Shown here: positions 1 through 64,000 of the stretch, in pieces
Layout of the letters: every line of letters starts with the position of its first letter
How positions within the stretch are numbered: position 1 is the first letter of the stretch
Source: Magnolia sinica
Lineage: Eukaryota; Streptophyta; Magnoliopsida; Magnoliales; Magnoliaceae
Length of the DNA: 64,000 nucleotides
Direction of reading: 5' to 3'
NCBI RefSeq assembly: GCF_029962835.1
Contig: NC_080582.1
Coordinates: forward strand, 16,686,032 to 16,750,031
The notes under the pieces: model-generated
Seen by the model: only the letters and a program-made list of their open reading frames with translations
Databases searched by the model: none
Told to the model about the DNA's origin: nothing
Translations under genes and position numbers: made by a program

Positions 1-850
1 TCACGCCTTCGGTTCCTGAGCCGAGCCGTGCACCTTCGTCTGCTCCACCTATTGATAGGTTTGAGCAAATGATGCTGTTGATGCAGCAGCAGCAGATTCA
101 GCACCAGCAGCACCAGCAGCAAGAGTTCCTCTCTTCCATGGCTGACATATTTGCTCAGTCAGTGGGGGCGACTCCACCTGCTTCACCTATGCCTCCATCT
201 GGGAGCGCCAGTGAGAGCGGCACTTTTGAGCGATTCCAGCGCTTGCGACCTCCTACATTTGCGGGTTCTTATAGACTCGAGGAGGCCGAGTATTGGATCG
301 ATCGCATCTCTAAGATGCTGAGACCGCTGCATTGTTCAGAGGTTGAGCTTGCCTCCTTCATGTTTGAGAAGGAGGCCAGTCTGTGGTGAGACAGTGTTCT
401 TCGCACTGTCGAGCAAGGTTTTGTGTGGTCGTGGCAGGCGTTTGAGGCACGCTTCCACGAGAAGTATTTTTCAGTTAGTACCGACATGAGAAGGAGAGTG
501 AGTTCCTTCGCCTCCGCTAGGGAGGGCTATCGGTGACGGAGTATGAGAACCGGTTCACTGAGCTGGGTCGGTATATTCCTTTAATCCTGGGCAATCAGCT
601 GATGAGGATGCGGCATTTCTCTGAGGGATTGAGACCTGAGATCCGATCGAAGATTTGCTGTGCTAGCATTTCTTCTTATGCGGAGCTGGTGAGCATATCC
701 TTGCGAGCAGATCAGGACGGGGACAGGTCGTCCTGCATGCGAGCACTGATGGTTCCTAGGCCACGACCGGACTTTCAGGGTGCAGCTTTTCTCGGCAAGA
801 GGCCGCGAGCAGATTCTCCTCCTAGGCGTTCAGCGCCACCCGCTTAGCAG
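1..850 (+). pseudogene. gag region of the Ty3/gypsy element (fossil)
   Basis: Structural-protein part of the element. It shows a CAG-rich tract coding for polyglutamine (about 69-125), then a retrotransposon-gag core with motifs such as RLRPPTFAGS and EYENRFTELGRY, and an arginine/proline-rich linker before the zinc knuckle. The frame is not intact. The family is clear from the order of parts and from the pol region that follows. Confidence 0.8.
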
Positions 851-964
851 GTGAGAGCTGATCTTCATTGTTCGTATTGTGGGAAGACGGGGCATTTGGA
901 CCTTTTTTACTTTTCGCGTATGCAGGCAAGTGGTTTTACTCCACCGTAGAGGATTAGCCGTCCA

Positions 965-3900
965 ATGCCTCAGGTTATTTCTCCTCCACCTCTTCGTTCA
1001 GCGCCAGCTCATCCATCCTTCAGACCTGCAGTTCCTAGCTTCAGGCCACCTCAACGGCCCATGGTTCCTCCGCCGAATCGTCAGCAGCAGGCTCGAGTTC
1101 ATGTGCTTTCAGCTGAAGCGCCTATGTCTGACTCGGTGCCGAGATCCTTCGAGGTGACAACGCACATTGAAGGTATTCCCGTTTCTATGTTGGTGGATAC
1201 AGGGTCCACTACTTCTCTTATATCTTATGTGGCAGTTAGGCGTTTGGGTTTGAGATCTGTTCCTATGCAAGGAGTGACGCTTACTACCGCTATGGAGATT
1301 TCCTCTGCTTTGGGCAAGCGTTGTATGGATTGTTTGGTCGATATAGGAAGTGGATCGATCCAGGTTGATTTCTTTGTTGCACCTCTTTATCATTACGATG
1401 TTATTATGGGTATAGATTGGCTCACGAGGATGCGAGCTGAGATTGATTGTGAAGCTAGATCAGTGACGATCCATGGACCTGAGGGCGAGACTGTTACTTT
1501 CCCAGTTCAAGTCAGTTACCCTCTTCGTATTGATTATTATTCTTCTCTGTTGGAGAGTATGGCTAAATCGGCGTTAGTTAGTACGCCGGTAGTTCGGAAA
1601 CTTGAAGATGTGTTTGAGTCGATTCTTGGATTACCTCTTCAGCGTGAGATTGATTTTACTATCGACCTCATGCCTGGTGCGGCGCCCATTTCATTACCCA
1701 CCTATCGTATGCCTCCAGGTGAAATGGAGGAGTTGAGGAAGCAGATAGATGGTTTGCTGGATTTGGATTTTATTCGGCCTAGTGTGTCTCCTTGGGGAGC
1801 ACTTGTTTTGTTTGTAAAGAAGAAGGATGGTTCCTTGCGATTGTGTATTGATTATCGCAGGCTAAATTTGGTAACTGTGAAGAATAAGTACCCTTTGCCC
1901 AGGATTGATGATCTGTTTGATCAATTGAAGGGGGCATAATACTTTTCGAAGGTTGATCTGCAGTCAGGGTATCATCAGTTACGCGTCAAGGATGGGGACG
2001 TGCAGAAGACCGCTTTCAGGACTAGCTTCGGTCACTATGAGTTCCTTGTGATGTCGTTCGGTTTGATGAACGCACCGGCCGTGTTTATAGATCTGATGAA
2101 CAGGGTGTTTCAGCCATTCTTGTTTCGATTCGTCATTGTCTTTATCGATGACGTCTTGATTTATTCGGCGAGCCGGGAAGAACACGAGGAACACTTAAGA
2201 GCGGTTTTGGATACTCTTAGGAAGAATCAGCTTTTTACGCAGTTCAAGAAGTGTGATTTCTGGAAAGAGAAAGTCAAGTTCCTGGGACATGTGGTGTCCA
2301 AGGAGGGAATAGCTGTCGATCTTGCCAAGGTAGCTGCAGTGCAGGACTGGAAGCAGCCTGGTTCAGTTACTGAGGTAAGAAGTTTTCTGGGTCTTGCAAG
2401 CTATTATCGATGCTTCATTCAAGACTTCTCGAAGATTGCCAGACCGTTGTCGCAGCTGACACGGAAGGATTTGAAGTTTGCTTGGAATGAGAAGGCAGAG
2501 TTAGCTTTTTAGGAGCTGAAGGACAAGTTGACGTCCGCCCCTGTGCTAGTATTGTCAGAGCAAGGGGTTAAGTATATCATATATACTGATGCCTCTCGCG
2601 TTGGCCTAGGTTGTGTCCTTATGCAGAAGGACAGGGTGATTGCTTATGCTTCGCGTCAGTTGAGGAAACACGAAGAGAATTACCCTACGCACGACCTAGA
2701 GTTAGCAGCTGTCATATTCGCATTAAAGCTTTAGAGACATTACCTCTATGGTGAGGAGTTCGAGCTTTTTTGCGACCACAAGAGCCTTAAGTATATTTTC
2801 ACGCAGCGTGAATTGAATATGAGGCAGCACCGATGGATGGAAACATTGAAAGACATTAAGTTTGATGTTTCTTACCATCCGGGCAAGGTGAACCTTGTGG
2901 CAGATACGTTGAGTCGCAAGAAGGCTATTGAGTTTGCGGCTCCGCTGATGATAGCAGAGTGGGATATGTTGGAGTTCGTGTGAGATTTTGAGTAGAAGCT
3001 TACGGTGGTTGAGCCGTATGAGGTTATCGCACACATTCGTGTACAGCCCCTTATCGACGAGAGGATCGTTGCAGCTCAGGCAGATGATGAGCTTTTGGTG
3101 AAGATGAGGAAGTGGGTTGGTACAGATGAGAACTCCGACTGGAGTATTAGTTCTGATGGGGGCCTACGATTTCGTGGCCGGTTATGTGTTCCTAACATCC
3201 CTGACTTGAGACGGGAGGTTCTCGAGTTAGCCCATAGTTCTAAGCTTACGATGCATCCAGGTAGTACGAAGATGTTCAGGATATGAGAAGATGCTATTGG
3301 TGGGACAATTTGAAGGTTTAGATTGTTGAATTTGTTTCTCGTTGTCTCACGTGCCAGCAGGTCAAGGCAGAGCATCGCCGACCTCCTGGGTTGTTGCAGC
3401 CCATGCCCATAGCTGAATGGAAGTGGGACTTCATCTCTATAGATTTTATTTCTGGGTTACCGAGAACGAGGAAGGGATATGACTTTATTTGGGTGATAGT
3501 CGACCGATTAACGAAGTCGTCTCATTTCTTACCGATCAAAGTCACAAACTCTGCAGACGAGTTGGCTAGGTTGTATATCAAGGAGATAGTACGTCTGCAT
3601 AGAGTTCCCCTGGAGATTGTGTCTGATAGAGATACGCGTTTCACATCTATCTTCTGGACTCATATTCAGGAAGCGATGGGTGTGAAACTGAAGTTCAGCA
3701 CCGCGTTTCATCCGCAAACAGATGGGCAGACGGAACGCGTGAATCAGGTCCTGGAAGACATGTTGCGGGCTTGTGTTTTGGATTTCAAGGACAGTTGGGA
3801 TGATTGTCTTCAGTATGCAGAGTTCGCGTATAATAACAGTTTCTAGGCGAATATCGGCATGGCTCCCTATGAGGCGTTGTATGGTCACCCGTGCAGAGCA

Positions 3901-4494
3901 CCACATTGCTGGGCAGAAATTGGCGAGCGTAGTTTGCTTGGCCCGGAATTGGTGCAGGTGACTTCAGAGAAAGTTGACATCATTCGACGTCGACTTCTGA
4001 CAGCCCAGAGTAGGCAGAAGAGTTATGCTGATACGAGGCATCGACCGCTTGAGTTTGAGGTTGGAGACCATGTTTTTCTGAAGGTCTCTCCTATGAAGGG
4101 AGTTCTGCAGTTCGGTAAGAAGGGGAAGCTGACGCTGAGATTTATTGGTCCATTTCAAGTTCTGGATCGAGTGGGAGCGGTAGCATACCGCCTTGCTTTG
4201 CCCACACCTCTTGCGGGCGTGCATAACGTATTTCATGTTTCTATGCTGAAGAAGTACGTTCCTGATCCTTCGCATATCATCAGTTGGGAGCAAGTGCAGT
4301 TAAGTGAGGATACCACTTATGTACTGTGACCGACGCGTATTCTCGACAAGAAGGAGCAGGTGTTGCGTAGCAAGGTTATCCCTCTTGTGAAGGTGCTATG
4401 GACGCATCACAATGAGGAAGAGGCTACTTGGGAATCGGAAGCTGAGGTTAGAAAGAGTTACCCTCAGATCCTTGAGGAATATGAGAAGGTATGA
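965..4494 (+). pseudogene. pol region of the Ty3/gypsy element (PR-RT-RH-INT-chromodomain, fossil)
   Basis: Polyprotein region with protease, reverse transcriptase, RNase H, zinc-binding and core integrase, and a C-terminal chromodomain-like segment. RT motifs seen include [23 protein letters not shown] and the FIDDVLIYS catalytic box. Integrase shows FISIDFISGLP and the DRDTRF and HPQTDGQTERVN motifs. It ends with IPLVKVLWTHH...EEATWE. Several interruptions make it non-functional. It belongs to the chromovirus branch of Ty3/gypsy. Confidence 0.9.
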
Positions 4495-4530
4495 ATTTCG
4501 AGGACGAAATTTTCTTTAAGAGGGGTAGAT

Positions 4531-7500
4531 TGTAATGACTCGGGAATTTTTTTATGCTAATCTTTCCTTAAGTAGTTGTTTTTGGGGTAATTAGCGCTAT
4601 GCTCGATTGCTTGTGAAATTTGCATCAATCACTTTAAATTGTATCTATATGACTCAAAACCTGTAGAATAGTTAGCGCTATGTTACTATGAAATCTGGGA
4701 TCCATCGCTAAATCCAGTTGTTCTGGAAAATTTTTGGAAGGTCTGGATCGGACCTGGACCACGCATCGAAAGTCAGATAGCGATGATCTTAGGCTGTTGC
4801 GGTCACCATGTTGGGCTTGATCATCACCTCAAAAATCAAGTCCATGTGATGTTCTGGGTCGATTTGATTGAGTTTGGAGTGAAGAGTGTGAGAACGGTTG
4901 GAAATTTATTAAGCTTTTATTAAATCTGAGTCGTGTCGCTTGCGTGACAACTTTAAGCTATCTGACCGTTGGATTCTGACCCAATTTCACCCTCTGATCA
5001 GGGAAGGTGGCCCAGGCATGTCCTTGTGCTTGTGGACCTGATCGAGATTCTGTGACCGTTGAATTGAGTGTGGTCCGCCACGGCTGATCTGAAGATCTAG
5101 TTGGTACAAAAACTCAGCTTGACCTAGATCCACGGTCAATGAGCTTAAGGCCGACCTTTCGTGGTTATAGGCCCACCAGAAGTGCTTCGTTGGATCGCGA
5201 GAGGCAGGTTTTGGTTATACCCTAAGTATACCTTGGCCCTTGGGTTATTTTCATCAATATTAGACCTATTTATAGTACTTGAAACCCTAGCTCTCTTTTC
5301 CATACGAATTTTCCTAACCCTAGCTAAGAAAGAGAGTGGAAAAGAGAGAGAAAGTGAGAGAGAAGTTGGTGAATCATCTTAGATTCTTTCCTGTTCTTCT
5401 TCATCCTTTAACCTTCACTTTGAATCATTATTCCGGCGATTTTGAGTTCATCTTTGGGTAAGTTAACCTAACCCTAATCTGTGTTAGAGCTTAGAATAGT
5501 CTTGGTGTTGTTGTATCTCATTTCTATTCTTGCTTTAGGGTATTCTGTCGCCGTTGACGAAGACAACTCGTCTGAAATCAATTCGGTGTTCTTTTCTGGC
5601 TTAAGGTGCGGACTTTAAGTGTATAGGTTATGGTTTTCAAGGCTTTCAATGCCAGTGAATGATTTATTCTTGTTATGGATGAGATTTCAGATGCCAAATG
5701 TTGTGTTTATGTTGCGTTCCTGATATGCATGTGTTATATTGAGATTTGTGTATTCTACATGTATGTATAAAGTACCGTATGCATATAAAATATGCACTTG
5801 TGTTTGCCATGATTATTTGTCATATATGTATGCTAGATGTATGTATAACAACTCCTTGGTAAAAAGAATTGTCCAAATGTGTGTATTTCAACATAAGTCA
5901 TATATGTTGTATTGTGTATTCTAAGTGTATGTAGAAATGTCTGAATGATCTAAAGTGTGATGTTTCAACCTAGTATGGGCGTTGAGAAGCGATTCTTAAC
6001 TCTCCCACTAGTGTGTGTGATTTCCTTCTTGTTGGTTACATTCCTTCTTGTTTAAGTTCAAGCAATACTTATGCTTACATTTATGTTAAGTTGATATTCT
6101 TCAAATGCTTGAGTACCACATGATTTGAGTTGTTGCTCCATTACTGTTCCGCATTTAATACGAATATCCGTTGAAGTGTAATGTGTTTGGGACTATGAAT
6201 AGTCCAGGAAATCGGTAATCTGCCTTAAGGTTGTGGCTGAGATTGCTTTCGCCACAAAGGACGTGATTAGACGAACCCGAGTCGTATTAGAGTTGTCGGT
6301 AGTGGTTTGGCCACGCGGAGTGTTTGCGCACTCTATGTCGTTCAACCCAACGTGCGCTCGTGCTAGTCAAGTTCGTCAAGTAACCTGATTGTTCGATGTA
6401 TGTTTACCATATATGGTCGCTACTGTTTGAATCTAGGGTACCAAACTTACCAATGAAATCCTATTAACCATGGTACCTTGATCCACTAAGACTCATGAGC
6501 CGGACATGGTGGTATGGGACACCGTGGTCGAGCTGTCGGCCTACGCTGGGGTGAAGAGCCTCCCCGTACTGACCAGTGAGCAACTAAACTCGTGAGCCAA
6601 TTATGGTGGTATGGGACACTATATTCGTGCTATCAGCCTACATTGATTGGTGACGAGCCCTTTGTAGTGACCTCGAGCATGCCTGGATACGGCATTGAGG
6701 TGACGAACCTTCGTGTAGTAAGGAAGGTATGATAGGCGTGCATTGATTGGTGACGAGCCCTTTGCTACGACCTGAAACCATATGATCGTATGAGATGCCT
6801 AGGACTAACGACCCTAGAATGGATCACTGTTTGGATGGTGATATGAGGAAGGTATCTTAGCTTCCCAATCCTGCTGTATGAAAAAGACTAATAACAACTT
6901 GGTAATCATATCCATGCACCGCATTTGCATGTGCTTTGTAGACGTGGCGCACTTTGAGGTGGTGTCATGCGTAACGTAAGATGAAGACGCTGAGGGTGTA
7001 CGCGTGAGGGCACGCATCATTCTGCATGCATCCTTGCATTAACAAGAGTACTTAGGACATGTTTAATTGTTCTGCTTTATCATTACTGCTTGATTGAACT
7101 GATAACATGTTAATCTGTGCTTTATTGTTCCACTGAGTTGATCACTCACTCCCACGTTCTAGGGCGGTGTTAAACACCCACCAGACTCTGTCTTAGGTTC
7201 TGATGTTGCAGATGTTGATGCGACTTCTGAGGCAGAGCGGGAGATGGATGATGATGAGGCTGCTTTCTCTTTTATGCAATTTTCAGACGGGTTCTAGCGA
7301 GCCTCGTTCTGATGCGCGAGATGCTGGGATTTCTTTAGAAAATTAAATGATGTAATCTAATACTTGTAATTTTGATAAGTAACACTTTCATCACGACCTG
7401 GTATGTGTATGTACTTCAAGGATTTGCACTTGTACACATATATTTCTATAAGTCTTCCGCTTGCTTTCTTCACTTATCCTTGAATTGTATCTGTGATTTG

Positions 7501-7629
7501 GCTTAATATATTCCATGTTTTATGAACTAACTCAGTCAACATACATCCATCATTAAATATGTTGCATAAGTGATGCTTTGGAACTCGGGAGCTGAGTTAC
7601 GCTCGACCCCTGAATTTCAGGGCGTTACA
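4531..7629 (+). mobile_element. 3' LTR (3.1 kb) of the Ty3/gypsy element
   Basis: The LTR starts TGTAATGACTCGGGAA directly after a polypurine tract (AAGAGGGGTAGAT, 4518-4530) and ends CAGGGCGTTACA, giving TGTAA/TTACA-type ends. A TATA-like CCTATTTATAG lies near 5265, followed by a leader rich in GAGAGAAAG. The 3.1 kb length is typical of Tekay/Del elements. It shares the block GAGCTGTCGGC.TACGCTGG with the solo LTR at 40486-43566, so the two are related. The 5-bp target duplication cannot be checked because the other side is off the window. Confidence 0.9.
6490..6775 (+). repeat. Degenerate ~100-bp tandem repeat inside the gypsy LTR
   Basis: The block GTGGTATGGGACAC with a downstream GTGACGAGCC-type sequence recurs about every 97 bp (near 6509 and 6606). 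A third partial unit repeats CATTGATTGGTGACGAGCCC near 6740. The related solo LTR at 40486-43566 has a single such unit, so the array looks like an LTR-internal expansion. Confidence 0.65.
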
Positions 7630-8607
7630 GGGCTACAAAGAGGGTTCTCGACATAGATATTCATGAAGACAGGAAGAGGAGCATGCTTCGATTATCTCAG
7701 GAAGAATACCTTGAGAAAGTATTCATCAAGTATAGGATGTAAAAGGCAAAGTCGGTCTACATTCCTCACGCGACCCACTATAAGCTTTCTTTAAAACAAT
7801 GTCCCAAAACAGATGAGGAAAAGTAAGAATGTCTCCTGTGTCTTATTCGAATGTGGTTATCAATTTAATGTATGCCATAGTCTGTACGAGACCATATATT
7901 TTACAGGCAGTCGGTGTTGTGAGTAGATACATGTCAAACTCCGACAAGGAACATTGGAAAGTGGTGAAATGGTTGTTTCGATATATTCGAGGTACAAAAG
8001 ACTATGTCTTAACATTTAAGAAGACAGGGGCAAAGTTGGTAGGGTATGTAAATTCAGAGTATGCAGGCTATGTGGATTCTAAAAAATTGACTTTAAGATA
8101 CTTGTTTGTATTTGTGGGTGGAGCAATCTGTTGGATGTCGAAGCTTCAGTCCGTGGTGGATCTTTCCATGACCGAAGTAGAGTATATGCAGTGACAAAGG
8201 TGTTTAAGGAAGGTGTTTGCTTGAGAGGTATGATAAATCAGTTAAGACTTCAGCAGGAGGTCGTGTCAGTTAATTATGATAGAGAAAATGCTATCAATTT
8301 GGCTAAAAACTCTGTTTATCATTCACGTACTAAACACATTAATGTTTGTCCCTATTTTATCTGACAATTGCTTGAAGAAGGAGGTGTGACTCTGGAGAAG
8401 GTGCATACTAGCGTAAATCCAGCGGACATGCTCACCGAGGTAGTTCTTGTAGAGAAGTTCAAGTATTGTGCAACTTCTCTGGGCTTAGCGATGGCGTAAA
8501 AGTGGGACAGTGTGCACGAGAAGTATTGATGGAGCTATGATGCAAGGTAGAGATAAGAGAAGAAAACAAGAAGCTAGACGTTTGATGATTGAAGACATGG
8601 TGGAGAT
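7630..8607 (+). mobile_element. Ty1/copia pol 3' portion (RT end and RNase H), fossil
   Basis: The sequence encodes the end of a Ty1/copia polyprotein. Recognisable elements are LSQEEYLEKV, NLMYAIVCTRP, VGVVSRYMSN, WLFRYIRGTKDYVL, the RNase H stretch around CWMSKLQSVVDLSMTEVEYM, and NPADMLTE-like sequence near 8415. The lineage resembles Tork. It begins exactly where the Ty3/gypsy LTR ends, so the gypsy element appears to have inserted in this copia element, whose 5' part should be left of the window. The frame has a few interruptions. Confidence 0.85.
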
Positions 8608-9275
8608 TGTTGTTTTTTATGTCTTAAATCAAGTCATATATAGGGCCTGTGGATGCCATCGATAGACTGTTCGATGCAACTTTCGATGGCATCAAACAGT
8701 GCTCAATCCTATCGAGATTTTCTAGATTTTCTTCAGCTGGTCACTGGAATATTAGGGTATTTTTTCAATGTCATCGGAGTGAGTTTGATGACATCGAAGA
8801 AGATGTTCGATGCCATTGATCATGGCCCGATGCAATCGAGAATTTTCAAAAAATCATGTTTTGTCTCTGGACAATTGTGATGCGGTTTCGTTGCCATCGA
8901 AGGATTAATTTCGATGACATTGAACGATGCGGTGTAGATTTTCGTAGTTGCGATTTTGCGCGATTTGTTTTCGATTTCGTTTGGGATTCTTCCATAGGCT
9001 ATATATATAAGTGTAAAAGGGATTAGGAGATAATTTCTAAGGTTTCTAATTCATCCAAAGAGTTTCAAGGGTGTAGCATGGGTTTGATTGGAAGTTCTTC
9101 CATAGGCTTTTTCTTTATGCTTTCTACTTTCATAGTGCAATCTATCAATTTGTGCCATGGTTTTTTGTCAAAAGGGTTTTTCCACGTAAAAATCGTTGTG
9201 TTCTCTTTGTGCTTAATTGGTGTGTTGTTTTACTTCACGTAATTCACCTCTATGTGCTTCTACAATCCCCCAACA
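8608..9275 (+). mobile_element. 3' LTR of the Ty1/copia element
   Basis: The LTR begins TGTTGTTTTTTATG after the purine-rich CATGGTGGAGAT and ends CCCCCAACA, so the termini are TGTTG/CAACA. It is 668 bp. It contains short repeats built on the words GATGCCATCGA and TCGATGACATCGA (8650-8930) and a TATA-like CTATATATATAAG near 8999. Confidence 0.85.
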
Positions 9276-9737
9276 ATTTTGACATATTATTTTAGGACAT
9301 GAGACAGAAACTAGGCGTGGTGGGCCTCATGACAAGGAAACAATGTCTAGGAAAATGCCTATTGTTGAAACGTTCATGGTTCCATATATCATCCATATCA
9401 TTCATAAGGTCATATATTATTCATAAGATCATTTCTACTTATAACTTGATTCAAAACTTATGCAGGAATATAAACATTTCAATTGTGGACGTTTAATCCT
9501 TACTATTTCCTATATATAATGCCGCCAACTTGGGTTTTGAATGAAACTTTTTTTTTTGTCCCACATTCTAAAATGATCTAAAAAAGTTCTCACAAACATC
9601 GCAAACGGCCCCACCCAGCTTCCCGTGTTATAAACTTCCTTCGGGGTGCTTCGTCAGGAAATCCTAATAGTCAGGGAGATAAGGACAGCTGCCATTATAA
9701 AAAAGGTAAATCTAGCTTTTGCCTTTAAACTCAGAAC
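9276..9737. other. Intergenic stretch without a recognised feature
   Basis: AT-rich sequence after the copia LTR. It contains a poly-T run near 9549 and no convincing coding frame or repeat that I could name. Confidence 0.5.
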
Positions 9738-10175
9738 GGGCAGTGGCTCTAGTGGCCACTGTAATGGACGGATCTTATCCACACCATTCATCTATTTTTC
9801 CATATCACTTTAGAATATAAGCCTAAAACTGAGATAGATCCAATCCACAAGTTACCAAAAAATGGAAAATTAAAAATTTTACGGTTGAAAATTTCATAGG
9901 TCATAGAAGTTTTGGTTCGAGCTATTGTTTTTTTTGCTATCCATGTCTACGTGACTTTACGAATAGGTTGGATGGTAAATAAACATCACGTGGGCCCTAA
10001 GAAAGTTTCAACATTAGACATCATTATCATCATTGCTTCCTGTGTTGTGGTCCACTTGAGCCTTAGATCTGCCATTGATTTTGGTTGTACACACAAAAGT
10101 GATACGGGAAATGAATGGACGGTGTGGATAAAACTTATACATCACAGTGGCCACTCACAGCCCCTGACTGTTGGA
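9738..10175 (+). repeat. Fold-back repeat copy A
   Basis: The left arm resembles GGACGGATCTTATCCACACC followed by CATTCATCTATTTTTCC. The right arm carries the inverted counterpart (AATGAATGGACGGTGTGG, then ATAAAACTTATACATCA). Both halves contain the family blocks for 'weakly conserved AAATGAG.CAGATCC' and 'GTGGTCCACTTGAG'. This is a non-autonomous, non-coding element, diverged from the copies that follow. Confidence 0.7.
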
Positions 10176-10464
10176 CAGAGTAGTATGCCATCCGCGTTCC
10201 TTGTTTGCATTCGACCCCAAATTTTAACGCCGTGACCGGTTTTCATTAATGAAAATTGCGAGGCCTGCATCGAACTCCAATATCTCCAAACACGTTCCAC
10301 CCATCTCTTATTTCGTCCGGTGGGGTAGGACGCAATCTACTTCCATTAATTGGTGGCTATTTTCATCATTTTAAGAACTATCATACTGTAAACTGAGCAA
10401 AGTTAGAGAAAACCCAGGGAAGGAACCCGTTTCACAGATAACTTGATTAATAATGTATTTTGTA

Positions 10465-10670
10465 AAATTCTATTTATCTTAAAGATTTTTACAAAATAAT
10501 ACCTCATTAATACAATATTAACATCTCAGTACCTTTTTAAATTATGTTTTCATTCAATTATCTCATTAATCAAGTTATTATCAAAGAAGTACCTTCGTTA
10601 GTATTTCTTAACTACTATTATTTTTTTTCCTAAAATGACAAAAATACTTCCTAAAATGACAAAATACCCA
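10465..10670 (+). repeat. Left arm of a ~200-bp inverted repeat pair
   Basis: AT-rich arm containing ACAAAATAATACCTCATTAA and TTATCTCATTAATCAAGTTA, whose reverse complement occurs at 13880-14085. It also holds its own small hairpin (AATGTATTTTGTAAAA against TTTTTACAAAATAATACC). The pair brackets 3.2 kb filled with fold-back repeats. Confidence 0.7.
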
Positions 10671-10800
10671 CCAATTAATAACGTTACATAAGAAAGTTAA
10701 AAAGAAAGCTGGATGTAATTATCAATTATTAAATAGAAAAATTCCTATTTAATAAAAATAAAAGGGAGAGAAAGTGTCCCAGTGTTTTTCTTGTGTACAC

Positions 10801-11260
10801 TACCAGTGGGTTTTGTATGGGCCCTTCATGATGTATCGGTTTTATCCATGCCATTCATCCATTTTTCATTATCATTTTAGAGAGCCTAAAAATGAGAAAG
10901 TTCCAGATCTCAGGTGGACTACACCATAAGAAACAGTAAACAGTCCCATCGATTAAAAACTTACTGAGGCCCGCCGTAATGTTTATTTTACATCCAGCCT
11001 ATTGATTATAGGTCACATGGACCCGGATGAAGTGAACACAGCCACATCTTGATCCAAAACTTTTGTGGTCTCAAAAGAAGTTTTTAATGGTTGCTGCTCA
11101 ATCACCGCTATTTCTTATGGTGTGGAGCACCTGAGATTTGAACCTGCTTCATTTTCAGCTCATGCCATGAGATATCATAAGGTGATATAACAAAATGGAT
11201 GGTCAGCATGGACAAAACACATTCACCATGGTGGTGCTTACAGAGCTCTGCATGCAAACC
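10801..11260 (+). repeat. Fold-back repeat copy B
   Basis: The left arm reads GGGCCCTTCATGATGTATCG, then TTTTATCCATGCCATTCATC. The right arm is the inverse (AAATGGATGGTCAGCATGGA, then CACCATGGTGG). The middle contains TATTGATTATAGGTCACATG and AAAACTTTTGTGG, as in the other copies. No coding potential. Confidence 0.75.
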
Positions 11261-11330
11261 GCATTCAAGTTAAAGGCTATACTACTGCATTCTACGTCGA
11301 TTGGGTACCGGCGGAGACCTGGCTAGAGAC

Positions 11331-11600
11331 GGACCATCTTGTCACAGGCTTTAAAGGGTCCACTTTATTGTATATGTTTTATCATGCCCTCCATCTATTA
11401 TTACAAATCATTTTATGGCAAGATCCCCAAATAGAGATAGATTAGAGGCTCAAGTCAATCATAACACAGAAAGTGGTGGGGATTGAACTTCTATCATTGA
11501 AAACTTCCTGAGGCCTCATCTTCATGTACCTGTTGTGTATCAATGTTGTCCACCTGTTTCTCCTAATTGTTTTTTACCATTCATCTAGGTATTTAGGGAA
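11331..11600 (+). repeat. Fold-back repeat copy C (partial)
   Basis: Left-arm sequence (GTCCACTTTATTGTATATGT, TTTATCATGCCCTCCATCTA) followed by part of the middle (TTGAAAACTTCCTGAGGCC). The right arm is absent, so this is a truncated copy next to copy D. Confidence 0.6.
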
Positions 11601-11616
11601 GCGGATTGGCTGGAAA

Positions 11617-12120
11617 CGGATTGGCTACTCCCCCTGCCACCAGCCCCGTGGCTGGTGGTCAGTGCTCTGTGGGCACCGCCATGATGTATGTGTTTCATCC
11701 ATTCCGTTCATCAATTTTTACAGATCATTTTAGGGCCTACTTAAAAATGCGAGGGATATAAATCTTTAGTGGACCACACCACAGGAAAACAATAGTGATT
11801 GGTTATCCACCATTAAAATCCTCCTAAGGCCCAATGTACCATTTATTTGTCATCCAATCTGTTGATTAGGTCATACAGGCCCAGATGAAGGGAAAAAACA
11901 AATATCGGCTTGATCCAAAACTTTTATGGCCCCCAAAAGGTTTTTAATGGTCGACGCTCATTCAACACTGTTTCCTACAATGTGGTCCTCTTGAGTTTGG
12001 GATTTGTCTCATTTTGAGTATCATACCATAAAATTATCTGAAAAAATATATCGACGTCATGGATGAAATACTTACATCATGATGGGACCCACAGAGCACC
12101 GACCACCAGCCACCAATCCG
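11617..12120 (+). repeat. Fold-back repeat copy D with terminal inverted repeats
   Basis: A 504-bp element whose ends match in inverse orientation. CGGATTGG and GGCTGGTGGTCAGTGCTCTG at the left face CAGAGCACCGACCACCAGCC and CCAATCCG at the right. The body carries the family blocks GATGTATGTGTTTCATCC, ACAGATCATTTTAGGGCC and TTTTTAATGGTCGACGCTCA. Short open frames inside it are not credible genes. Confidence 0.8.
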
Positions 12121-12125
12121 TTTGG

Positions 12126-12714
12126 GGATTGACTGGTGTACCACACACCAGCTATATAGCTGCTGTAGATATGTGTCGTGCGAAGACAGCAACGACGCTC
12201 CTCGAGCTCCGAGTTGTACGAACGGTTCAAATGAGATCAAAGTTATATGAGCCCCACAATGATGTATTTATTATATCCACACCGTTCATCAATTTTTAGA
12301 GATCATTTAGAGCAATAAGAAAAAAATGAATCATATCCAATTCTCAAATGGACCACACCAAAAATAGCAGCGGGGATAATGATTTTCACTGTTAAAAAAT
12401 TTTTAGGGCCCACCATAACGTTTACTTTCCATCCAATCTGTTCATAAGGTCACAAATATCTGTATGTAGAGGCAAAACAAATTTCATGTTGATCCAAAAG
12501 GGTTTGAATGGTATACATTAAATCTCCTGCTGTTTTTTGCAGTGTGGTCCACTTTATCTTTAGATCTCTCTTATTTTTAGTCCCAAGCCTTACCACGAGC
12601 TCACCAAATGGATGGATGGTTTGGATATAACACATACATCATGATGGGAACCACATAACTTGCTGACATCAATACAGCAGCTATATAGCTGGTGTGTGGT
12701 ACACCAGCCAATCC
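12126..12714 (+). repeat. Fold-back repeat copy E with 42-bp near-perfect terminal inverted repeats
   Basis: The left end at 12126-12167 (GGATTGACTGGTGTACCACA, then CACCAGCTATATAGCTG) and the right end at 12673-12714 are reverse complements with one mismatch in 42 bp. The 589-bp body has the family arms and middle. The intact termini make it the best-preserved copy. It looks like a MITE or fold-back DNA element. Superfamily not determined. Confidence 0.88.
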
Positions 12715-12724
12715 CGCTTCCGGT

Positions 12725-12820
12725 ATGTACGTCCTTGCCCTAAAAGGAGCTGGAAAAATAAATGGACGGCATGGATATGCAATATATATATATCAAGGTA
12801 GGGCCCACTGTCAGGGCCGC
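12725..12820 (+). repeat. Fold-back repeat right-arm fragment
   Basis: Contains AATGGACGGCATGGATATGC and CAAGGTAGGGCCCACTG, which match the right arm of the family. The rest is missing, so this is a fragment between copies E and F. Confidence 0.5.
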
Positions 12821-12894
12821 CCCATGTTGGGTGAGGGAAGGACCCTACGTAATCCATCCGGCGGACTGCTGGGGCATTATATCCTTTAACTTGT

Positions 12895-13340
12895 ATGCCG
12901 TACGTGCTCTGTGGGCTCCACCTTGATGTCTATGTTTTATGCATGTCTTCCATCCATTTTGCCGATCATCCCAAGGCATGAGCCAAAAATGACACATCCA
13001 AATCTTTGGTGGACCACACAATGAGAAACGATGGTGATTCAACCCCCAACCATTAACTGCATCAAAGTTTTGGATGAAGCTATACTCATGTTTTCCATTC
13101 ATCTTGGTTTGTGTGATCTAATCAATTGGTTGGATGGAAGATAAACATTACAGTGGGCTCTAGTAAGTTTTTAATGTTGGACATTCAATTATCATTATTT
13201 CCTATGGTGTGGTCCACTAGAGATTTGGATCTGCCTCATTTTTGGGCACATGCTTTAAAATGATCTCGAAAAATGGATGGATGGCATGGATAAAACCATA
13301 CATCATGGCGGGCACACATAACACCAACCACTAGCCACAT
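12895..13340 (+). repeat. Fold-back repeat copy F
   Basis: The left arm is GTGCTCTGTGGGCTCCACCT with TGATGTCTATGTTTTATGC. The right arm is AAATGGATGGATGGCATGGA with ACCATACATCATGGCGGGC. The middle includes TTGGTTGGATGGAAGATAAA and ATGGTGTGGTCCACTAGAGA. Non-coding. Confidence 0.75.
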
Positions 13341-13480
13341 CCCAATGCAATCAGCGTCCGATGAAAAATCTAGGACTTTTTGCTTTTTAAGGCATTTTTT
13401 TATAGTTGTACTTCATTAATGATAATTATATCCAGCTATATAAAGGAAGCCGATTGTCCTTCGTCGCAAAATCAGTCCAA

Positions 13481-13870
13481 GCAAGGCTATGTGGGACCCC
13501 CCATGATGGATGAGATTTATCCATGCTGTTCATCCATTTTTTTCATAACATTTTAAGAAGGTATGAGTCCAAAAAATGAAGCAGATCCAAGGCTCAAGTG
13601 GTCCATATGATGGCGGATTGAACACCCACCGTTAAAAATGTTGTGGCCACGTAAGTTATTGATCAAGCTTAATGTTGTTTTCTCTGTTCATCCAAGTTTG
13701 TGTGACCGTATACATAGGTTGGACGGAAAGTAAAGGAAGGTCTCAACTGTCACCATCATTATCACTGCTGCATCCTATGGTATGGAACACCTAAGCCTTG
13801 CATTTGGTTTTTTAGCTTATATTATAAAATGATTTGAGAAATTAGATGAATGGCATAGATAAAGCCTTTT
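13481..13870 (+). repeat. Fold-back repeat copy G
   Basis: The left arm is TGTGGGACCCCCCATGATGG with TTATCCATGCTGTTCATCC. The right half includes ATTATCACTGCTGCATCCTA and AGATGAATGGCATAGATAAA. It ends beside the inverted arm at 13880. Confidence 0.7.
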
Positions 13871-13879
13871 TTAAATTTC

Positions 13880-14085
13880 CTTACTCAAACATTGTGGGCA
13901 TTTTTGTCATTTAAAAATAAAAAATTATAATGGAAGCTAAGAAAGTCAAACATTAGCTACCCTTTTACGGTAACTTGATTAATGAGGTATTTTGAGGAGA
14001 ACATAATTTAAAATTTTAATGGATGTAAATACCGTATTAATGAGGTGCTATTTTATAAAAATCCCTTTATTTTATTAATATTTAG
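13880..14085 (-). repeat. Right arm of the ~200-bp inverted repeat pair
   Basis: Reverse-complement match of 10465-10670, including TAACTTGATTAATGAGGTAT and CCGTATTAATGAGGTGCTAT. The match is diverged (perhaps three quarters identical by eye), so the two copies are old. Confidence 0.68.
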
Positions 14086-14400
14086 AAGAGATTCGAGATT
14101 TAGAGATTTAGGGATTTCATCACAATCTAATACAATCACCGGCCTAACCCTCTAACAAACTTAAATTTTACCAATGCTCAAACTCAGATCCACTTATAAG
14201 AGGAAACTGATCACCTATACGGGCCTGCACCACACGTCATCCGACAGTGCGTTTTTGGCCATCTAAAGGGAAAAAGAAAAAAAGCAAAAAAAAGAATATT
14301 TAATACATCCAATGGCTAAAAATGTCCTATACCATAAGGAGTGGTGCTGGTGCCTGCAGGTAATTAGTTCTGATAATTAGTCGGGTCAGCTCAGGAACTC
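14086..14400. other. Intergenic stretch without a recognised feature
   Basis: No coding frame, terminal repeat or known element was recognised between the inverted arm and the copia LTR. Confidence 0.45.
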
Positions 14401-15631
14401 AACTCATCCTGACGCAACTCATCTCACTTGCACACCAGCGATGATGGAAAATATCTTAATATGAGAAAAGACAGAAATTTCAATAGATTTACATACCTGA
14501 AGTTTGGCTCCTCGGTGTCTTTCCAGTAGCAACTCAAAATAAAATTAACAACGCATCAACTGCTGCAGTAAGCCTGAAAGCGCCTGAAAGCTTCATACTA
14601 CATGTTTATATAAGCTGAACAAAGGTAGACGTGAAGACGTGTGATGGAGAATTGGATGCTTGCTTGCATAAAACGACAAGGATAAGAGAAAGGTAGATGC
14701 TTCCTTCCATGGGAGAGAGGATTTCCTATGGAAGAGAGGAATCTCTTTCACAATAAAAAGCAATTTTGTTACTCTTTACCGTAGAAGAGGCTAGAGTTTG
14801 CGTCTTTTGAGGGAGTTCCCTTTTTGGAATTAGTTTATAGATGTGGGGTTCATGGTTGGTTTATGCAAGCCATTGATCTGTTTGCCCCATCGTGGATGGA
14901 CGATTCACTTAAAATCTCCTAAATTGGAAAGATCCTAGCCATCAAATCTTTGGTCTTTCCTCTAGTGAATGTGGTTTTTTCGTTCATTTCTTTTAACTAT
15001 GAATGTGCATGCTAACAACAAGAAGGTTAGAGTTGACCAATTGAGAGGAGATACTGCAAATGGTCCATCCATGATCGGAGATGTCAGATCAATGGCTTGG
15101 ATAGACTAGCCATGGGCCCCACACTTACCAACTAGATTCAGAAACCAACAAGGAACTTGGCCTCTTTTGTAGGGAAGCGCGGAAGGTGAGCCCTCAAGAT
15201 CTGACAATCTACATGAGTTTTGGAACCCTCACAAAGCAGAAGATAAATGCTCCAACGGCCCGCCTATCTACTACTGGAGCAGATGGATCTATTCACACCT
15301 CTGATCCTAGATATAAGTGGCCCCGAATCACGATCTATGGATTAGATCATACAAAGGACAAGCCAAAATGGACAGATTATAGTGCACACTATATCTCTCC
15401 GTATACTCTCGGTATTTCATATGATTCAATGCCTTTTAAGAGAGAAAAGCTATCCCTTTTTATAGGAAAGGAAGGAGATGGGATGAGACCAGATTATTCG
15501 GTCTTCTCCCTATCTCCTATCCAAAATCAAATTCAAAATTGAATTTGAAATCTCAACCGAATGGAAAAGGCCGGAAGAAGCCACCCACTAGTCATTGCTC
15601 ACCAGTGGGTCCCACTGGCCTACGTCCAACA
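14400..15631 (-). mobile_element. 3' LTR region of a minus-strand Ty1/copia element (inner end exact, outer end approximate)
   Basis: Read on the minus strand, a purine tract (GATTGAGTGGGAGA) is followed by TGTTGGACGTAGGCC, the probable LTR start at 15631. A TATA-like GCTTATATAAAC occurs near 14610 (minus strand). The outer end was not resolved and is placed near 14.4 kb only from the position of the TATA box. An open frame at 15186-15542 on the plus strand lies wholly inside and is not a gene. Confidence 0.6.
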
Positions 15632-16823
15632 TCTCCCACTCAATCACATTGTGGGATAGGCATAAAAATTTGTCCATCTAACTCGCCTAATAACAATCAA
15701 AGACCAAACATCGCGATCAAAAGAATCAGAGGCGTGGGACCAGCTGGATCACCGTAATCTTCTCACAGGTGCTTAAGTACTAAGTGACCACCTAACTAGT
15801 ACTTAATAACCCAAGCTTTGCAATGCCTGTCCTAGTCCGCATAACCACACCGGATGGAGTTAACTCCCGATCTGGAGTACTCGGCCAACATACGCACTTG
15901 TCCAACTTGTCGAGTTATTCTGATTTTTCACAAACTTCGACTAAAATCGATTTAAAGCAATACTTATATATATGCTTTTAAGAAAAAATATTGTTTGAAA
16001 AAGTCTATGAAAAAATAACTCGATATTGCCGGCGGATAAGTCTTCAAGTGCGTATTTAAAGTTCTAGAAACTTGGTGTAGCTGTCACGAGATCTTCCCCA
16101 TACAGATGTGTAATTTGGAATTAATCAAGCCGCTTTCCTAGCGTAACTGAGTCTAGCCAATCAAGGACCTTTTTTCATAGTACACTAAAGTAGCGACACT
16201 CAATCTCATCCTCATATACATAAGAGGAGGGTAGCTAAGGACACAAAGAGTCACCTACGGGACTGGCTACTCGCACGTTGCAATGATTGAATCGAATCAA
16301 AGCAATCTGTAGGTAAAAGGTCCCAGCACGTGGCTACAATCCATGTCGTAAAGTAGACAATACTAGGTGTATGTCAGGTCTACAATATGCAAGTTATTTT
16401 ACATGAGGTCTGACTCATCTCATAACCTCATAACCTGGCTTTAAATTCAGGCCATAACATTGATCGCATGAAAAAAGAATGGTGCGGTTATGTTATTCAA
16501 CTTTATCAGTCTCATCTTCAATCTTAAAATATTGTAGACGGATACGACTCACTCATATCCTCATCCTTTATTATTCAAAATAAAGAGAAGTTCATACCTC
16601 AATGTATAAACATGGCCCCAAATGTACCTCTCTTGTACATTCAAGGTTGGTCAACCCATGCGAGTGGGTGACCAGCCTGCCGACAAAAATAGAAATCCTA
16701 CATGATTTCAAGATAAATGTTGATGATCTACTTACCTAGTTTATATTAGTGTTCAATATTGAATAAATGGAATGTCTTATTCATTAATGAAAGATCAAAT
16801 GTACTACAAAACAAGTACATCAG
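15632..16823 (-). mobile_element. Untranslated region between pol and 3' LTR of the minus-strand copia element
   Basis: About 1.2 kb separates the end of the RNase H domain from the polypurine tract. No protein family was recognised in it. A long 3' untranslated segment like this is known in some plant Ty1/copia lineages. Confidence 0.55.
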
Positions 16824-19018
16824 TCAAGCTTTCCTCAATCTCATTTGTCTAACGTGAACCTGAAATATATCTCTAGCTATAGGTTTCGTCATGGGATCAG
16901 TCATCGTCTCCTTAGTAGGAATGTAGTTGAGGGCGACATTTTTATCACTCACTTGATCACGGACGTAATGATACTTGATCTCAATGTACTTAGATTTCTG
17001 ATGGTGTTTAGGGTCTTTTGCCAAGTTAATGGCAGAAGTATTGTCTATCTTCAGTAATATAGGCTGACGAACACTCGGTACAATACGCAGACTCAATAGA
17101 AATCAGTGAACCCATACACACTCCTGAACTGCAGCACAACATGCAATGTACTCGGCCTCCATAGATGAAAGAGCTGTGGATGTCTGTTTCTTACTCGACC
17201 ATGAGATAGCTCCTCCTCCAAGTAAGAATACATATCCTGAAGTAAACTTTTCTTCGTCGGTGTCATTACTCCAAGCAGCATAAAAATATCCTTTGAGCTT
17301 GAGGCTTGTGCCTTTACAACACAACATTAGATCTTTTGTTCCTCTAAGGTAGCAGAATATACGTTTGATGGCTTGCCAATGAGACTGTCCTGGGTTACTC
17401 TGATAACGACTGACTATGCCAACTGCATATCTAATATCCGGTCTGGTGCAAAACATAGCATACATTAAGTTCCCTACTGTGCTTGCATAAGGTACTGAGG
17501 ACATAGCCAATTTCTCGGCTTCAATCTGGGGACACGATTTCCTGTTTAGCTTGGTAACTTTATTCATAAGGGTTTCAATAGCTTTTGAATTTTTCATCTT
17601 GAACCGTTTTAAGATCTTTTGAATATAGGTTACTTGAGACGAGCCTAAAAATTTCTTAGGGCGATCCCTGCCCTGATGATTTTTACCCCAAGAATAAAGT
17701 TGACTTCACCAAGGTTTTTCATCTCAAAGTTAGAGAATAGTCAATCTTTAATCTATATCAACAATTGCATGTCATTACCAGCTAACAGGATATCGTCTAT
17801 ATATAAAAATAGTATCAGAAAATATCTTCCAGACTGTTTCATGTATACACAATGATCTTCTTCACTCATCATGAATCCAAAAGTGGCGATAACCAAGTGA
17901 AACCTCATGTACCACTATCTTGAAGATTGCTTCAACCCATAGATAGATTTCAATAACTTGCAGACTTTCTTTGAATGCTTTTTGTCCACATGACCCATGG
18001 GCTGTTGCATGTAATTCATCCAAGTCACCATTTAAGAATGTAGTCTTTACATCCATCTGATATAACTCTAAGTTTAAACTTGCGACAATGGACAAGATCA
18101 TGTGGATTGAGGAGAACTTTGCAACATGTGAAAAGGTCTCCTCGTAATCAATGCCTTCTTGTTGTGTAAAACCTTTAGCAACTAATCGTGTTTTATACTT
18201 GTCCACTGTATCATCTGCCTTTCTTTTGATCTTTAATATCCATTTGTTATCGATCGCTTTGCGATTGGAAGGTAGATCAACAAGTCAGACTTTATTCTTT
18301 TCCATGGAAGCGATCTCTTCGTCCATAGCATTCACCCAATCGGCCGAGTTAGAAGATAATAATGCATCCTGATACGAATCAGGTTCATCATCATCAACTG
18401 CAACACAAGAGCATGTTTGTCCCTTAATATCGAAGTATCTTTGGGAAATCAATCATCGTGAGATGTCCTGATGTAGCTTCGACGTAACTCAGGAGCCTAC
18501 TGAGATGTCCTCCCACTGTCCTGACGAACTATAAGAGCATCATCATCGTGAGAAGCAGAACTCTCACTCTTCTGAGATACATCGGGTATTTCAAAAAATT
18601 CTAATGTAACATTTTGCTTCATTCGGTTTGGGTATTTATCTTCAACGAAGGTTACATCTCAGGATTCTATCTCAATTCATCGTCCATGGTCCTCATAAAC
18701 TAGAACGTATCCCTTGAATGTATAGGGTACCTAATGAACATGCATTTAATGATTTTATTATCAAGTTTATCTCTATGCGGAGTAGATAGCAAAACATATC
18801 CTAAAGATCCCCAAGGGTGTAGGTTGGCTAGAGAAGGAATCCTCCCAGACCACATCTCATATGGGGTCTTAGGAATAGATTTTGATGAGACTCTATTAAA
18901 GACGTAGACGGCTGTTAACAATGCATCTCCCCAGAATGTGGCAGAGAGATTAGCTTGTGCCATCATCGATCTAACCATGTCTAATAGTGTCATATTCCTT
19001 CTCTCTGCAACACTACAT
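16824..19018 (-). mobile_element. Minus-strand Ty1/copia pol (integrase end, RT, RNase H), fossil
   Basis: Copia motifs on the minus strand, from high to low coordinates, are the integrase end (MTLLDMVRSMMAQANLSATF, near 18990), FNRVSSKSIPKTPYEMWSG, RT (RLVAKGFTQQEGIDYEETF and MDVKTTFLNGDL, near 18050), and RNase H with its tail (LLGGGAISWSSKKQTSTALS, NTSAINLAKDP). The frame is broken about half a dozen times. No 5' LTR, gag or protease was found at the high-coordinate side, so only the distal part of the element survives here. Confidence 0.9.
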
Positions 19019-19056
19019 CCTTGGGGATCTTTAGGATATGTTTTGCTACCTACTTC
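19019..19056 (+). repeat. Short inverted copy of copia pol sequence
   Basis: The run CCTTGGGGATCTTTAGGATA and the bases after it are the reverse complement of 18780-18817 (TAAAGATCCCCAAGGGTG side), about 37 bp with very few differences. It lies at the high-coordinate end of the recognisable copia sequence. Confidence 0.75.
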
Positions 19057-19122
19057 TTGAATTTATGCAGTAATTGAACTAGTTATTGCAATTCAATTGG
19101 ATAGTGCATCAAACGCAACCTA
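19057..19122 (+). repeat. Relic right end of a PIF/Harbinger-type MITE
   Basis: CAATTCAATTGG and GCATCAAACGCAACCTAA resemble the right terminus of the intact MITE at 61426-61687 (CAATTCAATCGAC, GCATCCAAACGCAACC, TTA). No left end was found. Confidence 0.5.
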
Positions 19123-19780
19123 ACAATAGATGCATATCAGATAAACTCACCTTGGTCAATCTGGTCTCGGTCCCATATAAAACAATGTCATTCGCAGTGA
19201 GTAAACTAGTTATCCTGTTGATTGCTAATAATCTTCCCATTTTCTGAAGCTTTCCCCTCAACCATATCTGATTTTGGATAAAACCATTTTAAGAGAAAGA
19301 CCTGGGCCATCCCGATCTATCATCCACGATCTTCTTTTTTTTTCATGGTTTCATGGACATGTCGTTTTATTTAGTACTGCAATGTACCAAAAAAGTCTCT
19401 TTTATCATATCCACAAAGCATTAACCAGCTGAATTTTATCAGAAGTTGCTCGAATGAAAAAATCCTAAGACCAGGACATGAAACAGAGTTCCCCATCTGC
19501 ACCCATTTCTTATGGTTATACAGAGATTGTAACTGCTGGGAAATGATCAAATCTACAAACATTTGGGTCCCCAAGATATCAAACAAGCTCTCTTCGTTGG
19601 CCCTCATTCAGGCTTTTTACGGGTCATCCCAGCAACTACATCACTTAATGCTGGTTGTGGAACCTGTTAAGATGTTTCAAAGGAGTCCAAGATGGGCCTC
19701 ACCACAGCGAGAAGGAAGAGGCCGACTCCGGCGATTAGGCAAGAAGCAGCAACTACTAAAGCATGAAGTTTTTTTTTTTT
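19123..19780. other. Stretch without a recognised feature
   Basis: Short open frames on both strands gave no recognisable motif. A poly-T run lies at 19770-19784. Confidence 0.45.
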
Positions 19781-19923
19781 TTTAAGTAACACCATTTTAC
19801 TGGTGCCCACCTTTCAGAATCAGGGGCTTTTTGGACGGCTGCTGGTGATTCACATTATCACCGGCAGTTAGAGATGGCCGCCGGTAAAAAAATACGCCAG
19901 TAAAAGCACATTTTCTTGTAGTG
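19781..19923 (-). mobile_element. CACTA-type DNA transposon terminus
   Basis: Read on the minus strand from 19923, the sequence starts CACTACAAGAAAATGTGC and continues with GC-rich subterminal repeats (CCGGCGG, CTGCCGG). This is the classic end of a CACTA (En/Spm) element. The opposite terminus was not found in this neighbourhood, so only one end is supported and the inner limit is arbitrary. The adjacent TCA at 19924-19926 could be one side of a 3-bp target duplication. Confidence 0.75.
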
Positions 19924-19964
19924 TCACCTCACGCGCACCAAGTAGCTTTTCCTATGAATCCAAG

Positions 19965-19990
19965 AACACACACACACACATATATATATA
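19965..19990. repeat. (AC)n(AT)n microsatellite
   Basis: ACACACACACACAC followed by ATATATATATA. It lies in the otherwise featureless 19927-20240 interval. Confidence 0.9.
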
Positions 19991-20646
19991 AACAAACCAA
20001 AATCCAAAAATGATGTGCTACTATATATGCTAAAACAACTCAGAAATAGAACAAAAGTAATGGGCCATGATGCATTGGGGTGTAAAAACCGTCTTGGGTC
20101 AGTACCGTACAAGCGGTGTATGTGGTAATCCAGACTATTAATTTGATGGATCTCAGTGTGGGTTGAAGTTCCTAATCCTTTGATCGACAGCTACAAACAA
20201 ATGGTTAAATAAAAAAGAAAGCAAAAGCCAGGGAAAATGCCTCACTCAGTTCCTTAAAGAAGGTGCTCATTCCTCGTTGGATACTGTCAGATGCTCCAAT
20301 ACGGGTATAAATTCCATCTAACACATGAAACTTTGCTGAGGATGCTGGTACAAAGGAACCAACCTAGAGGGATCAGAGGGTACATTTTCATGAAGTGATG
20401 TCCAGGACAATCAAGTCATTATGAGAAAACTGTAGCAACAAGAAGCAAAGTTGGAATTCCAAAGACAGTTTGGCAATCAAGAGCAAAGAATAAATAAATA
20501 AATTGCTAAAAATATGATGCTAACAGTGAAAGACGGCTTCATAGAGAAAAAGCCCATTTTAAATCATGTCCAATTTGCCAAAATTTCCTTTTCTTACTGA
20601 TGGAAGAATAAATCTACAAAATAAAAGGCTAGAAATCATGCCTCTG

Positions 20647-20648
<2 letters not shown>

Positions 20649-20692
<44 letters not shown>
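20649..20692. repeat. (AG)n microsatellite
   Basis: About 22 AG repeats followed by a short G-run and (GAA)n. It lies in the intron between the two MSH3-like exons. Confidence 0.97.
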
Positions 20693-20697
<5 letters not shown>

Positions 20698-20850
20698 AAG
20701 AAGAAGAAGAAGTTCCATAAACCAATAACAAACATTAATTTCAAAAAGTGAAAGGAAAAAAAGGTTTTAAGCTTTGCCATTTCCATGGGACAAAGTACTA
20801 TCAGGCTTTCCACTGAATGGAGACGAGCAGAACCCTTCCTTTCTACTTTA

Positions 20851-22024
20851 GAGCCTATTTGGATGCCTGTAAGTTAGGTAAGTGGGAAGTGACTTACAGG
20901 GAAGTCACTTACAGGTGGTGTTTGGGGGAGAAAAATCACCTGTAAGTCACTTACAGGCAAATCTACCAAAAAACTGCAGGGGGATGGGGGTGGGAAGTCA
21001 CTTCCCTGTAAGTCACTTGCAGGCTCAATGGTCAGATTTTTAAAAAGAGGGAGAAACGCACCAACCCACCAAATCTCTCTCCATCTCTACAATCTCTCGC
21101 TGCAATTACTGCCTTTCATCTCTTCTCCTCCTAAAACGGTAGGGTTTCATCTACCCTTTTTTTCTCCTTTGAAACGGGAGTGATTTGACGTTACTCTATA
21201 AGGCACGCTGGCATCCAAACAGTCACTTCTACGCACCTATGTATTTTTTCACACGTGTCATGGGCCTCTAATCCGAACAGACCATGTAATGCAGCATCCC
21301 ATGAAACCGTCAGGGACTATGGCCTATGGTTGGTGATCTTGTAGATTGTTTATCTGGTTGGTCTCACCATGGCCTGTGGTTGATGATCATGTGATGTACT
21401 CGCGGTGTTGGTGAATCTCTTAGATTGCACAATTAGAATGCAAGTAATTTAACGATCTACATCAGTGTTGGTGAATCTCTTAGATCCTGAGCATCAAATT
21501 CCTCATTAGAGAATGAGAAAAACTTTGATGATAGAGTAGGATTGATGATGCGCTGGCCCTTGGAAATTACATCAGATTGCACAGTTGGAATGCAAGTAAT
21601 TTTATTATTAGATTTTCTATTAATGTTTTTAAGTTTATTCTCAATGCTAAAATTTAGTTATTACTCCATATTATAGATTTTTTGAATTCGTGGGCCCACT
21701 TTTATAGCCCACTTGATGATTGGTTTAGCTTAATAATTATCTCAAATATTCATCTTGATGGGCTTAACAAAATAATATATTTGATCCCATGTTTTTTTTA
21801 TATGATTATAACAATTTAGAATGATTCCCCAATCTAAGCTATGCTCGATGTGAATATACAACTTTCTACCTGTAGCTTACAGGTTATCCAAACAGAAAAA
21901 GTAACTTACCTGTAGGTGATTTACAACTTACATTCAAACAGGTTACCTGTAAATAACTTTCACCTGTAACTTACAGGTAAGTTATTTACAACTTAAAAGA
22001 ACTTACAGGCATCCAAACAGGCCC
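20851..22024. mobile_element. PIF/Harbinger-like non-autonomous element in the MSH3-like intron
   Basis: A 1,174-bp element with terminal inverted repeats. GAGCCTATTTGGATGCCTGT at the left pairs with ACAGGCATCCAAACAGGCCC at the right. It is flanked by TTA on both sides (20848-20850 and 22025-22027), the usual target site of PIF/Harbinger elements. Both ends are crowded with the subterminal words CTGTAAGTCACTTACAG and ACCTGTAACTTACAGGT. No transposase was seen, so it would depend on another element. Confidence 0.85.
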
Positions 22025-22379
22025 TTAGGATTTCAATGTCGAACAATCTGCAAAGTACTGTTGGAAGTTTTCCCTGATAAGAGCAAAGTTCCATTGTGAT
22101 GTTGTGACAAAAGAAAGGAAAAAAAAAAAGATTGATTGATATTGGTTAAAGTTCAAAACACTACCTGAGCCATGATAGCAATGAGAGCAACCAGACGAAT
22201 GTAACAGCTCTTTCCACCCATGTTTGGTCCCGTAATGATCCGACAGTATTCACCGTCCAAATGCAAGTTGGTGTCATTGGGAAAGAAATTTTCTTGTAGA
22301 ATTGACTCCAAGACCTGCTTGGGATAACAATGTTATGCATATTGAAAATTGGCATTGAAGTAGCAGTAGGGACAGGTTG

Positions 22380-22500
22380 AAGCCTTGAACTGAACCATAA
22401 ATCATCATCATCATCAGAGCCCTTTCCCAGCTATTCGGGATTGGCTATCATGATTTGCTTGGCAAAAATTTGAGGACCAGAAGCCAACTTGACATCAACC
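22380..22500. repeat. SINE-like (Au-type) fragment
   Basis: CATCATCATCATCAGAGCCC followed by TTTCCCAGCTATTCGGGATT, then GGCT, resembles the 3' part of plant Au-type SINEs (as I recall, ..CCTT.TCCCAACTATTTGGGGTCGGC). No intact Pol III head was recognised here. Confidence 0.4.
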
Positions 22501-23535
22501 CTCAAGATGCAATTCGTCACATTCTTTTGAACTTGCTATAAAAGATGATATATAAAGACAGCTCAAAGAGCAGAAAAAGGACAAATCAACCATCCAACAC
22601 TCTGGACCATTGGTTTTTTTTGTGAGTTCATAAGATTTCATGGAACTCCGTGTGGTAATGGGCTTATGGACAATGCTAAAAGCAGAGTTATTTACATGCA
22701 CTTGTGGCCTACCAGATGACCAGACGGCTGATTTTTGGTCAAGGAATGTTCTCCCTAGACGTCCTGCCTGATGAATAGCTCTGGTCCTACATATCATGGT
22801 AGCACATATCAGTAGGGCCCTTCTCCATCTTGTGTGTACATGTTCACCCTTGAGAAACGTGTAATCAATTACAAGATTTTTATGGGCCCTGTTGAGTAGG
22901 ATGTCATTTAAGCATGGATATGAAAACTTCCTGGAAATGGATCAACGTCAAACAAAAACAAAAAAGACCCAAAAAAAAAAAAAAAAAAAAAGGAAGAAGC
23001 AAGGAGGTCAAAATGTACATTGTTTGTTTTTCAAATTAATTGCCATCAAAATGAGCCTGAGGTCAATGGTCAGAAGCAAGAGCCGTCTAAAATTATCATG
23101 GAAATGACTGTAGATAAGATTTTTTGGAATAAAATTTAAAAGATACTTTTCTAAGGAAAAGTAAGACCACTGGAGTCGATCTCCGCAACTACTCTCTCAG
23201 CCGATTGCTTGCTAGCTTCAAAGCTTTTCTTGCTGGCTTCAAAGCTTAAAGTAAACTGATGGGCAGGTTAAGGCCTTCTATACAACAAAGGACTGGGCTA
23301 CAATGAGAGTCGGTCCCCTTTTTTGTGAACAAATACATAGATGCTTGTTTGTGAGCAAGTACATTGATGCTTGATCATCATTCAAACGATCCATTTGTAA
23401 GAATTTTTCTTTATTCATTGTTTTACCCCATGAATCTTCGACTCTATGGATAAAATAGAATAAGATAAAATACAATAAATGGCCCAACAGTCGGATACTA
23501 GAACACAAATCAGGAAATCACAGATTGTAGCAAGT

Positions 23536-23585
23536 CCCCCTCCTGATCTCTCGAATTCCTCCCCCTCCTGATCTCTCGAATTCCT
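23536..23585. repeat. 25-bp tandem duplication present only in copy 1
   Basis: The unit CCCCCTCCTGATCTCTCGAA with TTCCT occurs twice here and once (as CCCCCTACTGATCTC) in the other copy near 51410, so it arose or was lost after the duplication. Confidence 0.9.
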
Positions 23586-24062
23586 CCAGGCCATGTGGAG
23601 AAGGCAATGATTGGTCAGTGGCATCAGCGAGCTTGGGCAAACAGCAATTCCGGATTTTATAAATAAAATTAGGTCAGATAGGGAACTCAATTATGAATAT
23701 CCACCCTTGCTAAGCAGCGTGTAACAATCCTTGATTTCATATCCTTGTGTCCATGAACCTTCCAATTTAGAAAGGATCAATCTACAAGGCCACTTTTCTT
23801 TAATAAAACTTGATACCATATCTTGATATGATAAATGACATTACAGAGACGCCTAATCTTAAGATTCCGTGTAGTCACATCTAACTCAAATCCTGAGCAT
23901 GTAACAACCTTTCTTCCAATAAAAACGGGGAAAAACATGAATCCTGTGGGGAAAGAAATTCCAAACAGGTAATTACTAAAGAGACCCTAAGGTCAACAAC
24001 ATGATCGTCCACCTTAGAGACGAAATTCTGTCCTTCTCATCTTCAATGTCTAGGTTCCAAGG

Positions 24063-24653
24063 TAGAGCTGTACACGGGTCGAGTTAGCTCGGTCAGCTCG
24101 CTTGATTCAACTCGGAAAAGCTCCACTCTTGAAATTGGATTCGGACCGAGTCAAGTGGGTTTTTGGTGCTCTTTGAGCTTGCCCGAACTTGACTCAACTC
24201 AGATCGAACCTCAACTTGAACTGACTCGGATCGAATCAGCTTGCTGACTCGGTTATTTTGATATGAATACTACTTGCCGACTGTTTGATGAAATGACTTA
24301 ACGAAGTGTTCGTGAGAAAGGAATGGATATGTCGGCTGTTTGATTTTGATGTTGCTCACCTGGGTGTTTGATTTTGATGCTGCTCTCTAGGTGTATGATG
24401 AAATACCTGTAAAATATTGTTACTGTTTTACATTCTATGACAAATTGAAGATGCATTCTACTTGTTTCAGAAAATGCCGAACAGGCTCAAACTAGCTCGA
24501 ACTGGCCCGGGCTGCTGACCGAACCAAACCGAGCCGAGCTAGCAAGAGAGGCTCAAGGACCGAACCTAGTCGAGTTCCAGCTGGGGTTAGCTATTGGCCG
24601 ACCCAAGCCGAGCTGTGCCAAGCTCAACTCGGTTCGAATCCTGTACAGCTCTA
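24063..24653. mobile_element. hAT-type MITE with 8-bp target duplication
   Basis: A 591-bp element with termini TAGAGCTGTACACGGGTCGA and CGAATCCTGTACAGCTCTA in inverted orientation. It is flanked by an exact 8-bp duplication TTCCAAGG (24055-24062 and 24654-24661). The 8-bp duplication and TAGAGCTGTACA ends indicate the hAT superfamily. Inside are GAGTTAGCTCGG-like and CGAACTTGACTCAACTC-like repeats and no transposase. Confidence 0.92.
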
Positions 24654-25304
24654 TTCCAAGGAGACTTTAGTAAATCTCTTTTTAAAAATAAAAATAAAAA
24701 GAAAAACAGAAGAAAAAGAAAAGAAAAAGGCATCCCACATCACTTGCAATTTCAAAGGAAAAAGACTGGGAAATGACCATTTCTGTTTTCTGAGCTGCCC
24801 CAAATGAATGGCAGATGGTTCCACGAAACCAAAAAGCATGTACTAAGGTGAGAGTCAAATGGACACTAAATCAAGAGGCGTGTCAAAAGTGTGGTAAAGA
24901 AACTAGAAAAGCTTACAAGTTCAACACAGTATGCTTCAGTGTCTTCTTGACAATTTGTGTAAAGTAAACCACATGGGACAGGATATGGCACATTGTCTAT
25001 GGTTTTTTTCCCATAATCAACAGGTCACCTCTATTTCTTGCTGGAAATATTTTCCCTTCTCATAGTAAGCTGGAAATAAACTATTTGCTTGGAACTGTCA
25101 AGTTTTTCTGCAAAACAAATCTGATAATTTGGGCCCTCAAACAAGATAATAAGAAAATAAGACATTTGGAATTTCCTACTCTACTGCAAAACCAATGTCC
25201 TCAGCAGCCGCTTTCCGTTTGTGCATTAGTATATCTCCATCAAGCTTTCCTTCCCACAATGAAAATGACAGCCACAAGATCATCATCATAATACCCACGT
25301 CTGT

Positions 25305-28300
25305 CTACAATGTTAGGCTCTCTGGGTTCTGAATAATCTTCGCAAAGGTCTGAAGGAACGCTGCCAAATCAGCACCATAGACTATTCGGTGATCGGCTGT
25401 AACATTCACCTGAAAAGATTGGAAGAGGATCAGTTACGAATTTTGGTAGCAATCCTTCTATAGGAAGGATCTTTCTATTAACAGACCAAACCAAATGCTG
25501 AATAGATAACATTAAACAATGCTGATGATAGAATCTCTATTACTGATGTTAAGTATCAGAAATTGAAGTAGGAATATACTAAGTTGACTTTTGGACTTAG
25601 ATTACGTGACATGAACTATCATTCATGTAGGATTGGCTGAGGCAATAAACGCCCCTCGTGCATATGATGATGATGATAAGATTACTTGAGAAAGATGTTC
25701 AAAAGCTGTTGAGTTTCAGAATAAATAAATAAATAAGTTGATGGCATAATAAAATGTTACGAAACAACCCATGTAGTGAATCTCTGCCCCCTTGTGACGG
25801 ATCCATGATGCAACCGACTACAGAGAACTAAACGACGATTGAAATGGTTGCAGGATAACCAGCTCACAAACATTGCAAGCAACTCAGCAATAGGACAATG
25901 CAAAGGCTCAAAAATATCAATTCTTCATGAGTATTTCAGTGGGAAAATTGGCACTTTCAGCAAATCTGCGGAAAACTTCTGTTGCTGAGAAACTGAGATG
26001 ACTCTCAAGCTTAAAAGTGAGAGAACAACAATTAATTAACTATGAAACTCCAGCAGTTAGCATTTCTAGTTCCTCCTTTTCTGATAGGTAAGCTGGGATC
26101 AAACCCGAGACCTCAATGTTGGAACACAAGCTGTCTATGGTGAGCTATGGGCTCAAACACCCATATTTATTGATCTTGCGAAATTGGTCTCCTAATCCTA
26201 CAAGAATTCCTTGTTTCCCAAGGAAACTAATCACAAGTCACACAGCATAAAATCCAAGTATAATCCAAAGAAACAAGTAACCAAAAACGAACTTGACGCC
26301 TAAATTGTAGCCTAAGCAAGCATGTCAACTAGAAACTAATATTCATGTGGAACTTTCAAGTGATGAACCACGTCTTCATACTTCCTAATAGTGGGACCAA
26401 TACAAAGTGCAGGTTGGCCTTAGACAACCATGGCCCTCTGTATATATAATGGCAATAGGATCCACGTCACTCATAAAGTGGAAAAACCACATTATGATTT
26501 CTTTATAGCATTCGTACCAAGGGTCGGGGCACCAAATTCCCATTACGCTACTTCAAGCTGGAATTGAAAAAAAAAAAAAATGCAACCACAATTTGAGGGC
26601 ACATCCACATCATGGACACTAGAAGACTATGGGCTTTCCACTTGTTAATACTAATGTTCACACTTCAGTTTTGTACAAGTTATTCGATAACAGTAAAGGT
26701 GGCCATAACAGCCACCGTATTTGCCATTAAAAAGATAAATAACTGTATCAGCCCCATAATGGCCATTACAGGAAAAACAGCCTGTAGCCATAACTGCCAT
26801 TACGAAAATAATGGCCTGTTGAGTAGTTATAGTTATACCAAGTTGCTAACTATACCTCTCATTAGAATCTCAAATCGTGGTTTCGCCTCCACAAGTCTAC
26901 AGGTCCTATTTCATGCTGCCATTTCCCAAGTTTGAACAGAAACTCACAGTATACAATAAATATTATATTTTTGCAGTAGTTACATGATCATTTCAACCAA
27001 ACTTCTGTGATGCTTGGCTTGTGGATCTTTGAATTAGAAGTTTGTCAGCTCCATCTCTTCAGAATTCAATGCTCTACGGGGGGAATAACAGTCCACTATG
27101 GGCCAATATACACATTTTTTTCAAAAAAAAAAAAAAGAAAAAGAAAAAGAAGAAGAGGCAGTAACAGATGTTACCATTACGATATGGGCCGTAACGACTG
27201 TCACAGGCAATACCATAATGGTAACAGCGGCAGCTGTTATAGCCACTGTTAGGGGTTGTTTGGATGCTTGTAAAACCCTTAAATTATAAAGGGATTACAG
27301 GGGCAGTGTATGTTACATTTTTTTCAAAAAACAGAAGAAGAGGCAGTAACAGATGTTACCATTATGATATGGGCCATAACGGCCGTCACAGGCAATACCG
27401 TAATGGTACCAGCAGTAGCCGTTATAGCCACTGTTACCGTTAGGGGTTGTTTGGATACCTGCATTTGCCTGTAAAGGATTTACCAGTTGTAAACACATTA
27501 TAGCTTTTAGTTGTAACCTAAAACCTGGCAAAAAAGCCATGTTTCAGACTACAGGTGAAGTCTTTACCACAAAAAAGACATTATACATAATAGAACACAA
27601 TGGTTGATACACAGTCATGATGTGTGGTAAGCACCATAATGTCTACGGTACATCTAATCCATCCATCATTTGCCCCAAAAAATAATAATATTATTATTAT
27701 TATTAAATAAAACAAAAACAAAAAAACAAGAAAAAAAAGTTTGATTGATCGTCCACCATTAAAAACTTCCAGAATTCATTTGAGGCCCACTATAATGGAT
27801 GGAGAACATCCAAGCTGTCCAGCGCATGCATGCTTTGATGCTCTCCTAGGGCCCCCAGAAAAATCAAATCCTTTTATGTGATTTGTCAATTTTGGTAGAA
27901 TTTACCATCCCAGGCTCTGTGGTGTGAATACCTACTTTATGTATTGTAATCACTTTACAAGTTAGCCAAACACATAATCTGTTTACCTGTAAACAGATTA
28001 CCTCTTAAAAGCCAAACAGAATAGCATGTTAACAGTTTACACCTGAAACTCTTTCCAGGTGTAAAGTGTTTACAAATTGAAACTTTACAAGCATCCAAAC
28101 ATATTGAATACCTTGGGACACTGGATACCATTCTTCACCATCCAATCCATTAATCTAGACAGTCTAGTCCACTGATTTAGATATTCCAGACCACTGATCT
28201 AGACTGCTCATTACGTCCAACGCACATTACATTGGCTAGCATGCAAAGATTATATAAAAATAAATAAATAAATAAAAATTAATCCAAGTGATTAGGAATA

Positions 28301-30936
28301 TACATTAGTGGGATTAGTTCCACAGATTGCGCGAGCGACTTGATGAAATTTTGAGGCATTTTGTGGGGCATTTGACTCATTCTAAATCGACCCGACACTA
28401 TTCATCCGAATTTGATATTTATTTTTCCTCAAATTTCTCAAGGGAAATAGTGTCAAATTATTAGGAATATGGAATTATTATTTTATTTTATTTTTTAACA
28501 TTTTTAGGAATATGGATTTATGGATGAGTTCCATAGATTATATGAATTTCGGGTTATTTTGGTGCAATCAAGTGATCTTAAATCGGGCAGACTATTCATC
28601 CATTTTTTTTCCTTAACTTCCTTAAGGGAAATGGTATCAAATGGTCAGGGATATGCATTAGTGGGATGAGTTCCACAGGTTGCATGAATTTCAAACCGTT
28701 TGAGGGTGCGCATTCAAGCGCCCCTAAATTAGCCCACCACTATTCATCTGAATTTAATTTAAAATTTTTCCTTTAATTTCTTGAGAGAAATGGTGTCAAA
28801 TGGTTAGGGATATGCATTAGTGGTATGAGTTCCACAAACTGTATGAATTTCGAGCTGGCTTGGGGGCATTCAGTAGTCCTAAATAGGCCAGACACAATTC
28901 GCCCGAATTTAATTTTCTATTTTTTTCCTCAAATTTCTTGAGGGTAGTGGTGTCAAATAGTCTGGGATATGCATTAGTGGGATGAGTTCCACAAGTTGCA
29001 TGAATTGCAGGCGCTTGGGAAATAGAATTCGAGTGGTCCTAAATTTTTACCTCAATTTTCCTTGAGAGAAATGGTTTCAAATGGCTAGGATTATGCATTA
29101 GTTGAATGACTTCTATGGATTGCATGAATTTCAGGCCATTTTGGGAGAGTATTCAAGTGGTCCTAAATCAGCCCGAAACTATTCATCCTAATTTCATTTT
29201 CATTTTCTCATCAAATTTCTGTGATCTGATTAGTGAGTAATGTTTTCGTATTTATGTTCTTCATTTGACATCATTTTATTCCTTATGAGTTCACTTCATA
29301 CTTCATGCATTAACATCTTCAAGACCTATACAATTATACTATAGTTGTCTATGGTAAAATAGTTATATAAATATAAATATATAATGATCTCATCATTAGA
29401 TTCGTTCCTATATAATGTTATTTATATTGAACTATTTAGAGGATATTTAGAAAATTCAATATACAAATTTTGAAGCCAATATGGTCCTGCGTAATTAATA
29501 AAATCATCAGGCAACCCTAGACAACATTTTAGCAAAGAATGGCCCGTTACACCATAATGAACATGTTCAAAACCATAAAAGAAATACATTTTTGAAATCC
29601 TCGTTCTTTTTTCTTCTTTTTTTTGGCCCTGGGGGGGAGGGGTGTTATTGGGGGATTTTTAAAAGAAATTTGACCATTACAGCCTATAATAAAATGGTTG
29701 AAGTGCCAGTCATTGCCATTATTGAATACGTTGTTCATAAGGGACTGATTCTATCTTAAAATTATTATTATTAATAATAATAATAATAAGGGACTGATTT
29801 ACCCTTGTATCTCATAACAGGGGTGATTGTTTCGTTTGCGTAATGGCCTTTACTGGTCTTCGCCCATCACACATCGGTCTAGTGAGGTTTATGTCCCCAC
29901 TTTTCTTCTCCCTCATTTTTGCTAGTTGGTAAATATGCCACTCCCATACCATTCATTGTAGGCCTCATACGTGGCTATACTTCTTCCTCTGTTTCCTTTT
30001 TGGATTTTTCATATCTTTCAAGGTTTCTCTCAATTCTACTTCTTTTCCAGTCTTTATAGTTGTACTTCTCTCATTCCTTTATGTATCTCATCCCCTACCA
30101 GCATGTTTTTGTGTAGTTCTTTACTTTAAATTCACCGAGCACTTATTTTGCTACCCTTTTTATACAATTAGCCATCTCTATCATAATCTCTTGTGCCTGC
30201 GCTTGAAGGCTTATACTATAGGTTGGCATCATTCGTTCTTCTGCTTTAGGTTCTACCACGTTACTCGCGGGAAACTTCTAATCTCACCTTCTCTCAGGAA
30301 ATAAATTGCCAAGCATTTTCTAAAACTTTTAAAGCATGCTTCATTTTAATAATTGGCAGAAACTTCCCACATAAATCTTTCCACATCAATGTGCACATGC
30401 ATGCTTTCACCCCTAGCCTTCCCTTGTGTTTCTAACTCTATTTTTACAGATGTCTCAAGTCCAACTGGTTGGACCACAAGTTACCTGTCCACCCAACAGG
30501 TAACTTCTAACCTATTAATTGTGTGCTACATCCAACCCTTCCAATAGCTTGACCCCAACAAATGAATTGCCTTTTGACGAAAGTCAGCCCCATCTACTCA
30601 TTAGGGCCACACCATAGAAAACAATTTCTAGCACTGATAAATAGCAAAACACAACTGTGCTCCACTGAATGAGTGGATGTTGCCGATTATGTGTTGGATG
30701 TCTCACATGCACGCTCGCACGCGTGCGCACACACACACATGTGTGTATCGTACAATGTTTTAAATAGCGCGTAGCATATAGTGTAGCATTTGATCCTCTA
30801 TAGCTTATAGCGTATGCCACACAATACTTAATATTTTTTAATTAAAATAATAGGAAAATATGATAAAATTTACAAAATGCATATTTCCTATGAGTTTTTT
30901 TACTACAAATCTGGATTGTCAACCACATTTCCATGC

Positions 30937-30998
<62 letters not shown>

Positions 30999-33900
30999 GA
31001 CATCTCTAAGTATGACCTCTTTTTTTATTTATTGAAACATCATAGATTCACAATATGGACCACAATTTAGATGGTCCAGATTGATCTAATATAGTGCCAA
31101 GAATGACGGGGATGAGTCACCACCATTTTAAAATAAGTGTTGAACTAGCATAGGAGAAAAACTAAAAAAGAAAAGAAGATTTTAGGTAGCATACGCTAGC
31201 TGCACTACATTGTACACTACGCAGTCTATGCTACATGTAGTGTACGCTACATGCCCCGTAGCTTACGCTACCTGCATGCACGGCGTAGTGTTTTAACTAC
31301 GCTACGCTACGAGCGCTACTGAAAACACTGATATCATACGTACATATAGCATGTGTGCGTGTGTGCGCGCAAAAGCCATGCTAAGCTATAAGCTATTTTT
31401 TAGTGTGGATTCAAACATCATTTGATGTCAAGTTAATTCTTATAATAGTACCCTCATTCATGTCTTTAATGATGTTAATATATCTTTCTAAGATCCCAAC
31501 CTCCTAATCACATCCACAGTACTCTTTCATATTTAGTTCTACAACTCAATAGAAACGCGTGCAGATTTTTACTCCTCACTAAACTCCGCCCGCCATCAAT
31601 GTCTGTAGAAAAATAGGATGTCATGTGGCTATGAAACACCAAAGTGGGACCATGTGCAAAAGCCATGAGAAGCTATAGCCTATTTTTGAGCATGGATTCA
31701 GACATTATTTGATGTCAAGTTAATTTTTATAATAGCACCCTCACTGATGTCAATATATCTTTCTACAACCCCCAATCTCCTAACCGCCGACATAGGTACT
31801 CTTTCATATGATTTCTCTAGGTCACAGCAAACGCATGTAGATTCTTACTATTCTCGCTAAACTCAACCAACAATGTTTATGTAGAAAAAATGTTTTAATA
31901 GGCAATTCCCCTATCATGACGCCGAACTTACTCTTTTACATCTTTGTTTCTTGGCTAAGTCTTTTGCCCTACCAGCCTCTCCTAGAGCCTCATAGTGTGA
32001 CCCATATGTTTGATCCTTCAATGGTGCAACTCAAAGCGTCTCCTTTCTTGTTGTAAATACATAACTGGTAACGTGAAACTTCTCCTTCACCCATCCTGTG
32101 TTTTCTACTGTCTATAATATTTTCTTGAAAAAATTAGCTACCAAATTAATCCAATTCGCTTATTATCTTCCACATCTATATTGGTATATCATTTGTCCCA
32201 CAGCCTTGCTTTTTTCATACTTGGCCTTAGTTCTTTCTTTGCTTCCATTATTAACTATTTTATATGTTGCGAGGTTGTTCTCATTGCTTCTTCTTTCCCA
32301 CTTTTTATAGACGGACCTCTTTATAAATGTGTTTCATGACCTTGTATTCCAAGAGCAAATTCTTTTGCCACTCTTTTTATACAGTCAAATCATCTCTGCT
32401 TTTTTTCATCTATCCCACAGCCTTGCTTTTTTCATACTTGACCTTAGCTCTTTCTTTGCTTCCATTATTAACTATTTTATATGTTGCGAGGTTGTTCTCA
32501 TTGCTTCTTCTTTCCATGAGCAAATTCTTTTGCCACTCTTTTCGTACAGTCAAATCATCTCTGTTCGCATCTCCACAACTTCTGCTTAGTAACTGCACTT
32601 TCCTCCTTTAACTGCTTTATCGATAAATACCATTATTCTTTCCCAATTTATTCAATAACGGTAACAGTAATTTATAAATAAATAAATAAATAAAATAAGA
32701 ACAGTAACATCCATTACGGTCCACTTTGTCCATAACGGCCATTACAACCCCATAATGCATAATAGTCTCCACAGTTACCGTTAGATAAGAGTGTTAAAAT
32801 GGCTGTCAGACAACCATTTTTGGATGCCCTATTCGTTCCGCTTGAGGTTGATTTCTGCTCTCACCTCATAGAAAATAAAATTTTCAAGCATTTTCTGAAA
32901 ACGCAAAAGTTGCCTCAATTTGATAATTGGTAACACTTCCCACATCAGGCTTTCAAACTTCTACAAGCACATGCAAGTTTTCATCCCCAAAATTCCATTA
33001 AGCTTACTCTATTTTCTTAAAATAAATAAACAGAGTATGTCATGAGGCCATAGCACACCATAGTGATACTATATCAAATGCCACATGAAGTTGCAAGCTA
33101 TCTTAAGCATGAAAAGAAATTGTTTGATTCCGAGTTAACTCGTCCAGAACACATGTTAAGAGAAGAACAAAACAACCAAAACTGCGATCTGACTGTAGTC
33201 TTCCATTTAATAGCACAAATGAAGTAGCAGCAAATTCAGATGCGAGAGTGCGAGAGCGGGAAGCATCCCTTTCAAAATGTAAACAAGTATAAATAGGTAG
33301 GAAGTGGAAGCAAAGCAAGATTTTGTAGCAGGAGCAGAGCAAGATTTTGAAGTGGGAGTAGCACCTAGTTAGAAGGATCCTGCAACTAAGGTCTTCCACA
33401 AGAGCAGCTTGCATGACTATGAACGAATAAATACCACAAGTGCTAAAGGTCTAAGAAATGTAAAAGAGGTATATTTCATAACTTCGCATTAGAAATCTAT
33501 CAAGCTTTGCAACTAATTTTAAGTTTGACAGAGTTGAGCATATAATTGCATATATGTGTGCAATTCTTAGATCTTTGAATAAAAAGTTAATTATCATCAA
33601 ATATAATTGTGTCAACAAGATTTCCAACAAGAAACAATGCTTACCTGCATTTTACTCTTAACGCTGAAGAATCCATCCCCATCGGCCACAACAGTAGGCT
33701 TTGATGCCCCTACAGCCATGATAGCCCCCTGCACATAATCCCAACAAATCAATTATTATGTTTTAAAGCATTGGGGAACATTGTAAGTTACAATCAAGGT
33801 GAGAATCACACTAGAACAACACTTACTTGGCCTGGGGGAAGGATAGCATCAAATCTGTCCACCCCAAACATGCCCAGATTGGACAGAGTAAACGTCCCTG

Positions 33901-35905
33901 CAATAAAATTACAAGTCAGATTCCTCATCCTTTAACATGACTGGAAAAAGAAAAAATCATGAAGCACATGATCATGTTGGAAATCCCAACACACATCACA
34001 TGTTTGCTAAAACCATGGATATCTTTACATATTATGTAGTACACATGATGCATTATTTGTATATACGTGAATTTTCACCCATTTAGTTCCATGACCATGA
34101 TGCATATGGACATCGCATCACATCTTAGGGTCAGTACATCCAATATGAATCAAGCAATACATTATGAATAAAGTTAAACCTGAATTATACTCATGAGGCT
34201 GAAGTTGTTTTGCTCGAGCCTTGTCTACCAGCTCTCTCCATTTTTGAGATAGCAAATAAAGATCCAACTGCATTCAGAGGACAGATGCAAAGATATCATC
34301 TAAGTACGATAACCTAAACACAAAATGGCTTTGAGAATCACCTCACACCCAATCTTCCAATCAACAAGGTGACAGAAAAGGTACCTTATCTGCATCCTGA
34401 AGAACAGGGGTTATGAGGCCACCATCAATAGCCACTGCCACTGCAATATTTACATTGCTATTGTATGTGAAACTCTTCCCATCCTTGCAGCTCGCATTCA
34501 CAACAGGATGTTGTGCCAGCGCCATTGCTGTGGCCTTTGCCAACAGAACAGTCATGGTGACACCCTTCGACTTCACCTGAAAGTCTCACGTAAAATGACA
34601 ATTCGATAAATATGATAAAAGATAGAGCTTCATCTCAACAAGAAAGTTAATTGAATTGCGAACATTCAGTTTAGTCACAGAAATATGACAAAAGTTAATC
34701 AAACTTCCTCACATGTAGCATGACCCTCACATTGCAGCTACATTTCTTCCATGTCCAACATTAAAATGCTCGATTGCCATTTGCAGTTTCCACCTTTAAA
34801 CTAAAAATTGCAATTTAATTTGATATTGCATCCAAATGCATTTCAAGTGTTTGAGATCCAATGCATCCAGTACCATTCCTGTAGTACTATCCAGGGTTCT
34901 AAATATTGTCTGATATGACTCACGCTCAATCCCGCTTAAATAATAAACAAATCAAACTGTTAAAAACATGAAAATTGAAAAGAAGGAAAGGAATAAGAAG
35001 CATACCTTCTCATAGAGCGCATCGAGAGCATCAGTCATTATAGGATAGCCAACGCGGAATGTTGGCACTGAGAGGCTCTCCAACATGTTTTTTGACACCG
35101 CAGCCTGCATGGTTGTGAAAGGGACGACAGTCGAACCGGGAATTTGTGGGAGAGCAGCAGCAGCAGCTTTAGGAGGCAAAGCAGTTGCAGCAGCAGGAGC
35201 AGGAGCAGGAGCAGGCTTTAAATAACCTACATTGTCACTACTCGCTGCTGGCTTAATTCCAGCAGCAGCTTCAATATCCAAAGCAGTTATCCGTCCATAC
35301 GGCCCTGTCCCGACAACTGATCCGATATCGACCTTATGCTGCTTTGCAAGCTTCTTCGCATAAGGAGTTGCGACGGTTTTCCTTGGTCCGTCAGGGACGG
35401 ACTGAGTAGCAACCGTCGCAGCAGGTGGAGGAGAACTCGAAGGAGCAGGAGGTGGTGGTGGTGGTGGAGTAGGAGATGAGGCCGGGGCTTTCGAAGAGGA
35501 AGAAGCCTTGGCTTTAGCTTCTGCAATCTCGTCCTCAGATTCGGCGAGAAGGCCGATGGGGGCCCCAACGGGGGCCGTCTCACCTGCAGGGACAACGATA
35601 GCGGCGAGGATGCCGTCGTAGAAGGTCTCAACGTCCATGTCGGCCTTGTCGGACTCGACAACGACGACACTCTCGCCCTTGGAGAGTATATCACCCTCGG
35701 CTTTGATCCAGGAGACGATCTTGCCCTCGGTCATGGTGGAGCTGAGGGCGGGCATGAAGATCTCGCGGATCTTGGCGCGGACTGTCAGGACTGGGCGGCG
35801 GGGCTGAACAGAGCGCCGGGTGGGCCATGGGATGGGGGTGGAGAGAGAGGAAGAGAAGGAGAGAGTGGGGGAATTGGAGATTTTGGAAATAATAGAAGAA
35901 GCCAT
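25305..35905 (-). CDS. LTA2: Dihydrolipoamide acetyltransferase (E2) of the plastid pyruvate dehydrogenase complex
   Basis: E2 core enzyme that transfers acetyl groups from lipoamide to CoA, supplying plastid acetyl-CoA. Six exons: 35006-35905, 34385-34576, 34180-34267, 33827-33897, 33645-33728, 25305-25409. All have GT donors and AG acceptors and the frames join to 479 residues plus a stop, close to the Arabidopsis plastid protein as I recall it. Residues 1-44 are Ser/Arg/Pro-rich, like a transit peptide. A lipoyl domain spans about 45-122 with lipoyl-Lys87 in ESDKADMDVE. A Pro/Ala linker follows, then a peripheral-subunit-binding domain at about 178-212 (ATPYAKKLAKQH, GTGPYGRIT), a second linker and the catalytic domain from about 258. 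The active-site motif ADHRIVYGAD (His452) has Tyr where many E2s have Asp; I recall this as normal for the plastid type. Start at MASSII is chosen because the transit peptide follows. Intron 5 (25410-33644) is 8,235 bp and full of repeats. Confidence 0.95.
26090..26155 (-). repeat. tRNA-like SINE head (A and B box)
   Basis: On the minus strand TAGCTCACCATAG (A-box-like, near 26147-26135) is followed about 32 bases later by GGGTTTGATCCC (B-box-like, 26107-26096). That spacing suits a Pol III type 2 promoter. The same sequence is in the duplicated copy near 53880-53970. The body and 3' end of a SINE were not delimited. Confidence 0.4.
26239..26690. other. Part of intron 5 without a recognised feature
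   Basis: Apart from a short poly-A run near 26568, no element or coding frame could be named. Confidence 0.4.
26699..26822. repeat. Relic of a TAACGG/CCATTA-rich inverted-repeat MITE
   Basis: GTGGCCATAACAGCCACC, CCATAATGGCCATTACAGG and ATAACTGCCATTACG are degenerate self-complementary words like those at 27160-27437 and 32655-32785. Confidence 0.45.
27156..27455 (+). repeat. Tandem duplication, period 185 bp
   Basis: AGGCAGTAACAGATGTTACC starts at 27156 and again at 27341, each followed by about 110 bp of near-identical sequence ending TAGCCACTGTTA..GGGGTTG. Each unit contains GTAACGG-type self-complementary words. Confidence 0.85.
27443..28107. mobile_element. PIF/Harbinger-like MITE (right end degraded)
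   Basis: The left end TTA + GGGGTTGTTTGGATACCTGC and the right region CTTTACAAGCATCCAAACA are inverted counterparts. Subterminal words TTTACCTGTAAACAG and CCAGGTGTAAAGTG repeat the GTAAAG/CTTTAC theme. It resembles the element at 20851-22024 in design. The right terminus is worn. Confidence 0.6.
28290..29225 (+). repeat. Degenerate tandem array, unit about 155 bp, about six copies
   Basis: The word GGGATATGCATTAGTGGGAT + GAGTTCCACA recurs near 28294, 28504, 28644, 28801, 28959 and 29083. Each time it is followed by TGCATGAATTTC, TCCTAAAT.GGCC, ACTATTCATC.GAATTT and TTTCTTGAG.GAAATGGTGTC. Spacing is about 157 bp in the best-kept part. The units are 70-85% alike by eye. Non-coding satellite-like array in intron 5 of the E2 gene. 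Confidence 0.88.
29226..29950. other. Part of intron 5 without a named element
   Basis: AT-rich, with an (ATT)n(AAT)n palindromic microsatellite near 29760-29790 and a G-run at 29630-29641. No coding frame is supported. Confidence 0.45.
29950..30430 (+). repeat. Diverged duplicated block, copy 1 of a pair
   Basis: Sequence around CTTTTTATACAATTAGCCATCTCTA and GCCAAGCATTTTCTAAAAC, then AATAATTGGCAGAAACTTCC, has diverged counterparts at 32340-32400 and 32884-32945. The minus strand reads in places like protein (EPKAEERMMPTYSISLQAQ) but no family was recognised. Confidence 0.5.
30752..31331. mobile_element. Inverted-repeat element rich in GTAGCGTA words
   Basis: The left end AATGTTTTAAATAGCGCGTA and the right end, read inverted (AGTGTTTTCAGTAGCGCTCG), form terminal inverted repeats. 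Subterminal regions are built from repeated GTAGC/GCTAC words (for example CTACGCTACGCTACG near 31300). No coding sequence. A Mutator-like fold-back MITE is a reasonable guess, but no 9-bp target duplication could be confirmed. Confidence 0.6.
30941..30997. repeat. (TC)n microsatellite
   Basis: About 28 uninterrupted TC repeats inside the inverted-repeat element. Confidence 0.98.
31371..31617 (+). repeat. Direct repeat pair, copy 1
   Basis: It starts AAAAGCCATGCTAAGCTATA and continues through TTTGATGTCAAGTTAATTCT to GTCTGTAGAAAAATAGG. It matches 31658-31892 at roughly 80%. Confidence 0.8.
31658..31892 (+). repeat. Direct repeat pair, copy 2
   Basis: It starts AAAAGCCATGAGAAGCTATA and follows the same order of blocks as 31371-31617. 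A third, shorter relative (GTCATGAGGCCATAGCACACC) lies near 33035. Confidence 0.8.
32194..32575 (+). repeat. Tandem direct repeat, period about 216 bp
   Basis: TCCCACAGCCTTGCTTTTTT and the 100 bp after it (including TTTTATATGTTGCGAGGTTG) occur near 32197 and 32413. AGCAAATTCTTTTGCCACTC occurs at 32353 and 32518. The two units are over 95% alike, so this duplication is recent. Confidence 0.9.
32655..32785. repeat. Short TAACGGTAAC...GTTACCGTTA MITE relic
   Basis: The ends AATAACGGTAACAG and CAGTTACCGTTAGA are inverted repeats about 130 bp apart. Inside are ATTACGGTCC and ATAACGGCCATTAC. Confidence 0.6.
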
Positions 35906-36240
35906 CGACGGAGATATAGGAAATGGAAAACACACACTCTCTCTCTCTCCCTTCTAACGCCGAAATTGTATGAAGAGATAGAAATGGGCCCTTCGGAATG
36001 AAATATACAAGTAGAAGAGAGAGAGGGGCGGAGAAGTCGAGGGAGAAGTTGTCTTAGGATATCAGTGGTAACATCGCCCAACCGAGGAGTTAGGAAAGGA
36101 TGGTTGAAACAGGTGAGGGAATTAAGAAAACAAAGAGGAATTATATGATACACCACCGGTATCTTCACAGGTAATACACGTGTTTTCAACTGTGATAAGT
36201 GGGTACAATGATTTGGTAATCCAGGCCATCGCTCGGCTTT
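35906..36240 (-). promoter_or_regulatory. 5' flank and probable 5' UTR/promoter of the E2 gene
   Basis: Upstream of the E2 start (minus strand) lie a CT-rich tract (plus-strand ACACACTCTCTCTCTC at 35930-35948) and GAGAGAGAGGGGCGG near 36017. CT-rich leaders are common in plant housekeeping genes. No convincing TATA box was picked out. A 221-codon minus-strand frame that overlaps this region is a by-product and not a gene. Confidence 0.45.
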
Positions 36241-36329
36241 GTTCGACGCTAGGTGGATTATATCACAAAAAAGGTCCTCGAAGGTAAAATCTAAACCCTT
36301 CAAATTTAATATTTTTTCCACCATGTGGT

Positions 36330-36960
36330 TGCTGGTTTGTATCACGGGTAAAGCGGGGTATGGAGTCGAGTCAGACCGAGTTATGGCTGACCCGACTCGA
36401 TCCAATTTTGAAAACGGCCTAACCCAAACTCCATATACTGAGCCCAGCATGCCTGACTCGATCTGAGTCTGGGTCTAGGCTAGACTGATCTGAACCGAGT
36501 TCAGCCTGGTCAGAAATATAGAATGGGATCGAATTGGCACCGAGTTGGATCAGGTCGGGCTTGATTACTGGAGCAAGGCCGGAAGGGCTCGGGCTCAAAC
36601 AGTTGACCTGAGGTTTGAGCCAAGCTTAAAAATCTAGCCTTAATGATCGAGTTGACACTGAGTCAGATCAGGTCGCCAGGCTGGGTTATAATGGCAAGGC
36701 CGCAATGGGGTCTTCTCTTCTTTGTTGCAATTTTCAACATGTAAAAAATGTGACTCTACTCGTTTAATTTTTGCATGACTAATCTCATAACACTAGATGG
36801 GATATGAAAGGAGAAGTTGTCGAAAATTGTTTCATACACACGATTTTGAATATTTGATTATTGAGACATGACATATCCATTAGAGCTGGGCATTGAGTCG
36901 AGTTGGACCGAGTAATGGCTGACCCTACTCGATCCTGTTTTAAAATCAAAAGTAAATAAA
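36330..36960. repeat. hAT-MITE-like relics with GAGTCGAGT words
   Basis: Two copies of a ~60-bp block (GAGTCGAGTCAGACCGAGTT near 36364, GAGTCGAGTTGGACCGAGTA near 36894), each followed by ATGGCTGACCC.ACTCGATCC. The second is preceded by AGAGCTGGGCAT, resembling the end of the hAT MITE at 24063. The spacing sequence is full of CCGAGTT/GACTCG words. Boundaries unresolved. Confidence 0.5.
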
Positions 36961-37129
36961 TCACGTAGTCCATGTCCATAAAACGAACAAAGTAAATATC
37001 GTCAAAAATCAAAAGTAAATATACCACGTCAACATACAAACCAATAAACATTTCATTCATTCAATATTCTTTGTATGATGAATGCATTTGTAACGTATAA
37101 CCCGAGTAACATTTTCCATAAGATTAACC

Positions 37130-37560
37130 CCCTCTTCTACCTTCGTCGTCAGAATCATCCTTTGGTTCTTTTTTTACGGCTTCCACTGCGGGAGAACCCT
37201 AGGCCGACTCCAAGCTAGAGGTATCCAAAAGATGGTTATTTACCTCTGTTGAATCAGATGGTGGAGATGCATTTCCATCGTCCTCATTTATAAATCCAAT
37301 AAGTTTTTTTAGCCTATTTTTATGATATGATTTGTTCAGGATTCCTAACCACCTATAGAATGTTGTGAGAGTTTTAATAAACTTTGATGATTTATCGATT
37401 GACTTATGTCCCGTACTCGTGTCTACTTTGGCATCATGTTGTCTCGGTGTTGTTTGGTCCTGGATGTCATTTTCAAGCTTTTTTTTGTGTCTTTTTATAA
37501 TATTGTTCTTCTTGTTCCCTTAATAGTCTTTCTTGTTATTCTCTACTAACTGTGGATGCA
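37130..37560 (-). pseudogene. Coding-like fragment, unidentified
   Basis: On the minus strand a frame reads SIDKSSKFIKTLTTFYRWLG then ILNKSYHKNRLKKLIGFINE, followed by an acidic Ser-rich tail with AVKKEPKDDSDDEGRRGG. The composition is protein-like (amphipathic helix-forming, then a charged tail), but the frame is interrupted and no start or splice structure was established. A faint resemblance to the C-terminal helical part of FANCI-type proteins was considered and is not strong enough to name. Confidence 0.3.
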
Positions 37561-38247
37561 GTTCCTCTATTTAACCCTTCTTCAATTATAATAGGCCTAT
37601 TTTTATATCTTCTTGTGGTTGGTTGTATTTGTTTTAGAGAAATGAGTGAAGAAAGTCTTTATATTTGAGTCGAGAATGGCTCGAAATAAATCATGACTTC
37701 TTGAGGAGCTTTGCTACATGGGGCAGCATCTCCTCCCTGACAAACCAAATATAATTTTAATCGATTTATTTTGTTTATAAATTGTTTTCCACATAATTTG
37801 TATTACAACTTTATCTTTCAATTCTGTGAGTAGACTTAGGCTTCATAATTCCAAATTTTGCTGATGCATCATCTTCCAATGATATATCTAGAGGTGTGTA
37901 TTTTGAAAGAAAAATATTTGGTTAGGTTAAAGCAACATAAATAATTAATGAATAAAGATAAATAAACGCAATCAGCCAACCATATGAGATTTAAGCAACA
38001 TTAAGTAATTTTAAAACATACATAAAAAGATGAAAATATCCATCCACACATCAAATGTTACAATTTAAGTCCACAAAAAATAACTATCAAAATTTTGTTA
38101 TAAGCAAATACAAGAGAAATATAAGGTAGTGTCTTATCATGCTTCATGCAATCGTTGCAGGTACTGTCGCATCTTGCTTATCACTCTACTCTTCCTCGAA
38201 CTCCTCATTAACGGTGTTCCCTTTCCCCTAGATCAGACGCAGCAAAC
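37561..38247. other. Intergenic stretch without a recognised feature
   Basis: AT-rich, with no coding frame, terminal repeat or tandem array seen. Confidence 0.45.
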
Positions 38248-39713
38248 TGTCGAGGGTCAAATATTGTATATTTGACCACATCTATTACTTGGTTTTATGA
38301 ACATGATAATGCTTAATGTTATATTTTAATCATGTTTGTGTTGCAAGGTGAATTTACGAGCTTGGATTGAAAAAGATGTTAAAAGTATGAATTTAACACT
38401 CAAAAATCACTAAAGACAAGAATGGATCTAATGAAACTAAGAACGAAGAATGCTCATACTAAAGATCCAAGAAAACGAAGTCAAGAATGAAGAGAATCGG
38501 AGTTTTGAATTGAAATTCGGTGATCTTTGACTAGTCCTGGCTCTGGCTCGACCAGTCCTGACTACGCATGACCGGTCCTAGCCTCTGCTTGACTGGTCGA
38601 AGCTCGACCGGTTGAAGGCATCTCGACTCGAATTCTAGTGAGTAAAACTTCTAAATCTTCACCCTGCTTGACCAGTCGAAGGAGACCCTCGACCGGTTGA
38701 GGATGACCCACGACTGGTCGAGGACAGCCCACGATCAGTCGAGGGTTACGCAAAACTTGTGCGAACTACGTAAATTTGAGACGGTTTCTAGAAATTTTCA
38801 CTCGGTGCGAAAGTCTAAGACCTAAAACTATAAATATGGGTCCCTAGGGCACCATTAGGCATCATCTAGGGTTTGAGGAGTGGAGCAAAAGTGTGGGAAA
38901 GCCGTCACCAAAAGTTTTTCTTCCCTTTCCTTAATTGTTTTATGCTTTTCTTAAGAGATACTAGTTCAATCATCTCTATGGTTGGCTAAACCTCTTAGCT
39001 GGGGCTAAGAGGTGAGGCTTGTAGCGTGATGTGTTGTTTTCTATTGCTTTGATTTATGTTAAAGTTGAAGTATCTTTGATTCTAGTTTGATATTTAAGAA
39101 ATGCTTTCAGTTTTTAATGGTTTGTTATGACTTAAATTACAATAGATCTACAATAACTTTGAGTATATTCTTTTCATGTTTTGAAATTATGAAATTAAGA
39201 AATCTCGTTGTTCACCATTGTCCCATGGGCATGGTTGGGTGATGGAATCCTTCTAATCTTTATAATTCTCTTATGATTGATTGTGGGATTGGTAAATCCT
39301 GTTGTTTGCCTTATCTCATGGCCATGGTTTTGTGATGGAATCACTTCCAGTTTTCACACCTCTTATACATTGAGAATTAAGTCAAAGGAAGTTCAGATTT
39401 GGTTTTACTGAGATATCTTCCAATTGGATAAGATGGGACTCTGATTCCAGTTATGTTCTTGAATTAAGCATAGATCTCCCTAATCTCTACAAGTGGATCC
39501 TTGGAAACCCTATTAACCACCTTTGAATTTGTTACTTTTAATCACTTTAATCACAATTACTCTCTCAAATATTTTCAGATTTAGATTTTCATCTTCTTCT
39601 AGTTCTACTTCCAGTTGCTTTCAGAATATACGCGAGATTAGTCCTTGTGGATTCGACCTCAGTCTCACCGAGATTATTACTGCATCGCGACCCTACACTT
39701 GGGGTTGTGAACA
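38248..39713 (+). mobile_element. LTR of an Athila/Tat-like Ty3/gypsy element
   Basis: The LTR candidate begins TGTCGAGGGTCAAATATTG and ends GGGGTTGTGAACA, 1,466 bp. The 3' part holds the diagnostic run GATTCGACCTCAGTCTCACC and CCTACACTTGGGG, typical of Athila/Tat LTR ends, and a tRNA-Asp-type primer-binding site follows. The U3 part contains repeated TCGACCGGTTGA / GACTGGTCGAGG words (38530-38750). Only this LTR and a few bases of internal region are seen, after which minus-strand copia sequence starts. Confidence 0.75.
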
Positions 39714-39719
39714 AGTTTT

Positions 39720-39737
39720 TGGCGCCATTGCCAGGGA
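39720..39737 (+). other. Primer-binding site, tRNA-Asp type
   Basis: TGGCGCCATTGCCAGGGA differs at two positions from TGGCGCCGTTGCCGGGGA, the tRNA-Asp-complementary site used by Athila/Tat elements. Confidence 0.8.
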
Positions 39738-40485
39738 TTAACAGCTGTGGCTAAAGAGTTCACTTTTTTTTACTACTCATGATTTATTTACCAATTTGAC
39801 ATGCGCCACATACTTTTTCTATCTTTTTCAGCTTCCGTAAGTCAAGTAAGTGATCTCTTTTGCTTAGCTTATACGGATCTCTATAGTTAACATGTCCAAG
39901 ACGTTTATGCCAAAGTTCAGTCTCGTCTGTTTGGACCATGTAACATGAATGGTTAGATTAGCGAGAGTTATCGATAATATAGCATTTTTCATAGGTCCTA
40001 CGACCATTTAATATTACATTACCCTTCTCATTTATTATCTCACATCCGTGATCATAAAATTTCAAACTGTATTTGTTATCACAAATTTGAGATATGCGTA
40101 AGAGGTTGTGTTTTAAACCTTCAACATAAAGCACATTTTCAAAGGGAGGAAGGTTAGGAAGTTGTATAGTACCTTGGCCTATTATTTTGCAGTTGCTTCC
40201 ATCACCGAAAGTAACTGACCTGCCATTAACTTCTTTGATATTCATTAATATCGCATTGTCACCTGTCATATGTCTTGAGCATCCACTATCCAGGTACCAT
40301 TTTGAATGGCTAATGGCTTTGAAAGTTGTGTAGACTACAAGACACTTAACCTTTGGAACTCATTTCATACTGGTTCTAGGTTTAAGAGTGACTTTTGAGT
40401 TTCGCTGCATTTGAGAGTTAGGATTTCTCATTTCTCTATAAACTCCACAAACATTTGAGTTGGATTTCAGAAGCTCTTTAAGTAG

Positions 40486-43400
40486 TGTAACGTCGTGGAT
40501 TTTCACTGTTTTGGATTCTCAAAAATCCTTAAATTTTATATATATATATAACTTATATTATCACTTGCTGACCATTATCACTCAATGTTAGTTTATACAC
40601 GGGTAGTACTAGTAAAGAACCGTACAAGTCCGATTAATCAACCGTAGGAAGCCAACGAATCCGCCTGATCACTTGAACACCGAATTTAGCCACATGATTT
40701 ACTCACACAGAGCCTAAATCTAACTGACCTAGACAATTGTAACTAAATTAAAAGATCTACCCGAAGCTGAGTTAAATAAGGCCCGGATCTTGACTAATGG
40801 ACCAAATCAACCCCATTACTTTTTTAGCCTAAAACTGACAGTTTAAAGTGATCATGACCAAATCTCCACTTTCACTAATTATAAATAGGCTACACTCTGA
40901 ATGTAGTTAATCAAAACCTTAATCATTACTCACGAGAAATCTCAATACCTAATTCATTCCAGAAATGCCCCGATTTTCCGAACAAACTCTACACCGCTCG
41001 TTAGTGGGCCACTAGTTCCAAAACTATAAAATAATGTCCGTCTTACTAGGCTCGACATCCATCATGGGAGTCGGACCTAGGTAGTGTCCAGAACCGCTCA
41101 ACTTGAACCGAGGGACGAGTGCATGAGAAGTGCAAATACCTTAAAGGAAGAAGCTGAAACTTAAGTGAATTGGGTCATCCATTCTTATGCAAAATTGAGA
41201 ATTTCGGACTGTCGGTTTACGACCAAACTTTACACATAGAGTAAAGATATTTTCCTGCTCATATCCGTATAGCCGTGGCCCTGATCGACCATCGGTGACC
41301 GTCGAACAAACTTCTAATCATATCTGCCAACCGACGCATCCAAATGGCGGGCCGATCATGTCCATACGTAAATCATCATTAGGGCTAACTATCCTACGGT
41401 GTATATCAATATGTACACCCCATAGTGAGCCCTAAAGGTTAGGAAAAACCTCTCATTGGGCTAGTATAATAAAAACACAACCCTTGGGGCCATTTACACC
41501 AAATCTGGCACTATAAAAGGGCCTCATTTGAGCACCCCCTTCTCCCATACGAATTCCATGCCCTACCTTGGGTGAAGGAGAAGAGAAAGAGAAAGAGAGA
41601 TGGAGAGAAAATGAAGAGAAAGATAATGGAGAGAGTGTTTGTGTGAGTGAGGAGAATCTTGATGCTTAGGGTTGGTATTTCCTCAACCAAACCAGTGGCT
41701 ACTACAAAACCTCCACCAAATCCACCCATGCCAAGAATCGGAGGTAAGAATGGTATATTTTTCCTTTAATTAAGCAATATAGTGTAGATTTCTAGTCATT
41801 AATGTTGTTTTTCTTGATTTTGATTTACGAATTGGTGGTTTTGCACAAATTCTCAAATCCTAAGATCTCAAAGAATGGAAATCTCCTCTTAAGGTGCGGA
41901 TCATTATCCTTAGGTGGCCAAGTACCAATTTTAGGATAAATTTAATGATTTTGAATGTTAGAGTGATGTGCGTGAATGATTTAAGGAAAAACATAGTTAG
42001 AAACCTACATAATGGGTCCACCAACATCCATGCAACGATAAATTGTTTATTGATTGGTCTTTAACATGTTTAGGCATTAAATTGGTGTTGCATGTTCATC
42101 TCACATATGATTCTTATATGATCTTTCCTATAGCATGTATGATTACATTATTTCTTGTTGTCTTTATTTCGTGCTATGAGTGATGTGTTTGCCCTTGGTC
42201 TCATAGGTAATCCGACAGCGCATGCACACACGACTATTTTTCTGCTGCTAGGAGTAGTTTGCATTATTTTTATCCTGAATTTTATGTTTTGATTAATCAC
42301 ATGTTTGTTTCCATCTATTCTTAAGTATGAATCTTATCTGTTTAGAATTGTTATTGAAAATAGTCCATTCTCTGGGTTGGTTAGGAATCTACGATTTGTG
42401 CGAATGCGAACGGGCGATAATAACAAGACTACATGGGTTACTTGCACCCGATGTTGTACGTTGCGTGCTCGCCTGAACTTGGGTGGTTTAGTCCACTGAC
42501 TGACCAATCGTGTTTGTTAACCATGTTTACTCACGCCTGTTTGGAACCTGGAACACTTCTCGCCCACTGACACTCACTGACAACAACTAGAAACTGATCC
42601 ATAGTCTTGTGAGTCGAGCTTGGTAGAATGGGACACTTTGTCCGAGCTGTCGGCTTACGCTGGGGTGACGAGCCTCCCTATAGTGACCGCGAGCGATCCC
42701 GCTTCCCAACACTCCCCATGTGCTTACAATCAGGGGTGGGGACTCCGATGGGATCAAGGATCGCGGGGTCCTGACCTTGCAAATGGATAAAGACATTAAT
42801 ATCGTCGGGGTGTACCAGTTTTCTCAACCTGCTAGATGAACGAAATTAACTACAAATCGGCTAATACATTATTCACTCATCGCATTAGCTAGGATTTGGC
42901 AACTCGGCAGTTGAGGTCGCAATGAGGGAGTGTGGTCATGTGCGACTGTGAGACGAAATCGCTCGAGGGAGTGTTGTGGGTGAGGTCATGCATCATACAT
43001 AACTCATGCATACGCATTAACAAAGACTAGTTAGTGATTTATGAATTTATGTTTTTCATTAAATTCATCATGGAATTGTTATTTGATGTAACTTATGACT
43101 AATGGCACCCGATGAGTTAGCTACTCACTCCCACTCTGGGATGGTATTTTAAAACACTAACTAGACACGTCATTAGATGCAGGTGAGGTGGAGCTCGACG
43201 AGCTGAGCGGGGTAAGCATGGATGAGGAAGAGAAGCTTTCCTGCTTCCAGACTTTCGGCGAATCCTTCTAATCTGAGTTCAGGCTACTGCGGTGTATGGG
43301 TCAGGGCTCTAGTCATTTTGGGTCATGTATGGGTGGGACTAGTTCCCTATTTAGATGATTTTGGATTTGTGGTTTGGATATTTTTATATTTAGTGGCACT

Positions 43401-43566
43401 TGATACTGCTTCATGACTTACTTATGTTTTATGTCTTGCTAAAGTCTCCATTGTTTATGAGATCATCCAAATGTAATTAAAATATGAAGCCCATTAGAGT
43501 ACCCGTGGCACCTGAGAATTCAAGAGCCGAGTTCCTACACGGCCCCTGAAAACCCGGGGTGTTACA
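40486..43566 (+). mobile_element. Solo long LTR, Tekay/Del-like Ty3/gypsy, inside copia gag
   Basis: A 3,081-bp LTR with ends TGTAACGTCGTGG and CCCGGGGTGTTACA and no internal region. A TATA box CTATAAAAGG lies at 41511. It shares GAGCTGTCGGCTTACGCTGG + GGTGACGAGCCTCCC with the 3' LTR at 4531-7629 and is almost the same length, so both belong to one family or close relatives. The flanking 5-mers (AGTAG, ATTAT) are not identical, so no clean target duplication is claimed. Confidence 0.85.
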
Positions 43567-45302
43567 ATTATGTTCACTATTTTTTCAGCTAAGTGGGATA
43601 TATTATTCTTTTGATATTTATAGCTGATGGTTTTATTATTTTTAGAAACTTGAAAGTGTTTTGAGTCTTTGAAATCATTATGATTAAAATACCTTAAAGT
43701 TTTACCTTTAGAGTTAGAAGATTCTCCTCTTATAAAAATATGAGTAGAATCCTTGGATTTTGAAGAGTTACCTTTAATATAACCCAGACCAGATTTGTCA
43801 TCACAGTTTCTAAATGAGGTTAACAATTTTTAAGCTTTTAGTCACCATGGGTATATTTCCAAGTGTCCTTTAAACTCAAAAGGGAAGAAATTTTGAGTTT
43901 TAGTTTTTCATTTTCAATTTTAAGATTTTGCAATTTAGAAGATTTAAAACTTAAATCTAATTTTGTTTTTTCAAAACAATCTGAAAAATGAGATTTTTCT
44001 AAAATTGTATTTTCAAGTTCTTCTTTTAATTTAATATATTTCTCTTTTTGAATTTTCAATTTGACAACAATTTTACAACTTTCTCTATATAAGGCATTAT
44101 AGGCATATTGAAGGTCATCTTCATTTTCATTTTCAGGTTACTCCTGAGATTTTTATAGTCAAATATATTACAACTATTTGAGAAAGTGACTCTATCTATG
44201 GTCATAAGGGTTTTCACATCATTTTATTTGCATTCTCTTGTTCTGATTCATCAGACTCAGAAGTGCTTTCAGAGTCAGATAATTCATCCCAAGTTGCAAT
44301 CATGCCCTTTATTTTTAACCTATCCTTTTTAAGACATTTATTAGCCAAATGCCCATATTCATGACAGTTGAAACATTGACTGTCCTTAATTTTAAATTTT
44401 CAAGAATTAGATTTTCTTTTTCTTTTATCTGTTGATTTTTGAAAATCTGATCTATTCTTGTTTTTGAAAATTCTATAAAACTTTTTAGCTAACATTGCCA
44501 TATCATCTTCTTTTTCTTCAAAATTAAAATTAGAACTAGTTTCTTTTGAAATAGATTTAGAAGATTTAAGAGCAACAGACTTAGCTTTAGAAACTTTAAA
44601 ATTTAGCGCATATGTTTGTAAAGAGCCGACTAGCCCTTCATAAGATCAGTATCTCTCAATTCCTGAATGATAGTAACTTTAGAATTGAATCTTTCAGGAA
44701 AAGATCGCAGTATTTTTGCACAAACCTTGTTTTCTGGGATTCCATCTCCTAAATCCCACATGAAATTTACTATGTCATTTAGTTTCATATAGAAGTCCAT
44801 GAGAGTTTCATTTTCTTTCATATGGATTTCCTCAAATCTGGTAGTGAGGATTTGAACTTTTGATTTCTTTCTTGACTATAAAAATTCCTTCATGTGTTAT
44901 TTCAAGGATATCCCATGCTTGCTTAGTTGTATCGCATGAAATAATTCTTTTGAATTCATCAGGCGATAGAGCACAAGTTATGACATTTAAGGCTTTAGCA
45001 TTAGCATTGCTTCCACTTTTTTAAGCTGCAGTCCATAAATAGAATGCAGTTTCTCTCATAAATTTAGTTCCATCACTGCCTAATACTTCAGTCATGGGAG
45101 GTTTCCATTTAATCACAGTGGCTTGCCACACACTTTCATCATGGATTTTAGAAAAATCTCATTTTGACCTTCCAGTATGAATAGTTAGAGCCATCAAAAG
45201 GTGGTGGCCTGGTTATATATAAGTTATCTAAATTTGACACAATTAAAGCTCTAGATCTTTAACTCAAGAAAATTAATCCAAAAAAAAAGTAAAAATGAGC
45301 AA

Positions 45303-45318
45303 CTTAGCTGTGATACCA
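45303..45318 (-). other. Primer-binding site of the minus-strand copia element
   Basis: On the minus strand TGGTATCACAGCTAAG, complementary to initiator-Met tRNA as in most plant Ty1/copia elements. It fixes the element's orientation and the inner edge of its 5' LTR. Confidence 0.88.
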
Positions 45319-46686
45319 CTTGAAAAGGCGAGCTTAAAAAGTCCTAGAGGGGGGGGAGTGAATATGACTATGCCAAATAATAAAATAAAGTACTAAATAA
45401 ATAAATAAATCAGAGATCTCAATCATATTAGTATTGAAACGTTAATTCAAACTGATTCGTAGGACAACCTTCACCCAAACAAGTTAGGCAGGACAACCTT
45501 ATTTCACGAATATGATAAGAAGCAAAATCTCAAACTGAGTAAGAGTAAATAAAACTTTTTATTATAAACATTCACCACTTTTGCATAAAAGAAATTACAA
45601 CTATTCACCACAAAAGTAATAAAAACATTCACCATAGCACCAAGAATTATAGTGATCTTGTGTGTCAACATATGTTCTCAAACAGCCACACCTACTTTAC
45701 TCCCAAGATTACTAACCACATAATCTTGGCTTTTACTATGAATAAGGTTTTCACAATGTCACCTTAAAACCTGATACAATTGTGATTTTAACGGGCTATC
45801 ACGGGCTATCACAAATAAAGAAACCCCTCACTGAGATTATGTAAGACCCATATCATAGTCCGTACCATTCCATAGATTCCTGCGATCCTCCTTGTCAAAT
45901 TTCAACAACCTGCGACTTGTAACCGGCATTTGCGCGCGACCCTAAGACACACACTGTTAACCTGAGTCGACTCAACCAGAGACTTGTACCCTAGTGACCG
46001 TGTTATCGCCTCGGTTCAGTTGCCGCGTCTCACACGCCGGTCTGATACCCAGGCCAGGAGATGTGGGCCCGCGTTCAGTTCGAGGGAAATGCCGCGCGTT
46101 GCAAAATCCAAAAGAATCTCTACCCCAAAATCACATAATCAATTAATCAATCCCATCAAGGGTCAAGTGCATGTCAAGTACACATCACCTCACACTTCAT
46201 CCCCAAGCAACCCCATAAGTCAACAATCCTTACACAACCTATACCCCTCTTACATAAACTATCCCAAAAGTCAACAAATCTCTTACACACCCATCACTCA
46301 CCTCACCCATCACTCCATCACCCATCCCTCTCTCTCCTTACAACCCTCTCTCTCTCTCTCATTTCTCAAACCCATTTCCAAGCAACCAAAGAGTCCCATG
46401 TCCAAGCTCTCCCAAATCTCCATGAGAGAGTTTTGTGTGTGGCCCACTTCCTACCCTCTCATCTCCCATCTTAACCATCAAAACTTCATCATCCTTCGTT
46501 AAAGTCGAAGCCGAGGAGTTCGGTGTTCCATCGGACTAAGAAGGAGACCAATCGGTGGGTGATCTTGGACCCACATTTACATTTTTATTTTTGTAATTTA
46601 AGGGTCCACATATGGTGGGACCCACCTTGATGTATGCGTGTGTCCATGAGGGGCCCATAGTGGTGAGGCCCCTCCGTCATCTCCGA

Positions 46687-46708
46687 TCTCTCTCTCTCTC
46701 TCTCTCTA
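46687..46708. repeat. (CT)n microsatellite
   Basis: Eleven CT repeats inside the solo LTR. Confidence 0.9.
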
Positions 46709-47390
46709 TGATCAATGGCCCACCTGTGATGTGCGTATTTTATCCATGTTGTCCAACAAGTGGGCCACTTCAATCCCGATTTGGGGCCTGCATGACCGGA
46801 CGGTCACATAGGCCTAGATGGAAGGGAAAAATAAATATCAGTTTGATCCAAATCTAGTGGCGCACTACGTGGGACCACCTTGATGTATGTGCATCATCCA
46901 GGCTGGATGGTGGCTGGATGCTGGATATGTATTATATAAATATATGTATATATATGGTATGTATATATTACAATATTATATTATATTATAAATATATAAT
47001 ATGATATAATATATATATATATATATGTGCATACAGATGCATATCTATACGTGTGGGCCCAATATGGGACCCACCTGTTTCGTGAAAGGGCATGGGCTGG
47101 TGTACGTGTATAACAGCTATATAGTTGTTGTATTGACGTTGCCCATTAACGTGGGACCCACCTTAGCATTTGTTGTATATCCCCACCGTCCATGAGCTGG
47201 GACGGTGGGTCTGATCATGATGTGTGTGTGTGTTACATACACACCATCCTTCGGTTTTAAAATCAAACCGTCCATCCGCCAGGGACGCAGGTCCCACCTA
47301 GTGATTAACATCAACAAGTTCTATGGGACCCATGTGATGTATTTGTGCATCCAAGTTGTCCTAATGGTGTGATTAACGTCAGCAAGTGGA

Positions 47391-47545
47391 TGGTGCTGAT
47401 GAACCTAGACAATGTTTGGATGGTAATGACGCACCTGGACAATGTTTGGATGGTGCTGACGCACCTAGACAATGTTTGGATGGTGCTAATGCACTTGGAC
47501 AAGTTTGGATGGTGTTGATTTATATGGACAATGTTTGGGCAGTGC
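47391..47545 (+). repeat. 30-bp tandem repeat, about five units
   Basis: The unit GACAATGTTTGGATGGTGCT + GACGCACCTA repeats with few changes and keeps a multiple-of-three period, so one frame reads DAPGQCLDGA-like decapeptides. It is inside an LTR, so coding use is unlikely. Confidence 0.88.
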
Positions 47546-47744
47546 TGGTCATCATTAATGGGCCATGTGCCCCATGGGTTGATAGTGTACAATGATACAC
47601 ATGTTACACATACAACTATTGAAATAATTTTGGTGTGGTTCAAGCCCACTTGAGGACCATTGGTGTGGCCATCCATGAGGGCATCATGATGTATTTTGGC
47701 CCATGGGCGGGGCCTACCTATTTGTATGGGTAGGCCCATGTCGC

Positions 47745-47850
47745 TTGGCCCATTTGATGTATCAAGGCCGAGATACGAGGCCCATTGTGATGTATTCGAG
47801 GCCCATGGGCGAGGCCCATTGTAATGTATTCGAGGCCCATTATGATAGTA
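47745..47850 (+). repeat. Short tandem repeat of GAGGCCCATTGTGATGTATTC
   Basis: GAGGCCCATTGTGATGTATT, GAGGCCCATTGTAATGTATT and GAGGCCCATTATGAT follow one another within the solo LTR. Confidence 0.75.
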
Positions 47851-49471
47851 TGGTGAAGGAACCCTTTCCGGATCCCTAGGATTATAGGTAAGCCACTTAG
47901 GCTCAACCTTGATATAAGGGGGAATACATGATCATCATATAATATGCTTAGTATAGCTCCATGATACATGTCCATACGCATGCTTGTGATGAGATGAGTG
48001 ATTGATCATAGCACATGCCTTTGGGCAGATGTTATCGGACTCCCTGGTAAGGGGAGTTGCCCACATGAGCACGTGGTACGCACATAATTGCTGCATGACT
48101 GGATTGCGTGATTCATGCATCTCACATTGTGTGACATGTATATTGTACGTCCTAACAACATCAGGTCCTTAACCTCTACAAGCATATCGTGGTTTGTAGG
48201 ATTGGACACCGAAAATCTTATTCTACATAGGGTGCTATAGATATCCCTGGGTGAAATTTCCTAAACCCTTATAGTACCAGGAGGTTTCTCCAACGTTTAG
48301 ACCGAGTGGATGCATGAGCGTTGAGTGCAGATTACCAGAAGGCTACGCTTTTCACTGTGTTGTGATCGGTTGGAAGGGGGTGCGGCCTTACCCACCCGAG
48401 AGGAAGGGGCAAATCTAGGCTGAGTTTGACCAGCTCGAGGAATGAGTCCGCTGTCGACGAGCTGAGCCCAATATTGGCAGGCGGATAGTGAGGTCTCTTC
48501 CACTCACCTTGTTGTGCGCGATGGGGCAGCAATTTGGTTTGGAGTGCACTAAACCCCGGTGATATTTTAGAGTTGAGCTGTATTGATATGTGGACTCAGA
48601 TGAGGATTGGTATGCTTGAGTTGCATCTCGCATCGCATGGTCTTGGTATGGCCGACATCATTCATGGATTCATCAGCATATTCCGCATTACTCTGATTTT
48701 GCATAATTGTATTACTATATTGCGCACACACTTTCACCACCCTCTAAGCCTTCTGTAAGGTTATGCACGACCGTTGCGTACAGGTGACGTTGGATCGCAG
48801 CAGTACTGAGGCAGGAGCGCATAGCAGATCATCTTGGAGCTTTTGTCTATCATCATTGTATTTCCCTTTATACGCATTGTACTTATAAGTTTTTGATCAT
48901 AGTGGAAATGTGATGAGGTTTTTGATTGTTATTTGTGGGTTATGCCTTGGTTATGCTTATTACGAATCAAACTGATGTTAAAAATCCTCCTCGTAGCACC
49001 CCAAGATTGGAACCTGGCGGATGGGCGCTCGGAGCCGAGAACGGGATTCTACGGAGGCTATCGGTGCCGGATTCGGCAATCGAAAATTTTGTGAGCTCGG
49101 TTTTCGAGTTTGGGGCATGACAGATTATCTAGCTTATCTCTGGAAAAAACCAACTCTGAGATTTTCTAGCTATCTCATAAAAATCAAATACAAATAATAA
49201 TAAAAAATACTTATCTTCATCGTAGAAGAAGTTGTAGCTAAAGAATTGAATGACGAATGTTCAATGTTCAGTCCAATAAAAAATGTCCAGAGTTCTATTT
49301 GATTTTAATTAAGTTTAAACTAAATGCTACTTGCATTCATTTCCTTAAATCTCAATAAGAGTAAACACTCTTTTTAGAATTAGAATGACAGAGTTTTGAG
49401 ATGAAAGAATTAATGAAAAAATTATAAAAAAAATTTATAAATACTGCTTGATAGCTTGACAATAAATGAGG

Positions 49472-49472
<1 letters not shown>

Positions 49473-49508
<36 letters not shown>
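49473..49508. repeat. (TC)n microsatellite
   Basis: About 18 TC repeats in the copia LTR. Confidence 0.97.
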
Positions 49509-49512
<4 letters not shown>

Positions 49513-51910
49513 AGGGCTTTGATGGGCTTAATTGCATTTTCGGATTAAGAAAGAACCTATATTTATAGGCAAAAAGTTTGTTCCTTCAACTGGTTTAAGG
49601 TAGTCTTCAATTGGCCTAAGCATCGGATTCAGTTCCAACAAATTTTCAATTTCAAGCGGGATAAGATCTAATAGATCTTCGATTGGTCGAACAAGCTCTT
49701 CGACTGGTTGAGCAAGTTGAATCTGAACTGATTTTAGTTGCTGGACTTCGAGTCAAGGAACCTTCGACTGGTTGAGAAGTCCACTCCACTGGTCGAAGAT
49801 TCAATAGAAAATCTGTTACATTTCGGCTGATGCTTGGACTAGTCGATGAATTCTTAGATTGGTCGAGCCAAGAATTAGACTAGTTAAAACTTAGTCATTT
49901 ATAAGTATAAAAACTCAATTTAAATATGTTTTGAAAACCCCTAAACCTAAGGTCTTCCTATAGTTTAAAATACTTGTATGGACTGAACTTTATAAGATTA
50001 GAAACATGAAGTTTTCAATAGAGCTTGATCTTCTACTAGAATCTTTCAGTAGATCTAGCTTGGTCTTCAACTTAAGCTTAAGCATGAACTTAATTTTGAA
50101 CATGAGCTTGAACTTGATCATGAGCTTAATTTCAACTTGATCATGAGCTTTACTTGAACTTGATTATGAGCTTGACTTCAACATGAGCTTGACTTGAAGA
50201 TCACTTTGCTAAGTTGTTTTGACAAGACGTAACTTGACAAACCAAGTGTAAAATATGCTTTAAACATAATAACACTTACACTATGCATCTTCAGTAGCAT
50301 AAGTGTGTCCCTCTTTAATTGATTTCTCAATGAACGGACGGAAATAAGGAACACCAATAATATATTAGCTTTAGCCGGTTTATAAAATGTCAGCATTAGC
50401 CGCCTCACCTTTGATGTATAGATTGATGTATATATCATTTCATAAATTTATAAGGGCCGCCCAAAAACTCACTAGTTAGGCCCATCATAAAAATGCCATG
50501 ATCCAAAAATCAGTGGTCCAATAATCAGGTGAGAGGCCTCGCTTGTCCGAGAGGAATGATCGGAAAGGAGACTATCAATATTCACCGTGCACTTGTGGCC
50601 TACCGGATGACCAGACGGCCGATTTTTGGTCAAGGAATATTCTCCCTAGATGTCCTGCCTGATGAATAGCTCTGGTCCTACATATCATGGTAGCACATAT
50701 CAGTAGGGCCCTTCTCCATCTTGTGCGTACATGTTCACCCTTGAGAAACTTGTAATCAATTACAAGATTTTTATGGGCCCTGTTGAGTAGGATGTCATTT
50801 AAGCATGGATGTGAAAACTTCCTGGAAATGGATCAACGTGAAACAAAAACAAAAAAGACCAAAAATTAAAAAAAATAAAAAAAAGCAAGGACTCATGTCA
50901 AAATGTACATTGTTTGTTTTTCAAGTTAATTTCCATCAAAATGAGCCTAAGGTCAATGGTCAGAAGCAAGAGCCGTCTAACATTATCATGAAAATGTTGG
51001 AATAAAATTTAAAAGATACTTTTCTATGGAAAAGTAAGACCACTGGAGTCGATCTCTGCAACTACTCTCTCAGCCGATTGCTTGCTAGCTTCAAAGCTTT
51101 TCTTGATGGCTTCGAAGCTTAAAGCAAACTGATGGGCTGGTTAAGGCCTTCTATACAACTAAGGACTGGGCTACAATGAGAGTCGGTCCCCTTTTTTGTG
51201 AGCAAATACATAGATGCTTGTTTGTGAGCAAGTACATTGATGCTTGATCATCATTCAAACGATTCATTTGTAAGAATTTTTCTTTATTCATTGTCTTCCC
51301 CCATGAACCTTCGACTCTATGGATAAAATAGAATAAGATAAAATACAATAAACGGCCCAACAGTCGGATACTAGAACACAAATCAGGAAATCACAGATTG
51401 TAGTAAGTCCCCCTACTGATCTCTCGAATTCCTCCAGGCCATGTGGAGAAGGCAATGATTGGTCAGTGGCATCAGCGAGCTTGGGCAAACAGCAATTCTG
51501 GATTTTATAAATAAAATTAGGTCAGATAGGGAACTCAATTATGAATATCCACCCTTGCTAAGCAGCGTGTAACAATCCTTGATTTCATATCCTTGTGTCC
51601 ATGAACCTTCTAATTTAGAAAGGATCAATCTACAAGGCCACTTTTCTTTAATAAAACTTGATACCATATCTTGATTTGATAAATGACATTACAGAGACGC
51701 CTAATCTTAAGATTCCGTGTAGTCACATCTAACTCAAATCCTGAGCATGTAACAACCATTCTTCCAATAAAAATGGGGAAAAACGTGAATCCTGTGGGGA
51801 AAGAAATTCCAAACAGGTAATTACTAAAGAGACCCTAAGGTCAACAACATGATTGTCCACCTTAGAGACGAAATTCTGTCCTTCTCATCTTCAATGTCGA
51901 GGTTCCAAGG

Positions 51911-52501
51911 TAGAGCTGTACACGAGTCGAGTTAGCTCGGAAAGCTCGCTTGATTCGACTCGGAAAAGCTCAACTCTTGAAATTGGAATCGGACCGAGTC
52001 AAGCGGGTTTTAGGAGCTCTTTGAGCTTGCCCGAACTTGACTCAACTCAGATCGAACCTCAACTTGAACCGACTCGGATCGAAGCAGCTTGGTGACTCAG
52101 TTATTTTGATATGAACACTACTTGCCGACTGTTTGATGAAATGACTTAACGAAGTGTTCGCGAGGAAGGAATGGATATGTCGGCTGTTTGATTTTGATGT
52201 TGCTCACCTGGGTGTTTGATTTTGATGCTGCTCTCTAGGTGTATGATGAAATACCTGTAAAATATTGTTACTGTTTTACATTCCATGAGAAATTGAAGAT
52301 GCATTCTACCTGTTTGAGAAAATGCCGAACAGGCTCAAACTAGCTCGAACTGGCCCAGGCTGCTGACCGAACCAAACCGAGCCGGGCTAGCAAGACAGGC
52401 TCGAGGACCGAGCCAAGTCGAGTACGAGCTGGGGTTAGCTATTGGCCAACCCAAGCCTAGCTGTGCCAAGCTCAACTCGGTTCGACTCCTGTATAGCTCT
52501 A
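51911..52501. mobile_element. hAT-type MITE, duplicated copy
   Basis: Same element as 24063-24653 and the same length (591 bp). Left duplication TTCCAAGG (51903-51910), right TTCTAAGG (52502-52509) with one change. It was carried along by the segmental duplication, not inserted separately. Confidence 0.92.
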
Positions 52502-53124
52502 TTCTAAGGAGACTTTAGTAAATCTCTTTTAAAAAATAAAAAGAAAAACGCATCCCACATCACTTACAATTTCGGAGGGAAAAAACTGGGAAATGACCAT
52601 TTCTGTTTTCTGAGCTGCCCCAAATGAATGGCAGATGGTTCTACGAAACCAAAAAGCATGTACTGAGGTGAAAGTCAAATGGCCACTAAATCAAGAGGCG
52701 TGTCAAAAGTGTGGTAAAGAAACTAGAAAAGCTTACAAGTTCAACACAGTAAGCTTCAGTGTCTTCTTGACAATTTGTGTAAAGTAAACCACATGGGACA
52801 GGATATGGCACATTGTCTATGGTTTTTTTCCCATAATCAACAGGTCACCTCTATTTCTTGCTGGAAATATTTTCCCTTCTCATAGTAAGCTGGAAATAAA
52901 CTATTTGCTTGGAACTGTCAAGTTTTTCTGGAAAACACATCTGATAATTTGGGCCCTCAAACAAGATAATAAGAAAATAAGACATTTGGAATTTCCTACT
53001 CTACTGCAAAACCAATGTCCTCAGCAGCCGCTTTCCGTTTGTGCATAAGTATATCTCCATCAAGCTTTCCTTCCCACAATGAAAATGACAGCCACAAGAT
53101 CATCATCATAATACCCACGTCTGT

Positions 53125-53229
53125 CTACAATGTTAGGCTCTCTGGGTTCTGAATAATCTTCGCAAAGGTCTGAAGGAACGCTGCCAAATCAGCACCATAG
53201 ACTATTCGGTGATCGGCTGTAACATTCAC
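53125..53229 (-). pseudogene. Orphan copy of the E2 terminal exon
   Basis: All 105 bases match exon 6 of the plastid E2 gene (VNVTADHRIVYGAD to the stop), including the TTTTCAG acceptor and the adjacent 3' flank. The other five exons are not duplicated, so it cannot make E2 alone. It keeps an intact acceptor and stop and could serve as a trapped 3' exon for a minus-strand transcript entering from higher coordinates. No evidence of expression is available here. Confidence 0.93.
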
Positions 53230-54052
53230 CTGAAAAGATTGGAAGAGGATAAGTTACGAATTTTGGTAGCAATCCTTCTATAGGAAGGATCTTTCAATTA
53301 ACAGACCAAACCAAATGCTGAATAGATAACATTAAACAATGCTGATGATAGAATCTTTATTACTGATGTTAAGTATCGGAAATTGAAGTAGGAATATACT
53401 AAGTTGACTTTTGGACTTAGATTACGTGACATGAACTATCATTCATGTAGGATTGGCTGAGGCAATAACGCCCCTCGTGCATATGATGATGATGATAAGA
53501 TTACTCGAGAAAGATGTTCAAAAGCTGTTGAGTTTCAGAATAAATAAATATGTTGATGGCATAATAAAATGTTATGAAACAACCCATGTAGTGAATCTCT
53601 GCCCCCTTGTGACGGAGCCATGATGCAACCGACTGCAGAGAACTAAACCACGATTGAAATGGTTGCACGATAACCAGCTCACAAACATTGCAAGCAACTC
53701 AGCAATAGGACAATGCAAAGGCTCAAAAATGTCAATTCTTCATGAGTATTTCAGTGGGAAAATTGGCACTTTCAGCAAATCTGCGGAAAACTTCTGTTGC
53801 TGAGAAACTGAGATAACTCTCAAGCTTAAAGTAAGAGAACAACAATTAATTAACTATGAAACTCCAGCAGTTAGCATTTCTAGTTCCTCCTTTTCTGATA
53901 CGTAAGCTGGGATCAAACCCGAGACCTCAATGTTGGAACACAAGCTTTCTATGGTGAGCTATGGGCTCAAACACCCACATTTATTGATCTTGCGAAATTG
54001 GTCTCCTAATCCTACAAGAAATCCTTGTTTCCCAAGGAAACTAATCACAAGT

Positions 54053-55287
54053 ACCATTTTTCTTTAAAAATTAATAAATTTAGAAAATTTTGTGGCCCCA
54101 CATAGTATGTGTATGACATTCAAGTTTATCAAACATATACAACTAACCATAATGATCACACGGAACCAATGATAATGATTTCATGACTAGAAACCTTTCT
54201 GATTGGATCATTGGATGGGCTGCAAGTGCATTTTGATGTTTTTAAGTGGTATATTTTATTTTATTTTTATGGTGTGGGTCATCTTCCATTTACATTGACC
54301 AAATTTTTGCTCTTCTCAATATCACACTAGATTACATTATTCAACTGGTTGGATATTATAAAAATATAATATGGGCCCAAAATTCTCCACTTTATCACTT
54401 TCTAAAGAAAAAGTGCATGGTGGGTATTATGATAATATCACCACCCAAAAAGCACTTCTCCATCATTTCATTCATGGGGACATTAGTTGGTAAAATCCCA
54501 ATTTTTTATCAGATAATATTTTACGTTATTATGCCAGTAATTTAAAACTGCTTATATTTTGAAAACTCACTATAATATTATTTATCTTATTTCCCACAAT
54601 AGTACCTTGAGATTTTCAACATAATAGATCTTTGTCTCACTGCTAATCCTCCGTTGACAAGCTCACTGCGATTGCCAACCTTTTCCGATGATTTTGTTCT
54701 GCAAGGCAACTCTGTAAAAACCAGTGCTTACACCCTAAGAATCTCACCCTATTTGAATTTCTGGCCCTTCCAGCAATGGATTTGTCTAAACATAATGTTG
54801 AAATTGCAGTCAATAAGATAAAGATCACATCCTTGTGGATGCTTGTTCATGCATATTGTCTGATACCTACAAATTAGAGAGACCATTCAAATGCCTCATG
54901 CATCATACTTCTTTGGTTTGTCCTTCACTGTATGAGTCGTAACCAGTGTGACAAACATCACCTATAACATCACAAAGTATATACTGAACTATTTGTTATG
55001 TGAATATATATTAAAATTTAAAATTATTTATATTAAAAAAAAATATCGATGAGATTTTTGAAATAATCTTCCAAGAAAAACCTCAAATTTTGAATATCTC
55101 CCAAAAAAATTGCAGAGAGCGGGGTTTGTCACTATGGTCTCAACCGAGCATTGACGGGCCTTGATCTTTGACCTGTAGATGGCAGCAAATGGTATCAAAT
55201 ACAGGTTTTTAGCTTAAAATGTAACTTGTCCCCACTACTGATCTGGCCTTAGGTATATGGCCCATCCACATGGTGAATCAAATGGTC
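54053..55287. other. AT-rich intergenic stretch
   Basis: No recognisable gene or element between the duplication junction and the copia target site. A minus-strand frame at 54643-54828 has no familiar motif. Confidence 0.5.
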
Positions 55288-55292
55288 CCAAG

Positions 55293-55520
55293 TGTTAGAA
55301 TATTTGTGTATGTTAGAATATTTGTGTGATCTTGTTACCATACGAGTGCCAGAATATTAATATCATAATCTCTAGCACATTACGATATTATTCTTTGTAT
55401 TTATTGTCTTTCTATAATTGTTTGGCCTCATTCACATATAAATAGGCCCTCTTTGTATAGTTTAAACACACATTGAAATATGGAATTTCTAAGACAATCT
55501 CTCTCTTTATTTCTTCTTCA
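55293..55520 (+). repeat. 5' LTR of the copia element
   Basis: 228 bp from TGTTAGAATATTTGTG to TTTCTTCTTCA. The first 18 bp (TGTTAGAATATTTGTGTA) are tandemly repeated at the start. A TATA-like CACATATAAATAGG lies near 55433. Confidence 0.9.
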
Positions 55521-55533
55521 TGGTATCAAAGCC
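55521..55533 (+). other. Primer-binding site, initiator-Met tRNA type
   Basis: TGGTATCAAAGCC immediately after the 5' LTR matches the common plant copia site TGGTATCAGAGC. Confidence 0.88.
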
Positions 55534-58500
55534 AAGTTCTTGTGGCCTATAAATTTTATTTTATTTTTTTTCGGCGAATTTTCGGCGCTCTCTCTTTGTG
55601 AAGATAGCAGCTATTTGGAGTTCTTTTCCGCCTTTTTGCAGTCCGATCTAGAACTTTAAGTCTAGAAACAGATTCGCACTGTACGGGACTTTCCTCCCGT
55701 GAAAGCTCTCCGCCTATCTCCGCCTCACGCGCCAACTGTGTTACATCTGCCACGTGTCTCATTCTGCAGTGACACGTCAGCCCTAGCTAGCTTACGCCAC
55801 CTTCAATATGTCTCAATCTGCCTCGAGTCTTGATTCAATTGTCCACCTATTGATCTTCTATTGGATGGATCTAATTATAGTCTATGGGCTCAGAATATAG
55901 AAGTTTTTTTTATACTACGTCGATTATGACGTTATGTGACTGGAGCAGTCCCTCAACCTATGCAGAATGACAGTGAGAAAGAAGATACCTTTGCATCTCG
56001 TCAAACGGGTTAGCTGCTTGGGATGGGCCGTAAAGTTGGACTTCTTTTCGAGCTCTCAACCACTTCAATGGCTGCTGTCATCGTCACTTCCAGTTTATGG
56101 CTCTCCCAATTGGGTCATGCTTTGCTTCCACGTATGTGTTCAGTTCTTGGCCTCTCAGGGTCATCTAAGATCGGTTAATTTTCAATCATTTGATTATGTT
56201 TCATGTCGTCTTGGAAAGCAGACACATTTGTCCTTTAATAAACGTGAATCTTTTTCTTCTGCACCTTTTGACTTAGTCTATTCTGATATTTGGGGTCCCG
56301 CCCTGATTTTGACTGAGGGGAGATCTCGAGATTTTGTTATCTTTGTAGATGATTATAGTCGTTATACTTGGATTTATATATCTTTTACAGCATCGGTCTG
56401 AACTCACAAATGTTTACCATAATTTTCTCAAAATGGTACAAACTCAATTTTCTTGTATCATTAAAATTTTTCGTTCAAATAATGCTATGGAATACAAAAA
56501 TAAATATTTTCTTACCCTTTTACAACAAAATGGAACAGTCTCTCATCATTTTTGTCCCTACACCTCTCAACAAAATGGTTGAGCAGAACGTAAGCATCGT
56601 CATATTCTAAATACGGTAAGAGCACTTCTCATCTCTGCTTCTCTTCCAGAAGGGTGAAGATACTCTCACTGCTATATACACTATCAATTGTGTTCCCTCA
56701 CCGACCATCCACAATAAAACTCCTTTTGAGCTTCTCCATGGTACAGTCCCTAACTATTCCTTGCTTTGAGTTTTTGGTTGTGTCTGTTTTGTCACTCTTC
56801 CTATACATGAACGCACCAAACTTGAACCACGATCTAGACTCTGTTGCCTTCTTCGTTATAGTCTCACTCAGAAAGGTTATCGTTGTTATGATCCCATAGC
56901 CAAACGTCTTCGTATTTCTCGTCATGTGGAGTTTTGGGAGCATAAGATGTTTACGAGTCTTTCTCTTTTTCCACAGTGCTCTTCCAGTTATGCTCTTATT
57001 TTAACTGATCCATCTATTGCTCTAGTACCTACCTCCTCTGTAGAGATGCTAAACTCCTCAGACGTTCCTTCTACGTCTGCTGCTAATCCAACTGACACGT
57101 CTGCTAATCCTCCTGCTACAACAACTGCCCCTGAGCCTGTCCAGGTACCTACACTTCGTCACTCCACTAGAGTAAGAGCCCCTCCTTCTCATCTTCAAGA
57201 CTATCATTGTTTTATGCCCTTGCTACTCTTCACGAACCTCACACTTATCGTGAGGCTAGTACAGACCCTCTTTGGCAGAAAGCTATGTCTGATGAACTAG
57301 ATGCTCTTACCAAAACTCATACTTGGGACGTGGTAGATTTGCCTTCCGAAAAGTCTGCAGGTGGTTGTAAGTAAGTTTACAAAATCAAGACTCGGGCAGA
57401 TGGATCAGTGGAATGATACAAAGCTCGCCTTGTTGCGAAGGGTTTCTCTTAGGAGTATGATATTGACTATGAGGAAACTTTTGCTCATGTTGCTCGACTT
57501 ACCTCTGTTAGATCTTTCCTTGCAATAGCTGTTGTGCGTCATTGGCAACTTTTTTATATGGATGTCAAAAATGCCTTCTTGAATGGTGATCTTGCTGAGG
57601 AAATTTATATGCATCCTCCACCTGGCTATGACCATCCTCCTTACAAAGTCTGTCGTCTTCGTCGTGCTCTTTATGGTCTCAAACAGCCCCCTCGAGCCTG
57701 GTTTGCTAAATTTAGTTTTGTTGTTACTCAATAGGGCTTTCTCCCTAATGCATATGACTCTGCACTGTTTCTCTGGACTACTGGTGCTGGTACTATTCTT
57801 ATTCTTCTTTATGTTGATGACATGATCATTACAGGGGATGATCTCCCTGATATTCGCGATCTTCAGCACTTTCTGAGTCAGAATTTTGAGATGAAGGACT
57901 TAGGGTAGCTTAACTACTTCCTTGGTCTTGAGGTGACTTCAGGTTCAGATGGTTATTATGTATCTCAGGCTAAGTATGCTTCTGACTTGCTTTCCAAAGC
58001 AGGCTTAACTGACAACAAAACGTGTACTTCTCCTCTTGAATATAATGTTAAGCTTCTTGCTATTGATGGTGAATCTCTTCCAGATGCCACTCTGTATAGG
58101 CAATTGGTTGGTAGTCTCATCTATCTCACAGTTACTCGCCCAGACATTTCCTACGCTGTTCACTTGGTTAGCCAATTTATGAGTGCACCACGCTCTAGTC
58201 ACTATGTTGTCGTTATTCGTATCTTGCGCTATGTCAATGGAATTTTGTTTTATGGTCTTCACTTTTCATCGCACTCATCTCTTGAGCTCCACTCTTATTC
58301 TGATGCTGACTGGGCCGATGATCCTACCGATCGTCACTCCACTACGGGTTATTGTTTCTTACTTGGTACTTCTCTCATTTCTTAGCACAGCAAGAAATAG
58401 ACTATTGTTGCCCGATCCAGTACTAAGGCTGAGTACCGTGCATTTGCTGATACTACAACTAAACTTTTGTGGCTACGATAGCTTTTGACAGACATGAGTG

Positions 58501-58758
58501 TTTCTCAGCCAACTAGTTCCCCTCTTTATTGTGATAATCAGAACGTCATTCAAATTGTTCATAATGATGTTTTTCATGAACGGACTAAACATATCAAGAT
58601 TGATTGCCACTTCGTTCAGCACCACCTCCAGTAGGGTACACTACATCTTCGATCCATCTCCTCCGAGAATCAACTTGCTGATATTTTCATAAAGTCTCAT
58701 CCACCGAGTCGACTACATGATCTTATTTCCAAACACAAGTTAACTTCATCATCTCAAG

Positions 58759-58770
58759 TTTGAGGGGGAA
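58759..58770 (+). other. Polypurine tract
   Basis: TTTGAGGGGGAA directly before the 3' LTR, as expected for plus-strand priming. Confidence 0.88.
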
Positions 58771-59012
58771 TGTTAGAATATTTGTGTAATCTTGTTACCA
58801 TACATGTGCCAGAATATTTGTGCGATCTTGTTACCATACATGTGCCGGAATATTACAATCATAATCTCAGGCATATTACGATATTATTCTTTATATTTAT
58901 TGTCTTTCTATAATTGTTTGGCCTCATTCACATATAAATAGACACTCTTTGTAGTTTAAACACACATTGAAATACAGAATTTCTAAGACAATCACTCTTT
59001 ATTTCTCCTGCA
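58771..59012 (+). repeat. 3' LTR of the copia element
   Basis: 242 bp, from TGTTAGAATATTTGTGTAAT to ATTTCTCCTGCA. A ~43-bp block (ATCTTGTTACCATACATGTG and neighbours) is tandemly repeated near its start, unlike the 5' LTR. Confidence 0.9.
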
Positions 59013-59017
59013 CCAAG

Positions 59018-59600
59018 CATGGGTGCAATAGATGCCCTGTCACACTCATCTACATTATAGTAGCATCTCTTACTGATGAATTTAGGCTCGGATATTTTAG
59101 TCCATGTTGCAATCAGATCCAACATGAAAATGTCAAAACTAGCTAGAAGCTGCCTGTGAAACATCATCTTGAAGATTTTAACAGAAAGATCTAACAAGAT
59201 AAATGGTTCAGATGTTCTGCTACAAGTATCGAACAATGCGGTATCAGATGTTCTGCTGCAAGTATCGAACATTGCGGTATCCCTCAAAGAGGAATATTCT
59301 AAACATTTTCGTCATTATCACTTTCTAAAGATTATGTTTCATTCCTTAGGGTCGCTCTATAAATTACATTTGGGAGAAAAAATTCCAGATAACATACAAA
59401 TTATGCTGGGCGTTCAGTTGCTCTTTCAAGACCATCAGAGGTTCCTCGGTTATGGCCCACTTGAATCGAGACCGCAAACTAATTTGGAGAAAGCTCACTT
59501 CGGATAGAACCAGCTTCATCGATTAACAAGGAGTGGTTTATAGATTATATCATTCTTCATCTGTTCACCTTCAAAAACTATCTAATCTAAATCTGCTCTT
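59018..59600. other. Stretch downstream of RpoT without a recognised gene
   Basis: A minus-strand open frame (59287-59018, with SKRCYYNVDECDRASIAPML) is interrupted by the copia insertion and matches no family I recognise. A 36-bp tandem repeat lies at 59209-59280. Confidence 0.4.
59209..59280 (+). repeat. 36-bp tandem duplication
   Basis: CAGATGTTCTGCTACAAGTA + TCGAACAATGCGGTAT occurs twice in a row with two differences. Confidence 0.92.
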
Positions 59601-59633
59601 TACTTCATGGTTAGCCAGTCAGCCTCAAGCAAG

Positions 59634-59634
<1 letters not shown>

Positions 59635-59674
<40 letters not shown>
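59635..59674. repeat. (TC)n microsatellite
   Basis: About 20 TC repeats downstream of the RpoT stop codon. Confidence 0.97.
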
Positions 59675-59676
<2 letters not shown>

Positions 59677-60035
59677 GCATGCGTATCTTTGTAGCAAGCT
59701 TCTCCATGATTTTACCTAAATCACATGTGGCCCACACAACATGGAAGAATAGGGCCCACCCGAGTAGAGGTACTGTGCAATACATGGACATCTTCTCTTC
59801 CATGCTTGAAAACATCTTGTTCTGATATATTTACATCAACAGCATGGCTGGTCCAATTGGGTTGTAAGAGCAGAACCTGTTCGGCGGAACCCTCCCTCAG
59901 CTTTGCCACGCTAACAAATGAAAGAATACAATACCGCCATCCCCCAATTGAGTGCCAGACATTGAATGGAACCACTGATTCAGAGCCACTGCACAGCAGT
60001 TGAATGTGACAAAGAAGAGTGGAGAGCACTGAAGA

Positions 60036-62293
60036 TTAGTTGAAGAAATATCTGGCATCAAGTACGTCTTTCAAGTCGAAATCTCCTCGCTCTGGCAGGG
60101 GAGGGAAACTTAATGATGGGAACGATTGCTTGAAGCTCTCCAACAGCTGCATAAATAGAGAACCATACCAACTTTAGATATAGCCGTTGTGATCAATACA
60201 TGGATGGTAGGACTGAAGAAATTATTGTGCGGCCCTCTTGATTGGACCGGCACATGCAGACAACACATTGGGAATCACAGGCACACATGCCAAAGTGGCA
60301 CGTGCATGAGATTTGGGCTATTCATGAATAGGGACCCAACATCAACATGGGCTGCCCCAAAAATCATGCAGTCCACTCATGGTAGATCTTACATGTACCT
60401 TGAATGTGCGCTATGTATGGCCCACTGGATGGTAGACCAGCTTGGAGTTTGGACAAGCACCATGGTTCGGCACACCTGATGAGCTCTGGACAAGTGCCAT
60501 GTGGGCATGTCTGACTGTGTCTCCCGAAGTGCAAGACAGGTTCGCGTTCCTCTTTTGTGAGAATGGCTTTGAATTTTTTAGAAGATGAAAACCCACTCAG
60601 TTTTAGAAGAAGATTTTAAGTATGAAATTTCTCTCAAAGAAAAACACTTTTGTAGCAACAGAAAAATGGGATGCCCTCACAAACCCATGACTATCTGCAC
60701 TAGAATACTTCGTTTAGTTTTTTTTTTTTTTTTATAAGTGGGCTCCACTGGTACCAGGAAGATGTGGGGCCCACATGATGCATTCATGAAATCCAACTCA
60801 TCTATCAAATGTGTCACCTCAGAAAACCCCTGGGACCCAAAACTTGGCCCAATTCAAAACTAAGTTGAGCCACAGAAAAGAAATTGAGGGAACGCCCACC
60901 CTCGAAATTCGTGGGGCCCGCCTGAGTCAAAAACAGCCTGAATATTTGCATTACCATTCCTGGATGAAGGGTCAGAACTGCCTTGATATACACAACACAG
61001 TGGGCCACCACCCTAATCAGTGGTGGGCATTCCCCTCTTAATATGTTCCCTGTGCTACTTGTGGCCCATCTGAGTTTTGGATCAGGCTGCTTTATGGTCT
61101 GGGATCTGCTAAGGCAACGCATCTTATGGACGGGGTGGATTTTGTGAACATATCACTGGGCATCACATCTGCCTGCTACCACTGGAGCATGCCCCTTGAA
61201 ACAAAATTAGAAGCATCTCAGCAGCTATAATGAAATAAACAAAACCACCCACGTAAATGATAATACTCTTTAGAAGTGAAAAGGCTTCACTTCATGGATA
61301 AAGCAGCTTTAAAAAGAGCTGGCTGATCCCTTAATTGTTAGGAAATTTCAGGAACAATACACGAAGGAAAGAAAATAAGTATTGGCTTACAAGTGGTTTC
61401 CATCTTGGCATGGGTAATAGCTTTAGGGTGCGTTTGGATGCAATATTGAACTGCAATTATTCGTCTGATGAGGTGCAAATACCAAATTGTGATTTCCTTG
61501 GCATCCATATTAAGAGTCTAGGCTACTTTCAAGTTAGACTTGAAAGAAGCAAGATGCAACATTAAGGCTTGAGGGCTATTGTCACAATACAAATACTCGG
61601 ATGCATCACTCATCTCCCCCCCTTTTTTAAATCTATTAATTAAATTGAATGTCCCAATTCAATCGACTTGTGCATCCAAACGCAACCTTACTCTCTACTG
61701 TTAGCTGTCCTAATATCCTATTTCTTAATGAGGCCATTCAAAAGTAAAGGTACTTTACATTCTCCAATATTGGTGTTTCATAGAGTTCGACGAACTTTTC
61801 CCTAAGTATCCTGTTCAATTCATCAACATCACATGCATGCGTCCAGTACGAATCATGAACTCCTGCAATCATCAATGATGGAAAAGAAAATTAAAAATAA
61901 AAAGGTTTAACACAGTCGAGAATAGTATCCAACAAGAACAAAAGGAAATCAAGTAACCTGCAAAACTTAAGCCGGCCTTGTTGCAGGCAACTGCAGTCAT
62001 CATCATGTGGGACCCATCAAGTGAGTGGACAAAATTTGGAGGGAAAGCTGTTCTCTGCCGCTTGACCATGACCTGCAGTAGCAAAATTTGTTGAGTTCGA
62101 AATATAAAAATAAATAAACATGATGACATGATATGAACTGCTCATATCCAAATCGAGAATTACAAGATACTTTGACAGTAGGAAGACACATCCCAGTAAC
62201 AACGAACTCTAAAAATGAAAATAGCTTAAAGGAGTAATGAATAACCTTATCAGTTTCCCGTTGTAAAGTCAACACTTGAAGAGATGTTTTAAT
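60036..62293 (-). CDS. RPOT: Phage-type organellar RNA polymerase (RpoT), last four exons; 5' part outside window
   Basis: C-terminal part of the single-subunit T7-like RNA polymerase that transcribes mitochondrial and/or plastid genes. Exons on the minus strand: 62246-62293 ([16 protein letters not shown]), 61958-62072 ([20 protein letters not shown]..), 61759-61862 ([12 protein letters not shown]..), 60036-60146 (LLESFKQSF.. to DARYFFN, then stop). All junctions are GT..AG and phases agree. The [11 protein letters not shown] block and the catalytic Asp in VHDSYWT correspond to conserved T7 RNAP palm motifs (Asp812 in T7). The ending RYFFN is typical of plant RpoTs. RpoTm, RpoTp or RpoTmp cannot be told apart from this part. 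The final intron (60147-61758) is 1.6 kb and carries two repeats. Upstream exons were not found before 64000, so they lie beyond the window. No damage is visible in the exons present. Confidence 0.95.
60740..61165 (+). repeat. Fold-back repeat variant in the last RpoT intron
   Basis: The left arm GATGTGGGGCCCACATGATG + CATTCATGAAATCCA and the right arm GGGTGGATTTTGTGAACATA + TCACTGGGCATC are loosely inverted. The middle has ACAGTGGGCCACCACCC. It belongs to the general GGGCCCACATGATG group but differs from copies A-G. Confidence 0.5.
61426..61687. mobile_element. PIF/Harbinger-type MITE in the last RpoT intron
   Basis: 262 bp with inverted ends GGGTGCGTTTGGATGCA and TGCATCCAAACGCAACC (one mismatch), flanked by TTA on both sides (61423-61425, 61688-61690). 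No transposase. Confidence 0.9.
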
Positions 62294-62788
62294 CTGCAGT
62301 ACGAATTTGTCAAAAACACCTCAACAACATAGAAAAGAATCTCTCGGTTCAATAGACTAAGACAAAAGTAAAGATGTCAATAGATATGGGTAGGAAATTT
62401 AATAACTTCAGAAGAACTACACAGAGACTGCTCCAGCATACACTTGGCACAACAGAATGAACATATGGGCCTGCCTTTTGGCGATCAAATCACTCATATA
62501 ATGGGCTACATGGTGGATGGGAGATGCCCCCAAAATACCTCCCAATCAATGATCCTAACCATTTGATTGGGACCCTACTAAGTGTGGATATCGCTTGTTT
62601 AGTCCATTTTCATCAGATGGCTAGGATCATCTGATACGGGAAGACATTAGGATCCAGCCCATCCCATTATGGCCCTATCAGATCAACATATTAGGTTACT
62701 GAGAGGTGATCCATCTGTACATTGCTGTGTCTAAAAAAGAAACGCATTCTTTTGATTCAATGTTATAGAATGCCTCTAAAATAATAGG

Positions 62789-62790
<2 letters not shown>
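62294..62790. other. RpoT upstream intron without a recognised feature
   Basis: Begins with the acceptor CTGCAG (minus strand) of exon 62246-62293. No further RpoT exon or element was recognised. Confidence 0.5.

Positions 62791-62859
<69 letters not shown>
62791..62859. repeat. (AT)n microsatellite
   Basis: About 34 AT repeats followed by T-rich sequence, within the presumed RpoT intron. Confidence 0.98.
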
Positions 62860-62862
<3 letters not shown>

Positions 62863-62894
62863 TTTATTTTTTTGTGTGATTTTTTTTTTCAGGG

Positions 62895-63390
62895 GGCACT
62901 TACAAGATGCCTTCCTAATTTGCGGTATGGTTGTACGACTGGAAGTCCAAGGGGGGTTGTCCACCTCACCGGCTGATTTTCCGAAGCAATAACCTATTCA
63001 AGGTTCAAGCTTTGCAAGTAAGCATCCATTTATATGATAGTTGCAAGAAGAATAGTTACAATTCGCACACAATGCCAAGTGTTAAGGAATTAACTATAAA
63101 ATGTAGAAATTGAAATAACATGATGATGCAGGATGGATGATCTAACATAGAATGATGTAATGAGATCATCAACAGATCAACTAGAACAACTTAAAGTACA
63201 AAATAATGCTAATAAATCACAAGCTTAATGAATTCAAGTATTTAACTATGCTTGGATTCAAGACTAAATCACAACCCGTCAGTTAGATCTTATAAAACAT
63301 GATTAGATAGGACCTATGGAATGTAGGACTTCCATCTAGTATAGGAATTGATCTAATTCTAAAGGGAATCTCTTGGTTTGCTAAAGAGTT
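62895..63390. other. Stretch without a recognised feature
   Basis: No coding frame or repeat family could be named. Presumably RpoT intron or other non-coding sequence. Confidence 0.4.
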
Positions 63391-63392
63391 TA

Positions 63393-63580
63393 AGAACGAG
63401 GGTTTTGGGATTTGGGGATTTTGGAAAATTTGGGGTTTTTGTGAAATTAGAGGATTTTGAGGAAATTAGGATTAGGGTATTTGGGGATTTGGGTTGAGGA
63501 ATTTCGGGATTTAGATTTCGGAATTTGGGGACTTGGGGTTTTGAGAACTAGGGTTTTGAGGTTTAGAAACAAGAGGGCAA
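63393..63580 (+). repeat. Cytosine-poor, GGGATTTGGGG-rich degenerate repeat
   Basis: Built from variants of GGGATTTGGGGATTTT and GGGTTTTGAG, with only about half a dozen C residues in some 190 bases. The minus strand is correspondingly G-poor. Confidence 0.8.
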
Positions 63581-63589
63581 CGGAAAATG

Positions 63590-64000
63590 GGGGCCGTCTG
63601 TACGGACAGCCATACACGTGTGTCCGTATGACCATATGGACACGAGCTTGGTTGGGTTGGGTTTGGATGGGTTAGGGTGTGATTGGGTTGAGGAGAAAGA
63701 AGAACAAAGGATAGATGTGGAGATGGTTTGTTGATGGGGAAGAAAGAAGAAAACTAGAGGGAGAGAGAAAAGAGAAGAAACACCTTTTGATGAAAGAGAA
63801 TGATAACTTGGAAACACTCCATGGTATCACACCAAATTGCCCCAATCACAGAAGGTTTTACTTCCTCACAAAGCAAAGACAGAGTTTTTCTTTTCTTTTT
63901 CATATGCAATGATGGGCTAGGGTGTGGACGTCCAAGCCTTTATAGTATCAAAAAAGACTTTTAACAAAAAGACACTTTTATATAAAAAGTTTCACATAAA
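63590..64000. other. Purine-rich flank with a near-palindrome, unassigned
   Basis: Contains GTGTCCGTATGACCATATGG + ACAC (hairpin-prone, near 63620-63643), TGGGTTGGGTTTGGATGGGT repeats and GA-rich sequence to 63780. It might be the edge of an LTR, but no terminus was found. Confidence 0.3.

Follow-up and report, generated by a model that had tools for sequence, protein, structure and literature searches.

What is known about transposons that carry pieces of host genes?

How TIR elements acquire pieces of host genes is an unsettled matter, and close counterparts of our case have been described in animals. The passages of PMC8277862 on which we draw here, covering 100 animal genomes and a fly family, describe single-copy Pack-TIRs that arise by transposition-independent ‘gap filling’, meaning that an old element is broken, that a neighbouring sequence is copied with microhomology as the primer and that the ends are then joined. 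For the 281 unique animal Pack-TIRs counted in those passages, the donor was on the same chromosome in 59.8%, microhomology (median 2 bp) was present at one or more breakpoints in 190 (67.6%), and the breakpoints lay close together (median 4.6% of element size), with a skew towards the element's interior; the same passages call the origin of plant Pack-MULEs perplexing. Pack-TYPE transposons (Pack-MULE and Pack-CACTA) are the subject of PMC8903248, whose pipeline, in the part cited here, drops singletons, and of the review PMC13317346, a portion of which allows for an undiscovered mechanism where unlinked fragments are concerned. In addition, a section of PMC3445842, citing Wicker et al. 2010, deals with the movement of plant gene fragments by double-strand-break repair, with filler DNA coming from SDSA.

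The locus that we describe is an instructive example of this already known kind of gene-fragment capture. The window, by which we mean the whole 64-kb stretch of DNA that was analysed, looks like plant nuclear DNA: it has a GC content of 39.7%, introns, retroelement pieces (Pfam Pol_BBD, and RVT_2 below cut-off) and two minus-strand genes near a duplication, whose copies we call A and B. Three of the four signs of gap-filled Pack-TIRs named in the passages of PMC8277862 fit B, namely a donor in cis, microhomology and capture after the element had inserted, whereas the fourth, breakpoints towards the middle of the element, does not, since the break at B lies in an arm. Like the Pack-TIRs of those passages, B is a gene piece in a TIR element, with microhomology at one breakpoint and little or no target gap; unlike them, single-copy and from animals as they are, it lies in a plant and is compared from one 64-kb window. 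With the filler-DNA cases in the cited section of PMC3445842 it shares a genomic piece with part of a gene that fills a repaired break in association with a TE, but there the break accompanies TE insertion, whereas at B it would lie within an old element, with donor and target 24 kb apart. As in the Pack-TYPE elements of the cited parts of PMC8903248 and PMC13317346, host coding DNA is found between inverted repeats, with a potential for exon shuffling; B differs from them in showing, within the window, no sign of transposition or of a family.

What was duplicated, and from where?

The duplication itself is real, and its features are as follows.

22697..26238: copy A (source), with the last 0.83 kb of the last PDC-E2 intron, the last exon and 3' flank
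50588..54052: copy B (duplicate), 3,465 bp, direct orientation
33645..35953, minus strand: upstream E2 exons (lipoyl, E3-binding and most of the catalytic domain); the coordinate 35953 marks the limit of the open frame and not a start codon
25305..25409, minus strand: E2 terminal exon in A, VNVTADHRIVYGADLAAFLQTFAKIIQNPESLTL and stop, phase-0 acceptor
53125..53229, minus strand: E2 terminal exon in B, identical to the A exon
24063..24653: hAT-like MITE in A, TIR TAGAGCTGTACA, 8-bp TSD TTCCAAGG
51911..52501: the same hAT-like MITE in B, TSD TTCCAAGG / TTCTAAGG, the right TSD with one change

In a blastn self-comparison, the A/B pair is the top-scoring repeat of the window by far, and consists of two collinear blocks, one of 93.7% identity over 2,006 columns (22697-24700 with 50588-52548) and one of 97.4% over 1,528 columns (24713-26238 with 52532-54052). 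Aligned end to end, the copies differ by 114 substitutions in 3,465 aligned bases (3.3%), spread over the copy, and by seven indels, in all seven of which the missing bases are on the B side; a 25-bp tandem unit, of which A has two, is among them. Collinear similarity between A and B was not detected past the borders on either side, where 588 bp to the left and 1,248 bp to the right of B were compared, and the sole match beyond the borders is a 17-bp inverted one between the right flank of B and the E2 3' region. The first-pass annotation, made from the sequence without database searches, had described 22696-26238 and 50588-54052 as direct repeats with different flanks, and both blastn and the alignment agree, with the left edge of A corrected to 22697. 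Its distance of 28 kb upstream is right start to start (27.9 kb), but the gap between the copies is only 24.3 kb; likewise, its figure of about 2% for nearby non-coding divergence holds beside the exon, where the part to the right of the hAT-like MITE differs by 2.2%, but not to the left of the MITE (3.6%; Fisher P 0.024 for left versus right) or inside it (5.4%).

A is the source and B the copy, since the 3' end of an intact PDC-E2 gene on the minus strand lies in A, whereas B has no more of the gene than its last exon and a piece of the last intron, together with about 2.5 kb of downstream DNA. The protein assembled from the source gene has 479 residues, made up of exon 1 (ending ...DALYEK), four more exons and the last exon, and includes a lipoyl domain (E 5.1e-15), an E3-binding domain (1.5e-12) and a 2-oxoacid dehydrogenase acyltransferase domain that runs to residue 478 (2.3e-64). 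Its best NCBIfam match is TIGR01349, pyruvate dehydrogenase acetyltransferase, the mitochondrial form going by the model name, at 307 bits against a curated cut-off of 445 that it does not reach; presumably this E2 is the plastid form, given its close similarity to the C-terminus of Arabidopsis LTA2. The last intron is 8.2 kb long (33644-25410), with its final 0.83 kb inside A, and it also contains tandem arrays of period 159 and 124 at 28604-29168.

A and B do not differ anywhere in the 105-bp terminal exon, stop TAG included, or in the preceding 20 bp, which contain the AG acceptor, just as the first-pass annotation had said of exon, acceptor and stop. This identity is no evidence of selection, since zero differences in 105 bp has a P of about 0.09 at the local rate (Fisher P 0.16 for the exon versus the rest of the right part), and we therefore reject purifying selection on the B exon, a result of 0/105 being expected in about 9% of cases. 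An asymmetry in CpG decay, as might mark a silenced copy, is rejected too: over the whole segment nine CpG sites were lost by transition in B and 15 in A, so that there is no excess in B.

The hAT-like MITE is older than the duplication, because it sits at the same place, with its TSD, in both copies. The presence in both of this MITE with its TSD, of intron and of downstream DNA also means that the copied unit was genomic DNA and not mRNA. Retrocopies are marked by a lack of introns, a poly-A tail and a TSD, and this origin does not fit B, which has intron and downstream DNA and at which no TSD was found; Helitrons are marked by a 5' TC and a 3' CTRR end, which were not seen by eye on either strand at the borders of either copy. 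As a separate observation, made by eye only, positions 26060-26165 inside A resemble a tRNA-derived SINE on the minus strand, with a B-box-like GGTTTGATCCC.

What did the copy land in?

The new part of the finding concerns the flanks of B, which together make up a single arm of an old inverted-repeat element.

50503..50512, plus strand: candidate left TSD, CCAAAAATCA (tentative)
50513..50594, plus strand: outer part of the left arm of a putative MULE-like inverted-repeat element; outer end 50513 tentative
54053..54056: 4-base filler ACCA at the right junction
54057..54123, plus strand: putative inner continuation of the left arm, TTTTTCTTTA...
54349..54444, minus strand: right arm of the same putative element, with the uninterrupted site ...CACCATGCACTTTTTCTTTA...; outer end 54444 tentative
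54445..54454, plus strand: candidate right TSD, CCAAAAAGCA, 9/10 (tentative)

To the right of B, after the ACCA, the sequence TTTTTCTTTAAAAATT... is one arm of an inverted repeat whose mate is at 54349-54412, and outward of TTTTTCTTTA the right arm reads ...GATATTATCATAATACCCACCATGCAC. To the left, the flank ends ...GAGACTATCAATATTCACCG, B opens TGCACTT, and 50568-50592 of the left arm aligns with the other arm. Joining the two flanks restores one arm, because the sequences on either side of B continue as they do in the mate, and the other arm (54349-54444) would, on the strength of this alignment, supply the empty site for B.

The tests of this target site were framed after the sequence had been seen, and they vary in their force. 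The joined flanks match the other arm in 69 of 94 columns, with gaps in five of the 94, for a score of 81, which is equalled by only one of 17,078 other 80-base segments of the window used as left flank (the one at 44220-44299). When TGCAC was supplied to every control, 157 of 39,884 reached the score; when TGCAC was taken away from the real join, its score fell to 62, which 2,059 of the 17,078 flanks matched. The left flank is a modest match in a 24-base test without the shared TGCAC, where 2,194 of 127,952 24-mers are equally good, while in a 31-base test with the shared bases 72 of 127,938 overlapping positions reach the score, and the matches listed in that test include the site, the arm, and an unrelated sequence of the E2 3' region along with its copy.

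Without B the element would be about 468 bp long, and the joined element, in a version that lacked two bases at the seam, has a more stable fold than 100 of 100 mononucleotide shuffles (z -4.7), a control that is lenient. A candidate TIR, GTGGT..., at 50513 and 54444 matches in 10 of 14 positions and has a 10-bp TSD with one mismatch outside it, a combined score that was reached by none of 60 random region pairs in a wider scan and by six of 1,000 in a narrower one. A TSD of 9-10 bp would suit a Mutator-like element. The outer ends and the TSD are nevertheless tentative, because the outer arms are unequal in length, with 80 bases on the left and 32 on the right before the T run. As the arms are 73% alike by column, whereas A and B are 97% alike, the target element would have been old when B arrived. 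Host gene sequence lies between two arms of what we read as one TIR element, one of these arms being interrupted by the captured piece.

Another view, in which a MITE with its own left end near 54057 merely adjoins B, was tried and set aside: it offers only TSDs of 3 bp and 2 bp, for ends that lie off the arms, and the nested reading joins both flanks. We saw no convincing second copy of the target element in the window. A candidate relative near 59.3 kb, with 30 bases at 83% by blastn and a shared 17-base word, was rejected after poor gapped alignments on both strands, and a search for the TIR pattern in viral contigs gave no matches, which is uninformative for a plant.

What do the junctions say?

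At the left junction, donor (...TTTACATGCACTTGTGGCC) and target arm (...CACC(G/A)TGCACTTTTTC) have 7 bp in common, TGCACTT (50588-50594), which is microhomology of a length (at least 7 bp) seen in 0.08% of 200,000 simulated random junctions. The right junction is without microhomology, and runs from the donor's ...CACAAGT through ACCA into TTTTTCTTTA, as in the other arm. Both ends have what is expected of break-repair filler, that is, microhomology or short filler at the junctions (7 bp on the left, 4 bases on the right), around DNA copied from elsewhere at a target whose unbroken form can be read from the other arm.

The inverted 7-mers that the first-pass annotation pointed out are indeed there at the borders, ACTTGTG at 50591-50597 and CACAAGT at 54046-54052, and such a match at both borders would arise by chance in 0.15% of random border pairs with 3 bp of tolerance, or in 0.26% with 5 bp. 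They had been taken as a hint of a mobile or break-repair origin, and what survives of this is a specific copying event by break repair, to which the empty site, the microhomology and the filler point, rather than the 7-mers as ends of a mobile element, given that no TSD was found at B and that the ends of A are the same although A is the resident end of a gene. Scanning near the ends for exact repeats of at least 4 bp, or of at least 8 bp with one mismatch, gave none at B and only TAAAA, AGCA and AAAA at A, all displaced by 5-15 bases from the ends. The left border is explained without a transposon end, since ACTTGTG overlaps the target microhomology. We think that the 7-mers look more like microhomology plus chance than transposon ends, as a preference and not an exclusion, and the inverted match of CACAAGT at the right border is then a coincidence at the 0.15-0.26% level, which we count against the repair explanation.

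How might the copy have been made?

In the explanation that we favour, and think probable, a dormant MULE-like MITE was patched by templated repair, with B copied into it in cis, which would make B a Pack-TIR formed by gap filling. This old miniature inverted-repeat element would have been broken within its left arm, and the broken end, ...GTGCACTT, would have paired over the 7-bp microhomology with TGCACTTGTGG, a donor site that lies downstream of E2, some 24 kb off on the same DNA molecule or on its sister. Synthesis would then have copied some 3.5 kb, through the E2 3' flank, the last exon and part of the last intron, before the new strand was joined to the other broken end, with four bases gained and none evidently lost from the target. 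What the DNA itself shows is that the segment is duplicated, that its source gene is intact, that the target is an inverted repeat for which an empty site can be predicted, and that donor and target share microhomology. What we infer is the agent, a break followed by SDSA-like copying (through polymerase theta or fork switching), and which way the copying ran. Formally, B and the element together are a Pack-TIR made in situ, with no sign so far of function or exon use.

Other explanations have to be weighed against this one. The 3.5-kb unit might itself be mobile, either as one element that has ACTTGTG and CACAAGT as its ends or as a composite in which two elements enclose the last exon, in which case B would be a transposed copy; the 7-bp inverted match at both borders of both copies, seen in 0.15-0.26% of random pairs, speaks for such a unit, but we regard it as very unlikely, because no TSD was found at B or at the ends of A, because the E2 gene has its resident end in A, and because the left end coincides with the target microhomology. 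To our knowledge, moreover, ends of this kind fit no superfamily. Equally improbable, we think, is that B goes back to a larger duplicate, segmental or of the whole gene, which deletions and insertions then cut down to its present size: B is contiguous genomic DNA with intron and flank, and seven of seven indels have their missing bases in B, as trimming would have it, yet there is no collinear homology to A in the 588 bp to the left and 1,248 bp to the right, and the sequences to either side of B fit a single arm that was interrupted.

Capture during active transposition, either by repair of an excision gap or by the arrival of a loaded Pack-MULE, would leave the same anatomy, with a captured gene piece between inverted arms and a candidate 10-bp TSD, and the unit from TIR to TIR might then be multicopy. 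We consider this unlikely too, if a little less so, because the arms agree in only 73% of columns, whereas A and B are 97% alike, so that the element looks long dead at capture, and because the donor is in cis. That the A/B pair is an assembly artefact is hardly credible, given that the 3.3% divergence is scattered along the copy, that there are seven indels, and that the other arm independently predicts the target site. Returning to the templated patch, whether it amounts to gene capture in a plant by a dormant DNA transposon without transposition, through a break in an old MITE arm and a microhomology-primed cis copy of the end of a neighbouring gene, is to our minds evenly balanced. If true, this would be a plant demonstration of the gap-filling route described for animal Pack-TIRs, and would leave behind a ready-made last exon as well as two direct repeats poised to duplicate or delete E2. 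Both the donor and the empty target that we infer can be read within about 32 kb, so the gap-filling route is testable here.

What could the duplication do next?

The two copies form a 3.5-kb, 97% direct-repeat pair that flanks all E2 exons but the last, and may be a substrate for unequal crossing over. A crossover between A and B would delete those exons or yield a second complete E2 gene, the latter because each copy carries the last exon, and repeats that flank most exons of a gene of central metabolism predict changes in copy number.

A further opportunity lies with the upstream neighbour of B, of which the window holds the following.

60036..61862, minus strand: last two RpoT exons (61862-61759 and 60146-60036), with their own stop; upstream neighbour of B on the same strand

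The C-terminal piece of RpoT is recognised by Pfam RNA_pol (1.6e-46), its stop is at 60036 and the B exon lies 6.8 kb further on. The first-pass annotation had seen in B a ready-made 3' exon downstream of RpoT on the same strand, which is correct as to position and strand but amounts to an opportunity only, as RpoT has its own last exon and stop and a Copia-type LTR element lies in between (55293-59012, plus strand, 5-bp TSD CCAAG). The LTR parts of this element are about 90% alike over 200 bp, and its assignment to Copia is by the RVT_2 match, itself below cut-off. The last introns of RpoT and E2 both read as phase 0, so an RpoT transcript that bypassed its own last exon and spliced into the B exon would stay in frame; the resulting RpoT-E2 fusion, unsupported as it stands, would be phase-compatible and would swap the last 36 polymerase residues. 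Elsewhere in the window, positions 9962-14063 hold a cluster of diverged inverted and direct repeats, mostly 75-82% alike, with one short pair at 98%.
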